DNA of 58,815 nucleotides from Clostridiales bacterium (GTDB taxonomy: Bacteria; Bacillota; Clostridia; Christensenellales; Pumilibacteraceae): contig JAFLVG010000011.1 of assembly GCA_022508445.1 (NCBI GenBank), forward strand, positions 1 to 58,815. Reading direction: 5' to 3'. This document shows, in pieces, positions 1 through 58,815 of the stretch. The notes under the pieces are model-generated. The model was not told the origin of the DNA. It ran no database searches and saw nothing but the letters and a program-made list of their open reading frames with translations. The first letter of the stretch is position 1. Each line of letters begins with the position of its first letter. The position numbers and the translations under genes are program-made.

Positions 1-124
1 CGTGTCAGGGCTTGACCGCAGCAGCACTAAACAAGATGTGGCGTGTGCCACAAGGGAGCTTTAACGGAGTTAACCGACGGGAGAACGCTTCGGTGCGTTT
101 TATCAAAGGCGGTGCGCAGTATTC
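1..124 (+). ncRNA. ffs: Signal recognition particle RNA, 3' part (cut by window start)
   Basis: The first bases hold the SRP RNA helix 8 signature: a GTGTCAGG strand, a short loop, then GCAGCAGCAC, which pairs back around the symmetric loop bound by Ffh. Downstream come GTGTGCCACAAGGGAGC and GAGTTAACCGACGGGAG, which resemble the 3' Alu-side part of the long Bacillus/Clostridium type of SRP RNA, and a hairpin terminator follows at once. The 5' half lies outside the window. The apical loop differs from the common GGAA tetraloop. Any open frame across this stretch is a by-product of the RNA. Confidence 0.85.
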
Positions 125-158
125 AAAACCCGACGAACAAATTCGCTCGTCGGGTTTT
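125..158 (+). terminator. Bidirectional rho-independent terminator
   Basis: A perfect 12-bp stem (AAAACCCGACGA pairing with TCGTCGGGTTTT) surrounds a 10-base loop. A-runs and T-runs on both sides let it end the SRP RNA on the plus strand and the lipoprotein gene (193-2208) on the minus strand. Confidence 0.9.
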
Positions 159-192
159 GTGTTGAAATTTATTTTACAAATAATATCGCCTT

Positions 193-2208
193 TTATCTAA
201 TCGGCTCCCACACTGCGTACAGCACGGTGTTTGTGGGTAGCTTTGAATAAACGGAATGTTCCATGTAAGTATATTTCGATCCCTCGACACCAAGCGAAGG
301 GTTACCTTTTTGACCTTGTCTAAGCTCCATCATTTCGCCGTCGCGCGAATCCCTTGCCCAGCCCACAAAGCTGTACCCTTTGCGGTACGGTGAAATTATA
401 GACCATATTCCTAATGTTCTGCTGTTTCCGCCGATTGTGAATGAATCGACATAAAGGCGTCCGTTATCTTCGACGAATACACATCCCGTCACGATACGGC
501 TATTTAGTGCAGCCGATCCTTTTTCACGGTTGCCGTTGAAATACCAGCTGTCTGGAAGCTCATCGAACGAGGTATATACTGTTGCCCAAAAAAACGGATC
601 TTCATCTCTCAAATTGAGCTTGCTGTTGCTCGTTATCATAAATGAGCGAAGATTATAGCAATCATCAAAAGCATGAGTACCTATTTCGGCGACGCTGTCG
701 GGAAGCTGAACGGTCAACAAGCTGCATGCGGCAAAGGCACTTGCACCTATGGACTTTATTCCATCCGGAAGCTCCAAGACTCCCTCTTCTTTTTTGTGTT
801 CGTCGTTTGTTTTAACAGTAATGTGCGTTATGGGCAATGATCCAAAAGCGTTGTTGCCAATACTTTCCACATAATCGGGTACTACCGAGCCGACGCAGCC
901 CATCACCAACTGATTATCGGATTTTCGTATAATGCAATTGCCGTCGCTTTTGTATACGGGATTGTTCTCGTCCACAGTTATTTTTTTAAGACTTTTGCAA
1001 TACGGGAATATGCGCGTCGGTTTGTCGACAAAGGTTTCCGGCAACTCAATCTCTTCAAGCGCGTTGCTCGAAAATGCATCAGCTCCGATTTCATTGACGC
1101 TACTCGGGATTGTTATTTTTTTAAGTCCGCTATCATTAAATGCAAATGATCCGATATAAGTAACACTACTCGGTATTGTTATTTTGTTAAGTACGCTGTT
1201 ATTAAACGCATTTTCTTCAATAGATGTAACATAGTCAGGTATAACGCTTGCACCGCAACCTGCAATCACGGCGTTATCCGAACGCCTTATTATGCAGTTG
1301 CCGTCGCACTTGTACACGTCGCTTTTTTCATTTATGGTTATAGATGACAGCAAGTCACAGCCCATAAAAACAGTATATTCGAAGTCATCCAACATGTCGG
1401 GTAGCCGCACTTCGACAAGCGAACTGCAACCTTTGAATGCATTGCCTTTTATTATCCTTACGCCATGAGGCATCTTTATTTCGGTCAGGCTTTTACAGTC
1501 TTCAAAAGCTGATTTCCCTATCTCCTCCAAATCGTCTGACCATTTTATTTCTTTTAAGCCTTCACAGCCCTTGAATACACCGTCGTTTAAAACCATTAAA
1601 TTAGACGGCATTCTTACCGTAGTCAGATTTACACATCCGCTAAACGCATAGTTTTCTATCTTTGTGATTGTATCGGGAATAATCACGCTCGTAAGCAGTT
1701 TGCAATTTTTGAACGCTTTTGCCGCTATCTGCGTTATCGGCTTTCCGTCGGGAAGTCTTTCGGGTATAACGAATTTACCTATAACATCGAATTTATTAAC
1801 GACGCCGATCTCGTATTCTGTGTCGTCATTTATAAGTCGCACTCCCCAACCGCTCGGCATATTCACGCTGTACTCCATGGTTTGAGACCAAGCGGAATCT
1901 CTTTTGCTTTCCAGATCACCTGCGGCGCGCACGCGCATGGTGTACTTTTTGGGCACACTCGTAATCAAGAATATGTTCAATTCGGCATTTTCGGATTCGT
2001 ACTGTTTTCCGTCTATCTCGATATCATATCCATGTGCGCCTTGCACTTCGTCCCACATCAGCACTTCGTCAACTACACGAAGGTTTTTAGGCGTGGCTAA
2101 CGCTATATTTCCGGAGTCTTTTCCGCACGCAATCAAGCACAGTGCGCAAAGAACGGCTGTGAGCGCGGCAAGCGCCACGGTTACAAAATACTTTTTTGTT
2201 TTATTCAT
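193..2208 (-). CDS. BspA-type leucine-rich-repeat lipoprotein
   Basis: A 671-residue exported protein. It starts with a lysine-rich n-region, a hydrophobic core and a lipobox-like LIAC, so it is probably lipid-anchored at Cys28. Residues about 35-115 look like a fibronectin type III domain (WDEVQGAHGYDIEIDG). The middle, about 130-560, is a run of roughly 22-residue LRR_5 (BspA) repeats of the form 'ITKIENYAFSGCVNLTTVRMP'. The C-terminus has an InlB B-repeat-like motif (GYSFVGWARD ... LYAVWEP). Such proteins act at the cell surface in adhesion or host-ligand binding; the ligand cannot be told. The ribosome site is AGGATATAGT before the ATG. It lies 68 bases after the 454-residue exported protein and may share its promoter. 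Confidence 0.85.
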   Translation of the reverse strand: MNKTKKYFVTVALAALTAVLCALCLIACGKDSGNIALATPKNLRVVDEVLMWDEVQGAHGYDIEIDGKQYESENAELNIFLITSVPKKYTMRVRAAGDLESKRDSAWSQTMEYSVNMPSGWGVRLINDDTEYEIGVVNKFDVIGKFVIPERLPDGKPITQIAAKAFKNCKLLTSVIIPDTITKIENYAFSGCVNLTTVRMPSNLMVLNDGVFKGCEGLKEIKWSDDLEEIGKSAFEDCKSLTEIKMPHGVRIIKGNAFKGCSSLVEVRLPDMLDDFEYTVFMGCDLLSSITINEKSDVYKCDGNCIIRRSDNAVIAGCGASVIPDYVTSIEENAFNNSVLNKITIPSSVTYIGSFAFNDSGLKKITIPSSVNEIGADAFSSNALEEIELPETFVDKPTRIFPYCKSLKKITVDENNPVYKSDGNCIIRKSDNQLVMGCVGSVVPDYVESIGNNAFGSLPITHITVKTNDEHKKEEGVLELPDGIKSIGASAFAACSLLTVQLPDSVAEIGTHAFDDCYNLRSFMITSNSKLNLRDEDPFFWATVYTSFDELPDSWYFNGNREKGSAALNSRIVTGCVFVEDNGRLYVDSFTIGGNSRTLGIWSIISPYRKGYSFVGWARDSRDGEMMELRQGQKGNPSLGVEGSKYTYMEHSVYSKLPTNTVLYAVWEPIR

Positions 2209-2276
2209 ACTATATCCTATGCGAAATCGTTTTCAAAATTAACTGTAAACAATTCTCGCCATATGCTCCCCTTATT

Positions 2277-3641
2277 TTAATTTTCCTCGTCGGCGAACGC
2301 TCCGAACAGAAAGTAATAATCATACTCTTCCAAATAGCTACCCCAACATTTCAAGTAGAATTTGATTTCGTTTGCTGAAAAAGCGGTTATCCAACCATCT
2401 TCCGAAAATCCTATCAATTTGTGAGTGATTACGCACCTTCCGATATAATTGTCGTACTGCGTCAAGTCACCACCGGTGAGAAAATCTTCGGCGATGCAAT
2501 ACAGCTTGTCTTTATTTACCGCACCGGATGTGAAAACATATTCGTTGTTGTATTCCTGCGTCCAAAACCCGTTTGTATTGTAAACATAAATCGGGAAAAA
2601 TCCGTCCGAATTGTACAAGCCTTCATCAATTGATTTTACTGTATCGCGCAAATCCGTCATCAATTTTGCCCAATTAGCCGCATATTGCTTGTCTTTCCAT
2701 GTTCCGCCCAATGCGAATATATTGTCGTTTTTCACATAGCCGTTATAGAAGGCGGCATAGTCATTCATCGTGACTGTTTGCTTTTTGTTCACGTAGTAAA
2801 ACTTATTGCCATCCAAGTGGCAGAGTACTTTTATTTTATGGGCATTAAGTAAATCTCTATAATCTTCACTAGTATATAACGGCCAATTCCAAGTAACAGC
2901 CAGATACGGAAATATCCTATCCTTCAAAGACCAGCAACTAAGCGCACTTTCGTCATCATTGATATCGATATCCGGCGCAAAATGTTTGTCGAGTAATATA
3001 GTGCAATTTTCCAATATATTCACGTCTTCTTCGCCGCCATTGTACTTTTGCGTCTCGCGTGAAAGCACGCTTTTTAAAAACAAAGACATCAAATCGGTAT
3101 TGACGTGTATGTCAACAAAATCCAAAAATTCGGTATGCTCGTCAGAATAGGCAAACAATTTCTCTTCGGTGCCGCATATAAACATTATTTGGCAACCTTT
3201 AACTTTCAAGTCTCTAAAAAAATCTCTCAGTTTAATTACAAAATTGTTCTCTCCTGTTATTTCCACTTTGAGTCCGTAGCGCATTTCGAAGATTACATAG
3301 CAATTCGACAGCTCGTCGAATTTGCCTTCGTCATATTCTTTTAAAAAATTAACTTGAAATTGTGTGTAATCCCAATAATAGCGATTTATCGTGTCGACGA
3401 TATGATTTTTTATCAAATCGTTGTAAAGCTTATAGCTTCCATCATAATCAGTAAAATAATAAACACCCGAAAGCCCGTCGCTGTCGCCGCCGCCTTCGGA
3501 TCCGCCTCCATTGGAATCGCCGCCGCCGTCGGCATAGGCTACTCCCATTAGAAACGTGGGAATCAAGCCCAATATAAAAATAAACAACGCGAAGATTATT
3601 ATTAATAGACCCTTACGTTTTTGCTTTACGTTCTCTTTCAT
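2277..3641 (-). CDS. Exported protein of unknown function
   Basis: A 454-residue protein with an N-terminal basic stretch, a strong hydrophobic segment (residues about 12-34) and an AYA-D signal-peptidase-like site. A Gly/Ser/Asp linker (GGGDSNGGGSEGGGDSDG) follows, then a globular domain rich in Tyr, Asp and Asn. No family was recognised. The Shine-Dalgarno AGGAGA lies 7 bases before the ATG, and a consensus promoter sits 25 bases upstream. The linker and export signal suggest a surface or secreted protein, probably expressed together with the LRR lipoprotein downstream. Confidence 0.75.
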   Translation of the reverse strand: MKENVKQKRKGLLIIIFALFIFILGLIPTFLMGVAYADGGGDSNGGGSEGGGDSDGLSGVYYFTDYDGSYKLYNDLIKNHIVDTINRYYWDYTQFQVNFLKEYDEGKFDELSNCYVIFEMRYGLKVEITGENNFVIKLRDFFRDLKVKGCQIMFICGTEEKLFAYSDEHTEFLDFVDIHVNTDLMSLFLKSVLSRETQKYNGGEEDVNILENCTILLDKHFAPDIDINDDESALSCWSLKDRIFPYLAVTWNWPLYTSEDYRDLLNAHKIKVLCHLDGNKFYYVNKKQTVTMNDYAAFYNGYVKNDNIFALGGTWKDKQYAANWAKLMTDLRDTVKSIDEGLYNSDGFFPIYVYNTNGFWTQEYNNEYVFTSGAVNKDKLYCIAEDFLTGGDLTQYDNYIGRCVITHKLIGFSEDGWITAFSANEIKFYLKCWGSYLEEYDYYFLFGAFADEEN

Positions 3642-3666
3642 ACTTATCTCCTAAATAAATGATGTA

Positions 3667-3695
3667 ATTATATAATATAATATTATACTTGTCAA
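3667..3695 (-). promoter_or_regulatory. SigA-type promoter of the exported-protein gene
   Basis: Read on the minus strand: TTGACA (3690-3695), a 17-bp AT-only spacer core, TATAAT (3667-3672). It exactly matches both consensus hexamers. It drives 2277-3641 and probably 193-2208. Confidence 0.85.
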
Positions 3696-3784
3696 GTGCC
3701 TTTCAACATTTCTTTTAAAATCTTTTTTTTTCGACAGTTTTCCACGAATTTCAGGCATAAAAACAAATATCCGCAACGTGTTGT

Positions 3785-5782
3785 TTACTCCGGGCGGTTG
3801 CGTTCGGGGGTTGTAAGTATCTTATATCGGAGCAATGCGCGCACGCTGTAAGGAGCTGTCTTATCTATTCTTTTGAGCTGTTTTTTGACTGACTGCTCGC
3901 TCGGGCGCATTAAATCGGGGTACACGTCCGGCTTTTTGATGAACGGCACTTTGAGTAGCTTTTCTATTTCGGGCGCGGCAGGCTCGAACGGCTTGCCAAC
4001 CGCATAGTACGACGGCGCGATTTTCTCGTTAAGCCCAACGTTCACCTTCGAGCCAACCGCGATTTTCGCTTCGCCGTGCGCTCGTATATCGCGCGACGAC
4101 AGGCCTATTTCCACCGTGTATTTTCCGCCGACGGTCACAAAACAATCGTTGTTCTCGTCGTACACGGCAAAGTCGTTTGCGTCGATGTCCGTTGCAATGT
4201 GCTTACTTTCTCCTCTTTCGAGATGCACTCTCTCGAACGCGGCAAGGCGTTTGGTAAGCCCGTACACGGTCGAATTTTGCAAGGAAATATACGCTTGACA
4301 CACGGCTGTGCCGGCACGATCGCCCACGTTTTTAACGTCGAACTCGACGTGCAGTTTTGTGCCGTCGCTCTTGACGCTTATCTTGCCTATTGCATATTCT
4401 GTATAGTCCAGCCCGTGTCCGAACGGGTAAAGTACGTCGCTCGAAAAGTTATTGAACAGCGCGTATCCGTTATATACCGATTCGTAGCGGAAGTCGCCGC
4501 GCGGCGTGAATTTTTTGTTGACACTCGGATAATCGGACTTGCTTTTACACCAGGTAAACGGCAACCGTCCGCTCGGCGATTCGTAAGTGAGTAGCTTCAT
4601 GACCTGCGAAACGCAAGTAACACCCGGACAAAACATCAACGCGTTCACTTTGTCCGCAAACGTTACGGGCGTGGCGCACGCACCGCAAAGCACCGCGACG
4701 GTGGGCGCGACCGCAGAAGCTCCCATAATCGCGCTTACCGTTTCTTGCGGTATGCCCTGCTCTTCGTAATTGGATATCAAGAATATATTGAGCGAGCCTA
4801 TTTTCTGTTGCGATTCCCGAATGGGTATCAACGCGTATTTTTTGCCGTCCTCGAAATGCTCGCAATCGCCGAATACTGTCGTAGTTTTCGCAGGGCACGG
4901 AAGCACCCCGTCGTTTTTCAAAAGCACCGAACTCTCCGCATAGAAATCGGGCATATTACTTTCGGCAAGCTCGCCGATCCCATTCTTGTAAAAATCATGC
5001 ACCTTGACCATTGTTGCGAGCGTGCGCTCCACAAGTCGGTTTATCTTGCCGTCCATGATTTCGCCGTTTTCCACCGCGCGGACAAGACTGCGCTTTTCGA
5101 TAGGAGTTTGACCGAGCGTGTACGCGCAGTTGCCCGTTGCCGCAAACCCGTCAGCGGCAGCGCTTTTGCGGTACTGCGTAAATAGCATTGCGTCGTTTTT
5201 GATAAACCTTGTCATGGCGTCCGCCACTTCGCGCGACAGACAGACGTTCTCGCCGTTGAGATATCCGCCGTCGAGCTGTAACGCCGCGGCATTTTCCCCG
5301 GCTTTGACGAGTGGATACAAATACAGCTCGTAAAGCGTGCGCTTATCTACGGTGCGGTTGGTAAATGCGCCTTGCCCCAAGCAATCGGTATACACGAAAC
5401 CGAGCCCGTTCGAGCCGTCGAAGCATTTTAACAGCTCCGAGGTGAGAACTTGGTCCTCGGAGAAAAATTCGCACGCGCTTACCGACATCGGATCGCGAAT
5501 TATTCCGCCGCGCACCGCGCCGCCGAACGCCGCTCGTTTTTTTGCGGCCTGGAATGCCATAGCCTTTGCAACGCCGCAGGCAAACTCGCGAGAAAACGAG
5601 CAGCCGAGCGCGAGCTGATACCGCGCTGTATAATACGGCATAACGCAATCGCCGAAATCGGTTTTTTCGATTTTCGGCCTGTCCATTGCCGCAATGGAAA
5701 TACCGCCGCCAGTAAGAGCGGTCTTATCTGACAAGCGCATCATAGACAAAAGGCCACGGATTCTGTCGATATCCATAAGCAC
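3785..5782 (-). CDS. GH3-like glycoside hydrolase, nucleophile apparently lost
   Basis: A 665-residue protein with the GH3 layout: a degenerate TIM-barrel half (LALGCSFSREFACGVAKA; IIRDPMSVSACEFFSEDQVLT, the family's 'RDPR.GR.FE.FSEDP'; TVDKRTLYELYLYPL), a C-terminal alpha/beta sandwich and a fibronectin-like domain opened by PFGHGLDYTEY. It is somewhat shorter than usual (700-800). Where active beta-glucosidases have VVSDWGA, this protein has MLFTQYRK, so Gln203 stands in place of the nucleophile Asp; the upstream KHF motif is also absent. No signal peptide, so cytoplasmic. The start is GTG, overlapping the previous stop codon by one base; an ATG two codons on (5776) is an alternative. Last gene of the serS operon. 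Confidence 0.75.
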   Translation of the reverse strand: MLMDIDRIRGLLSMMRLSDKTALTGGGISIAAMDRPKIEKTDFGDCVMPYYTARYQLALGCSFSREFACGVAKAMAFQAAKKRAAFGGAVRGGIIRDPMSVSACEFFSEDQVLTSELLKCFDGSNGLGFVYTDCLGQGAFTNRTVDKRTLYELYLYPLVKAGENAAALQLDGGYLNGENVCLSREVADAMTRFIKNDAMLFTQYRKSAAADGFAATGNCAYTLGQTPIEKRSLVRAVENGEIMDGKINRLVERTLATMVKVHDFYKNGIGELAESNMPDFYAESSVLLKNDGVLPCPAKTTTVFGDCEHFEDGKKYALIPIRESQQKIGSLNIFLISNYEEQGIPQETVSAIMGASAVAPTVAVLCGACATPVTFADKVNALMFCPGVTCVSQVMKLLTYESPSGRLPFTWCKSKSDYPSVNKKFTPRGDFRYESVYNGYALFNNFSSDVLYPFGHGLDYTEYAIGKISVKSDGTKLHVEFDVKNVGDRAGTAVCQAYISLQNSTVYGLTKRLAAFERVHLERGESKHIATDIDANDFAVYDENNDCFVTVGGKYTVEIGLSSRDIRAHGEAKIAVGSKVNVGLNEKIAPSYYAVGKPFEPAAPEIEKLLKVPFIKKPDVYPDLMRPSEQSVKKQLKRIDKTAPYSVRALLRYKILTTPERNRPE

Positions 5783-6117
5783 TACTTTTTGACCGTATGG
5801 AACTTATACATGCTCGAATCGGTTTTGAGATAATACTCTAACCTATCGCTGTATTCATATACGAATATATCTTTGTTTTCGCGCATGACGAAAACCATCG
5901 GGCGCTCTTCGGTTTGCATGCCGACCGATTGCATATCGCCGACCATCGTCGCAGTTGCGGTAGTCGCCGAAAAATCTTGTTGCGGCATTTGCGGTCCGGC
6001 GTTATCTGTCGGAAGTATATATTTTTCGTCGTATTTGGTGAGTAGGTTAAGATAATCGTCAGTAGGCTTGGGACTCTCCTGCCTATCGATACCTCTTCTT
6101 CTGTTGAAAATGCCCAT
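5782..6117 (-). CDS. Hypothetical protein between serS and the GH3-like gene
   Basis: A 111-residue soluble protein with a basic N-terminus (MGIFNRRRG), a Gln/Thr-rich low-complexity middle and a more ordered C-terminal part (residues about 70-111: ERPMVFVMRENKDIFVYEYS) that may form a small beta domain. No family recognised. It starts 5 bases after serS, with GAGG as ribosome site, and its TAG overlaps the GTG of the next gene by one base, so it is co-translated with both. Function unknown. Confidence 0.65.
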   Translation of the reverse strand: MGIFNRRRGIDRQESPKPTDDYLNLLTKYDEKYILPTDNAGPQMPQQDFSATTATATMVGDMQSVGMQTEERPMVFVMRENKDIFVYEYSDRLEYYLKTDSSMYKFHTVKK

Positions 6118-6122
6118 GCTTT

Positions 6123-7397
6123 TTACCTCAACACGTCAGTTCCGACAAACTCTCGAAGCACCTCGGGAACGGTCACCGATCCGTCTTTGTTCTGATACTG
6201 CTCTACAATCGCCGGCATTATGCGCGACGTTGCAAGTCCGGAGCCGTTGAGCGTATGCACATACCCGATCTTACCGTCCGCCGCACGGTAGCGCGTCATA
6301 TTGCGCCGTGCTTGATAGTCGTTGGCGTTCGACACCGAGCTGACTTCCTTATATATACCCATGGACGGAATCCATACCTCGATATCGTAGGTGCGCGCCA
6401 TTGACGCCGAGCAGTCGCCTGCGGCGAGCTTGCTGAGTCTGTAATGCAAGCCCAAGCCCTCGACGAGCGCACACGCTTTGCCGACAAGCTCCTCGAATGC
6501 CGCTTTACTCTGTTCGGGCGACGTGACCTGCACCATTTCCACCTTGTCGAATTGGTGACCGCGAATCATACCGCGCTCCTCGGCACGGTAACTGCCGGCT
6601 TCCTTGCGGTAGCACGGAGTGTATGCGAACAGCTTTTTGGGCAGCTCGCTTTCTTGGAGTATTTCGCCGCGGTAAATATTGACGAGCGCAGTTTCCGCTG
6701 TCGGAAGCATAAACCGCCGCGCCGCGCCGCCTTCCGCGGTTTCCACACGGTAAACGTCGTCCTCGAACTTGGGGAATTGCCCCGCGCCAAGTCCGCACTC
6801 GTAATTGAGCATGTGCGGCGGAAGAATGAACGTGTAACCGTCCTTTAAATGCGTTTTTATAAAGTAATTGAGAAGCGCCCATTCCATGACCGCGCCTCTT
6901 CCCGTATACAGCCACGATCCGTTGCCGGCGAGCTTGACTCCGCGCTCATAATCGATAAGATGCAGACTCTCGCAAAGCTCGACGTGATTTTTAATGGGAA
7001 AATCGAAGCTCGGCTGCTTTCCCCACACCTTGATAACCGCATTGCTCTCCTTTTCGCCTGCAACGACGTCGGGATCTGGAAGATTGGGCAAGCACAAAAG
7101 CTCGTTGCGAAGCTTCTCTTCGGTCGTTTTGAGCGCGGCGTCGTTTGCCGCTATCTCGTCGCCGAGCTCGCGCATTTTCGCAAAAATATGCTCGACAGGC
7201 TCGCCGGCTTTTTTGAGCTTGGGAATTTCCGCGCTGACCTTGTTCTTCTCGGCTTTGAGCGCTTCGGTCTTGCCTATTATCTCGCGGCGCATGGCGTCGA
7301 GCGCCAATATCCCGTCAAGATCGGCAGTGTAACCGCGCTTTCCGAGTGCATTTTTTACGCCGTCTTTATCATTGCGTATGAGGTTGATATCGATCAT
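6123..7397 (-). CDS. serS: Seryl-tRNA synthetase
   Basis: A 424-residue class II synthetase that charges tRNA-Ser with serine in the cytoplasm. It has the N-terminal antiparallel coiled-coil arm (residues about 30-100), the TAETALVNIYRGEIL serine/ATP region, motif 2 (PCYRKEAGSYRAEERGMIRGHQF) and motif 3 (NGSGLATSRIMPAIVEQYQ). Length matches the family. Ribosome site AAGGA lies 9 bases before the ATG. A clean promoter at 7428-7456 leaves a leader of about 25 bases, so there is no room for a T-box riboswitch. It heads an operon with a small unknown and the GH3-like gene. Confidence 0.97.
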   Translation of the reverse strand: MIDINLIRNDKDGVKNALGKRGYTADLDGILALDAMRREIIGKTEALKAEKNKVSAEIPKLKKAGEPVEHIFAKMRELGDEIAANDAALKTTEEKLRNELLCLPNLPDPDVVAGEKESNAVIKVWGKQPSFDFPIKNHVELCESLHLIDYERGVKLAGNGSWLYTGRGAVMEWALLNYFIKTHLKDGYTFILPPHMLNYECGLGAGQFPKFEDDVYRVETAEGGAARRFMLPTAETALVNIYRGEILQESELPKKLFAYTPCYRKEAGSYRAEERGMIRGHQFDKVEMVQVTSPEQSKAAFEELVGKACALVEGLGLHYRLSKLAAGDCSASMARTYDIEVWIPSMGIYKEVSSVSNANDYQARRNMTRYRAADGKIGYVHTLNGSGLATSRIMPAIVEQYQNKDGSVTVPEVLREFVGTDVLR

Positions 7398-7427
7398 TGG
7401 CCTTGTCCTTTTACTTGCGTTTTAAAT

Positions 7428-7456
7428 ATTATAAACCAACGCGAAACAAAAATCAA
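7428..7456 (-). promoter_or_regulatory. Promoter of serS
   Basis: Minus strand: TTGATT (7451-7456), 17-bp spacer, TATAAT (7428-7433). The predicted transcript start is about 25 bases before serS. Confidence 0.75.
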
Positions 7457-7482
7457 CACTATACGCGTAACTTCACATATTT

Positions 7483-9108
7483 TTATGCCGCGCCGCCGCC
7501 ATGCCCGTCGCCGCGCCTAAGCCGTCTTGCTATAAGCGTTTTCATGTCGAGCACGCCCGTCATCACTATAAATGCGCAGTACACGCAAAGAAAAGCTGTG
7601 CCGGATATCACCGTTTGCCACAGCTCTGGAAGCACGGTGTTGTTAAGCGCCGCCGCCACTCCGATAAACGCGGCGGCGCCGAGCGCAGTGCCGACAATCG
7701 GCTTTACGAAAGAATCGATTGCCGAAATGCCGATAGCCATGCGCTTTGACGCCGAGCGCGCGGTGAGCGTTGCGGCAACCGCATAGCATGCCGCCGTTGC
7801 TCCCGCGGCCCCCACGATGCCGAACATGCGCACAAGAAAAGGCGTAAGCCCCACCTTTACGCACGCGCCCACTATGAGGTTGACAACAGGCTTGTGCGCC
7901 TTGTTGTGACCTTGAAGCACCGTAGTCGCAAGCTGTAACACTCCGATGTAGAAAACGCTTATCGCTTGCACGCGCAGAAGCCTTGCGGCGACCGTAAGCT
8001 GCTCTGCCGTTAGTCCCCTGCTGTACAGCGCGGAGCATACTCTCTCCGGAAAGAGCAAAAAACCGAACGTCACCGGTATTACGAAAAGCATAATCCATTT
8101 TGCCGCGCTTTTGGTTATTTCGGACGCATCTTCACCTCTCTCGACTGCCGTCGTTATCGCCGGCAAAAACGCTATCGACACGGAAAGCGCGAAAACGGTC
8201 GGCATGTTGATGAGCGTTCCGACAGGGCCGACGAACAATCCGAAAAGAGCGGTAGCGTCGCCGCGCGCCGCGCCGCCGTACATCAATAGATTGATAACCA
8301 GCACCGAGTCAATCATCTGCGTCAGCGGAAGCACGAGCGAACCGAGCGTGACCGATAGCGCAAAAGAATACAATTCTTTTAAGAGAGTTTTATCCGTCAC
8401 CGACTGCGGCACGGCAAATTCCGCCGCCGTTTCGGCTTTCAAAGCGGCCACCGCAACAAATCGTACGCGTCTGCGCTTTGATATCAAAAACCTGACCGCA
8501 AGATACAAAAGCGCGCAAAGCTCGCTCAAAGACACACCGACGAGCGCGCCGGCGACAGCGTACTTCACGCCGTATTTGAGCATGGCTTTACTCAAATACA
8601 GGCCGAGAGCGAGCTTGATTACCTGCTCGATAAGCTGACTGATTCCGCTCGGCACCATGAACGCTTTGCCTTGAAAATACCCACGCAAAACGTTTATGCC
8701 GCCTGCAAAAACGAGCGACGGGCATATCGCAAGATATGCAATCCCTGCGTCGGTATTGCCTTGTATGCCGGAAATTGCATTGCGCAGTAAAATCACTCCC
8801 AAAGTACATAACAGCGATACGACGAAAAGAGGTAAGAACGCGACTTTGAGCGTTCTAAGCGCCGCACCTTCGTTACCGAGCGCGGTGTACTTGGCTACAA
8901 TGCGCGCGACCGCCGAGGTAATACCGCCGCCGCAGAACGTAAGAAGCACTGTGTACAGCGGAAACACCATTTGGTATAGGCCCATGCCCTCCGCACCGAC
9001 TATGTTGGTAAGCGGCACGCGGTACAGTGCACCTATCAGCTTTGCTATAATCCCGATCGAGGCCAGAGCTACCGCGCTCCGCCCGAACGATTTGGTCTTT
9101 TCATTCAC
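7483..9108 (-). CDS. SpoVB/MurJ-like lipid-linked precursor flippase (MOP superfamily)
   Basis: A polytopic membrane protein of about 541 residues with 14 predicted hydrophobic segments. The opening 'KSFGRSAVALASIGIIAKLIG' followed by ALYRVPLTNIVGAEGMGLY is typical of SpoVB and related polysaccharide-type flippases of Bacillota. It probably moves undecaprenyl-linked precursors (cell wall or cortex) across the membrane. The frame is open further upstream, to 9201, but that extension runs into the tRNA terminator and does not look like SpoVB; the GTG at 9108 gives the family's usual N-terminus. No clear Shine-Dalgarno precedes it, so the start is uncertain. Serves as flanking gene between serS and the tRNA. 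Confidence 0.85.
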   Translation of the reverse strand: MNEKTKSFGRSAVALASIGIIAKLIGALYRVPLTNIVGAEGMGLYQMVFPLYTVLLTFCGGGITSAVARIVAKYTALGNEGAALRTLKVAFLPLFVVSLLCTLGVILLRNAISGIQGNTDAGIAYLAICPSLVFAGGINVLRGYFQGKAFMVPSGISQLIEQVIKLALGLYLSKAMLKYGVKYAVAGALVGVSLSELCALLYLAVRFLISKRRRVRFVAVAALKAETAAEFAVPQSVTDKTLLKELYSFALSVTLGSLVLPLTQMIDSVLVINLLMYGGAARGDATALFGLFVGPVGTLINMPTVFALSVSIAFLPAITTAVERGEDASEITKSAAKWIMLFVIPVTFGFLLFPERVCSALYSRGLTAEQLTVAARLLRVQAISVFYIGVLQLATTVLQGHNKAHKPVVNLIVGACVKVGLTPFLVRMFGIVGAAGATAACYAVAATLTARSASKRMAIGISAIDSFVKPIVGTALGAAAFIGVAAALNNTVLPELWQTVISGTAFLCVYCAFIVMTGVLDMKTLIARRLRRGDGHGGGAA

Positions 9109-9189
9109 ATGTGTAGTATGGCAATACACACAAAATAAATTCACGGCGCAACGCCTATGCCGCTTTACCATACTTAAAAAATTGCAATC

Positions 9190-9219
9190 AAAAATCGACA
9201 CAGCATTTGCTGTGCCGAT
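9190..9219 (-). terminator. Terminator of the tRNA gene
   Basis: Twelve-bp stem (ATCGRCACAGCA with TGCTGTGYCGAT, one G-U type position) with a two-base loop, followed on the minus strand by ATTTTTG. It sits 3 bases after the CCA end, so the tRNA is a single-gene unit. Confidence 0.85.
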
Positions 9220-9221
9220 TG

Positions 9222-9299
<78 letters not shown>

Positions 9300-9311
9300 T
9301 CAAGTGTGCTT

Positions 9312-9340
9312 ATTATACTACGAGTAGCCGCATTTGTCAA
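9312..9340 (-). promoter_or_regulatory. Promoter of initiator tRNA
   Basis: Minus strand: TTGACA (9335-9340), 17-bp spacer, TATAAT (9312-9317); 12 bases to the mature tRNA 5' end. Perfect consensus hexamers, as expected for a highly expressed stable RNA. Confidence 0.9.
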
Positions 9341-9671
9341 CCGTTTTGCACTCACCTTTATATTGTAATTTGTCCTATTATGACGGATTTACGGCAAGAT
9401 TTTTCAATAACGTTTTACGAGCGACATTCTGTTATTAAAAAATATTCAAACCACGCGCTTCTTTTATGCTATTATAAATATACACAACATATGGATAGTT
9501 TTCGTATTCATTGTACATATATTGTACAGATTGATAGTTATTATAACATACAGATATTTTTACGAAATCGCTACTCGCAATTATGCGCTTTAAAATTATG
9601 TATAATATGGTAAACAATGTGTGTAAATTGTGAATTTCATACATTTTTTTACGGAAGTGTCTAAAAAACTA
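9341..9671. other. AT-rich intergenic stretch without recognisable gene
   Basis: About 330 bases between the divergent tRNA and giant-gene promoters. It is markedly AT-rich (repeated ATATTGTACA-like words around 9500-9545) and has stop codons in all frames at short intervals. I see no gene, RNA fold or clear repeat. It could hold upstream regulatory sites for the giant gene. Confidence 0.5.
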
Positions 9672-9700
9672 TTGACATTTATATATTATAATGATAGAAT
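9672..9700 (+). promoter_or_regulatory. Promoter of the giant repeat-protein gene
   Basis: TTGACA (9672-9677), 17-bp spacer, TAGAAT (9695-9700). It lies inside the longest possible reading frame (which opens at 9691), so the true start must be the downstream ATG at 9748, preceded by GGAGGG. Confidence 0.8.
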
Positions 9701-9747
9701 ATAAGCTATCAAATTGTCACTTACCGACTTTGTTCGGAGGGAATCAT

Positions 9748-12700
9748 ATGAAAGCAAAAGCAACAAAATCAATTATGAAAAAATCGGCGTTCATGACGCG
9801 CCGTAAAGTTATAATTTACGTAATAGCGACAATACTCATTTTGGGAATCGTTGCCGGATTTGCCGATCCGTTTATCACGGACAATACCAAATATATAGCT
9901 TCATACAACGAAACTATCGTCATGGAGGAGCAAACGCCTACGACCGGCACCCCCGAAGATTACGACCTTATCTCAAATCTCAAATACACGGCATACAAAC
10001 TGCACCATGCGTCATTCTTTCACGGAGAAACCACAGGCAAAACGATAGCCGATCTCGGCATAACAACATACGACCAATACATACACAACACGCGCTACGT
10101 ACTCGGCGAAAATATTGTTTTTGCCGAATCTATTTCGACTTCTTCCATGAAGAAGATTGCCGAACAAAAGTACGCAGACGGCAATATCATCATATACAGG
10201 CCCTCTACTAGCATCAAGGGCAACTCCGCGACGTTCTCGAACTCTGCATACAGCATGAAGTACGAGGATTACAGCATTAAGTACGGATCGATACCCAATC
10301 AGCTTTGCAAATATATTGTCAATGAAAATACCATTCTCAGCGTAAAGGACGAGAACGAAAAGTACAAAAACAGCGCAAAAGCAAGCGGCGACGAGTCGTC
10401 CGACGAAGGCATGGGCTTTGATTTTTACGTTCCCGATACTCTCGTCAGAGGCGAGGACGGCAATTTCAAGTTTTCGCTTAAACTCGATCCCATTCAAAGC
10501 ACGCTCTACTACCGCAACGAGATAAGAACTCTTTCTGGTGCTGACCAAAACCCCAAATTCAACTCCGTTTCGCTCACAATCACGATAGACGAAAAGTGGA
10601 ATCCCATTTCCGTAAGAGCTGTCGAATCATACGATATAGCGATACCGGTCATCGGCGCGCCCACTTGCAGAGGCGACCTCACCGAGGTTTTCACGCAGAT
10701 CGACGATCCCAACGGCGAAATCCCCGACCGCGATTTCTTCCAAGCGTATGTGGACGGCGTTAAAAACAATCCCGACTACGTTCCGCCCGACATTCCCGAC
10801 GCGCCGCTGTCGCCTGCCGACTATCTTGCGGCGGCTTTTGCCGATTATCTTTCGGGCAACAAAAATCTCGACCTCACCGCCGACGTAACAAGCGGTGGCA
10901 TTTCCGCTTACGACGTCATTTTGTCGCTCAATATAGGGACGATGGACGTTCAGGCTGTTCTCGGAGATTTGTATATCAAATATTCGGGTGACAAAGTCAA
11001 TATCAAACTTAACGAAATCAACGGGTATTTGAGCACGTCACAATTCTCCGACCTACTCGCAAACGAACGACTATCGGGGCTTTTGGGCAGATTCGAAGGA
11101 TTTGATATAATGAGTCTGTTCGGCGGAGATATTCTCGGCACTGTTTTCCAAGACTGCGAGATGACCTCCGAGGACGGAATAACGCGCATACAATTGCCGT
11201 TTACTATCGATACATCGGGATTGAATATAGGTCTCGACAGCGTGTATGTCGACGCGTCGATATACATCTACGATGACGGCAAGGTTTTGAAATCGATCAC
11301 CGGCGATATCGAATTGCTCGGAAGAACGGTGTCGATTGTCGCAAAACCGCTGTCCACTCCCCCGTCGTTCCCGTCGACAGACGACGCAGTCGACCTTTCG
11401 GGCGTTATAGACATCCTTCCGGAACTTCTTAACACCGCCTCTCAAACGATATACGGCGTAAGCGGCACGGTGTCGGCAATGGGACAGACGTTCGGAGTCG
11501 ACGCATACATCGACCGCACCGACGGCATAAAGGCAGACGCGGTGATTTCCGTGTTTGGAATTGACATTTCGGTCAAGCTCGTAAACGACGCAGTGTATGT
11601 CGCTATCGGCAACATCGAGGCTCGCGGCACGCTCGAAGACCTGCCCGAACTTATTGACGCGGTAACTGCTCTCACCGATCTCGGCAGATACGTCGAGCTT
11701 ATCAAGCAATTATTGCCCACTTCGGTAAACGGCTACATTTCCATGCTTAAAGCACTCGAAGCGACCGATGAATATGTTAAGCTTGAAATGAACATCCTCA
11801 CCGCGCCGGCGACATTGCAGATACTTCGCAAGGACGGCGCTATCGGCGGAGTCAAGCTCGACTTCGATTTCGACAAGTTCGGAATCAAGCTCGACGTAGC
11901 CGCAGACCTCGAACTCAGCTCGCCCGAAACGCGAGAGATAGAGATTCCGAGCAACGACACATTTATATCGCTTCAAGAGCTTACGCAAGTACTTATTGAC
12001 ATTGCGCCTTATATCGACGACAACAAAAACTACAATGTAGTACTTAACGGCTCGATTGTCGAAGGTCATAACGTTTACGCCGTAAGCGGCGAATTTGCAA
12101 TAGACAAGCTTATTTCGAGCGACGGATTCGCAGGCGTGTCCGCCTCTGGCAGCTTGACTGCTCTCGGTCAAACGCTCAACGTCGTCTATGCCGAAGACAC
12201 CGCATATTTGACAATCGGCAATATCAATGCCAAATTTGCGGTAGCGGACGGCGAAAAGTTTAAGTCCCCTATCCTACGACTAATCAATCTGTTTACAAGC
12301 CTCGACGCATTAACCGACTCCATGCCGGAAAAAGCGCTCGGCGCAGTGCGCTCGATTGCGGCGAACGAGGACGGCGCGATAGTCGTGGAAATAGCCGCAA
12401 CGGATTGCGCATTGACTGCGGTGATAGACGTTCAAGCAGGCGCGGTAACGTTACGCGGCACTGCACTCGGCGCTAATATAGATCTCTCACTCGAAATCCG
12501 ACTGACCGAAGATATCCGCAGTATCACACCGCCCGAGAACGCTCAAAAGTTTATTGACTGCGCGCAGCTCGACGTCACGCTTTGTGCGCTCGCCGACATT
12601 ATCGAGCGCAAGTCGCTCACTTACGATTTGGATTTGACGGCCGGCGGCATCAATGTTAACGCCGTTCTTTTCGCAACATTCGACGGCGGAATCAAGCTCA

Positions 12701-15700
12701 ATATCAAAGGAACGACTTTGCCGCTCGACTTGACCGTAATCGGCAACACCTTGTACATCGAGCTCGGCGAGATTAGAATCATCGGCACGCTTGACGATAT
12801 CGATAGCTTGCTTGCCGCTTTAAGCGATGTTGTTCCCACCGAAATCCTCGAAACCGTCGAAGCTGTGCTCGGCGGCGCTATCGACATAGAAAGCGCTTTG
12901 CGCTCCGCACTCGACGCAATCGAGTCTGTCGAGTTGATTGACAGCCGCCTTGTTATTTCAATCAATGCGAACGGCGATATTGTTACGGTCGCCGCGTCGG
13001 CCGATCTGTCGTCGGTAGCGATTGAAATGACGGTGAACGGCGCCGCGGTTTCCGCATCGCTTGCGGCAAACGGTGCCACGAAAAACATCACCGCACCGAA
13101 CGGCGAGTTCGTTCAAGCCTCCGATATCGTCGACATACTCCCCGATATATTCGACTACATAGACAGCGCGGCATACTCGGTCGGATTCAACGCGGCAGTC
13201 GTAAAAGACGGCAATCGCTACGCGCTCGACGGCAACGCTCTCATAGGCGTAAAAGACGACATCAAAGCTTCGACTACAATACGCATGTTCGAGCAAACGC
13301 TCAATCTCGTTTACGCAGACAACAACGTGTATGCACGCATTGCCGAGCTTAAAGCTAAACTCGCAGTAGCGGACGCGCTCTCTATGAAAGATCCCGTCAT
13401 GAATCTTATCGGCGCGTTAGGTATCGATTTGAAATTAGACTTGCCGATTGACTTCGACAACGTAATGCTCACCGCATCTACCCTACTCGGCTATGTCCGC
13501 AACTTCAATGTTTCTAACGGCACAATCACACTCGTATTGAATGTGGACGGCAACGTGGTTACGCTCACGGTCACGCCGTCAAGCGGCAAGGTCACGCTTG
13601 CAGGCTCGGTAGCCTCGATAGATATCAATATTGACGCTACGGTTGCAAAAGCGAACGCAAATGTGATTGCCCCGACCGATCCCGAGACCTATGTCGATCT
13701 TGCCGGATTTGACGTAACCCTCGACGCACTCACGAAAATCGTTAAACAAAAATCGTTCACCGCTCTTGCAGCGATTAACCTCGGTGAAACGGTGTACCGC
13801 GCAAATATCGCGGTGTCATTCGAAAACGGGTTCATAGTTTCCGTCACCGAGCCCACCCTTCCGCTTTCCGTTACGATTGCGGACGGCAAAGCGTTTATCG
13901 CGCTCGGCGACATCAAGCTCGCAGGCTCGTTAGCGGACGTCAACGCCGCACTGGGCACTTTCGGCACCGTCATACCCGCCGATATGATGACGGCAGTAGA
14001 CGAGATGATGACCGCAGTTAAGGAGCGCGACATCGCATACATTTTGGATAAAGTGCTGTCGGCTGTCAAGGGCATGTCGGAAAGCGACGGAACGCTCATC
14101 GTCGATGTGGCGGTGCTCGAAATGACGGCAAGGGCTATGGCCTCGCTGTCGCTGTCGAACGTCTACATTGCATTAGGCGGCGACACTTCCCGTTCGATTT
14201 CCGTGTACGGCGTTACGGCAGAGAGTGTCACCATCGAGACACCCGATGAAACCGGATATGCAAAAGCGAGCGAAGTTATTGCTGTGGCAAAGCCTATCAT
14301 GCCGCTCGCGCTCGAAAAGGCGTTCGACATCGGAGTAAAAGCAAAACTGTTCGACACAGACGTCATCGGCAATATCTACATCAACATCGGCGACGGCTCG
14401 CTAACGGGCGTTCAAGTTGAAATCGTTCTCAACGTCGGCGATCTTCCCGTCAAAATCATCGTAAAGAACCAAACATTGTACATGTCGGTCGGCACGACGA
14501 TACGCGTTTCCGAACCGCTTACCGAACAGTCCGTCATGTATATTGTCGAGCAGCTCGACTACGTGATTGACGGACTTAAAGATACAGTCACCAAAATCAT
14601 CGACAGCATCAAATCGATGACCGTAGTTAAACTTCTCGGCACGCTGTCGCTCTCCCCTGCACAAGCAAACGGCTTCATAGCTTCTATCGATCTGAAAGAC
14701 AACGGACTCGATATCGCGGCAACACTCGGCGCAACGCTCGAAAACGACGAGCTCGTCGGACTCGATATCAGCGGTGGTTTGTTCGGGCTGGCGCTTGCTA
14801 TGAGCTTTGACGTGGCGACAACGGACGGCGTTCTCTCCTCGCTCGAATGCAAATATACGGAAGTCGCAGGCATTGCGGTTACGTTCATGCTCACACCGAG
14901 CGGCGCAGAGCCTCGCGACGTAAATATAATTTCGGACTGCGCGCCCATTTCAGAAATCGCGGAGTACATTCCCGCAATCATTAATTTGATAGATGACGCG
15001 ACAGGCGCGAAAGCGCTGACGCTCGACCTTGCGGCATTTGCAGTGACACAAGACAACATGCAAACGGACATCGGCGTCACGTTGACGGTCAGCTTCAATC
15101 CGATTGCCGTAGATGCGGTAATAACGCTGTTTAAAGGCACCGACGCCGAAGAAAGAGTTCACATCAAGTATGTGGACGGCATAGTCTACATTCAAAGCGG
15201 CAATATCATGCTCTCGTTCAATATAAACACCGATTTGCAACGTCTGTATAGTATTGTAGAGAGCTACGTCGAAAAAGGATATCTCCCCGAGTACATCGGC
15301 GACGAAATCGGTAAGCTGCTCGGATTCAAAGAGGGCGCGAGCATATTCAGCGACATATCGTTGCTTGTCGAGCGCTTCCTGCAAATCTTGGACGCGGGCG
15401 ACGATGCAGAAAAGATTTTCGAGCTCTTGTTCTCCTCGCTCAACGGTTTGAGCGGCGACAGCACTATCAAAACGATTGCAGGCATGACTCGCCTGTTCAT
15501 GCGCGATGACAACATCACCGTCGCGCTCGACATGATGGGAATAACGCTCAACGTTACGCCTGTACTTTCCGGCTCGGGAGACAGTGCGACAATCGAAACG
15601 CTGTCGATTGATACCAACGCGTTCGGTGTATACATCAAAGCGTCGGTGACGGGATACGGCTTGCTTACCGGCTTACAGCAAGAGATAGCAAAGCCAGAAA

Positions 15701-17892
15701 ACAGTGACGCGTATGTTTCGATAGTCGAGTTTGTCGAAATCATAGACCATGCGGTCAACACGCTGACCTCCTTCGACTCAGACGGCAACGTCACCTTCGA
15801 GCTTAAAAAGTTCGACTTCGTACTCAATACCTACGAAATAGAAACTACAACCGACGAGGACGGCAACATCGTCAATGTGAAAGACGAGTCCGGCAGAGAC
15901 AAGCCGCTCGAACAAAACGGACAAAAAGTCGTAAAAGAGCGCGTAAACGTTTCCAACAAGTCGGCAGACGTAAGCGCATTGAAAGGCAAGTTCGTCAAGG
16001 TCGAAACGCAAGGCGACGACGGCCAAGTCAAAGTAAGCTACAAATTCAACCTCGAAGCGCACATTCGCCTCGATATCAGCACACTCACATACAGCACTCC
16101 CCTTCTCATCGACTTGTACGTCATCAACAACGACAGCTACCCCGACGGCATGGCGTTCATCGACTACATGGAAAACAACGGCAACGGCGAACGCATTTCG
16201 ATTGACTACAAATCTGTAATGGAAATCGTCGCGGCGGTCATGGATATTCTTGGCGTAGACGACGACACTATGGAGCTGCTTCTCGGCGACTACCGCGTGA
16301 AGGTGGACAAAACCGTCTTCACGTCGATGGACATTGCAGGGCTTGACGACGTGCGCGATCTTCTCAACAACATAGCCGACGCGTTCAAGTTCGGGCAATC
16401 GGCGCTCGATGACGTCGGAGCCGCGTGGGACCTTGTCATGACGGCAGGCAACACCGAGGGCTTGCGCGAAAGGCTTGACGAAATCAAAGAGTGCTTTGAA
16501 CGCGGCATCAAGAACATCAAACAAGCAATCGCGCTGTTTAACGGAAGCGACGAGCAAGAGCAAGAACAGCCCGAGCAGCCCGCGGGCGGAACTATAAACG
16601 GCAAGCTGTTCAAGGATATCGTAAACGGCGTCACGCTCGCAAACGATTCAAGAACTATTTGGGCGACGATAGACAACGCCATTACGACCAACACCAAAGG
16701 CGTTGCCGCAATAGAAGTCACTCACAGCAACGGCACAATCGACAGCATCACCGTGACAGACCTCGACGCCAACACCACCAAGCTCGACAAGTTCACAACT
16801 GTGTTCACGTCAGGTCAAGACATCGGCGAAATCACGTTGCCGGACGGCTATAACACCGATACCAAAAAAGCGAAGTATTCCGACTTTGCCAATATCAAGC
16901 ACCTGCTGTTCGACGTCATGAACACGGCGAACATGATGGAATTCGAAATCGGCGGCGGTTCTGGCGATAAGATCAATCTTAATGTTTTGAGCATACTGAA
17001 AGTTGACATCGCATATTCGATAAAGGTAAAACTGATCGATCAGGGCGTGGGCGCAGAGCCGAGATACAAAACCGCCGTAGATGTCATGCTTGATATACCC
17101 GGATATCACACTAACGCCGGTAAGCTCACTGTATTCGGTCTTGCCAAATGCACCACCCGCCTGTTTTTCTACGACAATGTATTCTACATGCACGGTGTAG
17201 AAAGTTGGAGCGGCTCTGTAAAAGGTATAATCAATTGTACATATTCATACGACGTCACTTATAAAGATTACACGTTCACACTCGACGACTTGATGAATAT
17301 GGCCGAACGGTCCGACGGCATAGACAGGATTTTCAAAGATTTTGTATTCAAACTGTTGCCTCTTCGCGAAACTTTCATTGTCAACATTCATGACAAGATT
17401 ATCGACTCGGTTAAAAACCCGCCGGAAGCATCGGCAAGCCTCAAAACCATAGCGCAAATATTCAAAGGGTACAGCTACGAAAACGGCGTGCACAACATGA
17501 CTATCGGCTTAAAGGAAGCGACGCTAAACGGCAGTCTCAGGGACGTGGAGTTCAAGATTATCGGCGCCAACGACAATGACGATAACATCTTCGACAACTA
17601 TGTTTCTCACGCTTGGCTAACTACATCGTTCGGCTCCGATCCCGACAGCAACGGCTCAATTGCGACTATAACGCTCGACGCAACGCTAAACAATGCGCAA
17701 GTAAAAACGGTATACTATCTGGACGAAATGCTAACCCAAAAGGCAGACATCATTACCGAATACAGCCGCGCCGAGTTAAAGAGCAAAGGGCTTAACAAGA
17801 CTAACATAGACGGTACAAATTACAGCATGGAAGATCTTGTCAAGGACGGCGGCTACCTCAAAAATCAGAGCCGCTGGACACAGATGTGGTAA
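9748..17892 (+). CDS. Giant membrane-anchored beta-rich repeat protein, unknown function
   Basis: A 2714-residue protein; the start is fixed by GGAGG 7 bases before ATG 9748. Residues 1-19 are basic, about 20-40 form a single hydrophobic segment (VIIYVIATILILGIVAG), so it is either an uncleaved anchor or a signal peptide; the rest would be extracellular. The bulk is made of beta-rich modules each with a strand pair like 'NTLYIELGEIRIIGTLDDI' followed by an amphipathic helix. Eight copies lie about 185-230 residues apart and alternate between two types, giving a super-repeat of about 380 residues. Residues about 2270-2290 are a Glu/Gln/Pro linker (EQEQEQPEQPAG), after which the sequence changes character. 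No LPXTG, S-layer or lipobox motif, and no catalytic motif recognised. The 'dxlYixxgxi' pattern recalls LolA/LprG-type lipid-carrier folds, but that is inference. It is transcribed alone. Confidence 0.85.
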   Translation: MKAKATKSIMKKSAFMTRRKVIIYVIATILILGIVAGFADPFITDNTKYIASYNETIVMEEQTPTTGTPEDYDLISNLKYTAYKLHHASFFHGETTGKTIADLGITTYDQYIHNTRYVLGENIVFAESISTSSMKKIAEQKYADGNIIIYRPSTSIKGNSATFSNSAYSMKYEDYSIKYGSIPNQLCKYIVNENTILSVKDENEKYKNSAKASGDESSDEGMGFDFYVPDTLVRGEDGNFKFSLKLDPIQSTLYYRNEIRTLSGADQNPKFNSVSLTITIDEKWNPISVRAVESYDIAIPVIGAPTCRGDLTEVFTQIDDPNGEIPDRDFFQAYVDGVKNNPDYVPPDIPDAPLSPADYLAAAFADYLSGNKNLDLTADVTSGGISAYDVILSLNIGTMDVQAVLGDLYIKYSGDKVNIKLNEINGYLSTSQFSDLLANERLSGLLGRFEGFDIMSLFGGDILGTVFQDCEMTSEDGITRIQLPFTIDTSGLNIGLDSVYVDASIYIYDDGKVLKSITGDIELLGRTVSIVAKPLSTPPSFPSTDDAVDLSGVIDILPELLNTASQTIYGVSGTVSAMGQTFGVDAYIDRTDGIKADAVISVFGIDISVKLVNDAVYVAIGNIEARGTLEDLPELIDAVTALTDLGRYVELIKQLLPTSVNGYISMLKALEATDEYVKLEMNILTAPATLQILRKDGAIGGVKLDFDFDKFGIKLDVAADLELSSPETREIEIPSNDTFISLQELTQVLIDIAPYIDDNKNYNVVLNGSIVEGHNVYAVSGEFAIDKLISSDGFAGVSASGSLTALGQTLNVVYAEDTAYLTIGNINAKFAVADGEKFKSPILRLINLFTSLDALTDSMPEKALGAVRSIAANEDGAIVVEIAATDCALTAVIDVQAGAVTLRGTALGANIDLSLEIRLTEDIRSITPPENAQKFIDCAQLDVTLCALADIIERKSLTYDLDLTAGGINVNAVLFATFDGGIKLNIKGTTLPLDLTVIGNTLYIELGEIRIIGTLDDIDSLLAALSDVVPTEILETVEAVLGGAIDIESALRSALDAIESVELIDSRLVISINANGDIVTVAASADLSSVAIEMTVNGAAVSASLAANGATKNITAPNGEFVQASDIVDILPDIFDYIDSAAYSVGFNAAVVKDGNRYALDGNALIGVKDDIKASTTIRMFEQTLNLVYADNNVYARIAELKAKLAVADALSMKDPVMNLIGALGIDLKLDLPIDFDNVMLTASTLLGYVRNFNVSNGTITLVLNVDGNVVTLTVTPSSGKVTLAGSVASIDINIDATVAKANANVIAPTDPETYVDLAGFDVTLDALTKIVKQKSFTALAAINLGETVYRANIAVSFENGFIVSVTEPTLPLSVTIADGKAFIALGDIKLAGSLADVNAALGTFGTVIPADMMTAVDEMMTAVKERDIAYILDKVLSAVKGMSESDGTLIVDVAVLEMTARAMASLSLSNVYIALGGDTSRSISVYGVTAESVTIETPDETGYAKASEVIAVAKPIMPLALEKAFDIGVKAKLFDTDVIGNIYINIGDGSLTGVQVEIVLNVGDLPVKIIVKNQTLYMSVGTTIRVSEPLTEQSVMYIVEQLDYVIDGLKDTVTKIIDSIKSMTVVKLLGTLSLSPAQANGFIASIDLKDNGLDIAATLGATLENDELVGLDISGGLFGLALAMSFDVATTDGVLSSLECKYTEVAGIAVTFMLTPSGAEPRDVNIISDCAPISEIAEYIPAIINLIDDATGAKALTLDLAAFAVTQDNMQTDIGVTLTVSFNPIAVDAVITLFKGTDAEERVHIKYVDGIVYIQSGNIMLSFNINTDLQRLYSIVESYVEKGYLPEYIGDEIGKLLGFKEGASIFSDISLLVERFLQILDAGDDAEKIFELLFSSLNGLSGDSTIKTIAGMTRLFMRDDNITVALDMMGITLNVTPVLSGSGDSATIETLSIDTNAFGVYIKASVTGYGLLTGLQQEIAKPENSDAYVSIVEFVEIIDHAVNTLTSFDSDGNVTFELKKFDFVLNTYEIETTTDEDGNIVNVKDESGRDKPLEQNGQKVVKERVNVSNKSADVSALKGKFVKVETQGDDGQVKVSYKFNLEAHIRLDISTLTYSTPLLIDLYVINNDSYPDGMAFIDYMENNGNGERISIDYKSVMEIVAAVMDILGVDDDTMELLLGDYRVKVDKTVFTSMDIAGLDDVRDLLNNIADAFKFGQSALDDVGAAWDLVMTAGNTEGLRERLDEIKECFERGIKNIKQAIALFNGSDEQEQEQPEQPAGGTINGKLFKDIVNGVTLANDSRTIWATIDNAITTNTKGVAAIEVTHSNGTIDSITVTDLDANTTKLDKFTTVFTSGQDIGEITLPDGYNTDTKKAKYSDFANIKHLLFDVMNTANMMEFEIGGGSGDKINLNVLSILKVDIAYSIKVKLIDQGVGAEPRYKTAVDVMLDIPGYHTNAGKLTVFGLAKCTTRLFFYDNVFYMHGVESWSGSVKGIINCTYSYDVTYKDYTFTLDDLMNMAERSDGIDRIFKDFVFKLLPLRETFIVNIHDKIIDSVKNPPEASASLKTIAQIFKGYSYENGVHNMTIGLKEATLNGSLRDVEFKIIGANDNDDNIFDNYVSHAWLTTSFGSDPDSNGSIATITLDATLNNAQVKTVYYLDEMLTQKADIITEYSRAELKSKGLNKTNIDGTNYSMEDLVKDGGYLKNQSRWTQMW
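10963..15270 (+). repeat. Degenerate tandem modules inside the giant gene (two alternating types)
   Basis: Protein-level repeats. Core strands begin near nucleotides 10963, 11590, 12198, 12748, 13321, 13885, 14470 and 15178. Type A cores: AVYVAIGNIEARGTLEDL, TLYIELGEIRIIGTLDDI, AFIALGDIKLAGSLADV (11590, 12748, 13885). Type B cores: AYLTIGNINAKFAVADG and VYARIAELKAKLAVADA (12198, 13321). A-to-A spacing is 1158 and 1137 bases, B-to-B 1123 bases. The DNA is diverged, so the duplication is old. Confidence 0.75.
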
Positions 17893-17913
17893 ACCGCAAA
17901 AAACACAAAGCAA

Positions 17914-17951
17914 CCGCCGCTACAATTGAGTAGCGGCGGCGTTTTGTTTTT
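17914..17951 (+). terminator. Terminator of the giant gene
   Basis: Stem CCGCCGCTA / TAGCGGCGG with an 8-base loop, followed by CGTTTTGTTTTT. It lies 21 bases after the stop codon. Confidence 0.92.
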
Positions 17952-17997
17952 AATCTGTTTATATTCGTTGGAATCGGAAGCTACCGAATTCAACCGC

Positions 17998-18897
17998 TTA
18001 TTTTTCGACTATTTCTCCGCAGGCATTTTTCATGACGAACGCCGCCAAATCCTTGACGTTGTTTTTCAATCCGATAAGCAACTTTATGTACAGCGCTGTT
18101 TGAGTCATACCGTTACAAATAGTGACATTTTTGACAAACACGTCGGGCGCATATTTCTTCTTCCCTCCCGACAGAAACATGGGAATTTCGGGGTGCGCCG
18201 CGGCAAACCTGTTGAACGCCTCGACGTTTACTTTTCCCGAGTGGTATGCGACTTGTACGACTGCCGAATAGCCCGTCAGATTGTAGGACGAATAATCCAT
18301 GCCGACATACGGCTCTATGCAAAGCACCTTGTGTCCACTGAGGTCGAAGTCCATGCCATGCATAAGTCCGGTATCGGCAAAGGCATTACCGCCGCCGAGC
18401 GAGAAGTAAAAATCCTCGTGCAAATGCGCCGGTATAAGCCGCGCACCGTGATGGATGGTAACCATTGCGCCGGGGTTTTTATAGAGCACGAACACTCCGC
18501 GCTTACCGCTTTCTATAAGGCTTTTCGCTGCTTTGAGAACGACAAAGCCGTTACTGTCATAATTGGTGAGCGGATTGTCCGCCGCACACATGACAATCGG
18601 AACACGCGTCGAGCTGAAAGCGAATGCGAGATACGCCGAATAATAAGCGAGCGTATCCGTGCCGTGCGTAACAATGACGCCGTCGGGATTATCCAAAAGT
18701 GCGCGCTCGATAGTTAGCCGAAGCGTATTTAGATCGGCAAACTCGATTCCGGCGCTGTGGATTTTAAACTCACCGAAAACTTTATTCGCGCCGATAAATG
18801 CGGCTATCTGCTCGGTAGCCTCATCGGAAATGACGTATTCTCCATTGACCAAACGACTGCCTATCGTGCCACCCGTAGCTACGAGATTGATTTTCAT
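17998..18897 (-). CDS. L-asparaginase (asparaginase/glutaminase family)
   Basis: A 299-residue cytoplasmic-type asparaginase (no signal peptide) that hydrolyses asparagine to aspartate and ammonia. The N-terminal catalytic Thr lies in LVATGGTIGS (residues 5-14), and the second catalytic stretch is VTHGTDTLAYYSAYLA. Family length is about 320-340, so it is slightly short. GGAGG lies 9 bases before ATG 18897; the ATG overlaps the stop of the upstream Nudix gene as ATGA, so the two are translationally coupled and share the promoter at 19545-19573. Confidence 0.9.
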   Translation of the reverse strand: MKINLVATGGTIGSRLVNGEYVISDEATEQIAAFIGANKVFGEFKIHSAGIEFADLNTLRLTIERALLDNPDGVIVTHGTDTLAYYSAYLAFAFSSTRVPIVMCAADNPLTNYDSNGFVVLKAAKSLIESGKRGVFVLYKNPGAMVTIHHGARLIPAHLHEDFYFSLGGGNAFADTGLMHGMDFDLSGHKVLCIEPYVGMDYSSYNLTGYSAVVQVAYHSGKVNVEAFNRFAAAHPEIPMFLSGGKKKYAPDVFVKNVTICNGMTQTALYIKLLIGLKNNVKDLAAFVMKNACGEIVEK

Positions 18898-19505
18898 AAC
18901 AGCCCCTCCTCTATCGCCTCGAATAAATAACAAATAATCTTGGCATGATCGAACGCAAGTCTGCCGCGCCCTACAATGCGAGTATTGTTTAAATCGATTC
19001 TTCCGAATGCGTCGCGTGCTATTTCGAGCTTACACTCGAACTTGACGTCACCGCCGTCAAACCGCAAAACGCCCTCGGGCTTATCGTATGTAATATCAAA
19101 CCATATCGCGTCATCTGCGTCATCGCCGGCGACAGCGCGGATCTTTTCGTCGACCTTGCCGCAATACACCGCCGTTATATTGCGCCAACGCGGATCGCGA
19201 TCCGGCGTTGAAACGGTGACAAGCTGGCGCAAATTAACGCCCGATATGCCCGTTTCTTCCGCAAGCTCGCGGCTTACCGCCGCTTCACACGATTCGTTTT
19301 GATCGACGAATCCGCCGGGGAAAGCGTACATACCTAAATACGGGTGACCGCCGCGCTTTATCATCAAGAGCTTCAAGCCCCCGATTTTTTGCACATGAAA
19401 TAACACCGCATCCACCGTCACGGACGGACGGAAATACTTAGTCACATCATAGTCCCGCAAAAACTCGGGCTCGGTTTTCCCGTCTTTGTCTTTTAGTAAT
19501 GCCAC
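18894..19505 (-). CDS. Nudix hydrolase
   Basis: A Nudix protein of about 203 residues with the complete box G-x5-E-x7-REUxEExGU, seen as GGFVDQNESCEAAVSRELAE followed by ETGI. Flanking sequence (TVDAVLFHVQK ... RGGHPYLGMYAFPGGFVD) resembles the ADP-ribose/NrtR-like Nudix group (COG1051), but there is no clear C-terminal winged helix, so a housekeeping pyrophosphatase is likelier than a regulator. The frame is open up to 19577, but that ATG lies upstream of the promoter; the GTG at 19505, preceded by AAGGCGG, is the probable start. Overlaps the asparaginase gene by four bases. Confidence 0.85.
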   Translation of the reverse strand: MALLKDKDGKTEPEFLRDYDVTKYFRPSVTVDAVLFHVQKIGGLKLLMIKRGGHPYLGMYAFPGGFVDQNESCEAAVSRELAEETGISGVNLRQLVTVSTPDRDPRWRNITAVYCGKVDEKIRAVAGDDADDAIWFDITYDKPEGVLRFDGGDVKFECKLEIARDAFGRIDLNNTRIVGRGRLAFDHAKIICYLFEAIEEGLL

Positions 19506-19544
19506 GCTGCCAACCGCCTTATGTAATGTTTTACACGTGTATAT

Positions 19545-19573
19545 ATGATAGCACATGCAAAACAAAATATCAA
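19545..19573 (-). promoter_or_regulatory. Promoter of Nudix-asparaginase operon
   Basis: Minus strand: TTGATA (19568-19573), 17-bp spacer, TATCAT (19545-19550). Its position rules out the ATG at 19577 as translation start. Confidence 0.7.
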
Positions 19574-19596
19574 GCATTTGCCTGCCTTAAAAAACA

Positions 19597-20166
19597 TCAA
19601 GTCAATTTTTCTATGAGCGACAAGAACTTGCCCACGCGATTATTGTCGAGCGCGGCAATATATTCTGTGAGCCGAGCGAAGTTGTCGCTTTCGATTTTAG
19701 CGTAAGGATTGGTAAAATCGATGCCGCGCACGGTAAGATCTTTCATCACTTGCTCCACTACGTCGCGATGCGAGCGCAAGACCGAACGGTATTTATTCTG
19801 ATACCTAAGCGCCGTTTTAGAGTCGCCGTCCGCCATTTCAAATATGGCTCTTCGAACACTCTTACCCTGCGCCTTGGCAACGAGCACAGTTTCCACGAGC
19901 TTTTTCACTTCGCCGTCCGTAAACGGCACAAAGCGCGCGCGCTCGACCTCGGTCTTTTTTATGCCAAGCTTTTTGGCCACCTCGGGTACAAGCTCGAAGG
20001 TCTTTGCCTGACCGTAATAATAGTTGCGCACCGAGTTGAGCGACCTCGACGTTTTGTCCGCCATAGCTTTAAACACTCCGGAGAGGCTTTCGCCTTTTTT
20101 TCGCGCGGCGGCGCAAAGCTCGAAAAGCTCGACCGTCTGTTCGATTGTCCAGTTATTGTTGTTCAT
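19597..20166 (-). CDS. Putative DNA-binding protein with two Myb/SANT-like repeats
   Basis: A 189-residue soluble protein. Two stretches share one pattern: an acidic/aromatic opening, a helix ending in a charged G-x-S turn, a second helix and a basic third helix. They are WTIEQTVELFELCAAARKKG... SLNSVRNYYYG (residues about 6-55) and FTDGEVKKLVETVLVAKAQG... ALRYQNKYRSVL (about 80-128). This is the layout of the RsfA/Myb-like regulators of Bacillota, where Trp/Phe starts the first helix and Arg/Lys fill the third. A DNA-binding role is inferred. Start ATG 20166 has GGAGGA 7 bases before it. Divergent from the next gene across an 80-bp spacer. Confidence 0.65.
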   Translation of the reverse strand: MNNNNWTIEQTVELFELCAAARKKGESLSGVFKAMADKTSRSLNSVRNYYYGQAKTFELVPEVAKKLGIKKTEVERARFVPFTDGEVKKLVETVLVAKAQGKSVRRAIFEMADGDSKTALRYQNKYRSVLRSHRDVVEQVMKDLTVRGIDFTNPYAKIESDNFARLTEYIAALDNNRVGKFLSLIEKLT

Positions 20167-20245
20167 AAACATTCCTCCGCGTAAATAATAGACTTCTCGG
20201 CGCAAATCTATACATATAGGCATACAACAAATCATAAAATAGCGT

Positions 20246-20788
20246 ATGGAACTGCACATAAAAAGCGAATTCGACTGTGTTTACACGGTCAACGGCGAGT
20301 TTTACGAACGCGCGGACAGCCTGACGATGTCCGAATTCGAAGTGGTGTACATAACGGTATTTCCGCTCAAACACACTCTTTTGCCGTACACGATTAAGCT
20401 CAACGGCGCCGAAAACATACGCAACGAGCTTGCATGCGGCATTAGGCTTTCCCCGGAACACTATCTTCTGTCGCTCGCGCCGCGGTACATAATAGTCTAC
20501 GGCACGGCAAGCGCTTCGCAGCCTCCGGCAAAAACGCATATAGCGCGGCTGTTCTCATTCATTAAAAACGGCGATATCGCCGCCGCATATTCAATGCTGA
20601 CCGACGAACTGCGAGCAAACATAGACAAGGCAACGCTTTCATCCTTCTTTTCCGGATACGAGCGGCTAGCCGAATGCGATTGGGAGAGCGGCAATAAATT
20701 CTACCTTATCGATAAAAGCGGCGTGGCAAAGCTACACACGTACACGCTCAAAAACGAGTTCATAGACGATATCGCCGAGTGTGACTGA
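20246..20788 (+). CDS. Hypothetical protein with C-terminal NTF2/DUF-like region
   Basis: A 180-residue soluble protein. The N-terminal half (residues 1-95) is beta-rich (MELHIKSEFDCVYTVNGEFY). After a linker, residues about 105-175 read 'FIKNGDIAAAYSMLTDELRA' and on, a pattern seen in small NTF2-like or DUF4878-type domains, without certainty. No Shine-Dalgarno is visible before the ATG; TAAAAT lies 5 bases upstream of it but has no convincing -35 box. It ends before a two-way terminator shared with the YugP gene. Confidence 0.6.
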   Translation: MELHIKSEFDCVYTVNGEFYERADSLTMSEFEVVYITVFPLKHTLLPYTIKLNGAENIRNELACGIRLSPEHYLLSLAPRYIIVYGTASASQPPAKTHIARLFSFIKNGDIAAAYSMLTDELRANIDKATLSSFFSGYERLAECDWESGNKFYLIDKSGVAKLHTYTLKNEFIDDIAECD

Positions 20789-20803
20789 TTTTCCCGCAAT
20801 AGT

Positions 20804-20830
20804 AAACGCGCCGCAAGCTGCGGCGCGTTT
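20804..20830. terminator. Two-way terminator between convergent genes
   Basis: Stem AAACGCGCCGC / GCGGCGCGTTT with a 5-base loop and A/T runs on both sides. It serves the hypothetical gene on the plus strand and the YugP-type gene on the minus strand. Confidence 0.9.
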
Positions 20831-20844
20831 TAGCTTGAACCGGT

Positions 20845-21588
20845 TTACTTGTTTCTTTCCCGACCAATGAGAAGTAGGGCGAGTATGCGCAGGAACTGCA
20901 ATGCCGTCACCATGAACGACGCAACGTAAGTCATTGCGGCCGCGTGCAAAACCTTTTTTACTCCTGCCGCCTCGTCTGGAAGCATACACGTTTTGAGATA
21001 CTTGTATGCGCGCCTGCTCGCGTCGAACTCGGTGGGAAGAGTCACGAGCGAGAACAGCAGAGAAAAGCCCATTACTACAAGCCCTGCCGTGAGAAGCATG
21101 CGTCCGATGTTTGTGTACGGCGACGCAAAGCCGAGTATATATCCTATTATGAAAATCGGCCACATCATTGAGCTGACGACGTTTACAACGGGAACGAGCT
21201 TTAACCGCGCCGACGAGAAGAAATATCCTCGCGCGTGCTGAACGGCATGCCCTGCCTCATGGCACGCGACGCCTATCGCGCCGATGGCCGACGAGCCGCG
21301 AACCGTATCCGATAATGAAATCGTGTTGTTTGTCGGGTTGAAATTGTCGGTCAAAGAGCCGCGAACGGCGGCAAACTTGATGTTTGTAAGCCCCTCGCTG
21401 TCGAGGAACTTGCGAACATATCCTTGCGCCGATATACCCGACGAGCTAGGCACGCTGTTGTATTTGCCGAACACGGTGTTTACTCTAATGGACGCTATTA
21501 CGCTAAATAGCAAGAACGGCAAGAATAAGCACATCGTTATGCCGTACAGCAAATATGCCGGCTCGGAAAACAAATCTGAAAAAGTCAT
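20845..21588 (-). CDS. YugP-type membrane zinc metallopeptidase
   Basis: A 247-residue membrane protein of the neutral zinc metallopeptidase family (B. subtilis YugP). It has an N-terminal membrane segment (residues about 12-34), the zinc motif HEAGH (His110, Glu111, His114) within ACHEAGHAVQHARGY, and several C-terminal membrane segments. Length matches the family (about 225-250). Substrates are unknown. AGGAGG lies 6 bases before the ATG, with its own promoter at 21607-21635. Confidence 0.9.
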   Translation of the reverse strand: MTFSDLFSEPAYLLYGITMCLFLPFLLFSVIASIRVNTVFGKYNSVPSSSGISAQGYVRKFLDSEGLTNIKFAAVRGSLTDNFNPTNNTISLSDTVRGSSAIGAIGVACHEAGHAVQHARGYFFSSARLKLVPVVNVVSSMMWPIFIIGYILGFASPYTNIGRMLLTAGLVVMGFSLLFSLVTLPTEFDASRRAYKYLKTCMLPDEAAGVKKVLHAAAMTYVASFMVTALQFLRILALLLIGRERNK

Positions 21589-21606
21589 GACTTCCTCCTT
21601 GTACCT

Positions 21607-21635
21607 ATTATATCACTGCATGAGCGTTTTGTAAA
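21607..21635 (-). promoter_or_regulatory. Promoter of the YugP-type gene
   Basis: Minus strand: TTTACA (21630-21635), 17-bp spacer, TATAAT (21607-21612). Confidence 0.75.
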
Positions 21636-21695
21636 GGCGAATATCGCTTCGCGCGGCTTTTCATTACAATGCGTGAATGTTCGATAAACTTCGAG

Positions 21696-22763
21696 CTATT
21701 TCTCGGTGCTCTCGATAACGCCGCCGCCAAGACATCTATCGCCCACGTATACGACCGCATACTGCCCGGGCGTGACGGCGCGTTGCGGCTCGTCAAATAC
21801 GAGCGTAAACCTGCCGTCATTTTGCACGCAAAGAGTGGCCGCTTGATCGGGCTGACGGTAGCGAGTCTTTGCCGTGCATTTGAGCGTATTCGGCATATCG
21901 AACTTGCCGATGACATTGAACTCCGCGCCGTAAACGGTTTTCGAAAACAGCGCGCTCTCATCGCCGCAAGACACGATTAAACGGTTGTTTTTGACGTCTT
22001 TGTCAAGCACGAACCATCTGCCGACCTCACCGCGCACGCCGCCTATGCCAAGTCCCCTGCGCTGTCCTAACGTATAATACATGAGCCCGTCGTGCTTACC
22101 CACGACGTGTCCGTCCGTATCTACTATATCTCCGCTTCTCGCCGGCAAAAACTCTTGCAAGAATTTTTTGAACTTGCGCTCGCCGATGAAGCAAATGCCC
22201 GTGCTGTCTTTTTTGTGCGCGACGGGAAGGTTTAGCTCTTCCGCTATTTCGCGAACACGCGGTTTTATTAAGTCACCGAGCGGAAACAGAACGTTAGTCA
22301 GCTGCTCTGTCTTTACCTGATTGAGAAAATACGTTTGGTCCTTGTCAGTGTCCTTCGCGCGAACGAGAGTATCGCCGTCTTTTTTGCAATAATGCCCCGT
22401 CGCTATAAAGTCCGCTCCAAGTCGATTGCAGTAATCGCGGAACGCGCCGAACTTGACAACGCGGTTGCACAGCACGTCGGGATTAGGCGTGCGGAACGCA
22501 CGGTATTCGCGCAGGAAATATTCGAACACGCCGTCCATGTATTCCTTTGCAAAATTGACGGAATAGCATTGTATGCCCAGCTTTTCACCGACTACTTGGA
22601 CGTCGCGCCAATCGCTTGCCGCCGGGCATTCGCCGTCCTCTTCCCAATTGTGCATGAAAAGCCCCGTCACGTCGTAGCCTTGATCTTTTAACAGCCACGC
22701 CGCGACTGCGGAATCCACGCCGCCGGACATTCCTATTATTACCTTTTTACCTTTTGATATCAA
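21696..22763 (-). CDS. mnmA: tRNA-specific 2-thiouridylase MnmA
   Basis: A 355-residue enzyme that puts sulfur on U34 of the Lys, Glu and Gln tRNAs. It shows the PP-loop SGGVDS (residues 13-18), the tRNA-contact stretch NPDVLCNRVVKFG with Cys99, and the persulfide-carrying Cys191 in STGICFIGERKF. The C-terminal beta domain ends with 'AVVYVGDRCLGGGVIES'. Length is normal. It lies 11 bases after the CDF transporter gene and is probably cotranscribed with it; a GAGGAAAG ribosome site precedes the ATG. Confidence 0.96.
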   Translation of the reverse strand: MISKGKKVIIGMSGGVDSAVAAWLLKDQGYDVTGLFMHNWEEDGECPAASDWRDVQVVGEKLGIQCYSVNFAKEYMDGVFEYFLREYRAFRTPNPDVLCNRVVKFGAFRDYCNRLGADFIATGHYCKKDGDTLVRAKDTDKDQTYFLNQVKTEQLTNVLFPLGDLIKPRVREIAEELNLPVAHKKDSTGICFIGERKFKKFLQEFLPARSGDIVDTDGHVVGKHDGLMYYTLGQRRGLGIGGVRGEVGRWFVLDKDVKNNRLIVSCGDESALFSKTVYGAEFNVIGKFDMPNTLKCTAKTRYRQPDQAATLCVQNDGRFTLVFDEPQRAVTPGQYAVVYVGDRCLGGGVIESTEK

Positions 22764-22774
22764 ACTTTCCTCAC

Positions 22775-23875
22775 TTAAATATAGTCAATGCAAATCTCGA
22801 CCGCATACTGCGGCACAACCGTGTGAATTATAGCCTCGATTTGAGCTTTAATCTCATTTGACGGAACTTTATCGTCGGGTAGCTTGATATCGAGCGTAAC
22901 CTTGCGGCACTCGTCGTCTATTGAAATATCGTGCGCCGTCGCACCGAAAACCCCTATAACCGAGTCCACGCCGGAACGAATACCGTCCAGCCTTTCGTCG
23001 CCCTCGACATACGGATCGGCGTGTATGCACAGCCTTACCCCGGTAGCCTCTAATACCTTGCGTTCGAGTGCGTCGCAAACGGCATGAACCTCTACGAACG
23101 CCATACCTGACGGGAACACCGCGTCCGCCTCGGCGATTTTCTTTGCCGCGCCGTAATCGTTGATGATAAGATCGTGAACGGACATAACGCGCGAATCGGA
23201 CGTGAGAATGTTCATTACCAAATCGTAAAGCTCGGCGTCCGGCCGCTCGCCGAGCAAACGGCTGACAGTGCTTTTTAGAATGCGCACACCGAACACTACA
23301 ATGACGATTGCAACCGCTATCGACGCATAACCGTCGATGTGCGCACCCGTCATCCGTTCTATGACCGCGCACACAAGCACAAGGCTCGTGACTGCGGCGT
23401 CGGACGCCGAATCGACTGCCGCCGCCTTAATCGTATCGGACTTTACTCTTCTGCCATGAACGGAATAGAATCCGAACATAAAGCACTTAACCCCGATCGA
23501 CACGCCGAGAATAACCCAGACTGCGATATCGAATGCGACTTGCTCCGGTTGAACGGCGCGCTTCACACCGCCTATAAACGCCTCTGCACCGACTGCGACA
23601 ATCACCGCGCCGAGAATAAACGTCGCTATGTATTCGTACCGTCCGTGCCCGAACGGGTGATCGTGGTCTGCGGCGCGCGCCGCAAGCGCGGTCGCGATTA
23701 TCGTAACGATCGAAACAGCCGAGTCCGAGATGTTGTTAAGCGCATCCGATGACACAGCAGATGAATTCGCAAGTATGCCTACTGCGAGCTTTGCTATGCC
23801 GAGCGCAATATTGAGCGCAAGTCCGACGGCAAGTATGACAAGCGCGGATTTTGTCCTGTTCTTTGTTTCTGTCAT
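22775..23875 (-). CDS. Cation diffusion facilitator (CDF) metal exporter
   Basis: A 366-residue inner-membrane antiporter of the CDF family (divalent metal out, proton in). About six membrane segments; the metal-site helices carry SSDALNNISDSAV and HDHPFGHGRYEYIATF (first site), and SDAAVT later. The cytoplasmic C-terminal domain runs from about residue 215 and includes the conserved HDLIINDYG and a longer tail than the minimal family. Zn, Mn or Fe specificity cannot be told. No Shine-Dalgarno precedes the ATG; instead a short upstream frame overlaps it (23872-23895). Promoter at 23992-24020 gives a leader of about 110 bases with palindromes. Confidence 0.92.
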   Translation of the reverse strand: MTETKNRTKSALVILAVGLALNIALGIAKLAVGILANSSAVSSDALNNISDSAVSIVTIIATALAARAADHDHPFGHGRYEYIATFILGAVIVAVGAEAFIGGVKRAVQPEQVAFDIAVWVILGVSIGVKCFMFGFYSVHGRRVKSDTIKAAAVDSASDAAVTSLVLVCAVIERMTGAHIDGYASIAVAIVIVVFGVRILKSTVSRLLGERPDAELYDLVMNILTSDSRVMSVHDLIINDYGAAKKIAEADAVFPSGMAFVEVHAVCDALERKVLEATGVRLCIHADPYVEGDERLDGIRSGVDSVIGVFGATAHDISIDDECRKVTLDIKLPDDKVPSNEIKAQIEAIIHTVVPQYAVEICIDYI

Positions 23876-23895
23876 AAACGGATTTTTTCAATCAT
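23872..23895 (-). CDS. Possible 7-codon leader peptide overlapping the CDF start
   Basis: A minimal frame (MIEKIRL then TGA) whose stop overlaps the CDF start codon as ATGA. It could deliver ribosomes to the CDF gene, which lacks its own Shine-Dalgarno. A chance frame is possible; no codon evidence can be given at this length. Confidence 0.3.
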   Translation of the reverse strand: MIEKIRL

Positions 23896-23958
23896 TACGA
23901 TTGTACTATTATATCGCAATCACATATTTACTCTTCGATTTCCATACCGTTACGCGAT

Positions 23959-23973
23959 ATCGGAATTTCCGAT
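23959..23973. promoter_or_regulatory. Palindrome in the CDF leader (possible operator)
   Basis: Perfect 15-bp inverted repeat ATCGGAA-T-TTCCGAT, 19 bases downstream of the -10 box of the CDF promoter, with further GATATCG words on both sides. Position and symmetry fit a repressor site or a short RNA hairpin; the regulator is unknown. Confidence 0.45.
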
Positions 23974-23991
23974 AATCTTCGATATCGATTC

Positions 23992-24020
23992 ATTATATCA
24001 CAATCGCTCTAAAACATCAA
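23992..24020 (-). promoter_or_regulatory. Promoter of CDF-mnmA operon
   Basis: Minus strand: TTGATG (24015-24020), 17-bp spacer, TATAAT (23992-23997). A second TATAAT at 23908-23913 lacks a -35 partner. Confidence 0.65.
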
Positions 24021-24144
24021 GTCATGTCGGCAAAATATCGAATTGCACTCAAAAAAACATCATGCGCACATATTCGCATATATGCACACGGCATTAACAA
24101 TGTAATATCGGCAAAGTTCGTCAAACTTTTGAATACTCAAATAA

Positions 24145-24381
24145 CTACCGCACCGAAAACCATTTTTGCGACGGGTATGCGTCGCGGTATATCGACCGCG
24201 CCTTGCCCGTGATTATGCAGTCGTACCGCATTGGCGAAACGCACGCTACATTGGGTGCATGCCGCCTCACGCTCAATACTTTGTCCACCGCAAACTCCTT
24301 GCCGTCCTTAACGACCGCAAGCGGCGTTATCTTCCCCTGCTCGTCGCACAGTTCGACTACGCTTATTGCAATTCTATCCAT
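24145..24381 (-). CDS. Small hypothetical protein, single beta domain
   Basis: A 78-residue soluble protein. The first half alternates hydrophobic residues (IAISVVELCDEQGKITPLAVV), then comes a conserved-looking core VACVSPMRYDCIITGKARSI and an end YPSQKWFSVR, the layout of a compact beta protein as found in many small conserved Bacillota proteins. No family named. No Shine-Dalgarno and only weak promoter-like words upstream. The coding case rests on frame length and amino-acid pattern. Confidence 0.5.
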   Translation of the reverse strand: MDRIAISVVELCDEQGKITPLAVVKDGKEFAVDKVLSVRRHAPNVACVSPMRYDCIITGKARSIYRDAYPSQKWFSVR

Positions 24382-24460
24382 ACGATTAGTTTATGCAGTG
24401 CAATATGAAAACAATAAAATTTTTGCAAAAAGAGTGCGGTGCTTCGCGCTATAATTGGCA

Positions 24461-24485
24461 AAAAGAAACCCCGAATTTATCGGGG
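24461..24485 (-). terminator. Terminator after small membrane protein gene
   Basis: Minus strand: stem CCCCGA / TCGGGG with a 5-base loop followed by TTTCTTTTT, just after the stop of 24494-24901. Confidence 0.8.
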
Positions 24486-24493
24486 CGTATTGT

Positions 24494-24901
24494 TTATTTT
24501 TCGTTTTGTTCAACGGCTTCATCGCTTTCGACGGTTTCGGCGCTTTCATTGGCTTCGGCGTTTACTTCGCTATCACTCTGCTCTTGCGACTCGACATCTG
24601 CGCTCGGCTGCTCTGTATCCTGCGCTGTCTTATCTTGTGTGCCGTCTGTCGCACTGCTGTCCGTCGCTACGCCCGCGCTCTTTGCCAAACGTTTTTCGGG
24701 ATGCTTGAAATAGTAGAACAAGAACACACCGCCGCCGATGAAGAACACGATGAGGATAAAAACATTCCATAAAATATACTCGTTCCGCGAAATGTCGAAG
24801 TACGCGAGTTTAAGCAAACAGAACAGCGCAAACGCGTATTGCAATACTACGATCGAAACTATTATGGCTATTACATAGGTTTGTACAGCGCTCAAAAACA
24901 T
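24494..24901 (-). CDS. Small membrane protein with acidic tail; leaderless start
   Basis: A 135-residue protein with two hydrophobic segments (residues about 5-35 and 45-68) and, from about 75, a very acidic Ser/Glu/Gln/Asp/Thr-rich tail (QDTEQPSADVESQEQSDSEV), probably unstructured. No family recognised. There is no Shine-Dalgarno: a perfect promoter at 24908-24936 places its -10 box exactly 6 bases before the ATG, so the mRNA should begin at the A of the start codon. Confidence 0.7.
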   Translation of the reverse strand: MFLSAVQTYVIAIIVSIVVLQYAFALFCLLKLAYFDISRNEYILWNVFILIVFFIGGGVFLFYYFKHPEKRLAKSAGVATDSSATDGTQDKTAQDTEQPSADVESQEQSDSEVNAEANESAETVESDEAVEQNEK

Positions 24902-24907
24902 AAGTCA

Positions 24908-24936
24908 ATTATACCGCGAATTGTGCCGTCTGTCAA
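24908..24936 (-). promoter_or_regulatory. Promoter abutting the start codon (leaderless)
   Basis: Minus strand: TTGACA (24931-24936), 17-bp spacer, TATAAT (24908-24913), then TGACTT and the ATG. A transcript start 7 bases after the -10 box coincides with the first base of the gene. Confidence 0.85.
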
Positions 24937-24949
24937 GCGAAAACGCGCA

Positions 24950-25207
24950 TTACAGCTTTGCCGCGAGCTTTTTGGCGCGCTTTACCGGTATGGGCGCGAC
25001 TTGGCTCGAAACATTGCGTTCGACCTTGACGACTGTTGCCGGTCTGTTTACTCCGCTCGCGCCGAACGGCGCGGAAACGCGGTCGCCCTCTTCTACCTCG
25101 AAGTCGGTCACGTACCAATACACGGTATCGCCGCCGTCGAACTTTATTTTAACGAATGTGAGTGAATCGAGATCGCCGAGCACTCCGCCGCTCATAGAAT
25201 GAATCAT
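24950..25207 (-). CDS. PriA N-terminal (3'-end-binding) domain-like small protein
   Basis: An 85-residue protein whose core (TFVKIKFDGGDTVYWYVTDF, then EEGDRVSAPFGASGVNRPATVVKVE) follows the pattern of the N-terminal domain of the primosomal helicase PriA, which reads roughly 'fxYxvpxxxxxGxxVxVPFG'. Stand-alone versions occur in Bacillota; their role is unknown, and an OB-like fold is inferred. Lysine-rich end (VKRAKKLAAKL). AGGAGG lies 6-7 bases before ATG 25207. It follows HelD by 29 bases and is probably cotranscribed with it. Confidence 0.65.
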   Translation of the reverse strand: MIHSMSGGVLGDLDSLTFVKIKFDGGDTVYWYVTDFEVEEGDRVSAPFGASGVNRPATVVKVERNVSSQVAPIPVKRAKKLAAKL

Positions 25208-25236
25208 ACAAGCCTCCTTTATATAAACACTTGCAC

Positions 25237-27075
25237 TTATGCGCAGATATACAGCTTGGCGAGCGCGCGAGTATACGCAACATACTTTTCGGTATCGGTA
25301 AGCTCGCCGCACGCATAAACGCGTTCGTATTCCATGCCCTTGCACTGCGCTACCGTGTAGAGCAGTTTAGTCGGCACTGTTTTTTCGAGCTTTTGGCGCG
25401 TCGCAATGTCGGACGGTGAATATATGACTGCGACGCGGTCGTCGCCCACGTTTTTCAATTCTTCCGGCAGCTCCTCAACGCTCATTATCTGCACAGATCC
25501 GCCGTCAAGCCCCAGCGACGTGACCGTCATGCCGAGAAGCTTGTTGACGTACTCGGTTATCTCGCGCGCGTTGCGGTAGTTTTCGTTTAGCGAGTAGTGC
25601 TGCATATTGTTCCAAAGCGCGTCGAGCTCTGCGAAATCGCCTATGCCGCGCGCTTTGTCGATTTGCTGATTGACGTCGCCGTAAATATTGACGGTTGCGG
25701 CGGTACACTCCGCAAGCAGTTTGTATTCGTTCAAGAAATAGTCCTGTCCCTCGTCGATGAATAGCGCTCCGTCGAACGACGGCTTGCCGAGAATGTAGCA
25801 ATAAGCTGTCAATAACAGGTACAGCTTACATTTTGTAAACTTGCTTCCGAGCTCCGGAATGAACGGGAGCTTTTTTAAATCGACCGCGACAACGGGCGCG
25901 CGCGGCTTTTCGAGTGTCGGCGCGACATAAGAGCCGCGCGCCCAGGCAAGCTCGCGCTCGTACTTATCCATTTCGTCGCGGTATGCGACAAGCCGCTTTT
26001 TGTAGTTCTTTTTGACGTCGCCGAGTGCGGCAATGAGCTTGCGCTTTACCGCGTCGCCATAGCATGCGGAAACGACCGAGTCGGGCAGGCTTTCGTCGCC
26101 TTCGAGTATCGCAGCCGACAGCGCCTTGCGCTCGGAAGCCTTGATTCCATGGAGCGAGAGAATGAGCTCGCGGTACAATTGCGGCATGACCATGCGCCGC
26201 GCCGCGTTTATCATGAGATCGTCCACAACAGGCTGAATATGCTCAATATAGCGTTCGCTCGGCGCAATGACGCATGCGTTATTGAGGTTGAGCTTGTTGT
26301 TGAAAGAAAGATATTCGAGACGTTGCAGCAATAGCATCGTTTTACCGCAGCCGGCACAGCCCGAAACAACGCAGTTCTCGTCCGCTGGCCGAATGATAAT
26401 CGCGTTCTGGTTGGCTTGAATGGTAGGTATGATGTCGGTTAGCCGTTTGTCGCCGCGCTTGATTTCGAGCATGTGCGCCAAAAACTTATCGTACACGACT
26501 CCGCCGGACTCGATTGAATAATCCTGAAATACGGCTTCGAGTTTGCCGTTTCTTATGTCGAACTTGCGACGGAAAACCACTTTGTATTCGTATCCGCCGT
26601 ACTCTATCGTGCCGTTTTCAAACCGCTCGTAAACCTTGTTGCCGAGCGGCGAATTGTGCGAAAACACGATTATCTTGTCCTTGTACACAATGACGTTCGC
26701 GCCGACGTAAATATCCGCTTCGTCGCCAAAAAACTCTTCGTCTAAGCCGAGCGAGCGCATGCGCGTCATTGACGGCGCGTCGAGCGATTGCGTATCCACT
26801 CGGCCTGTGGGAACGAGCTTCATTCTGGCAAAGTACGGCGTAGACAGCGACTTTTTCAAAATGGCTATGTCGCGCTTTCGCGCGTCATGCCGGAACTTAT
26901 CAGTACGGTATTCCTCGACGTCGTTCTCGTCGTAGATATCGACTGTTCGATAAACAAAGCCGTCGTTTTCGAGTAGCTCAATCTGCTCGTTTATCATATC
27001 GAGAACTCGCCTTAAATGCTCGGCTTCTTCCGCTATCTGCTCGGCATTGAAGTTGTCGCTTTCCAAAAAATCCAT
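25237..27075 (-). CDS. HelD-like UvrD-family helicase (RNA polymerase recycling type)
   Basis: A 612-residue superfamily 1 ATPase. An N-terminal charged coiled-coil (residues about 8-75) is followed by a beta-rich region, Walker A GCAGCGKT (239-246), Walker B LFIDEGQDYF, motif IV/V region YSLNENYRNAREITEYVNKLL and motif VI KYVAYTRALAKLYI. The N-terminal coil before a non-canonical 1A domain is the HelD plan; HelD pulls stalled RNA polymerase off DNA. It is shorter than B. subtilis HelD (about 770), so the arm that enters the polymerase is probably reduced. The only start with a promoter is ATG 27075, 7 bases after the -10 box, with no Shine-Dalgarno, so leaderless. Confidence 0.85.
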   Translation of the reverse strand: MDFLESDNFNAEQIAEEAEHLRRVLDMINEQIELLENDGFVYRTVDIYDENDVEEYRTDKFRHDARKRDIAILKKSLSTPYFARMKLVPTGRVDTQSLDAPSMTRMRSLGLDEEFFGDEADIYVGANVIVYKDKIIVFSHNSPLGNKVYERFENGTIEYGGYEYKVVFRRKFDIRNGKLEAVFQDYSIESGGVVYDKFLAHMLEIKRGDKRLTDIIPTIQANQNAIIIRPADENCVVSGCAGCGKTMLLLQRLEYLSFNNKLNLNNACVIAPSERYIEHIQPVVDDLMINAARRMVMPQLYRELILSLHGIKASERKALSAAILEGDESLPDSVVSACYGDAVKRKLIAALGDVKKNYKKRLVAYRDEMDKYERELAWARGSYVAPTLEKPRAPVVAVDLKKLPFIPELGSKFTKCKLYLLLTAYCYILGKPSFDGALFIDEGQDYFLNEYKLLAECTAATVNIYGDVNQQIDKARGIGDFAELDALWNNMQHYSLNENYRNAREITEYVNKLLGMTVTSLGLDGGSVQIMSVEELPEELKNVGDDRVAVIYSPSDIATRQKLEKTVPTKLLYTVAQCKGMEYERVYACGELTDTEKYVAYTRALAKLYICA

Positions 27076-27082
27076 AAATCAT

Positions 27083-27111
27083 ATTGTACAACTTAAATGT
27101 GTATTCGTCAA
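27083..27111 (-). promoter_or_regulatory. Promoter abutting helD start codon (leaderless)
   Basis: Minus strand: TTGACG (27106-27111), 17-bp spacer, TACAAT (27083-27088), then 7 bases to the ATG. Confidence 0.75.
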
Positions 27112-27261
27112 GTTTTTTAACCGCCGTGTGTGGGCTGTGGTGAGTGGTTTGATGTTACACCCGAATAATTGCGTTGCGATAATAGTTGCTTTGACGCCAT
27201 GCTGTTTATGAGGATAGCGTATATTCCATATCATTTCATCGTAGTAGCGAATGTAGCCACT

Positions 27262-27312
27262 CGCCTTGTCATTTCGACCGTACACGAAGTACGTGGTGGA
27301 GAAATCAAGGCG
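27262..27312. repeat. Palindromic intergenic repeat (ATTTCGACC ... GGTGGAGAAAT type)
   Basis: A 51-bp imperfect inverted repeat: CGCCTTG and CAAGGCG at the ends, CATTTCGACC against GGTGGAGAAAT inside, and GTAC ACGAA GTAC at the tip. The words match a family of dispersed intergenic hairpins common in gut Clostridia-like genomes (recognised from memory). The rest of the 27112-27400 spacer has a second element that opens GTGATACG (27332) and closes GGAATCAC (near 27390). No gene is supported in this 400-bp spacer. Confidence 0.6.
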
Positions 27313-27400
27313 TTAGCCGCATGATTCTTTTTGTGATACGAAGCAAGGTGAAGCCTTATTGCGAGCATTTATTGCCAGCCGAGGAATCACAACCTCTTTT

Positions 27401-27431
27401 AAAAACGACAAACCCGAGCATTACGCTCGGG
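27401..27431 (-). terminator. Terminator after the radical SAM gene
   Basis: Minus strand: CCCGAGC-GTAAT-GCTCGGG followed by TTTGTCGTTTTT, about 50 bases after the stop codon at 27481. Confidence 0.85.
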
Positions 27432-27480
27432 CGTTATATTGCTTATATATAGCTTAAACAAGCGTATCTTCCGCTTGAAC

Positions 27481-28314
27481 TTAAAATTCGGGAGTATATG
27501 AACTGCTTGCCGATGAGAACTGTTGAAAGTAACCGCTGCCGAATCCGAGCTTCAAGGCGTGTTCCGCAACCGCTTTGTACTCTATTTTGCGTAGTTTCTC
27601 GTGCGGCTCGCCCACTCCGTTCGGAGTGAATTGACTCATGAGCGAAAGTACCGTGTTTGTGCCCACACTTTCGGCTATCATATCGAGCGCGCGAAGCGAA
27701 TTGTTGACGTTGCCGGGAAGCACCAAGTGCCGCACTATCATGCCGCGCTTTAAAATTCTCGCGCCGTTCACCTCTATCCACTCGTCGGAGGTTTTTCGCA
27801 TTTCTTGCATTGCCGCCACCGCGACTTTTGGGTAGTCACGCGCGCAAGACAGCTTGACGCTCAATTGCTCATCCGAGTATTTGAAATCGGTCAAGAACAC
27901 GTCCGAGAACGCGGCGGCGCGGCGCACTGCCTCCGTCGTTTCGTACCCGGACGTATTATATATATAGTTGTGTTTATTTTCGCACTGCGGCAATGCGCGT
28001 TCGATTGCGGAAAGGAAGTGCGACGGCGTTACAAGGTCGATGGAGTATTCTGAACTGTCGAACAACTCGGCAAGCTCTTTATCTCCGTACTCTTTCCCCA
28101 CGCCGCTACGGCTTATTTTATAGTTTTGACAGTACGAGCATTTGAGCGCGCAACCGCCGAAGAACACCGCCATGACTGTACCGAGGCACGGTTCTTCGTA
28201 AGTAAACTGACTTACCGTTTTTGCAACAACCGCATTCTTACCGCCGCCGCAAAACCCCACTTCGCCGATGTCGCGGTCGGCTTTGCACGCTCTCGGGCAA
28301 TCCAAACACTTCAT
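27481..28314 (-). CDS. PflX-type radical SAM protein (COG1313)
   Basis: A 277-residue iron-sulfur enzyme. An N-terminal four-cysteine cluster motif (MKCLDCPRACKADR, then GEVGFCG) precedes the radical SAM motif CALKCSYC in VFFGGCALKCSYCQNYKISR. This order is diagnostic for PflX-like proteins related to pyruvate formate-lyase activases; the true substrate is unknown. The C-terminal ILKRGMIVRHLVLPG and VLSLMSQFTP are family landmarks. The start at 28314 overlaps the upstream DUF2726 gene's stop as ATGA; a longer frame to 28377 would overlap that gene by 67 bases and is rejected. Confidence 0.88.
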   Translation of the reverse strand: MKCLDCPRACKADRDIGEVGFCGGGKNAVVAKTVSQFTYEEPCLGTVMAVFFGGCALKCSYCQNYKISRSGVGKEYGDKELAELFDSSEYSIDLVTPSHFLSAIERALPQCENKHNYIYNTSGYETTEAVRRAAAFSDVFLTDFKYSDEQLSVKLSCARDYPKVAVAAMQEMRKTSDEWIEVNGARILKRGMIVRHLVLPGNVNNSLRALDMIAESVGTNTVLSLMSQFTPNGVGEPHEKLRKIEYKAVAEHALKLGFGSGYFQQFSSASSSYTPEF

Positions 28315-28886
28315 TTGAGTATCGCTTTTAGTACGGCGCGCTTGACCGTTTGAAAGCTTAAATCGCCGTCCTGCCAAAATGTAACGAGCGGAAGCTTTGC
28401 GTCGGCGCAGATTGCGGCGACCTTCGCGTCGCGCATCTGCCTATCCTCGCGCAGGTGCGAGCGGTCGTTGAGCTCCACCAAGAGCAGAGGCTCGAACGTA
28501 TCCCTATCCACAAAGCAATAATCGCAAACGCGGAAAAGCTCGTTGCGGTACGAGGTGTTTGTTTTCTTGTCTATTACATTCGTGAGCGCAACCTGCGGCA
28601 CGACTTCGTATTTGCTCGGTGATATCTCGCGCAATAACTGTAAAAAGTTATATTCCGGGCGAGAGAGCATGACGCGCTTTCTTTCGTATTTTGCGTTGAG
28701 CTTGATCTTGTCTTTGGGCTTGTATAAAAGCGCAAAAACGCAAAACACCATCAGTATGACGCTGACGATAGTCATTATCCAAAACGTATCGTCATGAAAA
28801 TTCCGAAAAAACGGCATAAGGCTGAACGTAAATAACGTCAGCCCGACAAAAAAGAAAACTATATAAATGCCTTTTCTGAATTTCAT
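28311..28886 (-). CDS. Membrane-anchored DUF2726 protein
   Basis: A 191-residue protein with two hydrophobic segments (residues about 8-27 and 35-55), then a cytoplasmic DUF2726 domain: SRPEYNFLQLLREI ... VPQVALTNVID ... FRVCDYCFVDRDTFEPLLLVELNDRSH ... FWQDGDLS. The D-x(n)-LLVELND pattern is nuclease-like (restriction-endonuclease fold), so a nucleic-acid-processing role is often proposed but not shown. GGAG precedes the ATG; four-base overlap with the PflX-type gene implies coupling. Confidence 0.85.
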   Translation of the reverse strand: MKFRKGIYIVFFFVGLTLFTFSLMPFFRNFHDDTFWIMTIVSVILMVFCVFALLYKPKDKIKLNAKYERKRVMLSRPEYNFLQLLREISPSKYEVVPQVALTNVIDKKTNTSYRNELFRVCDYCFVDRDTFEPLLLVELNDRSHLREDRQMRDAKVAAICADAKLPLVTFWQDGDLSFQTVKRAVLKAILK

Positions 28887-28919
28887 ACCGCTCCGAATAA
28901 TAAATGAGTGGCTAAGGTT

Positions 28920-28946
28920 GAGATTTCTCTCTTAGGTCGAATTGAT
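28920..28946. repeat. Short relic of the intergenic repeat
   Basis: GAGATTTCTC ... GGTCGAATTGA keeps both ends of the element at 27262-27312 (read on the opposite strand) but has lost the middle. It fills most of the spacer between jag and the DUF2726 gene. Confidence 0.4.
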
Positions 28947-28953
28947 AATTCGG

Positions 28954-29901
28954 TTATCTCGGAATGATAACTACATAGCGGTAAGGCTCTTTGCCTTCCG
29001 AAGCGGTTGTGACGCGCGCATCGTCAGTGAGTGCATTATGAATTGTGCGGCGGTCGATTCTGTCCATCGCTTCGAGCTTGATTTTGCGGTGCTTTGCCAC
29101 GCACTCGTTTGCACGCCGCCTTGCCATTGCGGAAAGCGACGCCGCGCGTCTGTCGCGGTAACCGTTGCAATCGACGGTTATGTTCACATGACTTTTTTCG
29201 GCACGTGCGCAGGTTTCCGCCAGATACGACAATGCCGAAAGCGTTTCGCCGTGCCTGCCGATGATAAGCGAATCGTCGCCCTCTTGCGCTGTGATCTCTA
29301 TAAACTCACACGACTCGCGCGTTTCGATTTGGGTGCCGCCGAATCCCATTTTTTCGATAACGTCTTTAACAAACGTCAATGCATGCTCTGCCGCTTTCTT
29401 GTCTTCCTCGCTGAGCTTTCTCGGTGCGGATTCTTTGCGGTGCTCTGTTTCTTTGGTCTTTTCTTCTTGCTTTGCCGCGGTTTCCGATTGTTTTGCGGGC
29501 GACTTTTTCTTTTCGACCTTTTTGCCTGCACCCTGATTGTTCTCGGTCTTGGGCTTTGCGTCGCCACTCTCGTTTGCGGCTTTTTGGACGGGTTTCTTTT
29601 TACCCTCCGCCTTGATTTCGAGCTTTTCCTCTTTTACGGGTTTTTCCGCAGCCTCGGGCTTTTCGCTTTTTTCAGGCTTTGCCGGAGCTTCTTTTTTGTG
29701 CTCGTTTTTGGGCGCGGCTTGTTCTTCGGCTTTCACTTCCGCCTGTTCGGGACGGTCGAGCGTCAAACGGACTTTGGCCTTGCGGAAAAGTCCGCCTGCC
29801 TCTACTACTTCCACGTTTACTTCGTCAAGACTGACGCCGAGCTGTTTAAGACCTTGACTTATTGCGTCGTCTATCTTTTTGGCGCTTACTTCGATTGTCA
29901 C
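28954..29901 (-). CDS. jag: Jag/KhpB RNA-binding protein (SpoIIIJ-associated)
   Basis: A 315-residue protein with an N-terminal Jag-N domain (residues 1-52: VSAKKIDDAISQGLKQLGVS), a long Lys/Glu/Ala/Pro-rich linker (about 53-175), a KH domain (ITAQEGDDSLIIGRHGETLS, the GxxG being GRHG) and an R3H domain (RRANECVAKHRK, MDRIDRRTIH). KhpB binds RNA with KhpA and helps to control division and wall growth. The linker is unusually long, making the protein about 100 residues longer than in Bacillus. It follows yidC in the conserved rpmH-rnpA-yidD-yidC-jag order. Confidence 0.95.
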   Translation of the reverse strand: MTIEVSAKKIDDAISQGLKQLGVSLDEVNVEVVEAGGLFRKAKVRLTLDRPEQAEVKAEEQAAPKNEHKKEAPAKPEKSEKPEAAEKPVKEEKLEIKAEGKKKPVQKAANESGDAKPKTENNQGAGKKVEKKKSPAKQSETAAKQEEKTKETEHRKESAPRKLSEEDKKAAEHALTFVKDVIEKMGFGGTQIETRESCEFIEITAQEGDDSLIIGRHGETLSALSYLAETCARAEKSHVNITVDCNGYRDRRAASLSAMARRRANECVAKHRKIKLEAMDRIDRRTIHNALTDDARVTTASEGKEPYRYVVIIPR

Positions 29902-29951
29902 TTTCCTACCTACCTTTTGCCGTGCGCGGCATTTGCGCGTAGCGCGGCTTG

Positions 29952-31424
29952 TTACTTCTTTTTCGATTTGGACGACATGTCCATGCCCATCAAATCGTTG
30001 GGATCGGGCCTGCCGCTTTTCTGAACGCTTTTGACAGTCTGTTGCCCCGACTTTTTGGCTTTCTTGTTCTTTGCCGGCTTGTCGGCACTTCCGCCCTGCG
30101 CGTAACCTTCCGCCGCCGCTACAACCGTTTCTTTCGCGCCGGCATTGGGATTGGCGCCCTTAACATAATGGATAATGGGCGACTGCTTGTATGTGACCGT
30201 GCGCGCGCAACCCGTTGCAATGCCGTGATTGCGGTTATGCTTGTAGCGGTCGATGAGCTTGATTATGTTCGTGAATGCGAAGTTAAAGAACAGTGTGGTC
30301 GCGCTGTTGACTACCATGTACACCGCAAATATCGACGCGTACTGCGTTGCGAATATCGCCATCATGATAGGCATGATGACCATCATTACCTTCATACTCG
30401 TGGCTGTTCCGCCCTTTGCATTTACCTGTCCTGCGCGCTTTTGCTGGAACATCGTAAGAAGCTGTGACGCGACGGACAGCAGTACTACGAGCAAAGGCAA
30501 AATCAAATATCCGTTTGTTCGGCTCCTGCTCTTGTCGTGCAAGAGCTTGTACATAACGCGCTCGTACATGACGCGGTTGTATGCTCTGCTGTGGTCCTCG
30601 GACGGCAGCTTGCTCGTCGAGGCTTTTTTATAATCGTCTATTCCCTTGACAAACGCGCTCCACGAAAGAATGGCCTGATTGCCCCAAGGCACGTCCGGCG
30701 CCCAAATATTCTTAACCCACAAGAACGACGCTTGGACTTTGTCGACGCGCTTGACGCCCTCGCGCATCAGCGTGAAGTTCTCCGGCAGCACTTTGTTATA
30801 CTCTTCGTTTTTGCGCAGCTCTTTGACGTAGCTGTCGTCGAGCCCGTTGTAATACATTTGATATATTACGTCCTGGCCTATCGCTATCGCTATCGGTTGA
30901 AGCGCCGTTTCCTCTGCGGTGGGGTTTTCCTCATCCTCGGGATTGTAGACCTGACTGTAAACGTATTGGAACTCGTCGTACATCGTCGTGTACTGCTTAA
31001 ACGTCATATATTCCGCGATAGTCTGCATGGAAATCCACAGCGTGATGAACACGACGAGAGTAACTATCATGGGCAGACACGACGAAAAATAGCTGTACCC
31101 TTCTTTGCGGTTAAGCTCCATTTGTTTTTGCGAAAAAGCCTGCTTGTCATGACCGTACTGCTTTTGGATTTTCTCCATCGTAGGCTTTAACCGCTCGGTA
31201 ATCTTTTGATTCTTGTGCATTTTGTACCGCTGATAGAAATCGAGCGGAGAAAGGACCAGCTTCAAAAGCACGGTAAATACCACGATTCGCCAGCCGTAAT
31301 CGGCAACGAACGCAAAAACTTTGAGTATGAGCAAATGCCACATACTGCCCGGCGCGGCGACCTTGGGCGTTATAGCCGCTTGCACCGATCCGAATATTGC
31401 GAATACGGAATTCAAAATAGCCAT
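29952..31424 (-). CDS. yidC: Membrane protein insertase YidC (SpoIIIJ/Oxa1 family)
   Basis: A 490-residue insertase. A first membrane segment and loop precede the conserved insertase core YGWRIVVFTVLLKLVLSPLD (with the groove Arg in this region), the coiled hairpin HKNQKITERLKPTMEKIQKQ, and later membrane segments. It has an insertion of roughly 150 residues between the second and third core segments (YMTFKQYTTMYDEFQYVYSQ to HDKSRSRTNG), so it is much longer than Bacillus YidC (about 260). Lys-rich tail ends SSKSKKK. Start ATG 31424 has GGAG 7 bases upstream and overlaps yidD by 13 bases; a longer frame reading through yidD is rejected. Confidence 0.95.
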   Translation of the reverse strand: MAILNSVFAIFGSVQAAITPKVAAPGSMWHLLILKVFAFVADYGWRIVVFTVLLKLVLSPLDFYQRYKMHKNQKITERLKPTMEKIQKQYGHDKQAFSQKQMELNRKEGYSYFSSCLPMIVTLVVFITLWISMQTIAEYMTFKQYTTMYDEFQYVYSQVYNPEDEENPTAEETALQPIAIAIGQDVIYQMYYNGLDDSYVKELRKNEEYNKVLPENFTLMREGVKRVDKVQASFLWVKNIWAPDVPWGNQAILSWSAFVKGIDDYKKASTSKLPSEDHSRAYNRVMYERVMYKLLHDKSRSRTNGYLILPLLVVLLSVASQLLTMFQQKRAGQVNAKGGTATSMKVMMVIMPIMMAIFATQYASIFAVYMVVNSATTLFFNFAFTNIIKLIDRYKHNRNHGIATGCARTVTYKQSPIIHYVKGANPNAGAKETVVAAAEGYAQGGSADKPAKNKKAKKSGQQTVKSVQKSGRPDPNDLMGMDMSSKSKKK

Positions 31425-31696
31425 TTCATATCTCCATGGGGGTTGTCCGGCACGGGATCGAATCCGCCGGCCTTCCACGGCACACACCGCAGCAATCGCT
31501 TTGTCCCGAGAAATATTCCCCGTATTACGCCGAATCTCTTTATCGCTTGTACCATGTACGTCGAACAACTCGGCGTGTATATGCAAACGTCGGGCGTAAG
31601 CGGCGATATGCACTTTTTGTAAAAATACACAAGGCCGAGAAACAGCCAGCGAAACGTTATTATATCGATGATTATGCGCTTGACTTTGCGACTCAT
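31412..31696 (-). CDS. yidD: Membrane protein insertion efficiency factor YidD
   Basis: A 94-residue membrane-associated protein of the YidD (haemolytic) family: YKKCISPLTPDVCIYTPSCS, TYMVQAIKRFGVIRG, LLRCVPWKAGGFDPVP. All three conserved cysteines and the GG-DPVP end are present. It assists YidC. Start overlaps the rnpA stop by four bases and its end overlaps the yidC start by 13. Confidence 0.96.
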   Translation of the reverse strand: MSRKVKRIIIDIITFRWLFLGLVYFYKKCISPLTPDVCIYTPSCSTYMVQAIKRFGVIRGIFLGTKRLLRCVPWKAGGFDPVPDNPHGDMKWLF

Positions 31697-32022
31697 AGCA
31701 TAAGTCCCGCACGCTCGAAAAGCGATTCAATCTCTCCGTCGAGCGTGTGATAATCCTTGTCCGCCGACGATGGGTTTGCTACGACAATCGCCTGGCACCC
31801 CGAAAGCATAGGGATTCTTTCGCGAACGGACGCTCGGAGCCTGCGCTTTACCTTATTGCGCACGACCGCCTTGCCGACTTTGTTCGATACCGAAAAACCC
31901 ACCCGCACGGATCGCGCGGGCGTGAAAATCAAAGCGACGTCGGCCTCGCACAAGCGCTTGCCCCTGCGGTAAACGTACGAAAACGAGCCGTGCTTATTCA
32001 GTCTGTGCGCCTTGTTAAGCAA
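31693..32022 (-). CDS. rnpA: Ribonuclease P protein component
   Basis: A 109-residue protein that assists the P RNA in maturing tRNA 5' ends. It shows the family's FSYVYRRGKR and the RNR signature in NKVGKAVVRNKVKRRLR. The start is TTG at 32022, which follows the rpmH stop codon with no gap (TAATTG), so translation is likely coupled to rpmH; the 'MLNKAHRLNKHGSF' N-terminus matches the family. Confidence 0.96.
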   Translation of the reverse strand: MLNKAHRLNKHGSFSYVYRRGKRLCEADVALIFTPARSVRVGFSVSNKVGKAVVRNKVKRRLRASVRERIPMLSGCQAIVVANPSSADKDYHTLDGEIESLFERAGLML

Positions 32023-32172
32023 TTACTTGCCGAGCGGTCTGGGGGTAAGGTTCTTGCGGCCCTTGTTACGGCGGCGTTTGAGAACTCTGCGTCCGCCCTG
32101 CGTTTTCATTCTTTGACGGAAGCCGTGGACTTTGCGCTGTTGACGCTTTTTGGGTTGATACGTTCTCTTCAT
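32023..32172 (-). CDS. rpmH: 50S ribosomal protein L34
   Basis: A 49-residue highly basic protein, [20 protein letters not shown] at its start and a C-terminal extension ending TPRPLGK, a few residues longer than the usual 44-46. Ribosome site GGAG lies 8 bases before the ATG. Strong promoter upstream. It heads the rnpA-yidD-yidC-jag operon. Confidence 0.97.
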
Positions 32173-32190
32173 GATGTTTCTCCGAAATTA

Positions 32191-32206
32191 TGCGGTTTTC
32201 ACCGCA
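32191..32206 (-). promoter_or_regulatory. Hairpin in rpmH leader
   Basis: A perfect 6-bp stem with a GAAA tetraloop (TGCGGT-GAAA-ACCGCA) lies between the promoter and the Shine-Dalgarno of rpmH. It could protect the 5' end or be a protein-binding site. Confidence 0.5.
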
Positions 32207-32223
32207 ATAGCATACTAACGATA

Positions 32224-32252
32224 ATTATACATTAATTCAACTGTTAAGTCAA
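32224..32252 (-). promoter_or_regulatory. Promoter of rpmH operon
   Basis: Minus strand: TTGACT (32247-32252), 17-bp spacer, TATAAT (32224-32229). Confidence 0.88.
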
Positions 32253-32306
32253 GGATTTTTAATATGAAATATGCGACCGAACATACTCGCTCATGTCCAA
32301 ATACGC

Positions 32307-32335
32307 TTGCCAAATCGCAACTTTCGAAGTATAAT
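32307..32335 (+). promoter_or_regulatory. Promoter of the TtcA-like/HAD operon
   Basis: TTGCCA (32307-32312), 17-bp spacer, TATAAT (32330-32335). Predicted leader of about 16 bases with no visible Shine-Dalgarno. Back to back with the rpmH promoter. Confidence 0.8.
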
Positions 32336-32357
32336 TATTTACGGATTTATACGTATT

Positions 32358-33074
32358 ATGAAACTTCAAAAATTACTTTCAATGGTCAGACGGTGCGACG
32401 CGGATTTCGGACTGATAGAGCAAGGCGACAAGATTGCCGTGGGACTGTCCGGCGGCAAGGACTCGCTTGCGCTGCTTTACGCGCTTGCCTCTTATAGGCG
32501 GTTTTGCACAAACAGCTTCGAGCTTTGCGCAGTCGTGATAGACGCCGGCGCCGGCGCCGACTTTTCTCCGCTCGTGCCGCTTTGCGAAAAGCTCGATGTA
32601 CCGCTCCATATCGTCAAAACGGAGATTGCGCCCATCGTGTTCGAGGCGCGCAGGGAAAAGAACCCGTGCTCGCTTTGCTCAAAGATGAGAAGAGGCGCGC
32701 TCGACGGCAAGCTGAACGAGCTCGGCTACAACGTTCTCGCGCTCGGGCACAATGCCGACGATATGGTGGAAACACTTCTGCTCGGCATGCTGTACGAGGG
32801 GCGGCTTAACACTCTTCAACCGAAGTCGTATCTCGACCGCGCCGGCATAAAGCTCATTCGTCCGCTTTTGTATGTTCGCGAAAAGGAAACGGCGGCGTTC
32901 GTCAGGGAATACTCCGCGCCCGTAGTAGTCAACCCCTGCCCGGCGAACGGATTTACAAAGCGCGAAACTATGAAGTCGCTGATATCCGAAATGTGCAAAA
33001 TAACGCCCGACGCGTTCGAGCGCATTCACTCGGCACTCACTCACCCCGAACGCAATAATCTTATTAAGAAGTGA
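32358..33074 (+). CDS. TtcA-like tRNA-thiolating PP-loop ATPase
   Basis: A 238-residue member of the TtcA/TtuA family (tRNA 2-thiolation). The PP-loop is GLSGGKDSLALL (residues about 29-40). A CxxC pair follows in NPCSLCSKMRRG, then ALGHNADDMVETLLLG, and a C-terminal Cys in VNPCPANGFTKRE. The two CxxC-region cysteines plus the late Cys would bind the iron-sulfur cluster of TtcA. The frame is open to 32271, but the promoter at 32307-32335 lies inside that extension, so ATG 32358 is chosen. It heads a two-gene operon with a HAD phosphatase. Confidence 0.85.
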   Translation: MKLQKLLSMVRRCDADFGLIEQGDKIAVGLSGGKDSLALLYALASYRRFCTNSFELCAVVIDAGAGADFSPLVPLCEKLDVPLHIVKTEIAPIVFEARREKNPCSLCSKMRRGALDGKLNELGYNVLALGHNADDMVETLLLGMLYEGRLNTLQPKSYLDRAGIKLIRPLLYVREKETAAFVREYSAPVVVNPCPANGFTKRETMKSLISEMCKITPDAFERIHSALTHPERNNLIKK

Positions 33075-33086
33075 CGAGGTAAAAAA

Positions 33087-33728
33087 ATGTTCGATTTCGC
33101 GCTGTTCGATTTAGACGGTACTCTCACCGATTCATACGACGGAATAATCAATTCGGTCAAGCACTCGCTCGAAAAGCTGGGCGCACCATGCCCCGACGAG
33201 AGGCGCTTAAAGTGCTTTATAGGTCCGCCGCTCTGGGATTCGTTCGTCACGCACTGCGGTTTCGATAAACCCACCGCCGAGCGCGCGGTCGAATACTACC
33301 GCGAATATTATTCGGTCAACGGCTGGCAAGAAAACAAGGTGTACGACGGCGTTCTCGAAATGCTGCAAAGCCTCAAAGCAAAAGGCAAAACGCTCGGCGT
33401 GGCAACCTCCAAGCCCGAGCATTATTCAAAGAAAATAGTGCATCTTTTCGGGCTTGACAAGTATTTCGACTTCGTCGCAGGCGCGACGTTCGACGAATCG
33501 CGCTCCACAAAGGATAAGGTTATCGCCTACGCGCTCGAACAGATAAATACCCCAAAAAATCGAATTGTAATGGTCGGCGACCGCAGTCACGATATTTCGG
33601 GCGCAAAAGCGAACGGGCTGAAATCGATAGGCGTTTTGTACGGCTACGGCGATAAAAACGAGCTTACGGAAGCAGGCGCAGACTATATAGCAAAAACTCC
33701 GCATGACGTTGTTACAATAATAGATTGA
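33087..33728 (+). CDS. HAD hydrolase, phosphoglycolate-phosphatase-like
   Basis: A 213-residue HAD-superfamily phosphatase with the four motifs: FDLDGTLTDSYDG (I, nucleophile Asp in DxDGT), VATSKPEHY (II), a Lys in STKDKVIAYALE (III) and VMVGDRSHDISGA (IV). The helical cap lies between motifs I and II (C1 type). Gph-like sequence (GAKANGLKSIGVLYGYG). Substrate not certain: phosphoglycolate, pyrophosphate or another small phosphoester. GAGG lies 8 bases before the ATG, 12 bases after the TtcA-like gene. Confidence 0.9.
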   Translation: MFDFALFDLDGTLTDSYDGIINSVKHSLEKLGAPCPDERRLKCFIGPPLWDSFVTHCGFDKPTAERAVEYYREYYSVNGWQENKVYDGVLEMLQSLKAKGKTLGVATSKPEHYSKKIVHLFGLDKYFDFVAGATFDESRSTKDKVIAYALEQINTPKNRIVMVGDRSHDISGAKANGLKSIGVLYGYGDKNELTEAGADYIAKTPHDVVTIID

Positions 33729-33737
33729 TATAAACAA

Positions 33738-33767
33738 AAAGGCTTTGCGAAATTTGCAAAGCCTTTT
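33738..33767. terminator. Two-way terminator closing the HAD operon and the glycan operon
   Basis: Stem AAAGGCTTTGC / GCAAAGCCTTT with A/T runs on both sides, between the convergent HAD gene and the last gene of the glycan operon. Confidence 0.92.
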
Positions 33768-33793
33768 TTATGCCGTAAATTGATATTTACATG

Positions 33794-35608
33794 TTACTTA
33801 CATTTAAGCATTGCGGATAGTGCGGCGATGAACGCGTCGTTATCCGCTTCATCGCGTATCGCGATACGAACATATTGTTTATCGGATATGATTTTACCCG
33901 ATAGATCCTTTGCTATTATATTGTGACGCAAAAGCAATTGCTTTACAAATTCGCCGGAAGTGATCCCTTTAAGTTCCAGTGTCAGATAATTCGCTTGCGA
34001 CGGAATTACGCGCAAATACTTTCCGAACTTTTTGAGCTCCGCGACAAACCGCGCACGCTCGGCTTTGAATTTTTTCAGCGCCGCCGCATAATCTTTTTTG
34101 TACTTTTCCTCGATTTGTAAGTAGAACTCGGCGAACGAATTTATATTCCATATTCCGACGTCATGCTTGATAAACTTAATGAAATCGGCGTCGCCAGACG
34201 CGATTATTCCCAGCCTCAATCCGGGTACTCCGTAGCTTTTCGATATGCTTTTGACTACGCACATGTTCGTATATCTATCGAGAAGCTCTTGCGAAATAAA
34301 CGAATTGTCGTCGCCGTCCGCAAAATCCACAAACGATTCGTCAAGCACGAAAAAGATGTTATTTACGGCCGTCCATTCGGCAAGCTTCATGACGTCCGCA
34401 GGCGGAATAAAGTTGCCGGACGGATTATCGGGGTTTATAAGTATCAATGTTTCTATGCCCTTGCCGCCGAAATACTCGATGACGTCCTTTGCCGTATAAG
34501 ACATGTCGGCATTATCGGGAGTAAAAATAACTTGCTCTTTCTTGTCGTATCTGTTCGAATACTCTTCGAACGTCGGCCGTATAATCCCTACCTTTCCGTC
34601 GATACGCGACATGACGGATTTAATAAGCTCCGCCGCACCGTTGCCGACTGCGATATTGTCAATGCTTACACCGAAATTTTTTGCCGCGAGCAAGCTGTTT
34701 ACGCGCATGCCCGAAGGATATTGCGTGGCCAAAATATCGAAATTCGCCTTTATCTCGTCGAGCAATCTTTGCGGAGGAAAATACGGGTTTACCAAATAGC
34801 AAAAGTCCAACAGCTTGGGATAGCGCCAATAACCGCCGTAACGGCTTTGTAGCGCCTTTATTTTATCGTCGCCCGTGGCAAACATAGAGGACGCTATATC
34901 CAAATCTTGAATATCGTCTATCTCGTACCACAGCTGTCCGTCCAGCCTTTTCGCCTTGATTTCGGGCTCGTCGAGCATCGTTATGATTTTTAAAACCTGC
35001 TCATAGTACTCATTATTGCCGACGGCGGCGCTGTACGCGCCCAAAAACGGAACGTAATGCGTTTTGGAAAAGTGCTTTCCGAACTTGTAAATATTCACCG
35101 TTTTATAGTACGACTTCATATCATCGAACTTGAATTTTTTGCCCGGAACAAATTCGAGAATATCGTCGTCATCCGAAAGCTTGACGCATGTTCCATCCAT
35201 CCAGCTCTCGTATTTATCGACAAGCGCGAGCGTATCGCGAGGATCGTTTACCAAAAGATCGATGACGGCGTCCTCTACGATAATGTCGGACTCGAACAGC
35301 AGAGTGTCGTCCTCACACAAATGCTTTTTTGCAAGCGACAGCGAATATATGTTGTTGGTCTTGTCGTAGATGTGATTGTTCACGTACTCTATCGGTGTTT
35401 TGACGCCGAGCGTGCCGATAAAGTCCACAAGCCTTTGCCCTTGATATCCGATGACTATTACAATCTTTTTCAGATTGTACGCTTCAAGCTGGTGCAACAA
35501 CCGCTCAATCAGCGATACTCCGTTGACCTTGACCATGCACTTTGTGTTGTTTTGCGTAAGCTCTTTGAGCCGCTTGCCCATTCCGGCAGCCAATATTACC
35601 GCTTGCAT
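33794..35608 (-). CDS. Fused nucleotidyltransferase and PLP-dependent aminotransferase/decarboxylase
   Basis: A 604-residue bifunctional protein. Residues 1-245 are a LicC/PntC-type nucleotidyltransferase (MQAVILAAGMGKRLKEL, then MVKVNGVSLIERLLHQLEAY), expected to make a CDP-linked small molecule. Residues about 260-604 are a class I/II PLP enzyme resembling HisC or CobD (NPYFPPQRLLDEI; LINPDNPSGNF; PLP Lys457 in SISKSYGVPGLRLG). A similar fusion is known from phosphonate synthesis (PntC, CTP:2-aminoethylphosphonate cytidylyltransferase with a transaminase domain, from memory); a CobD-like decarboxylase making a phospho-aminoalcohol is the alternative. It abuts licD (TAA-ATG with no gap) with GGAGGAG upstream, so it likely makes the donor for LicD. 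Confidence 0.85.
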   Translation of the reverse strand: MQAVILAAGMGKRLKELTQNNTKCMVKVNGVSLIERLLHQLEAYNLKKIVIVIGYQGQRLVDFIGTLGVKTPIEYVNNHIYDKTNNIYSLSLAKKHLCEDDTLLFESDIIVEDAVIDLLVNDPRDTLALVDKYESWMDGTCVKLSDDDDILEFVPGKKFKFDDMKSYYKTVNIYKFGKHFSKTHYVPFLGAYSAAVGNNEYYEQVLKIITMLDEPEIKAKRLDGQLWYEIDDIQDLDIASSMFATGDDKIKALQSRYGGYWRYPKLLDFCYLVNPYFPPQRLLDEIKANFDILATQYPSGMRVNSLLAAKNFGVSIDNIAVGNGAAELIKSVMSRIDGKVGIIRPTFEEYSNRYDKKEQVIFTPDNADMSYTAKDVIEYFGGKGIETLILINPDNPSGNFIPPADVMKLAEWTAVNNIFFVLDESFVDFADGDDNSFISQELLDRYTNMCVVKSISKSYGVPGLRLGIIASGDADFIKFIKHDVGIWNINSFAEFYLQIEEKYKKDYAAALKKFKAERARFVAELKKFGKYLRVIPSQANYLTLELKGITSGEFVKQLLLRHNIIAKDLSGKIISDKQYVRIAIRDEADNDAFIAALSAMLKCK

Positions 35609-36466
35609 TTAGTTCTCCTCCGCGGCGTTATCGGTAGTCGAATCGGATCTAGATTCGACGGTCGTATCCAAACAGATTATCTGCGGATTGTGTATGCAAA
35701 CGCGCTCGTTCTCGGGCGGCGGTTGCATATAGTCGCCGTAGATAGTGCGAAGCATCATATCGTATTTGGCAAATATCTTCAAATCGTAACCGCCGAACTT
35801 GATATCAATGTATTCATCCGTCAAACCTTTCGGGAATTTATCTCGCATTGTAACAGGCATCGACAAGTCTATATATTCGTAATTATCGGGCATATCCTTA
35901 TACTGCATAATGTAGGCTTCGCATTTTTCCTTGATGCGCCGCTTGGATTTTTTGGGGATTAAAAGCATCATTCTCGAAACAAGTTCAAGTATCTTGCCGC
36001 GCAACCCTTTGCCGGCTTTGAAAGGATGGTTGCGAGTATACACGAGGCGGAGCTTTGCTTTATAAAGAAACTTCTTACGCTTTTTCTTGTCCTTGGGTAT
36101 CCTGTCAAGCGGAAACACGTCGAGGAAAAATCCGTGATGTCCCGGTTTTTTCAACTCCTCTTCGCTCGACGCCATTATGGTATTGTCCTTATAAATCTTC
36201 GTATGTACGAAAATAGTGTCCGGATCGTCGCTCGCAAGAAGCGAATATCCGTCTGTCGGATGCTCGCGCCACACCGCGAGGAAGCGCTCGTACTCGTGCC
36301 GCTCCATTAAAACGTCCACGTCGTCGTCCCACGGTATAAATCCGCCGTGACGCACTGCACCGATTGCGGTGCCGTATGCAAGCGAGTATTTCAACCCGTG
36401 AGTCTTGCAGAACTCGTCGAACATGACGAGAATTTGGGTTTCGGCTTCTTGAAGTTTTAATAACAT
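35609..36466 (-). CDS. licD: LicD-family phosphotransferase (first copy)
   Basis: A 285-residue LicD/fukutin-type enzyme that transfers a phosphocholine-like group from a CDP donor to a sugar. Key region: YSLAYGTAIGAVRHGGFIPW followed by DDDVDVLM, carrying the metal-binding Asp cluster; then GFFLDVFPLDRIP; and the end DYMQPPPENERV. About 50% similar by eye to the neighbouring copy. The start is placed at ATG 36466 (AGGGGA 8 bases upstream); an in-frame GTG at 36607 would add 47 low-complexity residues. The stop directly abuts the fused transferase gene. Confidence 0.92.
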   Translation of the reverse strand: MLLKLQEAETQILVMFDEFCKTHGLKYSLAYGTAIGAVRHGGFIPWDDDVDVLMERHEYERFLAVWREHPTDGYSLLASDDPDTIFVHTKIYKDNTIMASSEEELKKPGHHGFFLDVFPLDRIPKDKKKRKKFLYKAKLRLVYTRNHPFKAGKGLRGKILELVSRMMLLIPKKSKRRIKEKCEAYIMQYKDMPDNYEYIDLSMPVTMRDKFPKGLTDEYIDIKFGGYDLKIFAKYDMMLRTIYGDYMQPPPENERVCIHNPQIICLDTTVESRSDSTTDNAAEEN

Positions 36467-36690
36467 GTTGTCATCCCCTTCGTTCGTTGCCGCCGCTTCG
36501 GCCTGCGGCACGAACTCCGTCATTGTATTTTGCGCGGCGCCGCATACCGCCGCTACCGGCATGTCCGCACTTTCACGATTGCGGTGACGCAGTCTGCTTT
36601 TCACCACGCCGATATAGCGAATGAGATACTGCCTTACAAGTACGTCGGCAATCAGTAAAAGTATTTTGAACGATCCGGATACAGTTACGT
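36467..36690 (-). other. Open spacer between licD copies, possible decayed membrane-protein tail
   Basis: This 300-bp gap is open in the licD frame for about 220 bases. It would encode a hydrophobic helix (FKILLLIADVLVRQYLIRYI), then a basic stretch (KSRLRHRNRE) and an Ala/Glu-rich tail. It has no start codon before the helix. It resembles the C-terminal end of an integral membrane glycan protein fused in frame to licD by deletion. Bases 36691-36766 hold nothing recognisable. Confidence 0.3.
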
Positions 36691-36766
36691 TTGCTATACT
36701 GCGTTTTTATCCATGCCTTTCAGTCTATGACCGATATCATACTCTCAACGTCTTTCGATATAAGCC

Positions 36767-37597
36767 TTAATCCTGCTTAACGGTGTTTTCTTCTTGCGCT
36801 TCGTTTAAATACGTTATTTCCGGATTGTGCTTGCAAACCCTTTCCTCCTCAGGCGGAAGCTGCATGTAATCACCGTACATCGTCGTAAGAAATTCATCGC
36901 TTTTGTTTGTTATCAAAACGTTAATTTGCTCGAACTTTATCTCGGAGGTTTCAAACAAATCTTTGGGATAGGAAAACCCGAGCACTCCGGGGCGTTCAAG
37001 TCCCATATAAACGAAATTGTCTTCCATATCTCTGTACTGCTGAATGTACTCGTGATAGCGTTGTTTGAGTTTGAGCTTGTACTTTTTGGGCTTCATTAGC
37101 AAAATTCTCGATACAAGATTGAGAAATTTACTGCCGTTTCTGTACGGAATATCCCGAGTGTAAACCAAGCGCAGTTTGGCTTTTCGCAAAAGTTTTTTGC
37201 GCTTTTTCTTGTCTGTGGGCACCTTGTCAAGCGGAAAGATATCGACAAAAACGCCCTGCGAGCCCGATACTTGCATTTTTCCGTCGGGCGACCATACAAC
37301 GCCGTCTTTATAGACCTTGCCGTGATTTATATGACAACCGGGATCTTCGTCTGTCGCAAGCGTGTAACCTTTGACAGGATTTTCACGCCACAATTTTACA
37401 AACCTTTTATACACGTTGCGGTCCATACAGATGTCTATATCGTCGTCCCACGGAATGAACCCGCCGTGCCGAACCGCGCCGAGCGCAGTACCTGCATACA
37501 CTGAATAGTTGATGTCGTTTTCACGGCAAAATTTATCGACAACCGTCAAAACCTCGAACTCAACCTTTTGCAGTTCTTTTAACCTTTGGTTTTCCAT
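36767..37597 (-). CDS. licD: LicD-family phosphotransferase (second copy)
   Basis: A 276-residue LicD paralogue: YSVYAGTALGAVRHGGFIPW then DDDIDICMD for metal binding; GVFVDIFPLDKVPTDKKKRK; end DYMQLPPEEERVCKHNPEI. AAGGAG lies 5-6 bases before the ATG. It differs from the first copy across the acceptor half, so the two probably decorate different sugars or positions. Transcribed with the rest of the locus. Confidence 0.92.
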   Translation of the reverse strand: MENQRLKELQKVEFEVLTVVDKFCRENDINYSVYAGTALGAVRHGGFIPWDDDIDICMDRNVYKRFVKLWRENPVKGYTLATDEDPGCHINHGKVYKDGVVWSPDGKMQVSGSQGVFVDIFPLDKVPTDKKKRKKLLRKAKLRLVYTRDIPYRNGSKFLNLVSRILLMKPKKYKLKLKQRYHEYIQQYRDMEDNFVYMGLERPGVLGFSYPKDLFETSEIKFEQINVLITNKSDEFLTTMYGDYMQLPPEEERVCKHNPEITYLNEAQEENTVKQD

Positions 37598-37686
37598 TAT
37601 GCTCCTTTTTGGGTATATCCCAAATATGATTTAAAATTATTGTTCTTGAATTCGGTTATCACGTTTTCGCCTTGCGGCGCAATTTA

Positions 37687-37769
37687 TATTTTAACGGGCA
37701 ATGCCGCATTTTCGCTTCTTTCGGTATTTCCGCGCTTCCGCGCCTACCCCGTCGCGAAGCTCCGACGGC
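37687..37769 (-). pseudogene. Frameshifted fragment of a glycosyltransferase C-terminus
   Basis: These 83 bases match 41166-41249 (C-terminal part of the GT2 gene 41099-42046) with five substitutions and one missing base. The intact copy encodes PAELRDEVAAEARKYRKEAK; here the missing base breaks the frame after RKYRK. The fragment starts 12 bases after the manA stop codon and has no upstream partner, so it is a leftover of duplication or recombination inside the locus. Confidence 0.8.
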
Positions 37770-37780
37770 TTCGGTGTGAC

Positions 37781-38689
37781 TCAGTCGGCTGCAATGCAGT
37801 CGGTAGTAGTTTCAAGCACTGTAATATTTCCGCTTATATCCACGCGCTCCCCCGCATTAACGAAAAAGCAATCGCCACACTGCGCTACTCTCCCACTGAC
37901 CATTCCAAAGCCGTCTGTCACAGTCACTGCGGTATAGCTACTATCGTTGAATACGGTATGAGCTCCGTCTTTCTTTTTTACAGTAAAATATTCACAGCGA
38001 GCAAGACAGTCATCAAACCGTATCGGCGTGTACTGCGAAAAGTCGAGGACAGACAATGCTTGTTCTAGGTGCAATTCACGACGATTGCCCTGATCGTCCA
38101 TACGGCAATAATCGAACAATCGAAATGTAGTATTGCTGTTCTGCTGTATTTCTACGAGCAAACAGCCCGCTCCTATCGCATGAACCGTACCCGCGGGGAC
38201 AAAATATGACTCGCCCTTTTTAATCGGAATGTAGTTAAGCAGATCGAGAATGGATCCGTCCTCAACCGCGCGTAAACACTCTTGACGATTTGTATTACGT
38301 TTAAAACCGAGATAAATACCTGCGCCTTCGGCGCAATCTACTACATACCACATCTCGGACTTACCCATCATGCCTTCGTGTCTTTTCGCAAATTCGTCGG
38401 TTGGATGCACTTGCACAGAAAGATTATCATCCGAGTCTATCAGCTTAATCAAAGCCGGAAACTCATTGAATGCTTCACAAGCTTTTCCCCATGTCGGTTT
38501 AGGACACGCGAATCCAATGCGCTCTCCGCTTTCTGTAAAATTTTCACCATCCGCATTGAACGAGCAAATCCACGCCTCGGCGATTTTTTCAGCTACTGCT
38601 GAATTTCCCGAACCGTTCAAGCGAAGGATATCATAAAGCCTATGTCCGCCCCAAATATAATTTTTAGTTATCGGTATCAGTTTTTTCAT
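37781..38689 (-). CDS. manA: Class I mannose-6-phosphate isomerase
   Basis: A 302-residue cytosolic zinc enzyme that interconverts fructose-6-P and mannose-6-P and feeds GDP-mannose or related donors. Landmarks: YIWGGHRL (start), LIKLIDSDDNLSVQVHPTDE with zinc-binding Gln/His, KSEMWYVVDCAEGAGIYLGF, YFVPAGTVHAIGAGCLLVEI (second zinc His) and EIQQNSNTTFRLFDY. Length fits the Bacillus type (about 315). Start ATG 38689 overlaps the flippase gene by 26 bases and lacks a good Shine-Dalgarno, so translation is likely coupled. Confidence 0.93.
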   Translation of the reverse strand: MKKLIPITKNYIWGGHRLYDILRLNGSGNSAVAEKIAEAWICSFNADGENFTESGERIGFACPKPTWGKACEAFNEFPALIKLIDSDDNLSVQVHPTDEFAKRHEGMMGKSEMWYVVDCAEGAGIYLGFKRNTNRQECLRAVEDGSILDLLNYIPIKKGESYFVPAGTVHAIGAGCLLVEIQQNSNTTFRLFDYCRMDDQGNRRELHLEQALSVLDFSQYTPIRFDDCLARCEYFTVKKKDGAHTVFNDSSYTAVTVTDGFGMVSGRVAQCGDCFFVNAGERVDISGNITVLETTTDCIAAD

Positions 38690-40328
38690 CTTGTTTTTCG
38701 GTGACTGCGGTTTCAACTTCGTTCGACTCAATCTCATCGGAGGTTGCGGCACAAGCGTTTGCTATTTGCTCTTCCGCACCAACTGCCGCCAATGTTGCCT
38801 TTTTACTCTTTCTTCCGAAAATGCGTTTCAATGTCGTGAGTAGATATTTAAACTCTTGCGTCCTATGATAAGCCAGCACAAAAATCAGATTAGGCAAAAT
38901 CAAACATATAACGAATTTTGCGATAAAGCACCATATTCCACTACTCGGGATAAAATAACAACAACCGAATGCGGCAGCGCCTGCACAAAATGCAACTATG
39001 GTATAAATCGCATATCGAATGAAATAGTTTACGGTATTTACCTTGAAATAATTTTTGTAAAGCACAAAAGGCTCTACCCACAGTGGCGCGGCTACCGTAC
39101 TTACTATCGTAGCCACAATAACGCCGTTTATGCCGATATATCTTACCAGCAGAATGTCCAGTCCCAAATTTATTCCCGCCTCGAACAGCGGCTTGAATTT
39201 ATCGTTCCAAAACAAGCCCGCGCATTCTTTGAATGCGTCTGTCATCCTTCGTGACGCAGTCAAGTAAAAGCTTGTACAAATTAATATGACGGTAAGATAT
39301 TCAAGCTTGTATGCGGCATTGCCCGTCAACAATACGATAAAGTCTTGAAAGCAAATGACAAGTCCCAATGTAAAAAAGCAGACAAGCCACATGAGCACCA
39401 TATTCAAAGCCTTGTATATCTTATAAACATCTTCCTTAGTTTTAGTGGCAATTAAATTTCCTACACTGCTTCTCACCGCTGTTATAAACAAGTTTATAAT
39501 CGATAAAAACGCAGTCGTAACAAGCGTATAGTTGGAATACATACCCAAAATGGTCGCACCTATATACGCAGAAATTATTATGCTGTCCGTTGAAAATACC
39601 GCTGCGCTACCGATCTTGTGAAAAACGAGCGCACTTGTATTTTTGGCGATCTCGCGTTTATCCGCTTTATTTATAGGCTGCGCTTTGCCTCGTATATCGG
39701 GAAACAGTTTGTACGATAAAGCAAAAACAATTGCCGCGTCCGCCGCGCTGAACACCACCATCACAGCAATGTAAGCATAGTAATTGCGCCAAACTACCAT
39801 AATGATGACCTGCACTATCGACAACGCCACGTTTACAATCAATCCCACCTTGCTCTCGATGTCGTTACGCTGATATGCGAAAACAAGTGACCGACGATAC
39901 GCAAAGAAATATCCTATAACATTGTGCGATAAGTAAAGAACGTACACGACAGTCAAATTGACGTCTACGTTAGGTGCATCTTTGATTAAATACGGCAATG
40001 CGGGAATAAGACTCAGTCCTATTACGACAACCACGCCACCTATTATCAAATAGAAATTACGATACAGCCTTAAAAACGACTTGATTTTTTCGGTATCGTT
40101 ATCTGCAATAGGCTTGTACATCGAATACACTATGGCGTTGCCTACTCCGAGTTCCGCCAACGACAACACATTCAAGATGTTGGAATACAAACCGTTTAAG
40201 CCGAGATATTCGACCGCCAAATATCTTACAAAAATTGCTCGAACAACAAAATTGAGCAGCATTTTCGTAACATACGCAATAGCTGCAAAGAACGTGTTTT
40301 TAGTAGAATGTGCCGCTCTTCCGTCCAA
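38664..40328 (-). CDS. Wzx-type oligosaccharide flippase
   Basis: A 554-residue membrane protein with 12-14 hydrophobic segments. N-terminal signature: NTFFAAIAYVTKMLLNFVVR, then VRYLAVEYLGLNGLYSNILN and LSLAELGVGNAIVYSMYKPI, typical of the polysaccharide synthesis MOP flippases of Gram-positive capsule clusters. It would flip the lipid-linked repeat unit built by the neighbours. The last 60 residues form an acidic Ala/Glu/Thr tail in the cytoplasm, not usual for the family. It starts 4 bases after the GT32 gene. Confidence 0.92.
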   Translation of the reverse strand: MDGRAAHSTKNTFFAAIAYVTKMLLNFVVRAIFVRYLAVEYLGLNGLYSNILNVLSLAELGVGNAIVYSMYKPIADNDTEKIKSFLRLYRNFYLIIGGVVVVIGLSLIPALPYLIKDAPNVDVNLTVVYVLYLSHNVIGYFFAYRRSLVFAYQRNDIESKVGLIVNVALSIVQVIIMVVWRNYYAYIAVMVVFSAADAAIVFALSYKLFPDIRGKAQPINKADKREIAKNTSALVFHKIGSAAVFSTDSIIISAYIGATILGMYSNYTLVTTAFLSIINLFITAVRSSVGNLIATKTKEDVYKIYKALNMVLMWLVCFFTLGLVICFQDFIVLLTGNAAYKLEYLTVILICTSFYLTASRRMTDAFKECAGLFWNDKFKPLFEAGINLGLDILLVRYIGINGVIVATIVSTVAAPLWVEPFVLYKNYFKVNTVNYFIRYAIYTIVAFCAGAAAFGCCYFIPSSGIWCFIAKFVICLILPNLIFVLAYHRTQEFKYLLTTLKRIFGRKSKKATLAAVGAEEQIANACAATSDEIESNEVETAVTEKQDEKTDTDN

Positions 40329-40332
40329 ATTA

Positions 40333-41109
40333 TTATCCTCTTTTACGGAACGGATACTTGAATATTTTTTTTACCGTCCCTCCGAAACCGTTAAAAACAA
40401 GACTGTGCGCAAGCCTACGCCCCATAAATTTGCTCAGCTTCCTGACTTTGGCAAGCTTTTTCAACTCCTCGGGGCTACGCCACGAATTAGTGAATCTGTG
40501 AATACAATATGTATTCGGAGTCACTTTGACCTTAAAAGTAAACATGTCTTGCGGTGAAAAATACGCCTTTGGGTAAATTGCGCCGTCAGGCAACACAATC
40601 GTTTTTTTGAAATTCAATTCTTTTATTGAATACATCTCGCGCATTTTTGCCGTAAACGGAATTGGCAACGGTACAATATTCATGCTGCCATCCTCATTTA
40701 TAAAGCGCGTGGATTTAAAATATTCAAGCATTTCCGCGAAAACCCGATGCCCGGCGACTGCGCCCAGAACCGCAGGCTCGAATGTGCCACGATCCTCATA
40801 CCCTGTAAAAATATCGTGTTCTAATAAATCGTCGAAGCTTTTGACAACCTCCACGTCGCTGTCGAAATATATTCCGCCGTGTTCGTGCAACACCCAAAAT
40901 CTGAAATAGTCTGCCACGAAAGCATATTTTTTCGCGGCGTAAGCTTGCGCAACATAGTCACCGTAAGCGTTAGGATCGAAATTATTCTCATCCCATCTGC
41001 AAATTTCATAGTCCGGCATAAATTTTTTCCACGACTCTATGCACATAATCGCCTTGTCTGACAACGGATTGCCGCCGAACCAACAAAAATGTATCTTTTT
41101 AGGTATCAC
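40333..41109 (-). CDS. GT32-type glycosyltransferase
   Basis: A 258-residue enzyme of the Gly_transf_sug/GT32 family: IPKKIHFCWFGGNPLSDKAI, CIESWKKFMPDYEICRWDE, YAFVADYFRFWVLHEHGGIY then FDSDVEVVKSFDDLL with the DxD metal motif, and the C-terminal HRFTNSW. It adds one sugar to the repeat unit; donor unknown. The start is GTG 41109, inside the end of the GT2 gene (11-base overlap), with AGAGGATG upstream. Confidence 0.9.
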   Translation of the reverse strand: MIPKKIHFCWFGGNPLSDKAIMCIESWKKFMPDYEICRWDENNFDPNAYGDYVAQAYAAKKYAFVADYFRFWVLHEHGGIYFDSDVEVVKSFDDLLEHDIFTGYEDRGTFEPAVLGAVAGHRVFAEMLEYFKSTRFINEDGSMNIVPLPIPFTAKMREMYSIKELNFKKTIVLPDGAIYPKAYFSPQDMFTFKVKVTPNTYCIHRFTNSWRSPEELKKLAKVRKLSKFMGRRLAHSLVFNGFGGTVKKIFKYPFRKRG

Positions 41110-42046
41110 TATTTTTCATCCTCTTCAATTTGTATTTCAACAAGTTATACGCCGTTTTCGCTCGGTATTTTAACGGACAATGCCGCATTTTCGCTTCTTT
41201 ACGGTATTTCCGCGCTTCCGCGGCTACCTCGTCGCGAAGCTCCGCCGGCAAAAAATCTTTGTTCGCCGCATAACCGCTTAACGTCAATGCGGCACGGCAT
41301 CTGAAATAATCGGCTACCCGTTTATCTCCGATTTCCGTAAAATAATCGACGTTCGACCGAAATGCGTCGCGCATATCCGCAAAGCTTTTCATGCTTTTCG
41401 AGCCATTCATTATACTGCCGCTACGTTGTCTGTAAAAATATAACGGCTTGTTTACTCGCACATATCGCTTGCACCCGTACAGCGTTTTATATGTGAAAAA
41501 CTCGTCCTCATGCAGTCTTCCCTCTTCGAAGAGAGTACTTCCGAGCAAGTCGCGTTTATAAATCTTATTCCACACTACTACGAGCGGCTTGCCTTTGCCC
41601 GAATCGGTCAAAAGCTTCTTGATGTCGTCGCGAACGGTAACAGATTTTTTGACGTGATTGACGGGCTCTGAAACTCTGCCTTCGCAAAACTTGACATATT
41701 CGCATTCGCAAATGTCGGCGTCGTATTTGACTACACAGTCTATCAAAGTTTTTACATAGTCCGCATCGACGTAATCGTCGCTGTCGATGAACACCACGCA
41801 TTCCCCGTTCGCCTGCTTCAAACCGCAATTCCGTGCCGACGACAGCCCGCCGTTCTCTTTATGAAATACCCGCACGCGCTCATCCGACTTCGCATATTTT
41901 TCGCATATCTCGCCGCTGTCGTCCGTGCTTCCGTCGTCAACGAGAATAATCTCCAAATCGGTATACGACTGCCCTATGACGCTGTTCAAACATTGTTCGA
42001 GATATTCCGACACATTATAAACGGGTATTATGACGCTCACCATCAT
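41099..42046 (-). CDS. Family 2 glycosyltransferase
   Basis: A 315-residue GT2 enzyme: MVSVIIPVYNVSEYLEQCLN, ILVDDGSTDDSGEICEKYA, KENGGLSSARNCGL and the DxD-type VVFIDSDDYVDADYV. The C-terminal half is helical and has no membrane segments. The start at 42046 overlaps the previous gene's stop as ATGA and has AGGAG upstream. Its C-terminal coding sequence recurs as a broken fragment at 37687-37769. Confidence 0.93.
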   Translation of the reverse strand: MMVSVIIPVYNVSEYLEQCLNSVIGQSYTDLEIILVDDGSTDDSGEICEKYAKSDERVRVFHKENGGLSSARNCGLKQANGECVVFIDSDDYVDADYVKTLIDCVVKYDADICECEYVKFCEGRVSEPVNHVKKSVTVRDDIKKLLTDSGKGKPLVVVWNKIYKRDLLGSTLFEEGRLHEDEFFTYKTLYGCKRYVRVNKPLYFYRQRSGSIMNGSKSMKSFADMRDAFRSNVDYFTEIGDKRVADYFRCRAALTLSGYAANKDFLPAELRDEVAAEARKYRKEAKMRHCPLKYRAKTAYNLLKYKLKRMKNSDT

Positions 42047-43041
42047 CGACCGCTTCTCCTCGACCGCGCGTACTTTTTGATAAGCCAAACAAATTTATGT
42101 TTAAGCGCGAACACCATGAACTTGCCTTGCCTGCAATAGTATTTTGCTTGTTTTATGCATTGTCGATAAAAATCGTCTTTGAGCTGTCTTTTAATTTCCT
42201 TGCGCACCATTTTGTACGGCTCATTGCCGCCGAGGTGCGATAAGCATATATTAAAGAATTTGTGCGTTATGTTGCGGCAAAACTGCGCCTCAAAATCAAA
42301 CTGCGACAAATCTATAAAGCGCTTGTAGCTATTGCCGATGAGCTTGGCCTCGTCCCAATTCCTTGGCTTGGCAGACATGATAGCCGATTGCGGATTAGTA
42401 CGGTAGTTATACAGGCACCCGTCTATAACGAACATCGACTGCGCCATGAATATGCACGACCTGATACACACCGAGTCCTCGCCTATTTTTATGCGATCGT
42501 CGATACCGTTTTGGACTTTTACAAAAATCTCGCGACGCACGGCTTTCGCGCAAACATTGGACGTAAAAGAATCGGCATAAGCATTTTCGATAAGTCGCGG
42601 AAAAATCTCGCGCTCCAAGTCCGCACGCGTAAAAAATCCGCTTCGTGCTTTGACCGGCTTCATTACGGTCGTATCTCTGTAAAACTTAACAGTACCGCAG
42701 CAAACGGCGTCCGCATCGTGCGCTTTCAGTGCGTCGTTGAACATATGAAGGTATTCGGGCGACACCGTATCGTCCGAGTCTACGCAAACGATGTATTCCC
42801 CACGCGCCGCGTTAGCGCCGGCTTTTCTCGCGCTCGTAACTCCGCCGTTGTCCTTGTGAATTACGACAACACGCTTGTCCGTCTTTTCGTACTCGTCGCA
42901 AATATCGGGACAGCCGTCCGGCGAACCGTCGTCTACGAGAATGAGCTCGAAGTCGCGGAACGTTTGCGCGAGTATGCTATCCACACATTCGCGCAAAAAC
43001 GCTTCCGATTTATATATGGGCACTATGACGCTGAATAACAT
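42043..43041 (-). CDS. Family 2 glycosyltransferase
   Basis: A 332-residue GT2 enzyme: MLFSVIVPIYKSEAFLRECV, ELILVDDGSPDGCPDICDEY, KDNGGVTSARKAGANAARGE and the DxD-type YIVCVDSDDTVSPEYLHMF. The C-terminus is basic (KKYARSRRSGR), as in membrane-associated transferases. It overlaps the polymerase gene by 32 bases and the next GT2 by four. Probably adds one sugar of the repeat. Confidence 0.93.
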   Translation of the reverse strand: MLFSVIVPIYKSEAFLRECVDSILAQTFRDFELILVDDGSPDGCPDICDEYEKTDKRVVVIHKDNGGVTSARKAGANAARGEYIVCVDSDDTVSPEYLHMFNDALKAHDADAVCCGTVKFYRDTTVMKPVKARSGFFTRADLEREIFPRLIENAYADSFTSNVCAKAVRREIFVKVQNGIDDRIKIGEDSVCIRSCIFMAQSMFVIDGCLYNYRTNPQSAIMSAKPRNWDEAKLIGNSYKRFIDLSQFDFEAQFCRNITHKFFNICLSHLGGNEPYKMVRKEIKRQLKDDFYRQCIKQAKYYCRQGKFMVFALKHKFVWLIKKYARSRRSGR

Positions 43042-44200
43042 GTTTCCTTACGCGTTTGGAAAAGTAATAATTTATATTGTCTTGCGTTTCGATCACGTCG
43101 GCGGCACAAGCGCAAACGAGTGCAAGTAATATATACACCATACTGTTCGCGTCTATCAACGATTGACAGAATGCGAACGCGACAAACGCCCGAGAACGTT
43201 TGTTCTTTATCCTCTTGAACAATGTCGCTATAATCAGTGCGAATAAAACAAAGCCGACAATTCCTACTTGTGACAGCAAGTCAAAATACAGATTGTGAGA
43301 CGAAGGATGAATACCGTAAGTCAAATAAACGTTGTTTCCGAAAACCGGGTGTTTTACCCACTCGGATAATGCGATAAGCCATAGATCGGTTCTGCCGTTG
43401 CTGTTCAAAAAATCGATATTTCGCTCGTTAGACAAATAAACAAACGCCACAATCCCTATTGCTGCAATAATAGGCAAAACAACTATTGACATCTTTGCAA
43501 AGCGTTTAGAACGAATATTGGTCAAAAGCAGAACGAGCGCTCCTATAAACCCGGATACAATAGCGCCTCTCGATTGAACGAAGTAAAGAGTGTATGCGTT
43601 AATTCCCATCGATGCTACAAGTACTGCCTTTTTAAGAAGATTAAACCTCTTGTAATGTCTTAAAATGCCGTATAACATAATGAGAAGTGACAACGCAATC
43701 GGGTACGCAATCGCATTTGCATTCGTCGTATATTCGGTCAAAATATGAATTTTCGTTCTATCCGCAAATCCGTTTTGATTGTTAATACAAATCATTATGC
43801 TTGCAATTACGCCTACGACTGCGCTAAACACGAGCAATGCTCTATTGGCTTTTACCGTTATCCTGCGGCTTATGACCGCATACAATAACAACAGAACCGG
43901 TCCGCCTAGGAAATTGGCCAAAGCTCCGAGCTTGATATTGCTTATATTAAGAAATTGAAGCAAGACAACATATAAGATGAACGAAAAGATAAATAATACC
44001 GACTCGTCAATCCGCCCTCGCCTAAATCGAACTATGCACATAAAACTCGCCAGTATGAGTCCGATATATTCTATAACCGCCAACATGCCGAAATCCATAT
44101 CGAGCAGGAACACTTCCGCCGCAACAGCAATAAGCAAGAACAAAAATGCGAAATTATACAGATAACGGTATTTCGCACTGTTTACGAAAAACCGTGACAT
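43010..44200 (-). CDS. O-antigen-ligase/Wzy-type polymerase
   Basis: A 396-residue membrane protein with about 10-12 hydrophobic segments and a large outer loop carrying the Wzy_C pattern: NSNGRTDLWLIALSEWVKHP, VFGNN, and GIHPSSHNLYFDLLSQVGIV, where Arg and His residues are the family's essential ones. It would polymerise or ligate the flipped repeat units. The start is set at ATG 44200 because TAGGAG lies 8 bases before it; an ATG at 44251 has no ribosome site. The end overlaps the GT2 gene. Confidence 0.88.
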   Translation of the reverse strand: MSRFFVNSAKYRYLYNFAFLFLLIAVAAEVFLLDMDFGMLAVIEYIGLILASFMCIVRFRRGRIDESVLFIFSFILYVVLLQFLNISNIKLGALANFLGGPVLLLLYAVISRRITVKANRALLVFSAVVGVIASIMICINNQNGFADRTKIHILTEYTTNANAIAYPIALSLLIMLYGILRHYKRFNLLKKAVLVASMGINAYTLYFVQSRGAIVSGFIGALVLLLTNIRSKRFAKMSIVVLPIIAAIGIVAFVYLSNERNIDFLNSNGRTDLWLIALSEWVKHPVFGNNVYLTYGIHPSSHNLYFDLLSQVGIVGFVLFALIIATLFKRIKNKRSRAFVAFAFCQSLIDANSMVYILLALVCACAADVIETQDNINYYFSKRVRKHVIQRHSAHI

Positions 44201-44258
44201 CTTGCGGCTCCTATGGGCGTTTAATCGATTTTCGATGATATATGTCGTCATTTTATTC

Positions 44259-45353
44259 TTATTGCATGACCAGCCCGTATAGCTGTTCGTTTATCTTAAC
44301 TCCGTCGAAATTTTCCACGGCGAAACCGTGCGCCGCCTCGCCCATGTTCTTTATCTCATCAGTATGCTCAATGCAATATACTATCTTCTCAATGAGCTTG
44401 TCCACATTGCGCGTTTCCACCAAGAAACCGTTTTCGTCGTTTTTGACCGCGTCTCTGCAACCGTTGGTGTCGCTTGCAATCACAGCCCTTCCCATTGCCA
44501 TTGCTTCCATTACGCATACGGGAAAGCCTTCTCGATACGTCGGCAAAACGAGCGCCGTGCAATCCTCGTAAAACGGTCTTACGTCGTTTGTCGTGCCGAG
44601 ATAGTTCACGCTTCCGTCGTCGATATACTCTTTTATGTCGGAAACCGTTAAGTCCCCCTCGCCGCCGAGATAGTTGAATACGGCTTCGGGATATTTTTTC
44701 TTGACGGCGCGCGCCGCCTTGCAGTATTCGATAACGCCCTTTGTTTTGAGCATGCGCGCAACCATGAGAAAGGTTTTATCGTTGACAAACGGCTTATAAG
44801 CAAACTCTTCCACGTCGATACCGATGCCGGGGATTATTTCGCATTGAGTTTCTTTTACAAGCCCGCGCGCGATAAATTCACTCTTATCGTCGTTGTTCAA
44901 AAAGAAAACTTTTTTTGCATGCTTAAACGATTTTTTATATTTAAAGCAGACGTACTTGCGCATCAGCTTCCACTTCAATCCGTTTTTAGTGAAAACGTCG
45001 CCTGCACCCTCGACCATACAGAATAAATTTTTTACACCCACCCTTGCCGCCGCAAGCGCACCGTATATATTGGGCTTTATCATAAACGTCATGACGATGT
45101 CCGGCTTGATTTTTTCGATAAGCGCGGCGTATCTTTTGGTAAGCACGGAAAGCTTAAACGGATTGATACTGCGGTTACTGCCGTTTATGCAATGGAATTC
45201 TATATTCTTTGCGACAATCTCTTTCTCTTTTTCGTTGTCCAATGTGATAACCGCAACAGTATGACCTTCCGATTGCAATTTTTCGATAAGCGCGGCGCGA
45301 AAGCCGACGACTTGCCTTGACATAGGCGTTAATATCAATATCTTTTTTGTCAT
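44259..45353 (-). CDS. Family 4 glycosyltransferase
   Basis: A 364-residue GT-B fold enzyme (GT4). N-terminal domain: KILILTPMSRQVVGFRAALI; C-terminal donor domain: FLMVARMLKTKGVIEYCKAA, then YREGFPVCVMEAMAMGRAVI and ASDTNGCRDAV, the E-x7-E region. Similar to capsular PglA-like or GalNAc-type transferases. It starts inside the stop of the mutase gene (ATGA overlap). Confidence 0.93.
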   Translation of the reverse strand: MTKKILILTPMSRQVVGFRAALIEKLQSEGHTVAVITLDNEKEKEIVAKNIEFHCINGSNRSINPFKLSVLTKRYAALIEKIKPDIVMTFMIKPNIYGALAAARVGVKNLFCMVEGAGDVFTKNGLKWKLMRKYVCFKYKKSFKHAKKVFFLNNDDKSEFIARGLVKETQCEIIPGIGIDVEEFAYKPFVNDKTFLMVARMLKTKGVIEYCKAARAVKKKYPEAVFNYLGGEGDLTVSDIKEYIDDGSVNYLGTTNDVRPFYEDCTALVLPTYREGFPVCVMEAMAMGRAVIASDTNGCRDAVKNDENGFLVETRNVDKLIEKIVYCIEHTDEIKNMGEAAHGFAVENFDGVKINEQLYGLVMQ

Positions 45354-47134
45354 ACTGTTTTCTCCGTAGTTTGTATAATTTCCAAAATACTGAAACGCAC
45401 GCGGTCAAGCAAGTTATGTGCTTGCGTCATCGTTTCCCCCTTCACTCCGAAATAAATCTTGAATTTGGGCTCGGTTCCGGAAGGTCTTACACAGCACCAC
45501 GCATTGTTTTCAAGCTCATAATAGATAACGTCACTTTTCGGCAAATCGATTTTTCCGACGGCATTCTTTCTCATATCCGTGCATGTGCCTACCGAATAAT
45601 CATGCACGGCAATCACGCTCAATCCGCCTATTTCGGTAATGGGTGATTTACGTAAATATGACAATATTCTTTGGGTTTTCTTTGCGCCGTCCGCACCCGC
45701 TACTTCAATGCTGTGCGCGCCTTCAAGATAATATCCGTATTTTTCATACATGCGGAGCATTTGATCCCACAGCGACAGACCTTGCATTTTGTAATATGCG
45801 GCTGCTTCACACACCGCCATGGCAGCGGCAACGCCGTCTTTGTCGCGCGCATACGTACCGAATAAACAACCGTAGCTCTCCTCTAACCCGAATAAATATT
45901 CGTACGCGCCTTTTTTTGCGTCGTATTTATTGCCGTTATCTTGCACTGCACGTTCGAATTGATTTATCTTATCGCCTATATATTTAAATCCGGTTAGAAC
46001 CTCAATTACCGTCAAGCCATATTCTTTCGCTATATCGTAAACCATGTTTGACGATACGACGGTAGTTACGATTGCACCGTTTGTGCGTTCATGCGGCAGA
46101 AGTCCCTTTGCCTGTTTTTGCGACAATTCGTATTCGGCTATCAACAACCCGCTCATGTTACCGCTCAAAGCCTTGTATTCGCCGCTTACTTTATCGAACA
46201 CGTACACACCCAGTCTGTCCGCGTCGGGGTCGGTCGCAAGAACAACGTCGGCATGTACTTCTCTCGCAAGCGCAAGCGCTAAATCGAATGCTCTTTTATC
46301 CTCGGGATTCGGATAGACAACAGTCGGAAAATTTCCGTTCGGTTGCTCTTGCTCCCGAACTACATAAACATTGGCAAACCCAAGCTCTTTCAGTATTCTG
46401 CAAACAGGTACCAGACCTGTGCCGTTGAGCGGCGTGTACACAATCTTCAAATCCTTTGCACACCGGGCAATTGCCTGTGGATTGATCACAAGCTTTTTCA
46501 GTTCCGAGATATACGCGTCGTCAATCTCGTCCCCGATATAGTTAAGCAATCCGCTCGACATTGCCATCTGCTCAGTCATGCGCTTTATTTTCGAATAATC
46601 GACTATATTATTGATCCTTTCCATAATTGCTTTGTCAAACGGCGGAACGATCTGACATCCGTCTGACTGATACACTTTATATCCGTTATACTGCGACGAG
46701 TTGTGGCTTGCAGTTATAACCACGCCCGCCGAGGCGTGAAGATAACGTACTGCGAACGACAGCTGCGGCGTGGAATGCAGCGTTGAGAATAAATACGTCT
46801 TAATCCCGTTTGCACAAAAAACAAGCGCGGACTCGCGCGCAAAATCCCATGATAAATTGCGACTGTCATAAGCTATAACAACGCTTCCGCATTGAACAGT
46901 AGAATTTATATATTCGGCAAGTCCTTGCGACGCTTTTCCGACGGTATATTTGTTCATGCGGTTTATTCCGGCACCCATTATGCCACGCAAACCGCCCGTG
47001 CCGAAATTAAGCTGCTTGTAAAATCTATCTTTGATTTCTCGCTCATCGGTAATGGATTCCAGTTCGGCACGAGTATCGTCGTCGAACACCTTATCTGTAC
47101 ACCACTGTTCGTATAGATTTCTATAATTTTCCAT
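45350..47134 (-). CDS. Phosphohexomutase (phosphoglucomutase/phosphomannomutase)
   Basis: A 594-residue alpha-D-phosphohexomutase that interconverts glucose- or mannose-1-P and -6-P. Key motifs: GTGGLRGIMGAGINRMNKY, ITASHNSSQYNGYKVY (phospho-Ser loop TASHN), metal loop VLATDPDADRLGV, sugar loop LFGLEESYG, and the phosphate loop VRPSGTEPKFKIYF. Length matches the large Bacillota type (PgcA, about 580). Start uncertain: ATG 47134, or TTG 47149 five codons upstream; neither has a good ribosome site. Provides sugar-1-phosphates for the locus. Confidence 0.93.
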   Translation of the reverse strand: MENYRNLYEQWCTDKVFDDDTRAELESITDEREIKDRFYKQLNFGTGGLRGIMGAGINRMNKYTVGKASQGLAEYINSTVQCGSVVIAYDSRNLSWDFARESALVFCANGIKTYLFSTLHSTPQLSFAVRYLHASAGVVITASHNSSQYNGYKVYQSDGCQIVPPFDKAIMERINNIVDYSKIKRMTEQMAMSSGLLNYIGDEIDDAYISELKKLVINPQAIARCAKDLKIVYTPLNGTGLVPVCRILKELGFANVYVVREQEQPNGNFPTVVYPNPEDKRAFDLALALAREVHADVVLATDPDADRLGVYVFDKVSGEYKALSGNMSGLLIAEYELSQKQAKGLLPHERTNGAIVTTVVSSNMVYDIAKEYGLTVIEVLTGFKYIGDKINQFERAVQDNGNKYDAKKGAYEYLFGLEESYGCLFGTYARDKDGVAAAMAVCEAAAYYKMQGLSLWDQMLRMYEKYGYYLEGAHSIEVAGADGAKKTQRILSYLRKSPITEIGGLSVIAVHDYSVGTCTDMRKNAVGKIDLPKSDVIYYELENNAWCCVRPSGTEPKFKIYFGVKGETMTQAHNLLDRVRFSILEIIQTTEKTV

Positions 47135-47141
47135 ATTTTTA

Positions 47142-47837
47142 TTATTCAAGTGAACTCGATTTATCTGTTAAGCAGCGAACAATTATACTTTGTATATCAT
47201 CCACTATGTAATCGGGTTTTATCCCACACGCATAATCGCTATTTTTATACATGCTATTCGTCATCACACGCACTGTTCTTATCGGCAACTCTTTCTTTAC
47301 TGCAAAATCCTTTTGCGGATTGTCGCCGACGTAAAGCATTTGTGCAAGAGCCACTCCGAGCGCTTCCGACATTTTTTTAAACGCGCGCGGATCGGGTTTT
47401 CTGAATTCCTTACCGCCGAGCTCGTCCGTTATTATTATCTCGTCAACTAATGCGTTTAATCCCAACGCGTCTATTTTTTTGCGTTGTCCGATCGGTCTTC
47501 CGTCCGTTATTATGCCGAGTTTATATCCGCTCTTGCGCAAATTCACAAGCGCGGTTTTGATGTCTTGCGAAAGCGTCAATTGGGGCGTGTGGTTGCGGTA
47601 AGTCGAAACAAGCTCTTTAACTACATCGGCCGTAATAATGTCGCTGTGAAGAGTCGCGAAGCGGTCGAATACTCCTATCGGGCTATCATCGAAAAGCGAA
47701 TTAAGCTCGGCGCGAGAATCTGGAATGCCGTACTTATTATTCAATATTTCCGATACGGCGTTGAATCCCGACGCCGCGTAGTCGCGCTCGGGAAACAGTG
47801 TATCGTCCAAATCGAAAACGACCGCTTTTATGTTCAT
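47142..47837 (-). CDS. HAD-superfamily phosphatase of the glycan locus
   Basis: A 231-residue HAD protein: motif I VVFDLDDTLFPERDYA, a helical cap, motif II LGIITDGRP, motif III Lys in GGKEFRKPDPRAF, motif IV LYVGDNPQKDFAV. HAD members next to ATP-grasp and DegT genes occur in surface-glycan clusters and may remove a phosphate from a modified precursor; the substrate here is unknown. Its start overlaps the sugar-transferase/ATP-grasp stop as ATGA. Confidence 0.88.
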   Translation of the reverse strand: MNIKAVVFDLDDTLFPERDYAASGFNAVSEILNNKYGIPDSRAELNSLFDDSPIGVFDRFATLHSDIITADVVKELVSTYRNHTPQLTLSQDIKTALVNLRKSGYKLGIITDGRPIGQRKKIDALGLNALVDEIIITDELGGKEFRKPDPRAFKKMSEALGVALAQMLYVGDNPQKDFAVKKELPIRTVRVMTNSMYKNSDYACGIKPDYIVDDIQSIIVRCLTDKSSSLE

Positions 47838-49504
47838 TCGTCCACCTTGACGCTGCTGTCAAACCGCGAATATACCGCACCGTCCTCGTAATCGTCGCTG
47901 TATTCGAGCTTTTCGCAGCGAAGCAGTCTGTACAGCTTTTCGCAGCTGTCGGCGCCCGCCGCAATGCTCATTGGCGCGCCGCCGCCGAAGCGCGGATTTA
48001 TCTCTATATATTTCACTTCGCCGCCGTCCGTCAAAAAGCACTGCACGGTGATCTGTCCGATAAATCCGAACGAATTCAGCAGGCGTTTCACGTCGTCTAT
48101 GATAGCGGCGTTCTTTTCTATCTTGCCTTTAAGCACTTCGCCGCCGCGCGTTCTCATGCGCCATCTCGGCACGACCGACAATATATTGCCGTCGAAGTCG
48201 CAAAAGCAATCTACCGTGTATTCCTTTCCCGACACGCATTCTTGCACTATCGGATTTTTGACGTATTTCAAAAAGAAGTCCAATTCGGTCTTGTTCTCTA
48301 TCCTGTATGTACCGATGCTCGAACTTCCGTCGCGCGGCTTGATAAACAGCGGAAACTCTGCGGTTTTCGAAACCGTTTTCTCATCGTATGTTTTCGGATA
48401 CTTAAATCCGTTATCGTCAAAGTGCTTTGCGGTGAGCCTTTTGTCACAGCAAACCTCGACCGCTTGCATGTTTGATATAAGCACGCACGCGCCGGTTTCG
48501 CTTTCGATTCTATCTTTATTTTGGGCAAGCTTAATAAGCTCGGTGTCGATTGTGGGTACGACGAGCGAAATATTGTGCGTTTTGCAAGCGTCTATCACCG
48601 CGTCGATATAGCCGTCGTCATCGATGCGCGGAACTATGATTTTTTCGTCGGCAAAATACAGCGCCGGCGCTGTCGAAGTGATGTCTGCGGCGCACACCTT
48701 GCCGTCTATTTTGAGCCTATCGCGCGCCGCTTTAAAACAGTTAATAAGCTCAACGCGCCGCCCTGCGCTGAGTATCAAAACGTTATACTCATGATTACCG
48801 GTAAAGAACTCCATAGTCGCTTGCCCTTCCTGCGAAATACCGCTTCGCTTGAACACTTTTCCCACCGTTTGAAAAATGATCTTTGTATCGCGCCACAGCG
48901 ATATACTATGTACATAATCGATATCGAGTTTGAACTTTTCCGCCCACGTTATGGCGTTTCGACCGTGGACCTGCGCATAACCGGTGAGTCCCGGTCTTAC
49001 GTCGTGTCTGTGACGTTGCTCTTCGCTGTAAAGCGGCAAATATCGGACAAGCAACGGCCGAGGTCCGACTATCGCCATATGCCCGACGAATATGTTAAAA
49101 AGCTCGGGCAGCTCGTCAAGCGACGTACTGCGCAAAAATTTTCCGTACTTTGTCAGCCGTTTTTCGTCGGGAAGAAGATTGCCTTCATTGTCCTTTTCGC
49201 AAGTCATAGTGCGGAATTTAATCAGCTTGAAAATCTTTTCCTCGCCGTTTTTACGCTTTTTGCCCGGTCGCTGTTGAGTAAAGAACGGATTGCCCTTCAT
49301 CTTGACAGCACCGACAATGATGAGTATAAGAAGTAACGGCGATAACACGACTATCGCAATGCCGCTGAGCAGCATATCGTAGAAGCGCTTGAAAAACACG
49401 CGATACAATAGTGCCGAAAGCAAAATAAGCACCGCGAGGCAGAAAACGCAGATAACGGTTATGCCCCACCATGTCGATATAAGATTGTCAAAAAACTCTT
49501 TCAT
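47834..49504 (-). CDS. Initiating sugar transferase fused to an ATP-grasp ligase
   Basis: A 556-residue fusion. Residues 1-235: a membrane helix (about 12-36), a PglC/WcaJ-like monotopic phosphoglycosyl transferase with YDMLLSGIAIVVLSPLLLIL, KLIKFRTM, the catalytic SLDELPELFN (Asp130-Glu131), MAIVGPRPLL and RPGLTGYAQVHGRN; it puts a sugar-1-P on undecaprenyl phosphate. Residues about 240-556: a CarB-like ATP-grasp ligase (NVLILSAGRRVELINCF; FIKPRDGSSSIGTYR; YIEINPRFGGGAP). The junction follows the usual PglC end (GISQEGQATMEFF) with almost no linker. ATG 49504 overlaps the DegT stop (TGATG). Confidence 0.92.
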   Translation of the reverse strand: MKEFFDNLISTWWGITVICVFCLAVLILLSALLYRVFFKRFYDMLLSGIAIVVLSPLLLILIIVGAVKMKGNPFFTQQRPGKKRKNGEEKIFKLIKFRTMTCEKDNEGNLLPDEKRLTKYGKFLRSTSLDELPELFNIFVGHMAIVGPRPLLVRYLPLYSEEQRHRHDVRPGLTGYAQVHGRNAITWAEKFKLDIDYVHSISLWRDTKIIFQTVGKVFKRSGISQEGQATMEFFTGNHEYNVLILSAGRRVELINCFKAARDRLKIDGKVCAADITSTAPALYFADEKIIVPRIDDDGYIDAVIDACKTHNISLVVPTIDTELIKLAQNKDRIESETGACVLISNMQAVEVCCDKRLTAKHFDDNGFKYPKTYDEKTVSKTAEFPLFIKPRDGSSSIGTYRIENKTELDFFLKYVKNPIVQECVSGKEYTVDCFCDFDGNILSVVPRWRMRTRGGEVLKGKIEKNAAIIDDVKRLLNSFGFIGQITVQCFLTDGGEVKYIEINPRFGGGAPMSIAAGADSCEKLYRLLRCEKLEYSDDYEDGAVYSRFDSSVKVDE

Positions 49505-50631
49505 CAAAAACAGCTCTTTACGACTTGTATGGCGTAGGATTGCTCCTCCTCCGTCATCTTGATATCGCTGGGCAAGCATAGTCCACGCGAGAATATATCC
49601 TCGTCCACAAACGACTTCTCTACCTTTATGCAATCGTTATTCTTGAATACCGGCTGCATGTGCATGGGCTTCCAAATAGGACGGCTCTCGATATTCGCAT
49701 CGTTAAGTTTATTGTATATGTTCATGAATTCCACACGACTGCTCTTGTCTATAAGCATACACGACAGCCAGAAATTAGGTTTACTGCAATCGAGATACGG
49801 ATTCATCGTAACGGGCAGGTCTTTAAGACTGTTTTTGTAACGGAAATATATACTCTCTTTGAGCGCTCGGTGCTCGTCGAGGTGTTTGAGCTGTCCTCTT
49901 CCGATACCCGCAACGACGTTACTCATGCGGTAGTTGTACCCTATCTCCTCGTGCTGATACCACGGCGCTTTTTCGCGCGACTGAGTAGACCAGAAGAACG
50001 CCTTGTCGCGCTCCGCCGCAGTTCTTGTAAGAAGCATGCCGCCGCCGGACGTAGTAATTATCTTGTTGCCGTTGAAGCTCAAAGCCCCGTACTTGCCGAA
50101 CAGCCCCGCCTTTTTTCCTTTATATGTAGCGGACAGCGCTTCCGCCGCGTCCTCGATTAAAACGGCGTTATGCCTGTTGCAAACGTCGATTATCTCGTCC
50201 ATCTTGGCAGGCGTGCCGTACAAATGCACGAGCATGACGACCTTTGCCGACGGGTAGAGCTCAAACGCTTTTTCGAGCGCGCGCGGATCCATATTCCATG
50301 TTTCGCGTTCGCTGTCCACAAACACCGGCACGCCACCCTCGTACACCACGGGGTTCACAGTCGCCGAAAAAGTCATGTCCGAGCACAGCACGATATCGCC
50401 GCGCTTTACGCCTGCGAGCTTGACAGCCAAATGCAACGCCGCCGTTCCCGACGACAGAGCAAGAGCGTGCGGACTTTGCCCGTCCTCCGACAGATATTCC
50501 GACAGCTCTTTTTCAAAGCCGTCGCAATTAAAGCCGAGCGGCGCAATCCAATTGCGTGCGAACGCTTCGTTTACGTATTCTATTTCCTCACCATGCATGG
50601 TGGGCGTCGATAATTGTATTCTTTTTTCCAT
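49504..50631 (-). CDS. DegT/DnrJ/EryC1-type sugar aminotransferase
   Basis: A 375-residue PLP enzyme that aminates a 4-keto (or 3-keto) UDP-sugar, as PglE does on the way to bacillosamine. Motifs: ALSSGTAALHLAVKLAGVKR, the aspartate of DAAEALSATYKGKKAG, and the PLP lysine in GALSFNGNKIITTSGGGML. The C-terminal small domain ends with the substrate region RPIWKPMHMQPVF. No Shine-Dalgarno; it begins 7 bases after the Cys-rich peptide gene, so may depend on it. The dehydratase that would supply its substrate is not in the window. Confidence 0.94.
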   Translation of the reverse strand: MEKRIQLSTPTMHGEEIEYVNEAFARNWIAPLGFNCDGFEKELSEYLSEDGQSPHALALSSGTAALHLAVKLAGVKRGDIVLCSDMTFSATVNPVVYEGGVPVFVDSERETWNMDPRALEKAFELYPSAKVVMLVHLYGTPAKMDEIIDVCNRHNAVLIEDAAEALSATYKGKKAGLFGKYGALSFNGNKIITTSGGGMLLTRTAAERDKAFFWSTQSREKAPWYQHEEIGYNYRMSNVVAGIGRGQLKHLDEHRALKESIYFRYKNSLKDLPVTMNPYLDCSKPNFWLSCMLIDKSSRVEFMNIYNKLNDANIESRPIWKPMHMQPVFKNNDCIKVEKSFVDEDIFSRGLCLPSDIKMTEEEQSYAIQVVKSCF

Positions 50632-50638
50632 AGCCGTG

Positions 50639-50788
50639 CTAAATTCCGAATATATATGTATGCTTTTTAGCGGCGCAACATCCCGTTACGTCGCAATCCT
50701 GATTATTTCCGCCGCCGCACCTTGCCGAGAACACGCCTACGAGCATTAACGACGGTTTCACAATACGTTTATACAATCGCATAAACAT
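50639..50788 (-). CDS. Cys-rich 49-residue peptide at the head of the glycan operon
   Basis: A 50-codon frame right after a promoter. It begins with a basic n-region (MFMRLYKRIVKP), a short hydrophobic core (SLMLVGVFSA), then RCGGGNNQDCDVTGCCAAKK with four cysteines, ending in HTYIFGI. This is the outline of a small exported or membrane-linked Cys peptide. No family recognised. The -10 box lies 8 bases before the ATG with no Shine-Dalgarno, as in the other leaderless genes here. It ends 7 bases before the DegT gene. Alternative: an untranslated leader. Confidence 0.55.
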   Translation of the reverse strand: MFMRLYKRIVKPSLMLVGVFSARCGGGNNQDCDVTGCCAAKKHTYIFGI

Positions 50789-50796
50789 ACAATTTT

Positions 50797-50826
50797 AGTA
50801 TACCATAACACCTGATTAAAATACAA
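50797..50826 (-). promoter_or_regulatory. Promoter of the glycan operon
   Basis: Minus strand: TTGTAT (50821-50826), 18-bp spacer, TATACT (50797-50802), 8 bases before the ATG of the Cys-rich peptide gene. It is the only good promoter found ahead of the 17-kb block. Confidence 0.65.
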
Positions 50827-50869
50827 GTATTTTGCCGCTGTTACGTCAAAATCCGACAAAAACGCAAAA

Positions 50870-50894
50870 CAAAAAAAGCCGCACACAGCGGCTT
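50870..50894 (-). terminator. Terminator after the mini sugar-transferase-like gene
   Basis: Minus strand: AAGCCGC-TGTGT-GCGGCTT followed by TTTTTG. It separates the CorC transcript from the glycan operon. Confidence 0.85.
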
Positions 50895-50917
50895 ATTTGT
50901 ATACATCGATTAACAAT

Positions 50918-51229
50918 CTATGCCCTTTTGAAAAGCGCTTTGGGCATGATGTTGCGCTTTCCGATAAACACAAGCAAGAAGAACGGCAGCTTACTTATCG
51001 CGCTTTTCGGAAAAGTGAATAATAATTCATCCGTGCCGATTTCGAAAACTCTTTTGTTCTTTATTCTGCTAATTGCCGCCAGCACGCCGAAAACGGGACT
51101 CGTCACGACGATGACGACTGTCGAAATTACGATGTCGTATACTCTGTTCGCGCCGTCGTCGTAGAGATACAGCGTGAGCCCTATCACCACAGCTGCGCAG
51201 ATGATTATTCTAAGCCAAAGCTCATTCAT
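50918..51229 (-). CDS. Shrunken sugar-transferase-like membrane protein
   Basis: A 103-residue membrane protein. A first hydrophobic segment (residues 5-23) is followed by RVYDIVISTVVIVVTSPVFG, which mirrors RFYDMLLSGIAIVVLSPLLL of the initiating transferase at 47834-49504. The end, KLPFFLLVFIGKRNIMPKAL, mirrors ELPELFNIFVGHMAIVGPRP. The catalytic stretch between them (KFRTM to SLDE) is missing, so it cannot be an active phosphoglycosyl transferase. It has a good GGAG ribosome site and follows the CorC gene by 14 bases, so it looks expressed. The family link is by eye. Confidence 0.6.
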   Translation of the reverse strand: MNELWLRIIICAAVVIGLTLYLYDDGANRVYDIVISTVVIVVTSPVFGVLAAISRIKNKRVFEIGTDELLFTFPKSAISKLPFFLLVFIGKRNIMPKALFKRA

Positions 51230-51243
51230 AAAATCTCCGATTA

Positions 51244-52503
51244 TTACTCGTCGTGGCGCTCGCCGACTATAATCTTGACCTCGGCTACGCGTTTAGGCGT
51301 TGAGCGCGTCACGGTTATATGCAAATGCTCGTAATCGAAATGCTCACCGGCAACCGGTATCTTTTCAAGCTGCTCGGTCACCCAACCGCCGACAGACGCC
51401 GACTCGAATTCCTCTTTCACGTCGAACCCTATATAATCAAACACGTCGAGTAGAGGCGCATGCCCTTTGACCACGTACACGCCGTCGCCCGTCTTTTTGA
51501 TGAATTCTTCCACCTCGTCGTGCTCGTCGTAAATTTCACCGACAAGCTCTTCGAGAATATCTTCCATCGTGACGATACCGCTCGTGCCGCCGTACTCGTC
51601 CACGACGACAGCCATGTGTATCTTGCCCTTTTGCATCATGCGGAGCGCGGCGGATATCTTCATATTCTCGGACAAGCAAACCGTATTTTGAATACACGCT
51701 TTGAAGTTTTCAACGCCGTCGAGCTTGGCGATAAGGAAGTCCTTTTCGTGTATGATACCGATAACGGTGTCTATCGTGCCGCTGTAAACGGGCATGCGCG
51801 AATAACCGTTGTCGCGGAATTTCTTTGCCACCTCTTCCATGCTTTCCGACTCGGAAACAGCGACAACGCCGACTCGGTGAATCATAATGTCCCCGACGTC
51901 CATATCTTCGAACTCGATAGCCGACCTTATCAGCTCCGATTCATGTTCGTCGATTCCGCCCTCGTTATGCGCCGTTTCAACGTATGTCAAAAGCTCGTCC
52001 TCTGTGATGGCAGGAGCTTTTTTGAACTTGAATACTTTAAGCAACAGCTTTTTCCACTGCGAAAAAATCCACGTAAGCGGAAAGAACAAAATTTCCAAAA
52101 GCCAAAGTATGCCGCCGAACACGCGCACAAAGCCTTCGGGGTGTTCTTTTGCGATTGTCTTTGGCGTGATCTCGCCGAATATGAGAACGGCAAGCGTCAT
52201 AACGACAGTGGAGACCGTAATGGATTTGGAGCCGTCGCCGAGTATGCTCACAAAGAAAATCGTTGCAAGCGACGAAGCAACAATATTGACTATATTGTTT
52301 CCGATAAGTATGGTCGTGATAAGCTTATCGTACTCATCGATCATTTTACCGACGCGCTTTGCCCATTTTACGCCGTCTGCTTCGAGCGTATGTAGCCTGA
52401 TTCTGTTTACGCTCGTAAAGGCGGTTTCGGCAGACGAAAAGAACGCCGACAGAAAAACAAGTACTATTAATGCTACTAATAAACCTATTTGAGCTGTGTC
52501 CAT
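51244..52503 (-). CDS. CorC/HlyC (CNNM-like) transporter with DUF21 and CBS domains
   Basis: A 419-residue membrane protein. DUF21 domain with four hydrophobic segments (residues 5-150: FLSAFFSSAETAFTSVNRIR, TTILIGNNIVNIVAS), an acidic helix, two CBS domains (RVGVVAVSESESMEEVAKKF, MPVYSGTIDTVIGIIHEKDF, VVVDEYGGTSGIVTMEDILE) and a CorC_HlyC C-terminal domain (VKGHAPLLDVFDYIGF). Linked to magnesium or cobalt efflux. A Shine-Dalgarno AGGAG lies 16 bases before the ATG, farther than usual. Promoter at 52548-52576. Confidence 0.92.
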   Translation of the reverse strand: MDTAQIGLLVALIVLVFLSAFFSSAETAFTSVNRIRLHTLEADGVKWAKRVGKMIDEYDKLITTILIGNNIVNIVASSLATIFFVSILGDGSKSITVSTVVMTLAVLIFGEITPKTIAKEHPEGFVRVFGGILWLLEILFFPLTWIFSQWKKLLLKVFKFKKAPAITEDELLTYVETAHNEGGIDEHESELIRSAIEFEDMDVGDIMIHRVGVVAVSESESMEEVAKKFRDNGYSRMPVYSGTIDTVIGIIHEKDFLIAKLDGVENFKACIQNTVCLSENMKISAALRMMQKGKIHMAVVVDEYGGTSGIVTMEDILEELVGEIYDEHDEVEEFIKKTGDGVYVVKGHAPLLDVFDYIGFDVKEEFESASVGGWVTEQLEKIPVAGEHFDYEHLHITVTRSTPKRVAEVKIIVGERHDE

Positions 52504-52547
52504 GAGGGACGGATTATGTTCTCCTAATAATAAAAATTAGTACGGTC

Positions 52548-52576
52548 AGTATAACACACCACTGACTACTTGTCAA
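52548..52576 (-). promoter_or_regulatory. Promoter of the CorC-type gene
   Basis: Minus strand: TTGACA (52571-52576), 17-bp spacer, TATACT (52548-52553). Leader of about 40 bases. Confidence 0.85.
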
Positions 52577-52666
52577 GGATTTGCGCTTATCCGTGATGGC
52601 AGCAGATGAGCAGTATGGCACGGCGTCTTTCGCGCCGTGAACTATTAAGACCGAAATAAACTTGCG

Positions 52667-54292
52667 TTATTCTTTGTTGCGCAAGCCTATGCCGCGCATT
52701 TTGACCGCGTCAAGCTCGAACCAGAAAGTAGTACCTTTGCCGATTTCCGATATTACGCCGTACTTCGCGGAATGTGCCGTCAGAATGTTTTTGCAAATGG
52801 AAAGTCCCAAGCCCGAGCCGACGGCGATACGCTTTGCGTGCGCGGAGCGGTAGTATCTATCCCATACAGTGTCTATGTCTTCGGCTTCTATGCCGTTGCC
52901 GTGGTCGATAACCTCCACGCGAACGATGTCGTTGTTCTTTTTGACTTTCACAATTACTTTCTTGTCGTCGCCGCAATAGTTGAGCGCATTGTTAATAAGG
53001 TTGTAAAGCACTTGCTCGATACGGTGCATATCGCAGTTTACCATGCACTTCTTGTCTAAGTCTGTTTCGAACTCTATCGCGTCGCGCTCTCTGAAAATAT
53101 CAAACCGTGTCAATACCGCCTGCGCTACAAGCGCAATATCGCACACTTCAAACTTAAACTCCGCAACACCCGATTGAAGCTGAGAATAGTTGAGAATGTC
53201 ATCTGTGAGCACCGTCAGTCTCTCGGTTTCGGAAATGATGACGTTTGTCGTCTTCGCGCGCTTTTCGGGATCGGCCGGCATATCGCGTAGCATTTCGGCA
53301 TACGCGCGAATCATAGTGAGCGGAGTACGAATGTCATGCGACACATTGGCGATAATATCATGCTGTAAATTTTCCGCTCTCTGCATTTTTTCGGTAGCAG
53401 AGTTTAGCGCGAGCGCAAGGCTCTCGTACTCGTCATATCCGTTGCCGGAGAACACTACGTTATAGTCCCCATCCGCGAGGTGTTTTGCTTTCTGCGAAAA
53501 GTCTGTAAGCTGCCGAGTTTGGTGGCGCGAGGCAAAGAACGAGAAAATACACGTCACAACCAACACAATCAGCGTGCAGATTATCAAAAGGTACATTATC
53601 TTGTTTGTTTGCGGATTAAACACTTCATACGGCTTCATTATGAGCATGTATAAGTTTTCAACGCCTTCGGCTGTTTGCACTTCGAGCCGACTGCCGTAAC
53701 AAAAGAAAGTTCCCAAATCGGTACTCGCCTTTTCGCTCTTATTCGCAGACAAGAAAAGCTTTTCGAAATTGAGCGTTGACATAACGGCATCGAATACTTC
53801 GCTGTCCACCTCCGTAACATTCGCGTCCGCCACGTTGCCCATATTATCTATCATTAGTAGCACTTCGTTTTCGTTGCCGTCGCGCGTAAAAACGACCACC
53901 GCAACCGAATTGGTGCGCGCTAATTCGGGCAGTCTGTACTTGAAAAACATCTGTATACCGATTTCGCCTGAATTTTTGGGAAAAGCGGAAGTAGTGATAT
54001 GCCCGACCTCGTCCATATCGCGTTGAAGTATCCTGTCGTAAAAAACATAAAGCGCAATAAAGAATACCGCCCACAAAAGCACGAGCAATATTACGGAGAA
54101 CATTATGTAATTTAGCGTCGTGCGGAAAGATATCTTCTTGATAAACCGTCTGCGTCGCGGCGTCACAGCGCGCCGTGAGTCTGCGGCGTCGCTTTGCTCG
54201 GCGCTTCCGACCGCCTGTTCACCGAGTGGCTGTGCGTTCGGCTCTTCCGGAATTTCGTTATTTTCCGCGTTAACGCTGTGCTGTTCTAACAT
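52667..54292 (-). CDS. Orphan sensor histidine kinase, leaderless start
   Basis: A 541-residue membrane kinase. An acidic N-terminal tail (about 50 residues in the cytoplasm) precedes the first membrane helix (MFSVILLVLLWAVFFIALYV). A sensor domain of about 145 residues follows, then a second helix (IMYLLIICTLIVLVVTCIFS), a HAMP linker, the HisKA box with His319 in NVSHDIRTPLTMIRAYAEML and an HATPase domain (NLINNALNYCGDD; GNGIEAEDIDTVWDRYYR; GSGLGLSICK). No response regulator lies next to it. ATG 54292 sits 6 bases after a perfect -10 box, without Shine-Dalgarno; the in-frame ATG at 54313 is upstream of the transcript start. Confidence 0.92.
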   Translation of the reverse strand: MLEQHSVNAENNEIPEEPNAQPLGEQAVGSAEQSDAADSRRAVTPRRRRFIKKISFRTTLNYIMFSVILLVLLWAVFFIALYVFYDRILQRDMDEVGHITTSAFPKNSGEIGIQMFFKYRLPELARTNSVAVVVFTRDGNENEVLLMIDNMGNVADANVTEVDSEVFDAVMSTLNFEKLFLSANKSEKASTDLGTFFCYGSRLEVQTAEGVENLYMLIMKPYEVFNPQTNKIMYLLIICTLIVLVVTCIFSFFASRHQTRQLTDFSQKAKHLADGDYNVVFSGNGYDEYESLALALNSATEKMQRAENLQHDIIANVSHDIRTPLTMIRAYAEMLRDMPADPEKRAKTTNVIISETERLTVLTDDILNYSQLQSGVAEFKFEVCDIALVAQAVLTRFDIFRERDAIEFETDLDKKCMVNCDMHRIEQVLYNLINNALNYCGDDKKVIVKVKKNNDIVRVEVIDHGNGIEAEDIDTVWDRYYRSAHAKRIAVGSGLGLSICKNILTAHSAKYGVISEIGKGTTFWFELDAVKMRGIGLRNKE

Positions 54293-54298
54293 AACTAC

Positions 54299-54327
54299 AT
54301 TATACCAAAGCACCGCATTATTGTCAA
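54299..54327 (-). promoter_or_regulatory. Promoter abutting kinase start codon (leaderless)
   Basis: Minus strand: TTGACA (54322-54327), 17-bp spacer, TATAAT (54299-54304), then GTAGTT and the ATG. Both hexamers are consensus. Confidence 0.9.
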
Positions 54328-54373
54328 TAACGGCACAAAATCATTTATTCTCAAATGCGCATATGCACACCCA

Positions 54374-54401
54374 CAAAAAAGAACGGCGTTATTCGCCGTT
54401 C
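54374..54401 (-). terminator. Terminator of the zinc-ribbon gene
   Basis: Minus strand: GAACGGCG-AATAA-CGCCGTTC followed by TTTTTTG. Confidence 0.9.
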
Positions 54402-54445
54402 TATAATACTTATACCTATTTGTATGCGAAGCTTTGCTACTAATT

Positions 54446-54613
54446 TCAGCGGTTATTTCGCATTGCGTTGCGCTTTGCCTTGTACGCTTTTCTGCATTCG
54501 GGGCAACGCGTGGGCTCGTGCTCAAAGCCCTTTTCGGCATAGAACTCCTGCTCCCCGGCGGTGAACGTAAATTCTTTGCCGCAATCTCTGCAAGTTAATA
54601 CCTTGTCTGTCAT
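54446..54613 (-). CDS. Small zinc-ribbon protein
   Basis: A 55-residue protein with two CxxC pairs: LTCRDCGKEFTFTAGEQEFY and EPTRCPECRKAYKAKR. This is the 'CxxC-KxF-FTxGEQxFYxEKGF-ExPxRCPxCR' family of tiny zinc ribbons common in Bacillota. Probably binds nucleic acid or protein; function unknown. AAGGAG lies 13 bases before the ATG, and a promoter stands at 54652-54680. Confidence 0.92.
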   Translation of the reverse strand: MTDKVLTCRDCGKEFTFTAGEQEFYAEKGFEHEPTRCPECRKAYKAKRNAMRNNR

Positions 54614-54651
54614 TGAAAATTATGCGCTCCTTCTTTTTAAAATGTAATTAT

Positions 54652-54680
54652 ATAATACTATAAACGTCTGCTTTTGTCAA
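54652..54680 (-). promoter_or_regulatory. Promoter of the zinc-ribbon gene
   Basis: Minus strand: TTGACA (54675-54680), 17-bp spacer, TATTAT (54652-54657). Confidence 0.85.
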
Positions 54681-54690
54681 TCGAATTAAA

Positions 54691-54729
54691 TAGCCGCACC
54701 GGCAGGATTTTGCTCGGGCAGTGCGGCTA
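54691..54729 (-). terminator. Terminator of the feo operon
   Basis: Minus strand: TAGCCGCAC ... GTGCGGCTA with an internal partly paired loop, followed by TTTAATT. Confidence 0.75.
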
Positions 54730-54755
54730 AAATATTCCGATATCAGATAATACTA

Positions 54756-54965
54756 CTACTTATTGTGGCCGTCTTTATTTTTAGCGTCCGCTATACAATG
54801 CGAACAACAACCGTCGCATGTAGGCTTGCTACCCTTTTCCGTTCCGCAAGTACCTCCGCAATCGCAACAGCTTTTTCCTTTGAGCTTGTTACGGATTATT
54901 ATGCCGACCGCGACTGCAAACGCAACGAGAACGCCGACTAAAAGCGCTATTTCTCCGCCCGACAT
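54756..54965 (-). CDS. FeoB-associated Cys-rich membrane protein
   Basis: A 69-residue protein: one membrane helix (residues 6-25), then KSCCDCGGTCGTEKGSKPTC and DGCCSHC. Nine cysteines can hold iron or an iron-sulfur centre. This family regularly follows feoB in Bacillota and replaces FeoC. Its ATG overlaps the feoB stop by one base (TAATG). Confidence 0.93.
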   Translation of the reverse strand: MSGGEIALLVGVLVAFAVAVGIIIRNKLKGKSCCDCGGTCGTEKGSKPTCDGCCSHCIADAKNKDGHNK

Positions 54966-57250
54966 TATTCAGCCTCCTTTACCGTGCTACGGCGTTTTAA
55001 CTTGATTATGCCTTTATTCCACAGCACAATCAACGAAGTCGCACCGATGACGACGGCAAGCCAGATGAACAACGTCCACCACCATGCGCCGATCGTGTAC
55101 ACCGCGGCGCTTATGATATAGCTCGCCGTTACCCAGAACAGCAACGTCCATTTGAACGTTCCCTTTTTGAGCTCTGCCTTGGCTGTCGCGCAAGCGGCAA
55201 AGCACGGTATCGTAAGCATGTTAAACGAAATAAACGCGATAAGCGCAGGAACGGATATGCCGGTTGCCGTTATCATGGCGATTGCCGATGTAATGCCCTC
55301 CTCGTCGGCGATTAGAGCGTCACTCGTCACGCCGCCTACATTCGCGCCCATTGCGATAAGGCAAGCGCCGAGCGTTCCGAACGTTGCTATGACGTTCTCT
55401 TTGGCGATAAGCCCCGTAAGCGCCGCGACCGCGAACACCCAGCCGTAACCGCCTATTTGCGAGCCGAAGCCCAGCGGCGTGAAGATAGGCTGAATAAGCT
55501 TGCCGATAGACGCGAGGATTGAATCGTTCATATTCTCGTCTGGCAAATATCTCCACGCAAAGTTAAGGTGCGAGAACAGCCATATTATGACAGTCGAAGC
55601 GAATATGATGGTAAACGCCTTTTTGACAAAGTGCTTCGTCTTATCCCAAAGATGAAGCATCAAACTTTTAAACCGCGGACGGTGGTATGCCGGAAGCTCC
55701 ATGATGAACGGCGGTATATCTCCCTTCATCGTGGTATTGCGCATAATGAGTACGCAAACGACCGCCGCACATATTCCGAGTAGATACATGCCGTATGTAA
55801 TGAGATCGGCATTACCAATACCGAAATACCCGACAATGCCGCCCGAAATCGCCGTCAGTATAGGTAGCTTGGCACCGCATGAAAAGAACGGTATGACGCG
55901 TATTGTGGCGGTGCGCTCATGCTCGTCTGCGAGAGTGCGCGTATTTATCATGGCAGGAACACTGCAACCGAAGCCCATTATCATGGGCATGAACGAACGC
56001 CCCGAAAGCCCGAACCGTCTGAATATCCGATCGAGGACAAACGCGATACGCGCCATGTATCCGCTGTCTTCGAGAATGGAAAACCACATGAACAGCATGA
56101 GTATTTGCGGCAAAAATCCGAGCACTGCAAACAAACCGCCCAGTACACCGTCCGCGATAAAACCGGATAGCCATTCGGTGGAAATCGCACCGCCGATAGC
56201 GTCCGTAATCGCAGTGAACAGCGTGTCGAATAGATTGAACAGCATAACGCCCGGCGAGAACACCGCACCGTCGTAGAAAATGCCGACAAAGGTGGTCATG
56301 CCTTCATTCAGTCCGAGCTCGTCTACGCTCGGCAAGCCGCTTCCCAAACTCGCCCATGCGCCTATATATAAAAAATCCTCCGAGAATGTAACGTGGAAAA
56401 CCGCGAAAAGTATTACGGCGAAAATCGGTATTGCCCAGACTCTGTGAGTAAGAACTCTGTCTATCTTGTCTGATTTGGAGAATTTTTCTTTGCTCGATCG
56501 CGTCTTGGCTACGGCAAGCTTTGAAACTATGTACTTGTAACGCTCGTCCACAATAACCGCTTCGAGATCGACGTCTTCGGTTTTAATCTTTTCGAGAACT
56601 TCCTTCGCGCCCTTGCGCTCTAATTCAATCTCATCGTTTTCCAAAAGCTTGACAGCGTGGAACAGCGGCGAGGATAACTCTTCGGCATTATAGAATTCGA
56701 GTGCGGCACAGAGCTGATTTTCAATCGCGCCGCGCAAAACGGTGGTGCCTTGCCGCGTTCTTCGGACTTCGAGCGCGCGCTCCATCATCTTGTCGATGCC
56801 GTTACCTTTAAGCGCACTTACGGGCATAACGGGAACGCCGAGCTCTTCTTCGAGCTTTTCTACGTCGATCTTGTCACCCTCGCGCTCGACAGCGTCCATC
56901 ATGTTGAGCGCGACAAGCACGGGAACGTCCGCTTCGAGTACCTGCGTAGTGAGATACAAATTGCGTTCAAGGTTGGTCGCGTCAACGATGTTGATGACAA
57001 GATCGGGTTGCTCGTCTATCATGAAGTTGCGCGAAACAACCTCCTCGGGCGTGTACGGCGACAGCGAATAAATGCCGGGCAGGTCCACTATCTCGATTCT
57101 TTCCGCGCCGCTCTTTTTGTTCTTATAAATGCCCTCGCGTTTTTCAACTGTAACGCCAGGCCAGTTGCCGACGTGCGCCGTGCTTCCCGTCAAGCGGTTA
57201 AACAGCGTGGTCTTGCCGCAGTTGGGATTTCCTATCAGTGCTATCTTCAT
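54965..57250 (-). CDS. feoB: Ferrous iron transport protein B
   Basis: A 761-residue inner-membrane Fe(II) transporter with a cytoplasmic N-terminal G domain: G1 GNPNCGKTTLFNRLTG (residues 7-22), G3 DLPGIYSL, G4 NMMD, G5 region VSALKG. A helical GDI domain follows to about 260, then the membrane part with two Gate motifs around FLPQILMLFMWFSILEDSGY and GFGCSVPAMINTR, and FFSCGAKLPI. The end is basic (LKRRSTVKEAE). AAGGAG precedes the ATG. It lies 70 bases after feoA. Confidence 0.97.
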   Translation of the reverse strand: MKIALIGNPNCGKTTLFNRLTGSTAHVGNWPGVTVEKREGIYKNKKSGAERIEIVDLPGIYSLSPYTPEEVVSRNFMIDEQPDLVINIVDATNLERNLYLTTQVLEADVPVLVALNMMDAVEREGDKIDVEKLEEELGVPVMPVSALKGNGIDKMMERALEVRRTRQGTTVLRGAIENQLCAALEFYNAEELSSPLFHAVKLLENDEIELERKGAKEVLEKIKTEDVDLEAVIVDERYKYIVSKLAVAKTRSSKEKFSKSDKIDRVLTHRVWAIPIFAVILFAVFHVTFSEDFLYIGAWASLGSGLPSVDELGLNEGMTTFVGIFYDGAVFSPGVMLFNLFDTLFTAITDAIGGAISTEWLSGFIADGVLGGLFAVLGFLPQILMLFMWFSILEDSGYMARIAFVLDRIFRRFGLSGRSFMPMIMGFGCSVPAMINTRTLADEHERTATIRVIPFFSCGAKLPILTAISGGIVGYFGIGNADLITYGMYLLGICAAVVCVLIMRNTTMKGDIPPFIMELPAYHRPRFKSLMLHLWDKTKHFVKKAFTIIFASTVIIWLFSHLNFAWRYLPDENMNDSILASIGKLIQPIFTPLGFGSQIGGYGWVFAVAALTGLIAKENVIATFGTLGACLIAMGANVGGVTSDALIADEEGITSAIAMITATGISVPALIAFISFNMLTIPCFAACATAKAELKKGTFKWTLLFWVTASYIISAAVYTIGAWWWTLFIWLAVVIGATSLIVLWNKGIIKLKRRSTVKEAE

Positions 57251-57320
57251 ATTTAACTCCTTAATTTGGGTGTTTACACGCGAACTGCACTTCCCCGTCC
57301 GCAGTGCAAAATATAATGCG

Positions 57321-57548
57321 TCAAACTTCCATCAGCACGCATTCGGCTTCTGTCTTGCGGAGAGTTAGCTCATAGCCGCGCACTGTGACCTCGATCGGAT
57401 CGCCGAGCGGCGCGAGCTTGCGCATTGCTATATGCGCCCCCGGCGTAATGCCCATGTCGAATAACCGACGACGGATACGCCCCTCGCCCGCTACCGACTT
57501 GACGATTCCCTGCTCTTGCGGCTTGAACTCCGACAGATTCTTTTCCAT
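57321..57548 (-). CDS. feoA: FeoA-type SH3-like protein (next to feoB)
   Basis: A 75-residue beta-barrel protein: QGIVKSVAGEGRIRRRLFDM, GITPGAHIAMRKLAPLGDPI, EVTVRGYELTLRKTEAECV, the classic FeoA pattern. Interacts with the FeoB G domain. AAGGAG lies 7 bases before the ATG. Confidence 0.95.
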   Translation of the reverse strand: MEKNLSEFKPQEQGIVKSVAGEGRIRRRLFDMGITPGAHIAMRKLAPLGDPIEVTVRGYELTLRKTEAECVLMEV

Positions 57549-57601
57549 ACAAATCTCCTTATATTATTTACGGCGACACACGATTTTGCGCCTAAATTGC
57601 A

Positions 57602-57617
57602 GTTAGCAACGGCTAAC
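57602..57617. promoter_or_regulatory. Palindromic operator copy 2 in the feo operon
   Basis: Perfect inverted repeat GTTAGC-AACG-GCTAAC upstream of the second feoA gene. Together with flanking CGATAG it matches 57947-57962, so it is probably a binding site for the same regulator (iron- or manganese-responsive, DtxR/IdeR-like by half-site look). Confidence 0.6.
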
Positions 57618-57625
57618 CGATAGAT

Positions 57626-57680
57626 AAATAAAAACGCCGAATAATAATCGCTCGAAGAATTTAAGCGATTACAGGGCGTT
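57626..57680 (-). terminator. Terminator or attenuator between the two feoA genes
   Basis: Minus strand: outer stem AACGCC / GGCGTT and inner stem AATCGCT / AGCGATT, followed by TTTTTATTTA. The 5' arm covers the last codons of the first feoA gene. It could make feoB expression lower than that of the first gene. Confidence 0.65.
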
Positions 57681-57891
57681 TACCGACAATGATATTTTGA
57701 GCGACATCGCTGTTGATGGCGATTCGCGAATCGTGAACACGAACTATCATGTTCCCTTCCGAGAATGAGAGCGGCGTAAGCTCCGCGCCCGTCATGATTC
57801 CGAGATTTTCAAGATGACGGCGCGTCTTTGCGTCCGCCGCCACGCGTATGACCAGCATCGATTCACCTGCCGAAGCTTGTGACAAAGACAT
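57661..57891 (-). CDS. feoA: FeoA-type protein, first gene of the operon
   Basis: A 76-residue FeoA-like domain: ESMLVIRVAADAKTRRHLEN, LGIMTGAELTPLSFSEGNMI, VRVHDSRIAINSDVAQNIIV. The start is ATG 57891 (AGGAG 8 bases upstream); the frame is open upstream through the promoter and operator, so earlier starts are excluded. Two feoA genes before feoB are common in Clostridia. Confidence 0.92.
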   Translation of the reverse strand: MSLSQASAGESMLVIRVAADAKTRRHLENLGIMTGAELTPLSFSEGNMIVRVHDSRIAINSDVAQNIIVGKRPVIA

Positions 57892-57946
57892 GTTGTTATC
57901 TCCTAAATCATATATATTCATCGACTGTTCGCAATATGCAACTTTG

Positions 57947-57962
57947 GTTAGCAATGAGCAAC
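57947..57962. promoter_or_regulatory. Palindromic operator copy 1, just downstream of the feo promoter
   Basis: GTTAGC-AATG-AGCAAC, one half exact and one half altered compared with copy 2. It begins about 11 bases after the -10 box, covering about +4 to +19, where a bound repressor would block transcription. Confidence 0.6.
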
Positions 57963-57972
57963 CGATAGCTTT

Positions 57973-58001
57973 ATTATATTCAATAAAGAATTGTTTGTCA
58001 A
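57973..58001 (-). promoter_or_regulatory. Promoter of the feo operon
   Basis: Minus strand: TTGACA (57996-58001), 17-bp spacer, TATAAT (57973-57978), both consensus. A consensus promoter with an overlapping operator fits tight repression when iron is plentiful. Confidence 0.88.
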
Positions 58002-58077
58002 GCAAAAACGGTAATTTTCGGTAAGAAATTTTTGAGTTCGTTGTAAAATTAAAGCTTCAATCCGGTTGCAACTACAA

Positions 58078-58109
58078 CGAAAGAAGCACCGTAAAGGGTG
58101 CTTCTTTCG
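58078..58109 (-). terminator. Hairpin downstream of the DinB-like gene
   Basis: Long perfect stem CGAAAGAAGCACC / GGTGCTTCTTTCG with a short loop. The T-run after it is weak (TTTCGTTGTAG), so termination is likely but not certain. Confidence 0.55.
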
Positions 58110-58158
58110 CGGTAGCGCATACCAAGCCTAAAACTAATATTCTACGATAAATTGAAAT

Positions 58159-58815
58159 TTACCGCTTGATTCTGTTTTTTATCCGCAAACACGCTTCAAC
58201 ATGCATTATCCAATGACGAGTAAAAGGCATTTGAATAAGCCCTCTTATATCTTTCCCACACCAATAGTCAATAAGCCAATAAGATTTTTCATCAGTACTT
58301 ACAACATTCAGCTGTTTTAAATGTTCCTTATCTCCATCGGATATTTTGCGCTTTAAATCCGCAAAGGAAAGCTTGCTTATTATCTTATTCGTGCTATTCA
58401 TAACGGCAGTTATGTATTGATACAGCTCGTCTATATTCAGCGCTTCGGAAAACTCAATTATCTGTTTACTGTCAAGTTCGTTACCCGTCGTTTTGATAGG
58501 AGCGTTTATGCGTTCGATATAATTTTCGGTCATCAGTATTTGTTCGCTGTGATCGATAAGCGTATGAGCGACAATGTCCTCGATACGAAAAATATGCCAT
58601 ATCGAATAGGCTATCGTTTTGCTGTGGTAGCCTTCCTCTTTTGGATAAGGACAAGAATTGAATTGCTCTCGCGTCAATTCCGTCTTAAACGCGCACAGCA
58701 CATCAAACAGTTTTTGCCGCAATAATAAAACTGTTTTCACTCCGTCAACAAACGTATTTTCTTTTTTGAGTTGACTTTGCAAAGTTTTATTTAGTTCAGC
58801 CCATTCTTTGTTCAT
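58159..58815 (-). CDS. DinB-like metal-binding helical protein
   Basis: A 218-residue protein of the DinB/YfiT four-helix-bundle type. Metal-site candidates: His in YSIWHIFRIEDIVAHTLIDH (residues about 91-110) and FTRHWIMHVEACLRIK near the C-terminus, giving the H ... HxxxH triad. DinB-like proteins often act as thiol-dependent transferases; the substrate is unknown. Its ATG is the last codon of the window, so nothing upstream can be judged and a longer N-terminus is possible. Confidence 0.75.
   Translation of the reverse strand: MNKEWAELNKTLQSQLKKENTFVDGVKTVLLLRQKLFDVLCAFKTELTREQFNSCPYPKEEGYHSKTIAYSIWHIFRIEDIVAHTLIDHSEQILMTENYIERINAPIKTTGNELDSKQIIEFSEALNIDELYQYITAVMNSTNKIISKLSFADLKRKISDGDKEHLKQLNVVSTDEKSYWLIDYWCGKDIRGLIQMPFTRHWIMHVEACLRIKNRIKR

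Follow-up and report, generated by a model that had tools for sequence, protein, structure and literature searches.

In the window (the whole stretch of 58,815 nucleotides that was analysed), two LicD genes and a gene for a 604-residue nucleotidyltransferase-PLP enzyme fusion lie on the minus strand and form the end of a Wzx/Wzy-type glycan operon. As read from the sequence, phosphoserine would be decarboxylated and activated to CDP-ethanolamine by the fusion, and the headgroup would then be transferred by LicD to the operon glycan; a probability of roughly 0.6 is assigned to this reading. The first-pass annotation had placed two LicD genes beside such a fusion and had proposed that a CDP-activated amine is made in the cell and then passed to LicD. 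The arrangement was confirmed, with three minus-strand ORFs whose Pfam domains match, and the scheme was supported as the likeliest one. Phosphocholine and phosphoethanolamine on bacterial glycans influence contact with the host immune system.

Organisation of the glycan operon

The features of the region are as follows.

37781..50631, minus strand: upstream glycan genes (ORF list and Pfam, part by eye), comprising a DegT aminotransferase, a sugar transferase-ATP-grasp fusion, HAD, a phosphohexomutase-like protein (by eye), glycosyltransferases, Wzy_C, a Polysacc_synt flippase and a phosphomannose isomerase-like protein
36767..37597, minus strand: first LicD, 276 aa (ORF list, Pfam, alignment)
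35609..36466, minus strand: second LicD, 285 aa (probable ATG at 36466; the listed ORF is longer, from 36607)
33794..35608, minus strand: fused nucleotidyltransferase/CobD-like PLP enzyme, 604 aa (ORF, Pfam, 46-row alignment)
34871..35608, minus strand: nucleotidyltransferase half, LicC/PntC-like, approximately residues 1-246 (Pfam, 46-row alignment, solved-chain matches)
33803..34855, minus strand: PLP half, CobD-like, residues 252-602, putative PLP lysine K457 (NCBIfam models, 6oux match)
33736..33768, minus strand: terminator-like hairpin and T-run 3' of the fusion, 13-pair stem

The probable ATG of the second LicD gene is preceded by a AAGGGGATG-like ribosome site, and its stop codon touches the start codon of the fusion (TAA-ATG). 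The terminator scan returned 8 such sites versus 6.0 in shuffles, the hairpin after the fusion being the one with the longest stem and standing in place. The Pfam scan of the upstream glycan genes covered all but 42043-43041 and 45350-47149, and the product of the former clusters with the GT2 of 41099-42088.

The LicD transferases and their proposed donor

Both small ORFs match Pfam LicD (PF04991), with E-values of 2.9e-42 and 1.8e-38 (145.7 and 133.3 bits against a gathering cut-off of 22.6), and both carry the DDD motif as PWDDD. They are 48% identical to each other across 273 columns, with GAVRHGGFIPWDDD kept in both, and the genome search found no LicD copy in the source genome other than these two. 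Their sole NCBIfam match was the Mf1 model, at 91.5 and 90.8 bits and thus below its cut-off of 225 bits. Mf1 of Mycoplasma fermentans is likewise a LicD-family transferase and, in the available text of PMC11982090, moves phosphoethanolamine from CDP-ethanolamine; its acceptor, however, is a glycolipid. The same text describes how the presence of these two headgroups on glycans affects the way in which bacteria meet the host immune system, the two being phosphocholine and phosphoethanolamine (PMC11982090). Under the proposed mechanism, the two LicD proteins would move phosphoethanolamine from CDP-ethanolamine to the glycan of the upstream operon, which is the predicted acceptor.

The combination of LicC-type activation and LicD transfer resembles the lic1 system (LicA/LicB/LicC/LicD). 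In contrast to lic1, the source genome yielded no choline kinase (PF01633) over cut-off (best 18.5 versus 29 bits), bearing out the initial claim that LicA is absent, and the amine would instead come from the fused PLP enzyme in the cell. Where choline is not taken up, the headgroup has to come from elsewhere, and the conversion of phosphoserine to a CDP-amine by a single enzyme would supply it.

A second donor was also considered. The suggested search of the genome for pepM and ppd, put forward as a check on phosphonate synthesis, found both genes, but on another contig (C34), away from the fusion and beside a nucleotidyltransferase-iron alcohol dehydrogenase fusion. This gene set points to hydroxyethylphosphonate. 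The LicD proteins might therefore use the CMP-hydroxyethylphosphonate expected from C34, either instead of or besides the product of the fusion, so that the two LicD proteins might serve two donors, an explanation compatible with the main reading but rather unlikely. It is favoured by the two cytidylyltransferase-like domains on C34 and by the window's LicD pair being the only one found in the genome, yet the second LicD gene and the fusion are directly joined, and family relatives without pepM retain LicD beside the fusion.

The nucleotidyltransferase half

Pfam finds NTP_transf_3 and Aminotran_1_2 in the 604-residue protein. The best solved matches of the nucleotidyltransferase half are 6pd1 (Treponema denticola PntC, E 1.3e-13) and 1jyk (E 3.5e-12). 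R13, K23 and E106 are invariant across the 46 aligned fusion rows, two of which (L018 and L031) are duplicates. The LicC/PntC-type signature GxG(T/S)Rx4-8PK is matched loosely as GMGKR(x8)TK, with Thr in place of the consensus Pro and Lys in place of the consensus T/S. The invariant E106 aligns with Glu104 of PntC, which is reported to lie near the primary amine and is an Asp in LicC. The second amine contact of PntC, Glu196, aligns with a Tyr (Y202) in the fusion, which counts against the main reading. This half would convert phosphoethanolamine and CTP to CDP-ethanolamine, the predicted product.

The PLP half

Among NCBIfam models, the PLP half is nearest to CobD TIGR01140, at 157.8 bits against an equivalog cut-off of 290.55, followed by HisC TIGR01141 at 137.6 bits, also below cut-off. 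Across the 46-row alignment both models match 46/46 rows, CobD with a best E of 2.6e-55 versus 1.5e-47 for HisC. The best solved match is 6oux (E 4.6e-42), the protein SMUL_1544, which we take to be an L-serine-O-phosphate decarboxylase. The motif CYLxNPY is common to the PLP half and 6oux, whereas the CobD structure 1lc5 has SANINPL at this point; WNIN is common to the PLP half, 6oux and 3ftb (chains compared). K567 of the fusion occupies the position of CobD Arg323, so that phosphate binding may differ. The likeness to SMUL_1544 and CobD extends over the sequence family and these motifs, but the solved chains are of 364-393 residues and lack a nucleotidyltransferase half. CobD serves cobamides. 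In the available text of PMC7755780, SMUL_1544 also serves cobamides, is called threonine phosphate decarboxylase-like and adjoins cbiB in a norcobamide cluster, whereas the fusion lies in a glycan operon; its substrate is not stated in the available text of PMC7755780, PMC6461909, PMC8749415 or PMC8092220. A cobamide role for the fusion was considered and rejected, as no cobamide gene was seen beside it in the window.

These matches make a CobD-like decarboxylase producing a phospho-aminoalcohol, the second of two options first raised for the fusion, the best fit. The PLP half would thus probably decarboxylate O-phospho-L-serine to phosphoethanolamine, both the substrate and decarboxylation over transamination being predicted from these similarities. 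Such a route requires no pepM, which fits its detection in 0/8 other family carriers of the fusion. Alternatively, the substrate of the PLP half may already be joined to CMP, which is what has been reported for FrbH with its own substrate. FrbH, from FR-900098 biosynthesis, combines a cytidylyltransferase and a decarboxylase in one protein, N- to C-terminal, according to the available text of PMC8976061; by description rather than by sequence, the domain order is that of the fusion. FrbH differs in using 2-amino-4-phosphonobutyrate for an antibiotic, whereas the fusion gene stands with LicD in a glycan operon.

What speaks against phosphoserine decarboxylation is that the CobD score falls far under its cut-off, with the HisC transaminase close behind. 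The PLP half could instead be a transaminase that aminates a phosphorylated aldehyde or ketone to give an amino-phosphate. One such reaction would lead from dihydroxyacetone phosphate to serinol phosphate, for which the Campylobacter capsule provides a precedent. Given that the CobD model and 6oux outscore HisC and that WNIN is shared with 6oux and 3ftb, a transaminase is considered improbable. Decarboxylation of L-threonine phosphate, as by true CobD, would yield CDP-1-aminopropan-2-ol as the donor. It would explain why the best NCBIfam model is that of the threonine-phosphate decarboxylase, and its product is likewise a primary amine, but with the CobD cut-off so far from reached and CYLxNPY siding with 6oux rather than 1lc5, it is quite improbable.

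2-Aminoethylphosphonate

The other option initially raised, in which the fusion resembles PntC and both forms 2-aminoethylphosphonate and activates it, is disfavoured. Treponema denticola PntC shares with the fusion a LicC-like cytidylyltransferase joined to a PLP enzyme, and one Glu near the amine, but the PLP half of PntC is a 2-aminoethylphosphonate transaminase of class V, and 6pd1 aligns only over fusion residues 2-240, in the nucleotidyltransferase half. Aminotran_1_2 is the only Pfam match of the fusion's CobD-like C-terminal half, pepM and ppd do not adjoin the gene, and no 2-aminoethylphosphonate transaminase over cut-off was found in the source genome (best 52.2 of 360.8 bits). Within the family, the fusion and PepM are independent, both occurring in 1/74 genomes versus 0.73 expected by chance. 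A Ppd gene was found near the fusion in 1/88 loci and in 0/11 of the class sample; at that one locus (L096), a Ppd fragment lies directly upstream, ending about 36 bases before the fusion, which suggests phosphonate there, with no PepM match in that genome and the contig broken at that point. In spite of L096 and of the pepM and ppd genes of the source genome, this explanation is therefore very improbable.

Distribution and partner genes in relatives

The fusion is no artefact: the alignment contains 45 other rows, which share 60-74% identity with it. Among the carriers are Ruminococcus flavefaciens (L089), whose fusion neighbours an opine dehydrogenase gene, Butyrivibrio sp. MC2021 (L102) and Schaedlerella arabinosiphila (L076). 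The arrangement had been called compact and unusual, which was not borne out: the fusion is widespread, with 12 carriers among 391 genomes of the class. That sample serves as a check on the set of 80 loci, which consists of the best-scoring ones and is hence biased to close relatives. In the plasmid records examined the protein is annotated only as an aminotransferase or nucleotidyltransferase, or carries no annotation, so many genomes may encode the proposed chemistry unrecognised.

Within three genes of the fusion, 50 of 86 distinct loci have an opine dehydrogenase (30), an OCD/mu-crystallin protein (18) or both (2), and the two kinds of neighbour, both from reductase families that couple amines, interchange on the tree. 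The directly adjacent reductases were on the same strand and within 60 bp of the fusion in 46/50. The well-flanked loci had neither neighbour in 23/63 cases, the window among them, and lacked LicD within three genes in 38/63 (a motif recheck agrees), both of which count against the main reading. A genome-wide reductase search covering 14 named genomes matched PF02317 in 0/14 and PF02423 in 8/14, six of them over cut-off. In the source genome neither reductase was found, and a plain amine headgroup is therefore expected.

Other partners include a Glyphos_transf cluster near the fusion in 11/88 loci (Pfam on one member) and, in Erwinia and Rahnella, a CDP-alcohol phosphatidyltransferase 1 bp 3' of the fusion (Pfam on the Erwinia copy). 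LicD, Glyphos_transf and CDP-alcohol phosphatidyltransferase are all families that use CDP-alcohols. A small number of loci have a methyl- or formyltransferase near the fusion in place of reductases; the gene order in Gloeothece is fusion, methyltransferase, LicD.

The reductase neighbours suggest N-carboxyalkylation of the amine in relatives; in many of them the opine dehydrogenase or the OCD/mu-crystallin protein would probably alter the amine reductively, whereas methylation or formylation by the transferases may take place in a few. A modular headgroup system is tentatively put forward, with less than even confidence, in which CDP-ethanolamine would be made from phosphoserine, altered by an interchangeable N-modifier and attached by one of the three kinds of CDP-alcohol transferase. 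The modifier would be either a methyl- or formyltransferase or one of the two reductases, whose product would be an N-carboxyalkyl-ethanolamine headgroup. The gene neighbourhoods predict specific headgroups, and the system, if true, would give a biosynthetic route to N-carboxyethyl-ethanolamine phosphate, a glycan substituent of Proteus O-antigens, on the biosynthesis of which a narrow literature search found no paper. Literature searches for LicD with threonine-phosphate decarboxylase or with opine/octopine dehydrogenase found none either, and one CoAlation paper has LicD together with ornithine cyclodeaminase.

A DUF1015 gene overlaps the end of the fusion in Fusobacterium and at one further locus (L063). 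Compared with serine kinase, one of these neighbours gave an E of 0.012 and the other no match, a weak hint; DUF1015 is not mentioned in the available text of the serine kinase account in PMC5120207.

A CobD-like fusion enzyme encoded beside two LicD proteins

The three minus-strand open reading frames that the first-pass annotation had reported as two LicD enzymes beside a fused nucleotidyltransferase/PLP enzyme were recovered as described, downstream of a set of glycan genes on the same strand:

37.8-50.6 kb, minus strand: Wzx/Wzy-type glycan operon genes, upstream of the LicD genes
36767..37597, minus strand: LicD1
35609..36466, minus strand: LicD2 (from its probable start)
33794..35608, minus strand: 604-residue nucleotidyltransferase/CobD-like PLP enzyme (the fusion)

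Both smaller proteins were assigned to LicD by Pfam, share 48% identity and each carry the GAVRHGGFIPWDDD motif. The listed GTG start of LicD2 at 36607 is doubtful, a good ribosome site being found at the ATG at 36466. As the gaps amount to 183 bases between an isomerase-like gene and LicD1 and 300 bases between LicD1 and LicD2, a single transcript across the glycan genes and the LicD genes is predicted to be likely. The stop codon of LicD2 directly abuts the start codon (ATG) of the fusion, and a terminator-like hairpin lies 3' of the latter. Among the glycan genes, that at 47834-49633 encodes a fusion of a bacterial sugar transferase with a PylC-like/ATP-grasp domain, which has a 560-residue relative (71% identity over 556 columns) in L016.

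Residues ~1-245 of the fusion matched NTP_transf_3 (Pfam), and among solved chains this half matched Treponema PntC (6pd1, E 1.3e-13) and pneumococcal LicC (1jyk, E 3.5e-12). Residues 252-602 gave class I/II aminotransferase matches, for which the CobD model TIGR01140 scored best (157.8 bits against a cut-off of 290.55), followed by HisC (137.6 bits); the solved chains matched were 6oux (E 4.6e-42), 3ftb and CobD 1lc5. Of the two options previously raised for the activated group, the CobD-like phospho-aminoalcohol is favoured. In the simplest account, the fusion would convert phosphoserine to phosphoethanolamine and then to CDP-ethanolamine, after which LicD transfer would follow; one study reports that Mf1, a LicD-family enzyme, is able to use CDP-ethanolamine (PMC11982090). 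FrbH provides an architectural precedent in which cytidylylation precedes decarboxylation (PMC8976061), and this order would be possible for the fusion too. The fusion and LicD would represent cytidylyl activation of a known kind, in variant form. Lys567 of the fusion is invariant and occupies the position of CobD Arg323, which might, speculatively, reflect a phosphodiester substrate.

The phosphonate alternative

The other option raised was a PntC-like enzyme acting on 2-aminoethylphosphonate (AEP), and several observations touch on it. The invariant E106 of the fusion aligns with Glu104 of Treponema denticola PntC, which lies near the AEP amine in the structure, as reported (PMC6697681), and where LicC has Asp; Glu196, the other amine contact, aligns with Tyr202 of the fusion. 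In a scan of 88 fusion loci for PEP mutase (PepM) and phosphonopyruvate decarboxylase (Ppd), a C-terminal Ppd part (48% identity) was found in L096 at 2-523, at the contig end and ending ~36 bases upstream of the fusion. This fragment is the one hint of phosphonate use; the genome of L096 gave no PepM match. A weak PepM match in L044 was confined to a cytidylyltransferase-like part.

The genome of the window (1.78 Mb, 45 contigs, 96% complete) does contain a PEP mutase and a Ppd-like enzyme, as the AEP option would need, but both are located on another contig, C34:

5527-9654 of C34 (L002): likely hydroxyethylphosphonate set, three genes in a row

The order is a PF01467-PepM fusion (437 residues, with the EDKxxxxxNS motif as EDKTGLKQNS), a TPP enzyme taken for phosphonopyruvate decarboxylase, and a fusion of a nucleotidyltransferase with an iron-containing alcohol dehydrogenase. 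Because of this gene content, the set likely makes hydroxyethylphosphonate and its CMP form, for which the cytidylyltransferase of Fom1 offers a precedent (PMC6697681). No AEP transaminase was found over cut-off in this genome (best 52.2 of 360.8 bits), comparable weak matches being present in 14 of 14 control genomes. The same genome yielded one full-length fusion match, two LicD matches (LicD1 and LicD2) and no choline kinase over cut-off, extending the earlier remark that LicA is absent.

Across the family, 9 of 74 genomes matched the fusion with E ≤ 1e-30, with both halves in eight, the window's included (the G015 copy is cut by a contig end), and the nucleotidyltransferase half alone in G023. 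The PepM fusion was matched in 6 of 74 genomes at E 1e-20 or better (that in G017 partially), and only the genome of the window carried both. Because this overlap of one in 74 compares with 0.73 expected (P of one or more, 0.55), the fusion is not dependent on pepM. For 11 loci from an even draw of 391 genomes across the class, the listed neighbours (up to eight per locus) included neither Ppd nor PepM. The AEP reading is therefore disfavoured, and the CobD-like reading is favoured.

Distribution of the fusion

At least 565 relatives were confirmed among 591 pattern matches listed in named genomes, fusion architecture being established for only part of them. The best 80 of these were kept; all cover the query length except L074, which is without the first residues, and their record titles include Lachnospiraceae, Ruminococcus, Butyrivibrio, Schaedlerella, Bullifex and Treponemataceae. 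The class sample contained 12 matching genomes of 391 at E 1e-100 or better, the window's included, so that the arrangement, earlier called unusual, rests on a fusion of ordinary distribution. Matches were present in 18 plasmid records (at least 80% query coverage in eight, identity 26-48%) and in no phage record. A literature search found no paper assigning a function to the fusion.

Reductase genes adjoin the fusion at many loci

The neighbourhood set consisted of the best 80 loci, seven family loci and the window (88 in all), or 86 distinct loci after removal of duplicate contigs (L031 = L018, L036 = L019). Neighbours were called from open reading frames of at least 100 aa and BLAST clusters, of which five opine dehydrogenases (PF02317) and three OCD/mu-crystallin proteins (PF02423) were scanned with Pfam. 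Within three genes of the fusion, 30 loci carried PF02317, 18 PF02423, two both and 36 neither; for the 63 loci with at least 1.5 kb on each side, the respective counts were 23, 16, 1 and 23. Directly adjacent reductase genes numbered 50, in 49 loci, and all but one were on the strand of the fusion; of these 49, 46 lay within 60 bases and ten overlapped by 4. This association is the unexpected part of the system.

On a quick-method tree built from the 86 distinct fusions, in which 31 of the 83 inner branches are open, at least 15 changes between opine and OCD labels were needed among 48 rows. Taken singly, the opine label needed 22 changes and the OCD label 15, against 25.1 and 16.6 in shuffles; 15 and 11 of these changes are already required by the starred branches. 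The window itself falls in a starred five-row set with two opine and two OCD rows. Given these repeated label changes, we read the opine dehydrogenases and OCD proteins as two unrelated families in one role. OCD/mu-crystallin proteins reduce imines. Opine dehydrogenases couple amines with keto acids (PMC6033044). In the relatives, an N-carboxyalkyl group could be added to the amine ahead of its transfer.

The N-P-x-x-H motif was kept in all 33 opine proteins, and has catalytic meaning in opine dehydrogenases. By simple patterns, 13 of 22 OCD proteins had the Gly-rich motif and 15 the Lys motif, and some are therefore truncated or divergent. Among the nine family carriers, PF02317 occurred once each in G005, G014, G025 and G027, and PF02423 over cut-off in G010, G015 and G040 (split across two frames in G040), in every case adjoining the fusion; G010 had a second PF02423 match elsewhere, below cut-off (19.1 bits). 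Searches for both families found neither in the genome of the window or in G023, whose locus (L023) is without the PLP half. A reductase was the next gene in 6 of 11 class-sample loci, on the opposite strand in L127; the six include L137, the most distant homologue (43% identity). L128, L129 and L130 repeat L041, L046 and L072, and L131 stops at a contig end; among the new loci the count was four of eight.

LicD and other partners

LicD genes were found within three genes of the fusion at 31 of 88 loci (25 of the 63 well-flanked loci) and a Glyphos_transf cluster at 11 of 88. At L023 (9268-10901), LicD and the nucleotidyltransferase half are kept and the PLP half is absent. In L136 and, at a distance of 643 bases, in L106, the fusion is followed by a methyltransferase gene; the order in Gloeothece is fusion, methyltransferase, LicD.

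Fusobacterium vincentii has LicD near the fusion, whose start is overlapped by a formyltransferase gene and whose end is overlapped by a DUF1015 gene, as it also is in L063; tblastn found no further DUF1015 in the loci. Compared with free serine kinase chains (5x0j and others), the Fusobacterium DUF1015 protein reached only E 0.012 and the L063 protein gave no match, and any link to phosphoserine supply suggested by this comparison is therefore weak.

On Erwinia and Rahnella plasmids (L139, L143), a CDP-alcohol phosphatidyltransferase gene starts 1 bp 3' of the fusion, the pair lying inside an ATP-grasp/HAD-IIIC cluster. Priestia megaterium pBM700 (L142, 5992-9638) encodes a fusion of the same architecture (30% identity) amid a DXP reductoisomerase, two ATP-grasp genes and an AAC(3)-type acetyltransferase, possibly a natural product cluster; its reductoisomerase and ATP-grasp genes are reminiscent of FR-900098-type clusters. 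In L039, L048, L081 and L105, a nucleotidyltransferase gene and an amidohydrolase lie 3' of the fusion, and in L048 Pfam identified a LicA/LicC-like nucleotidyltransferase-choline kinase fusion near the ethanolamine-type fusion.
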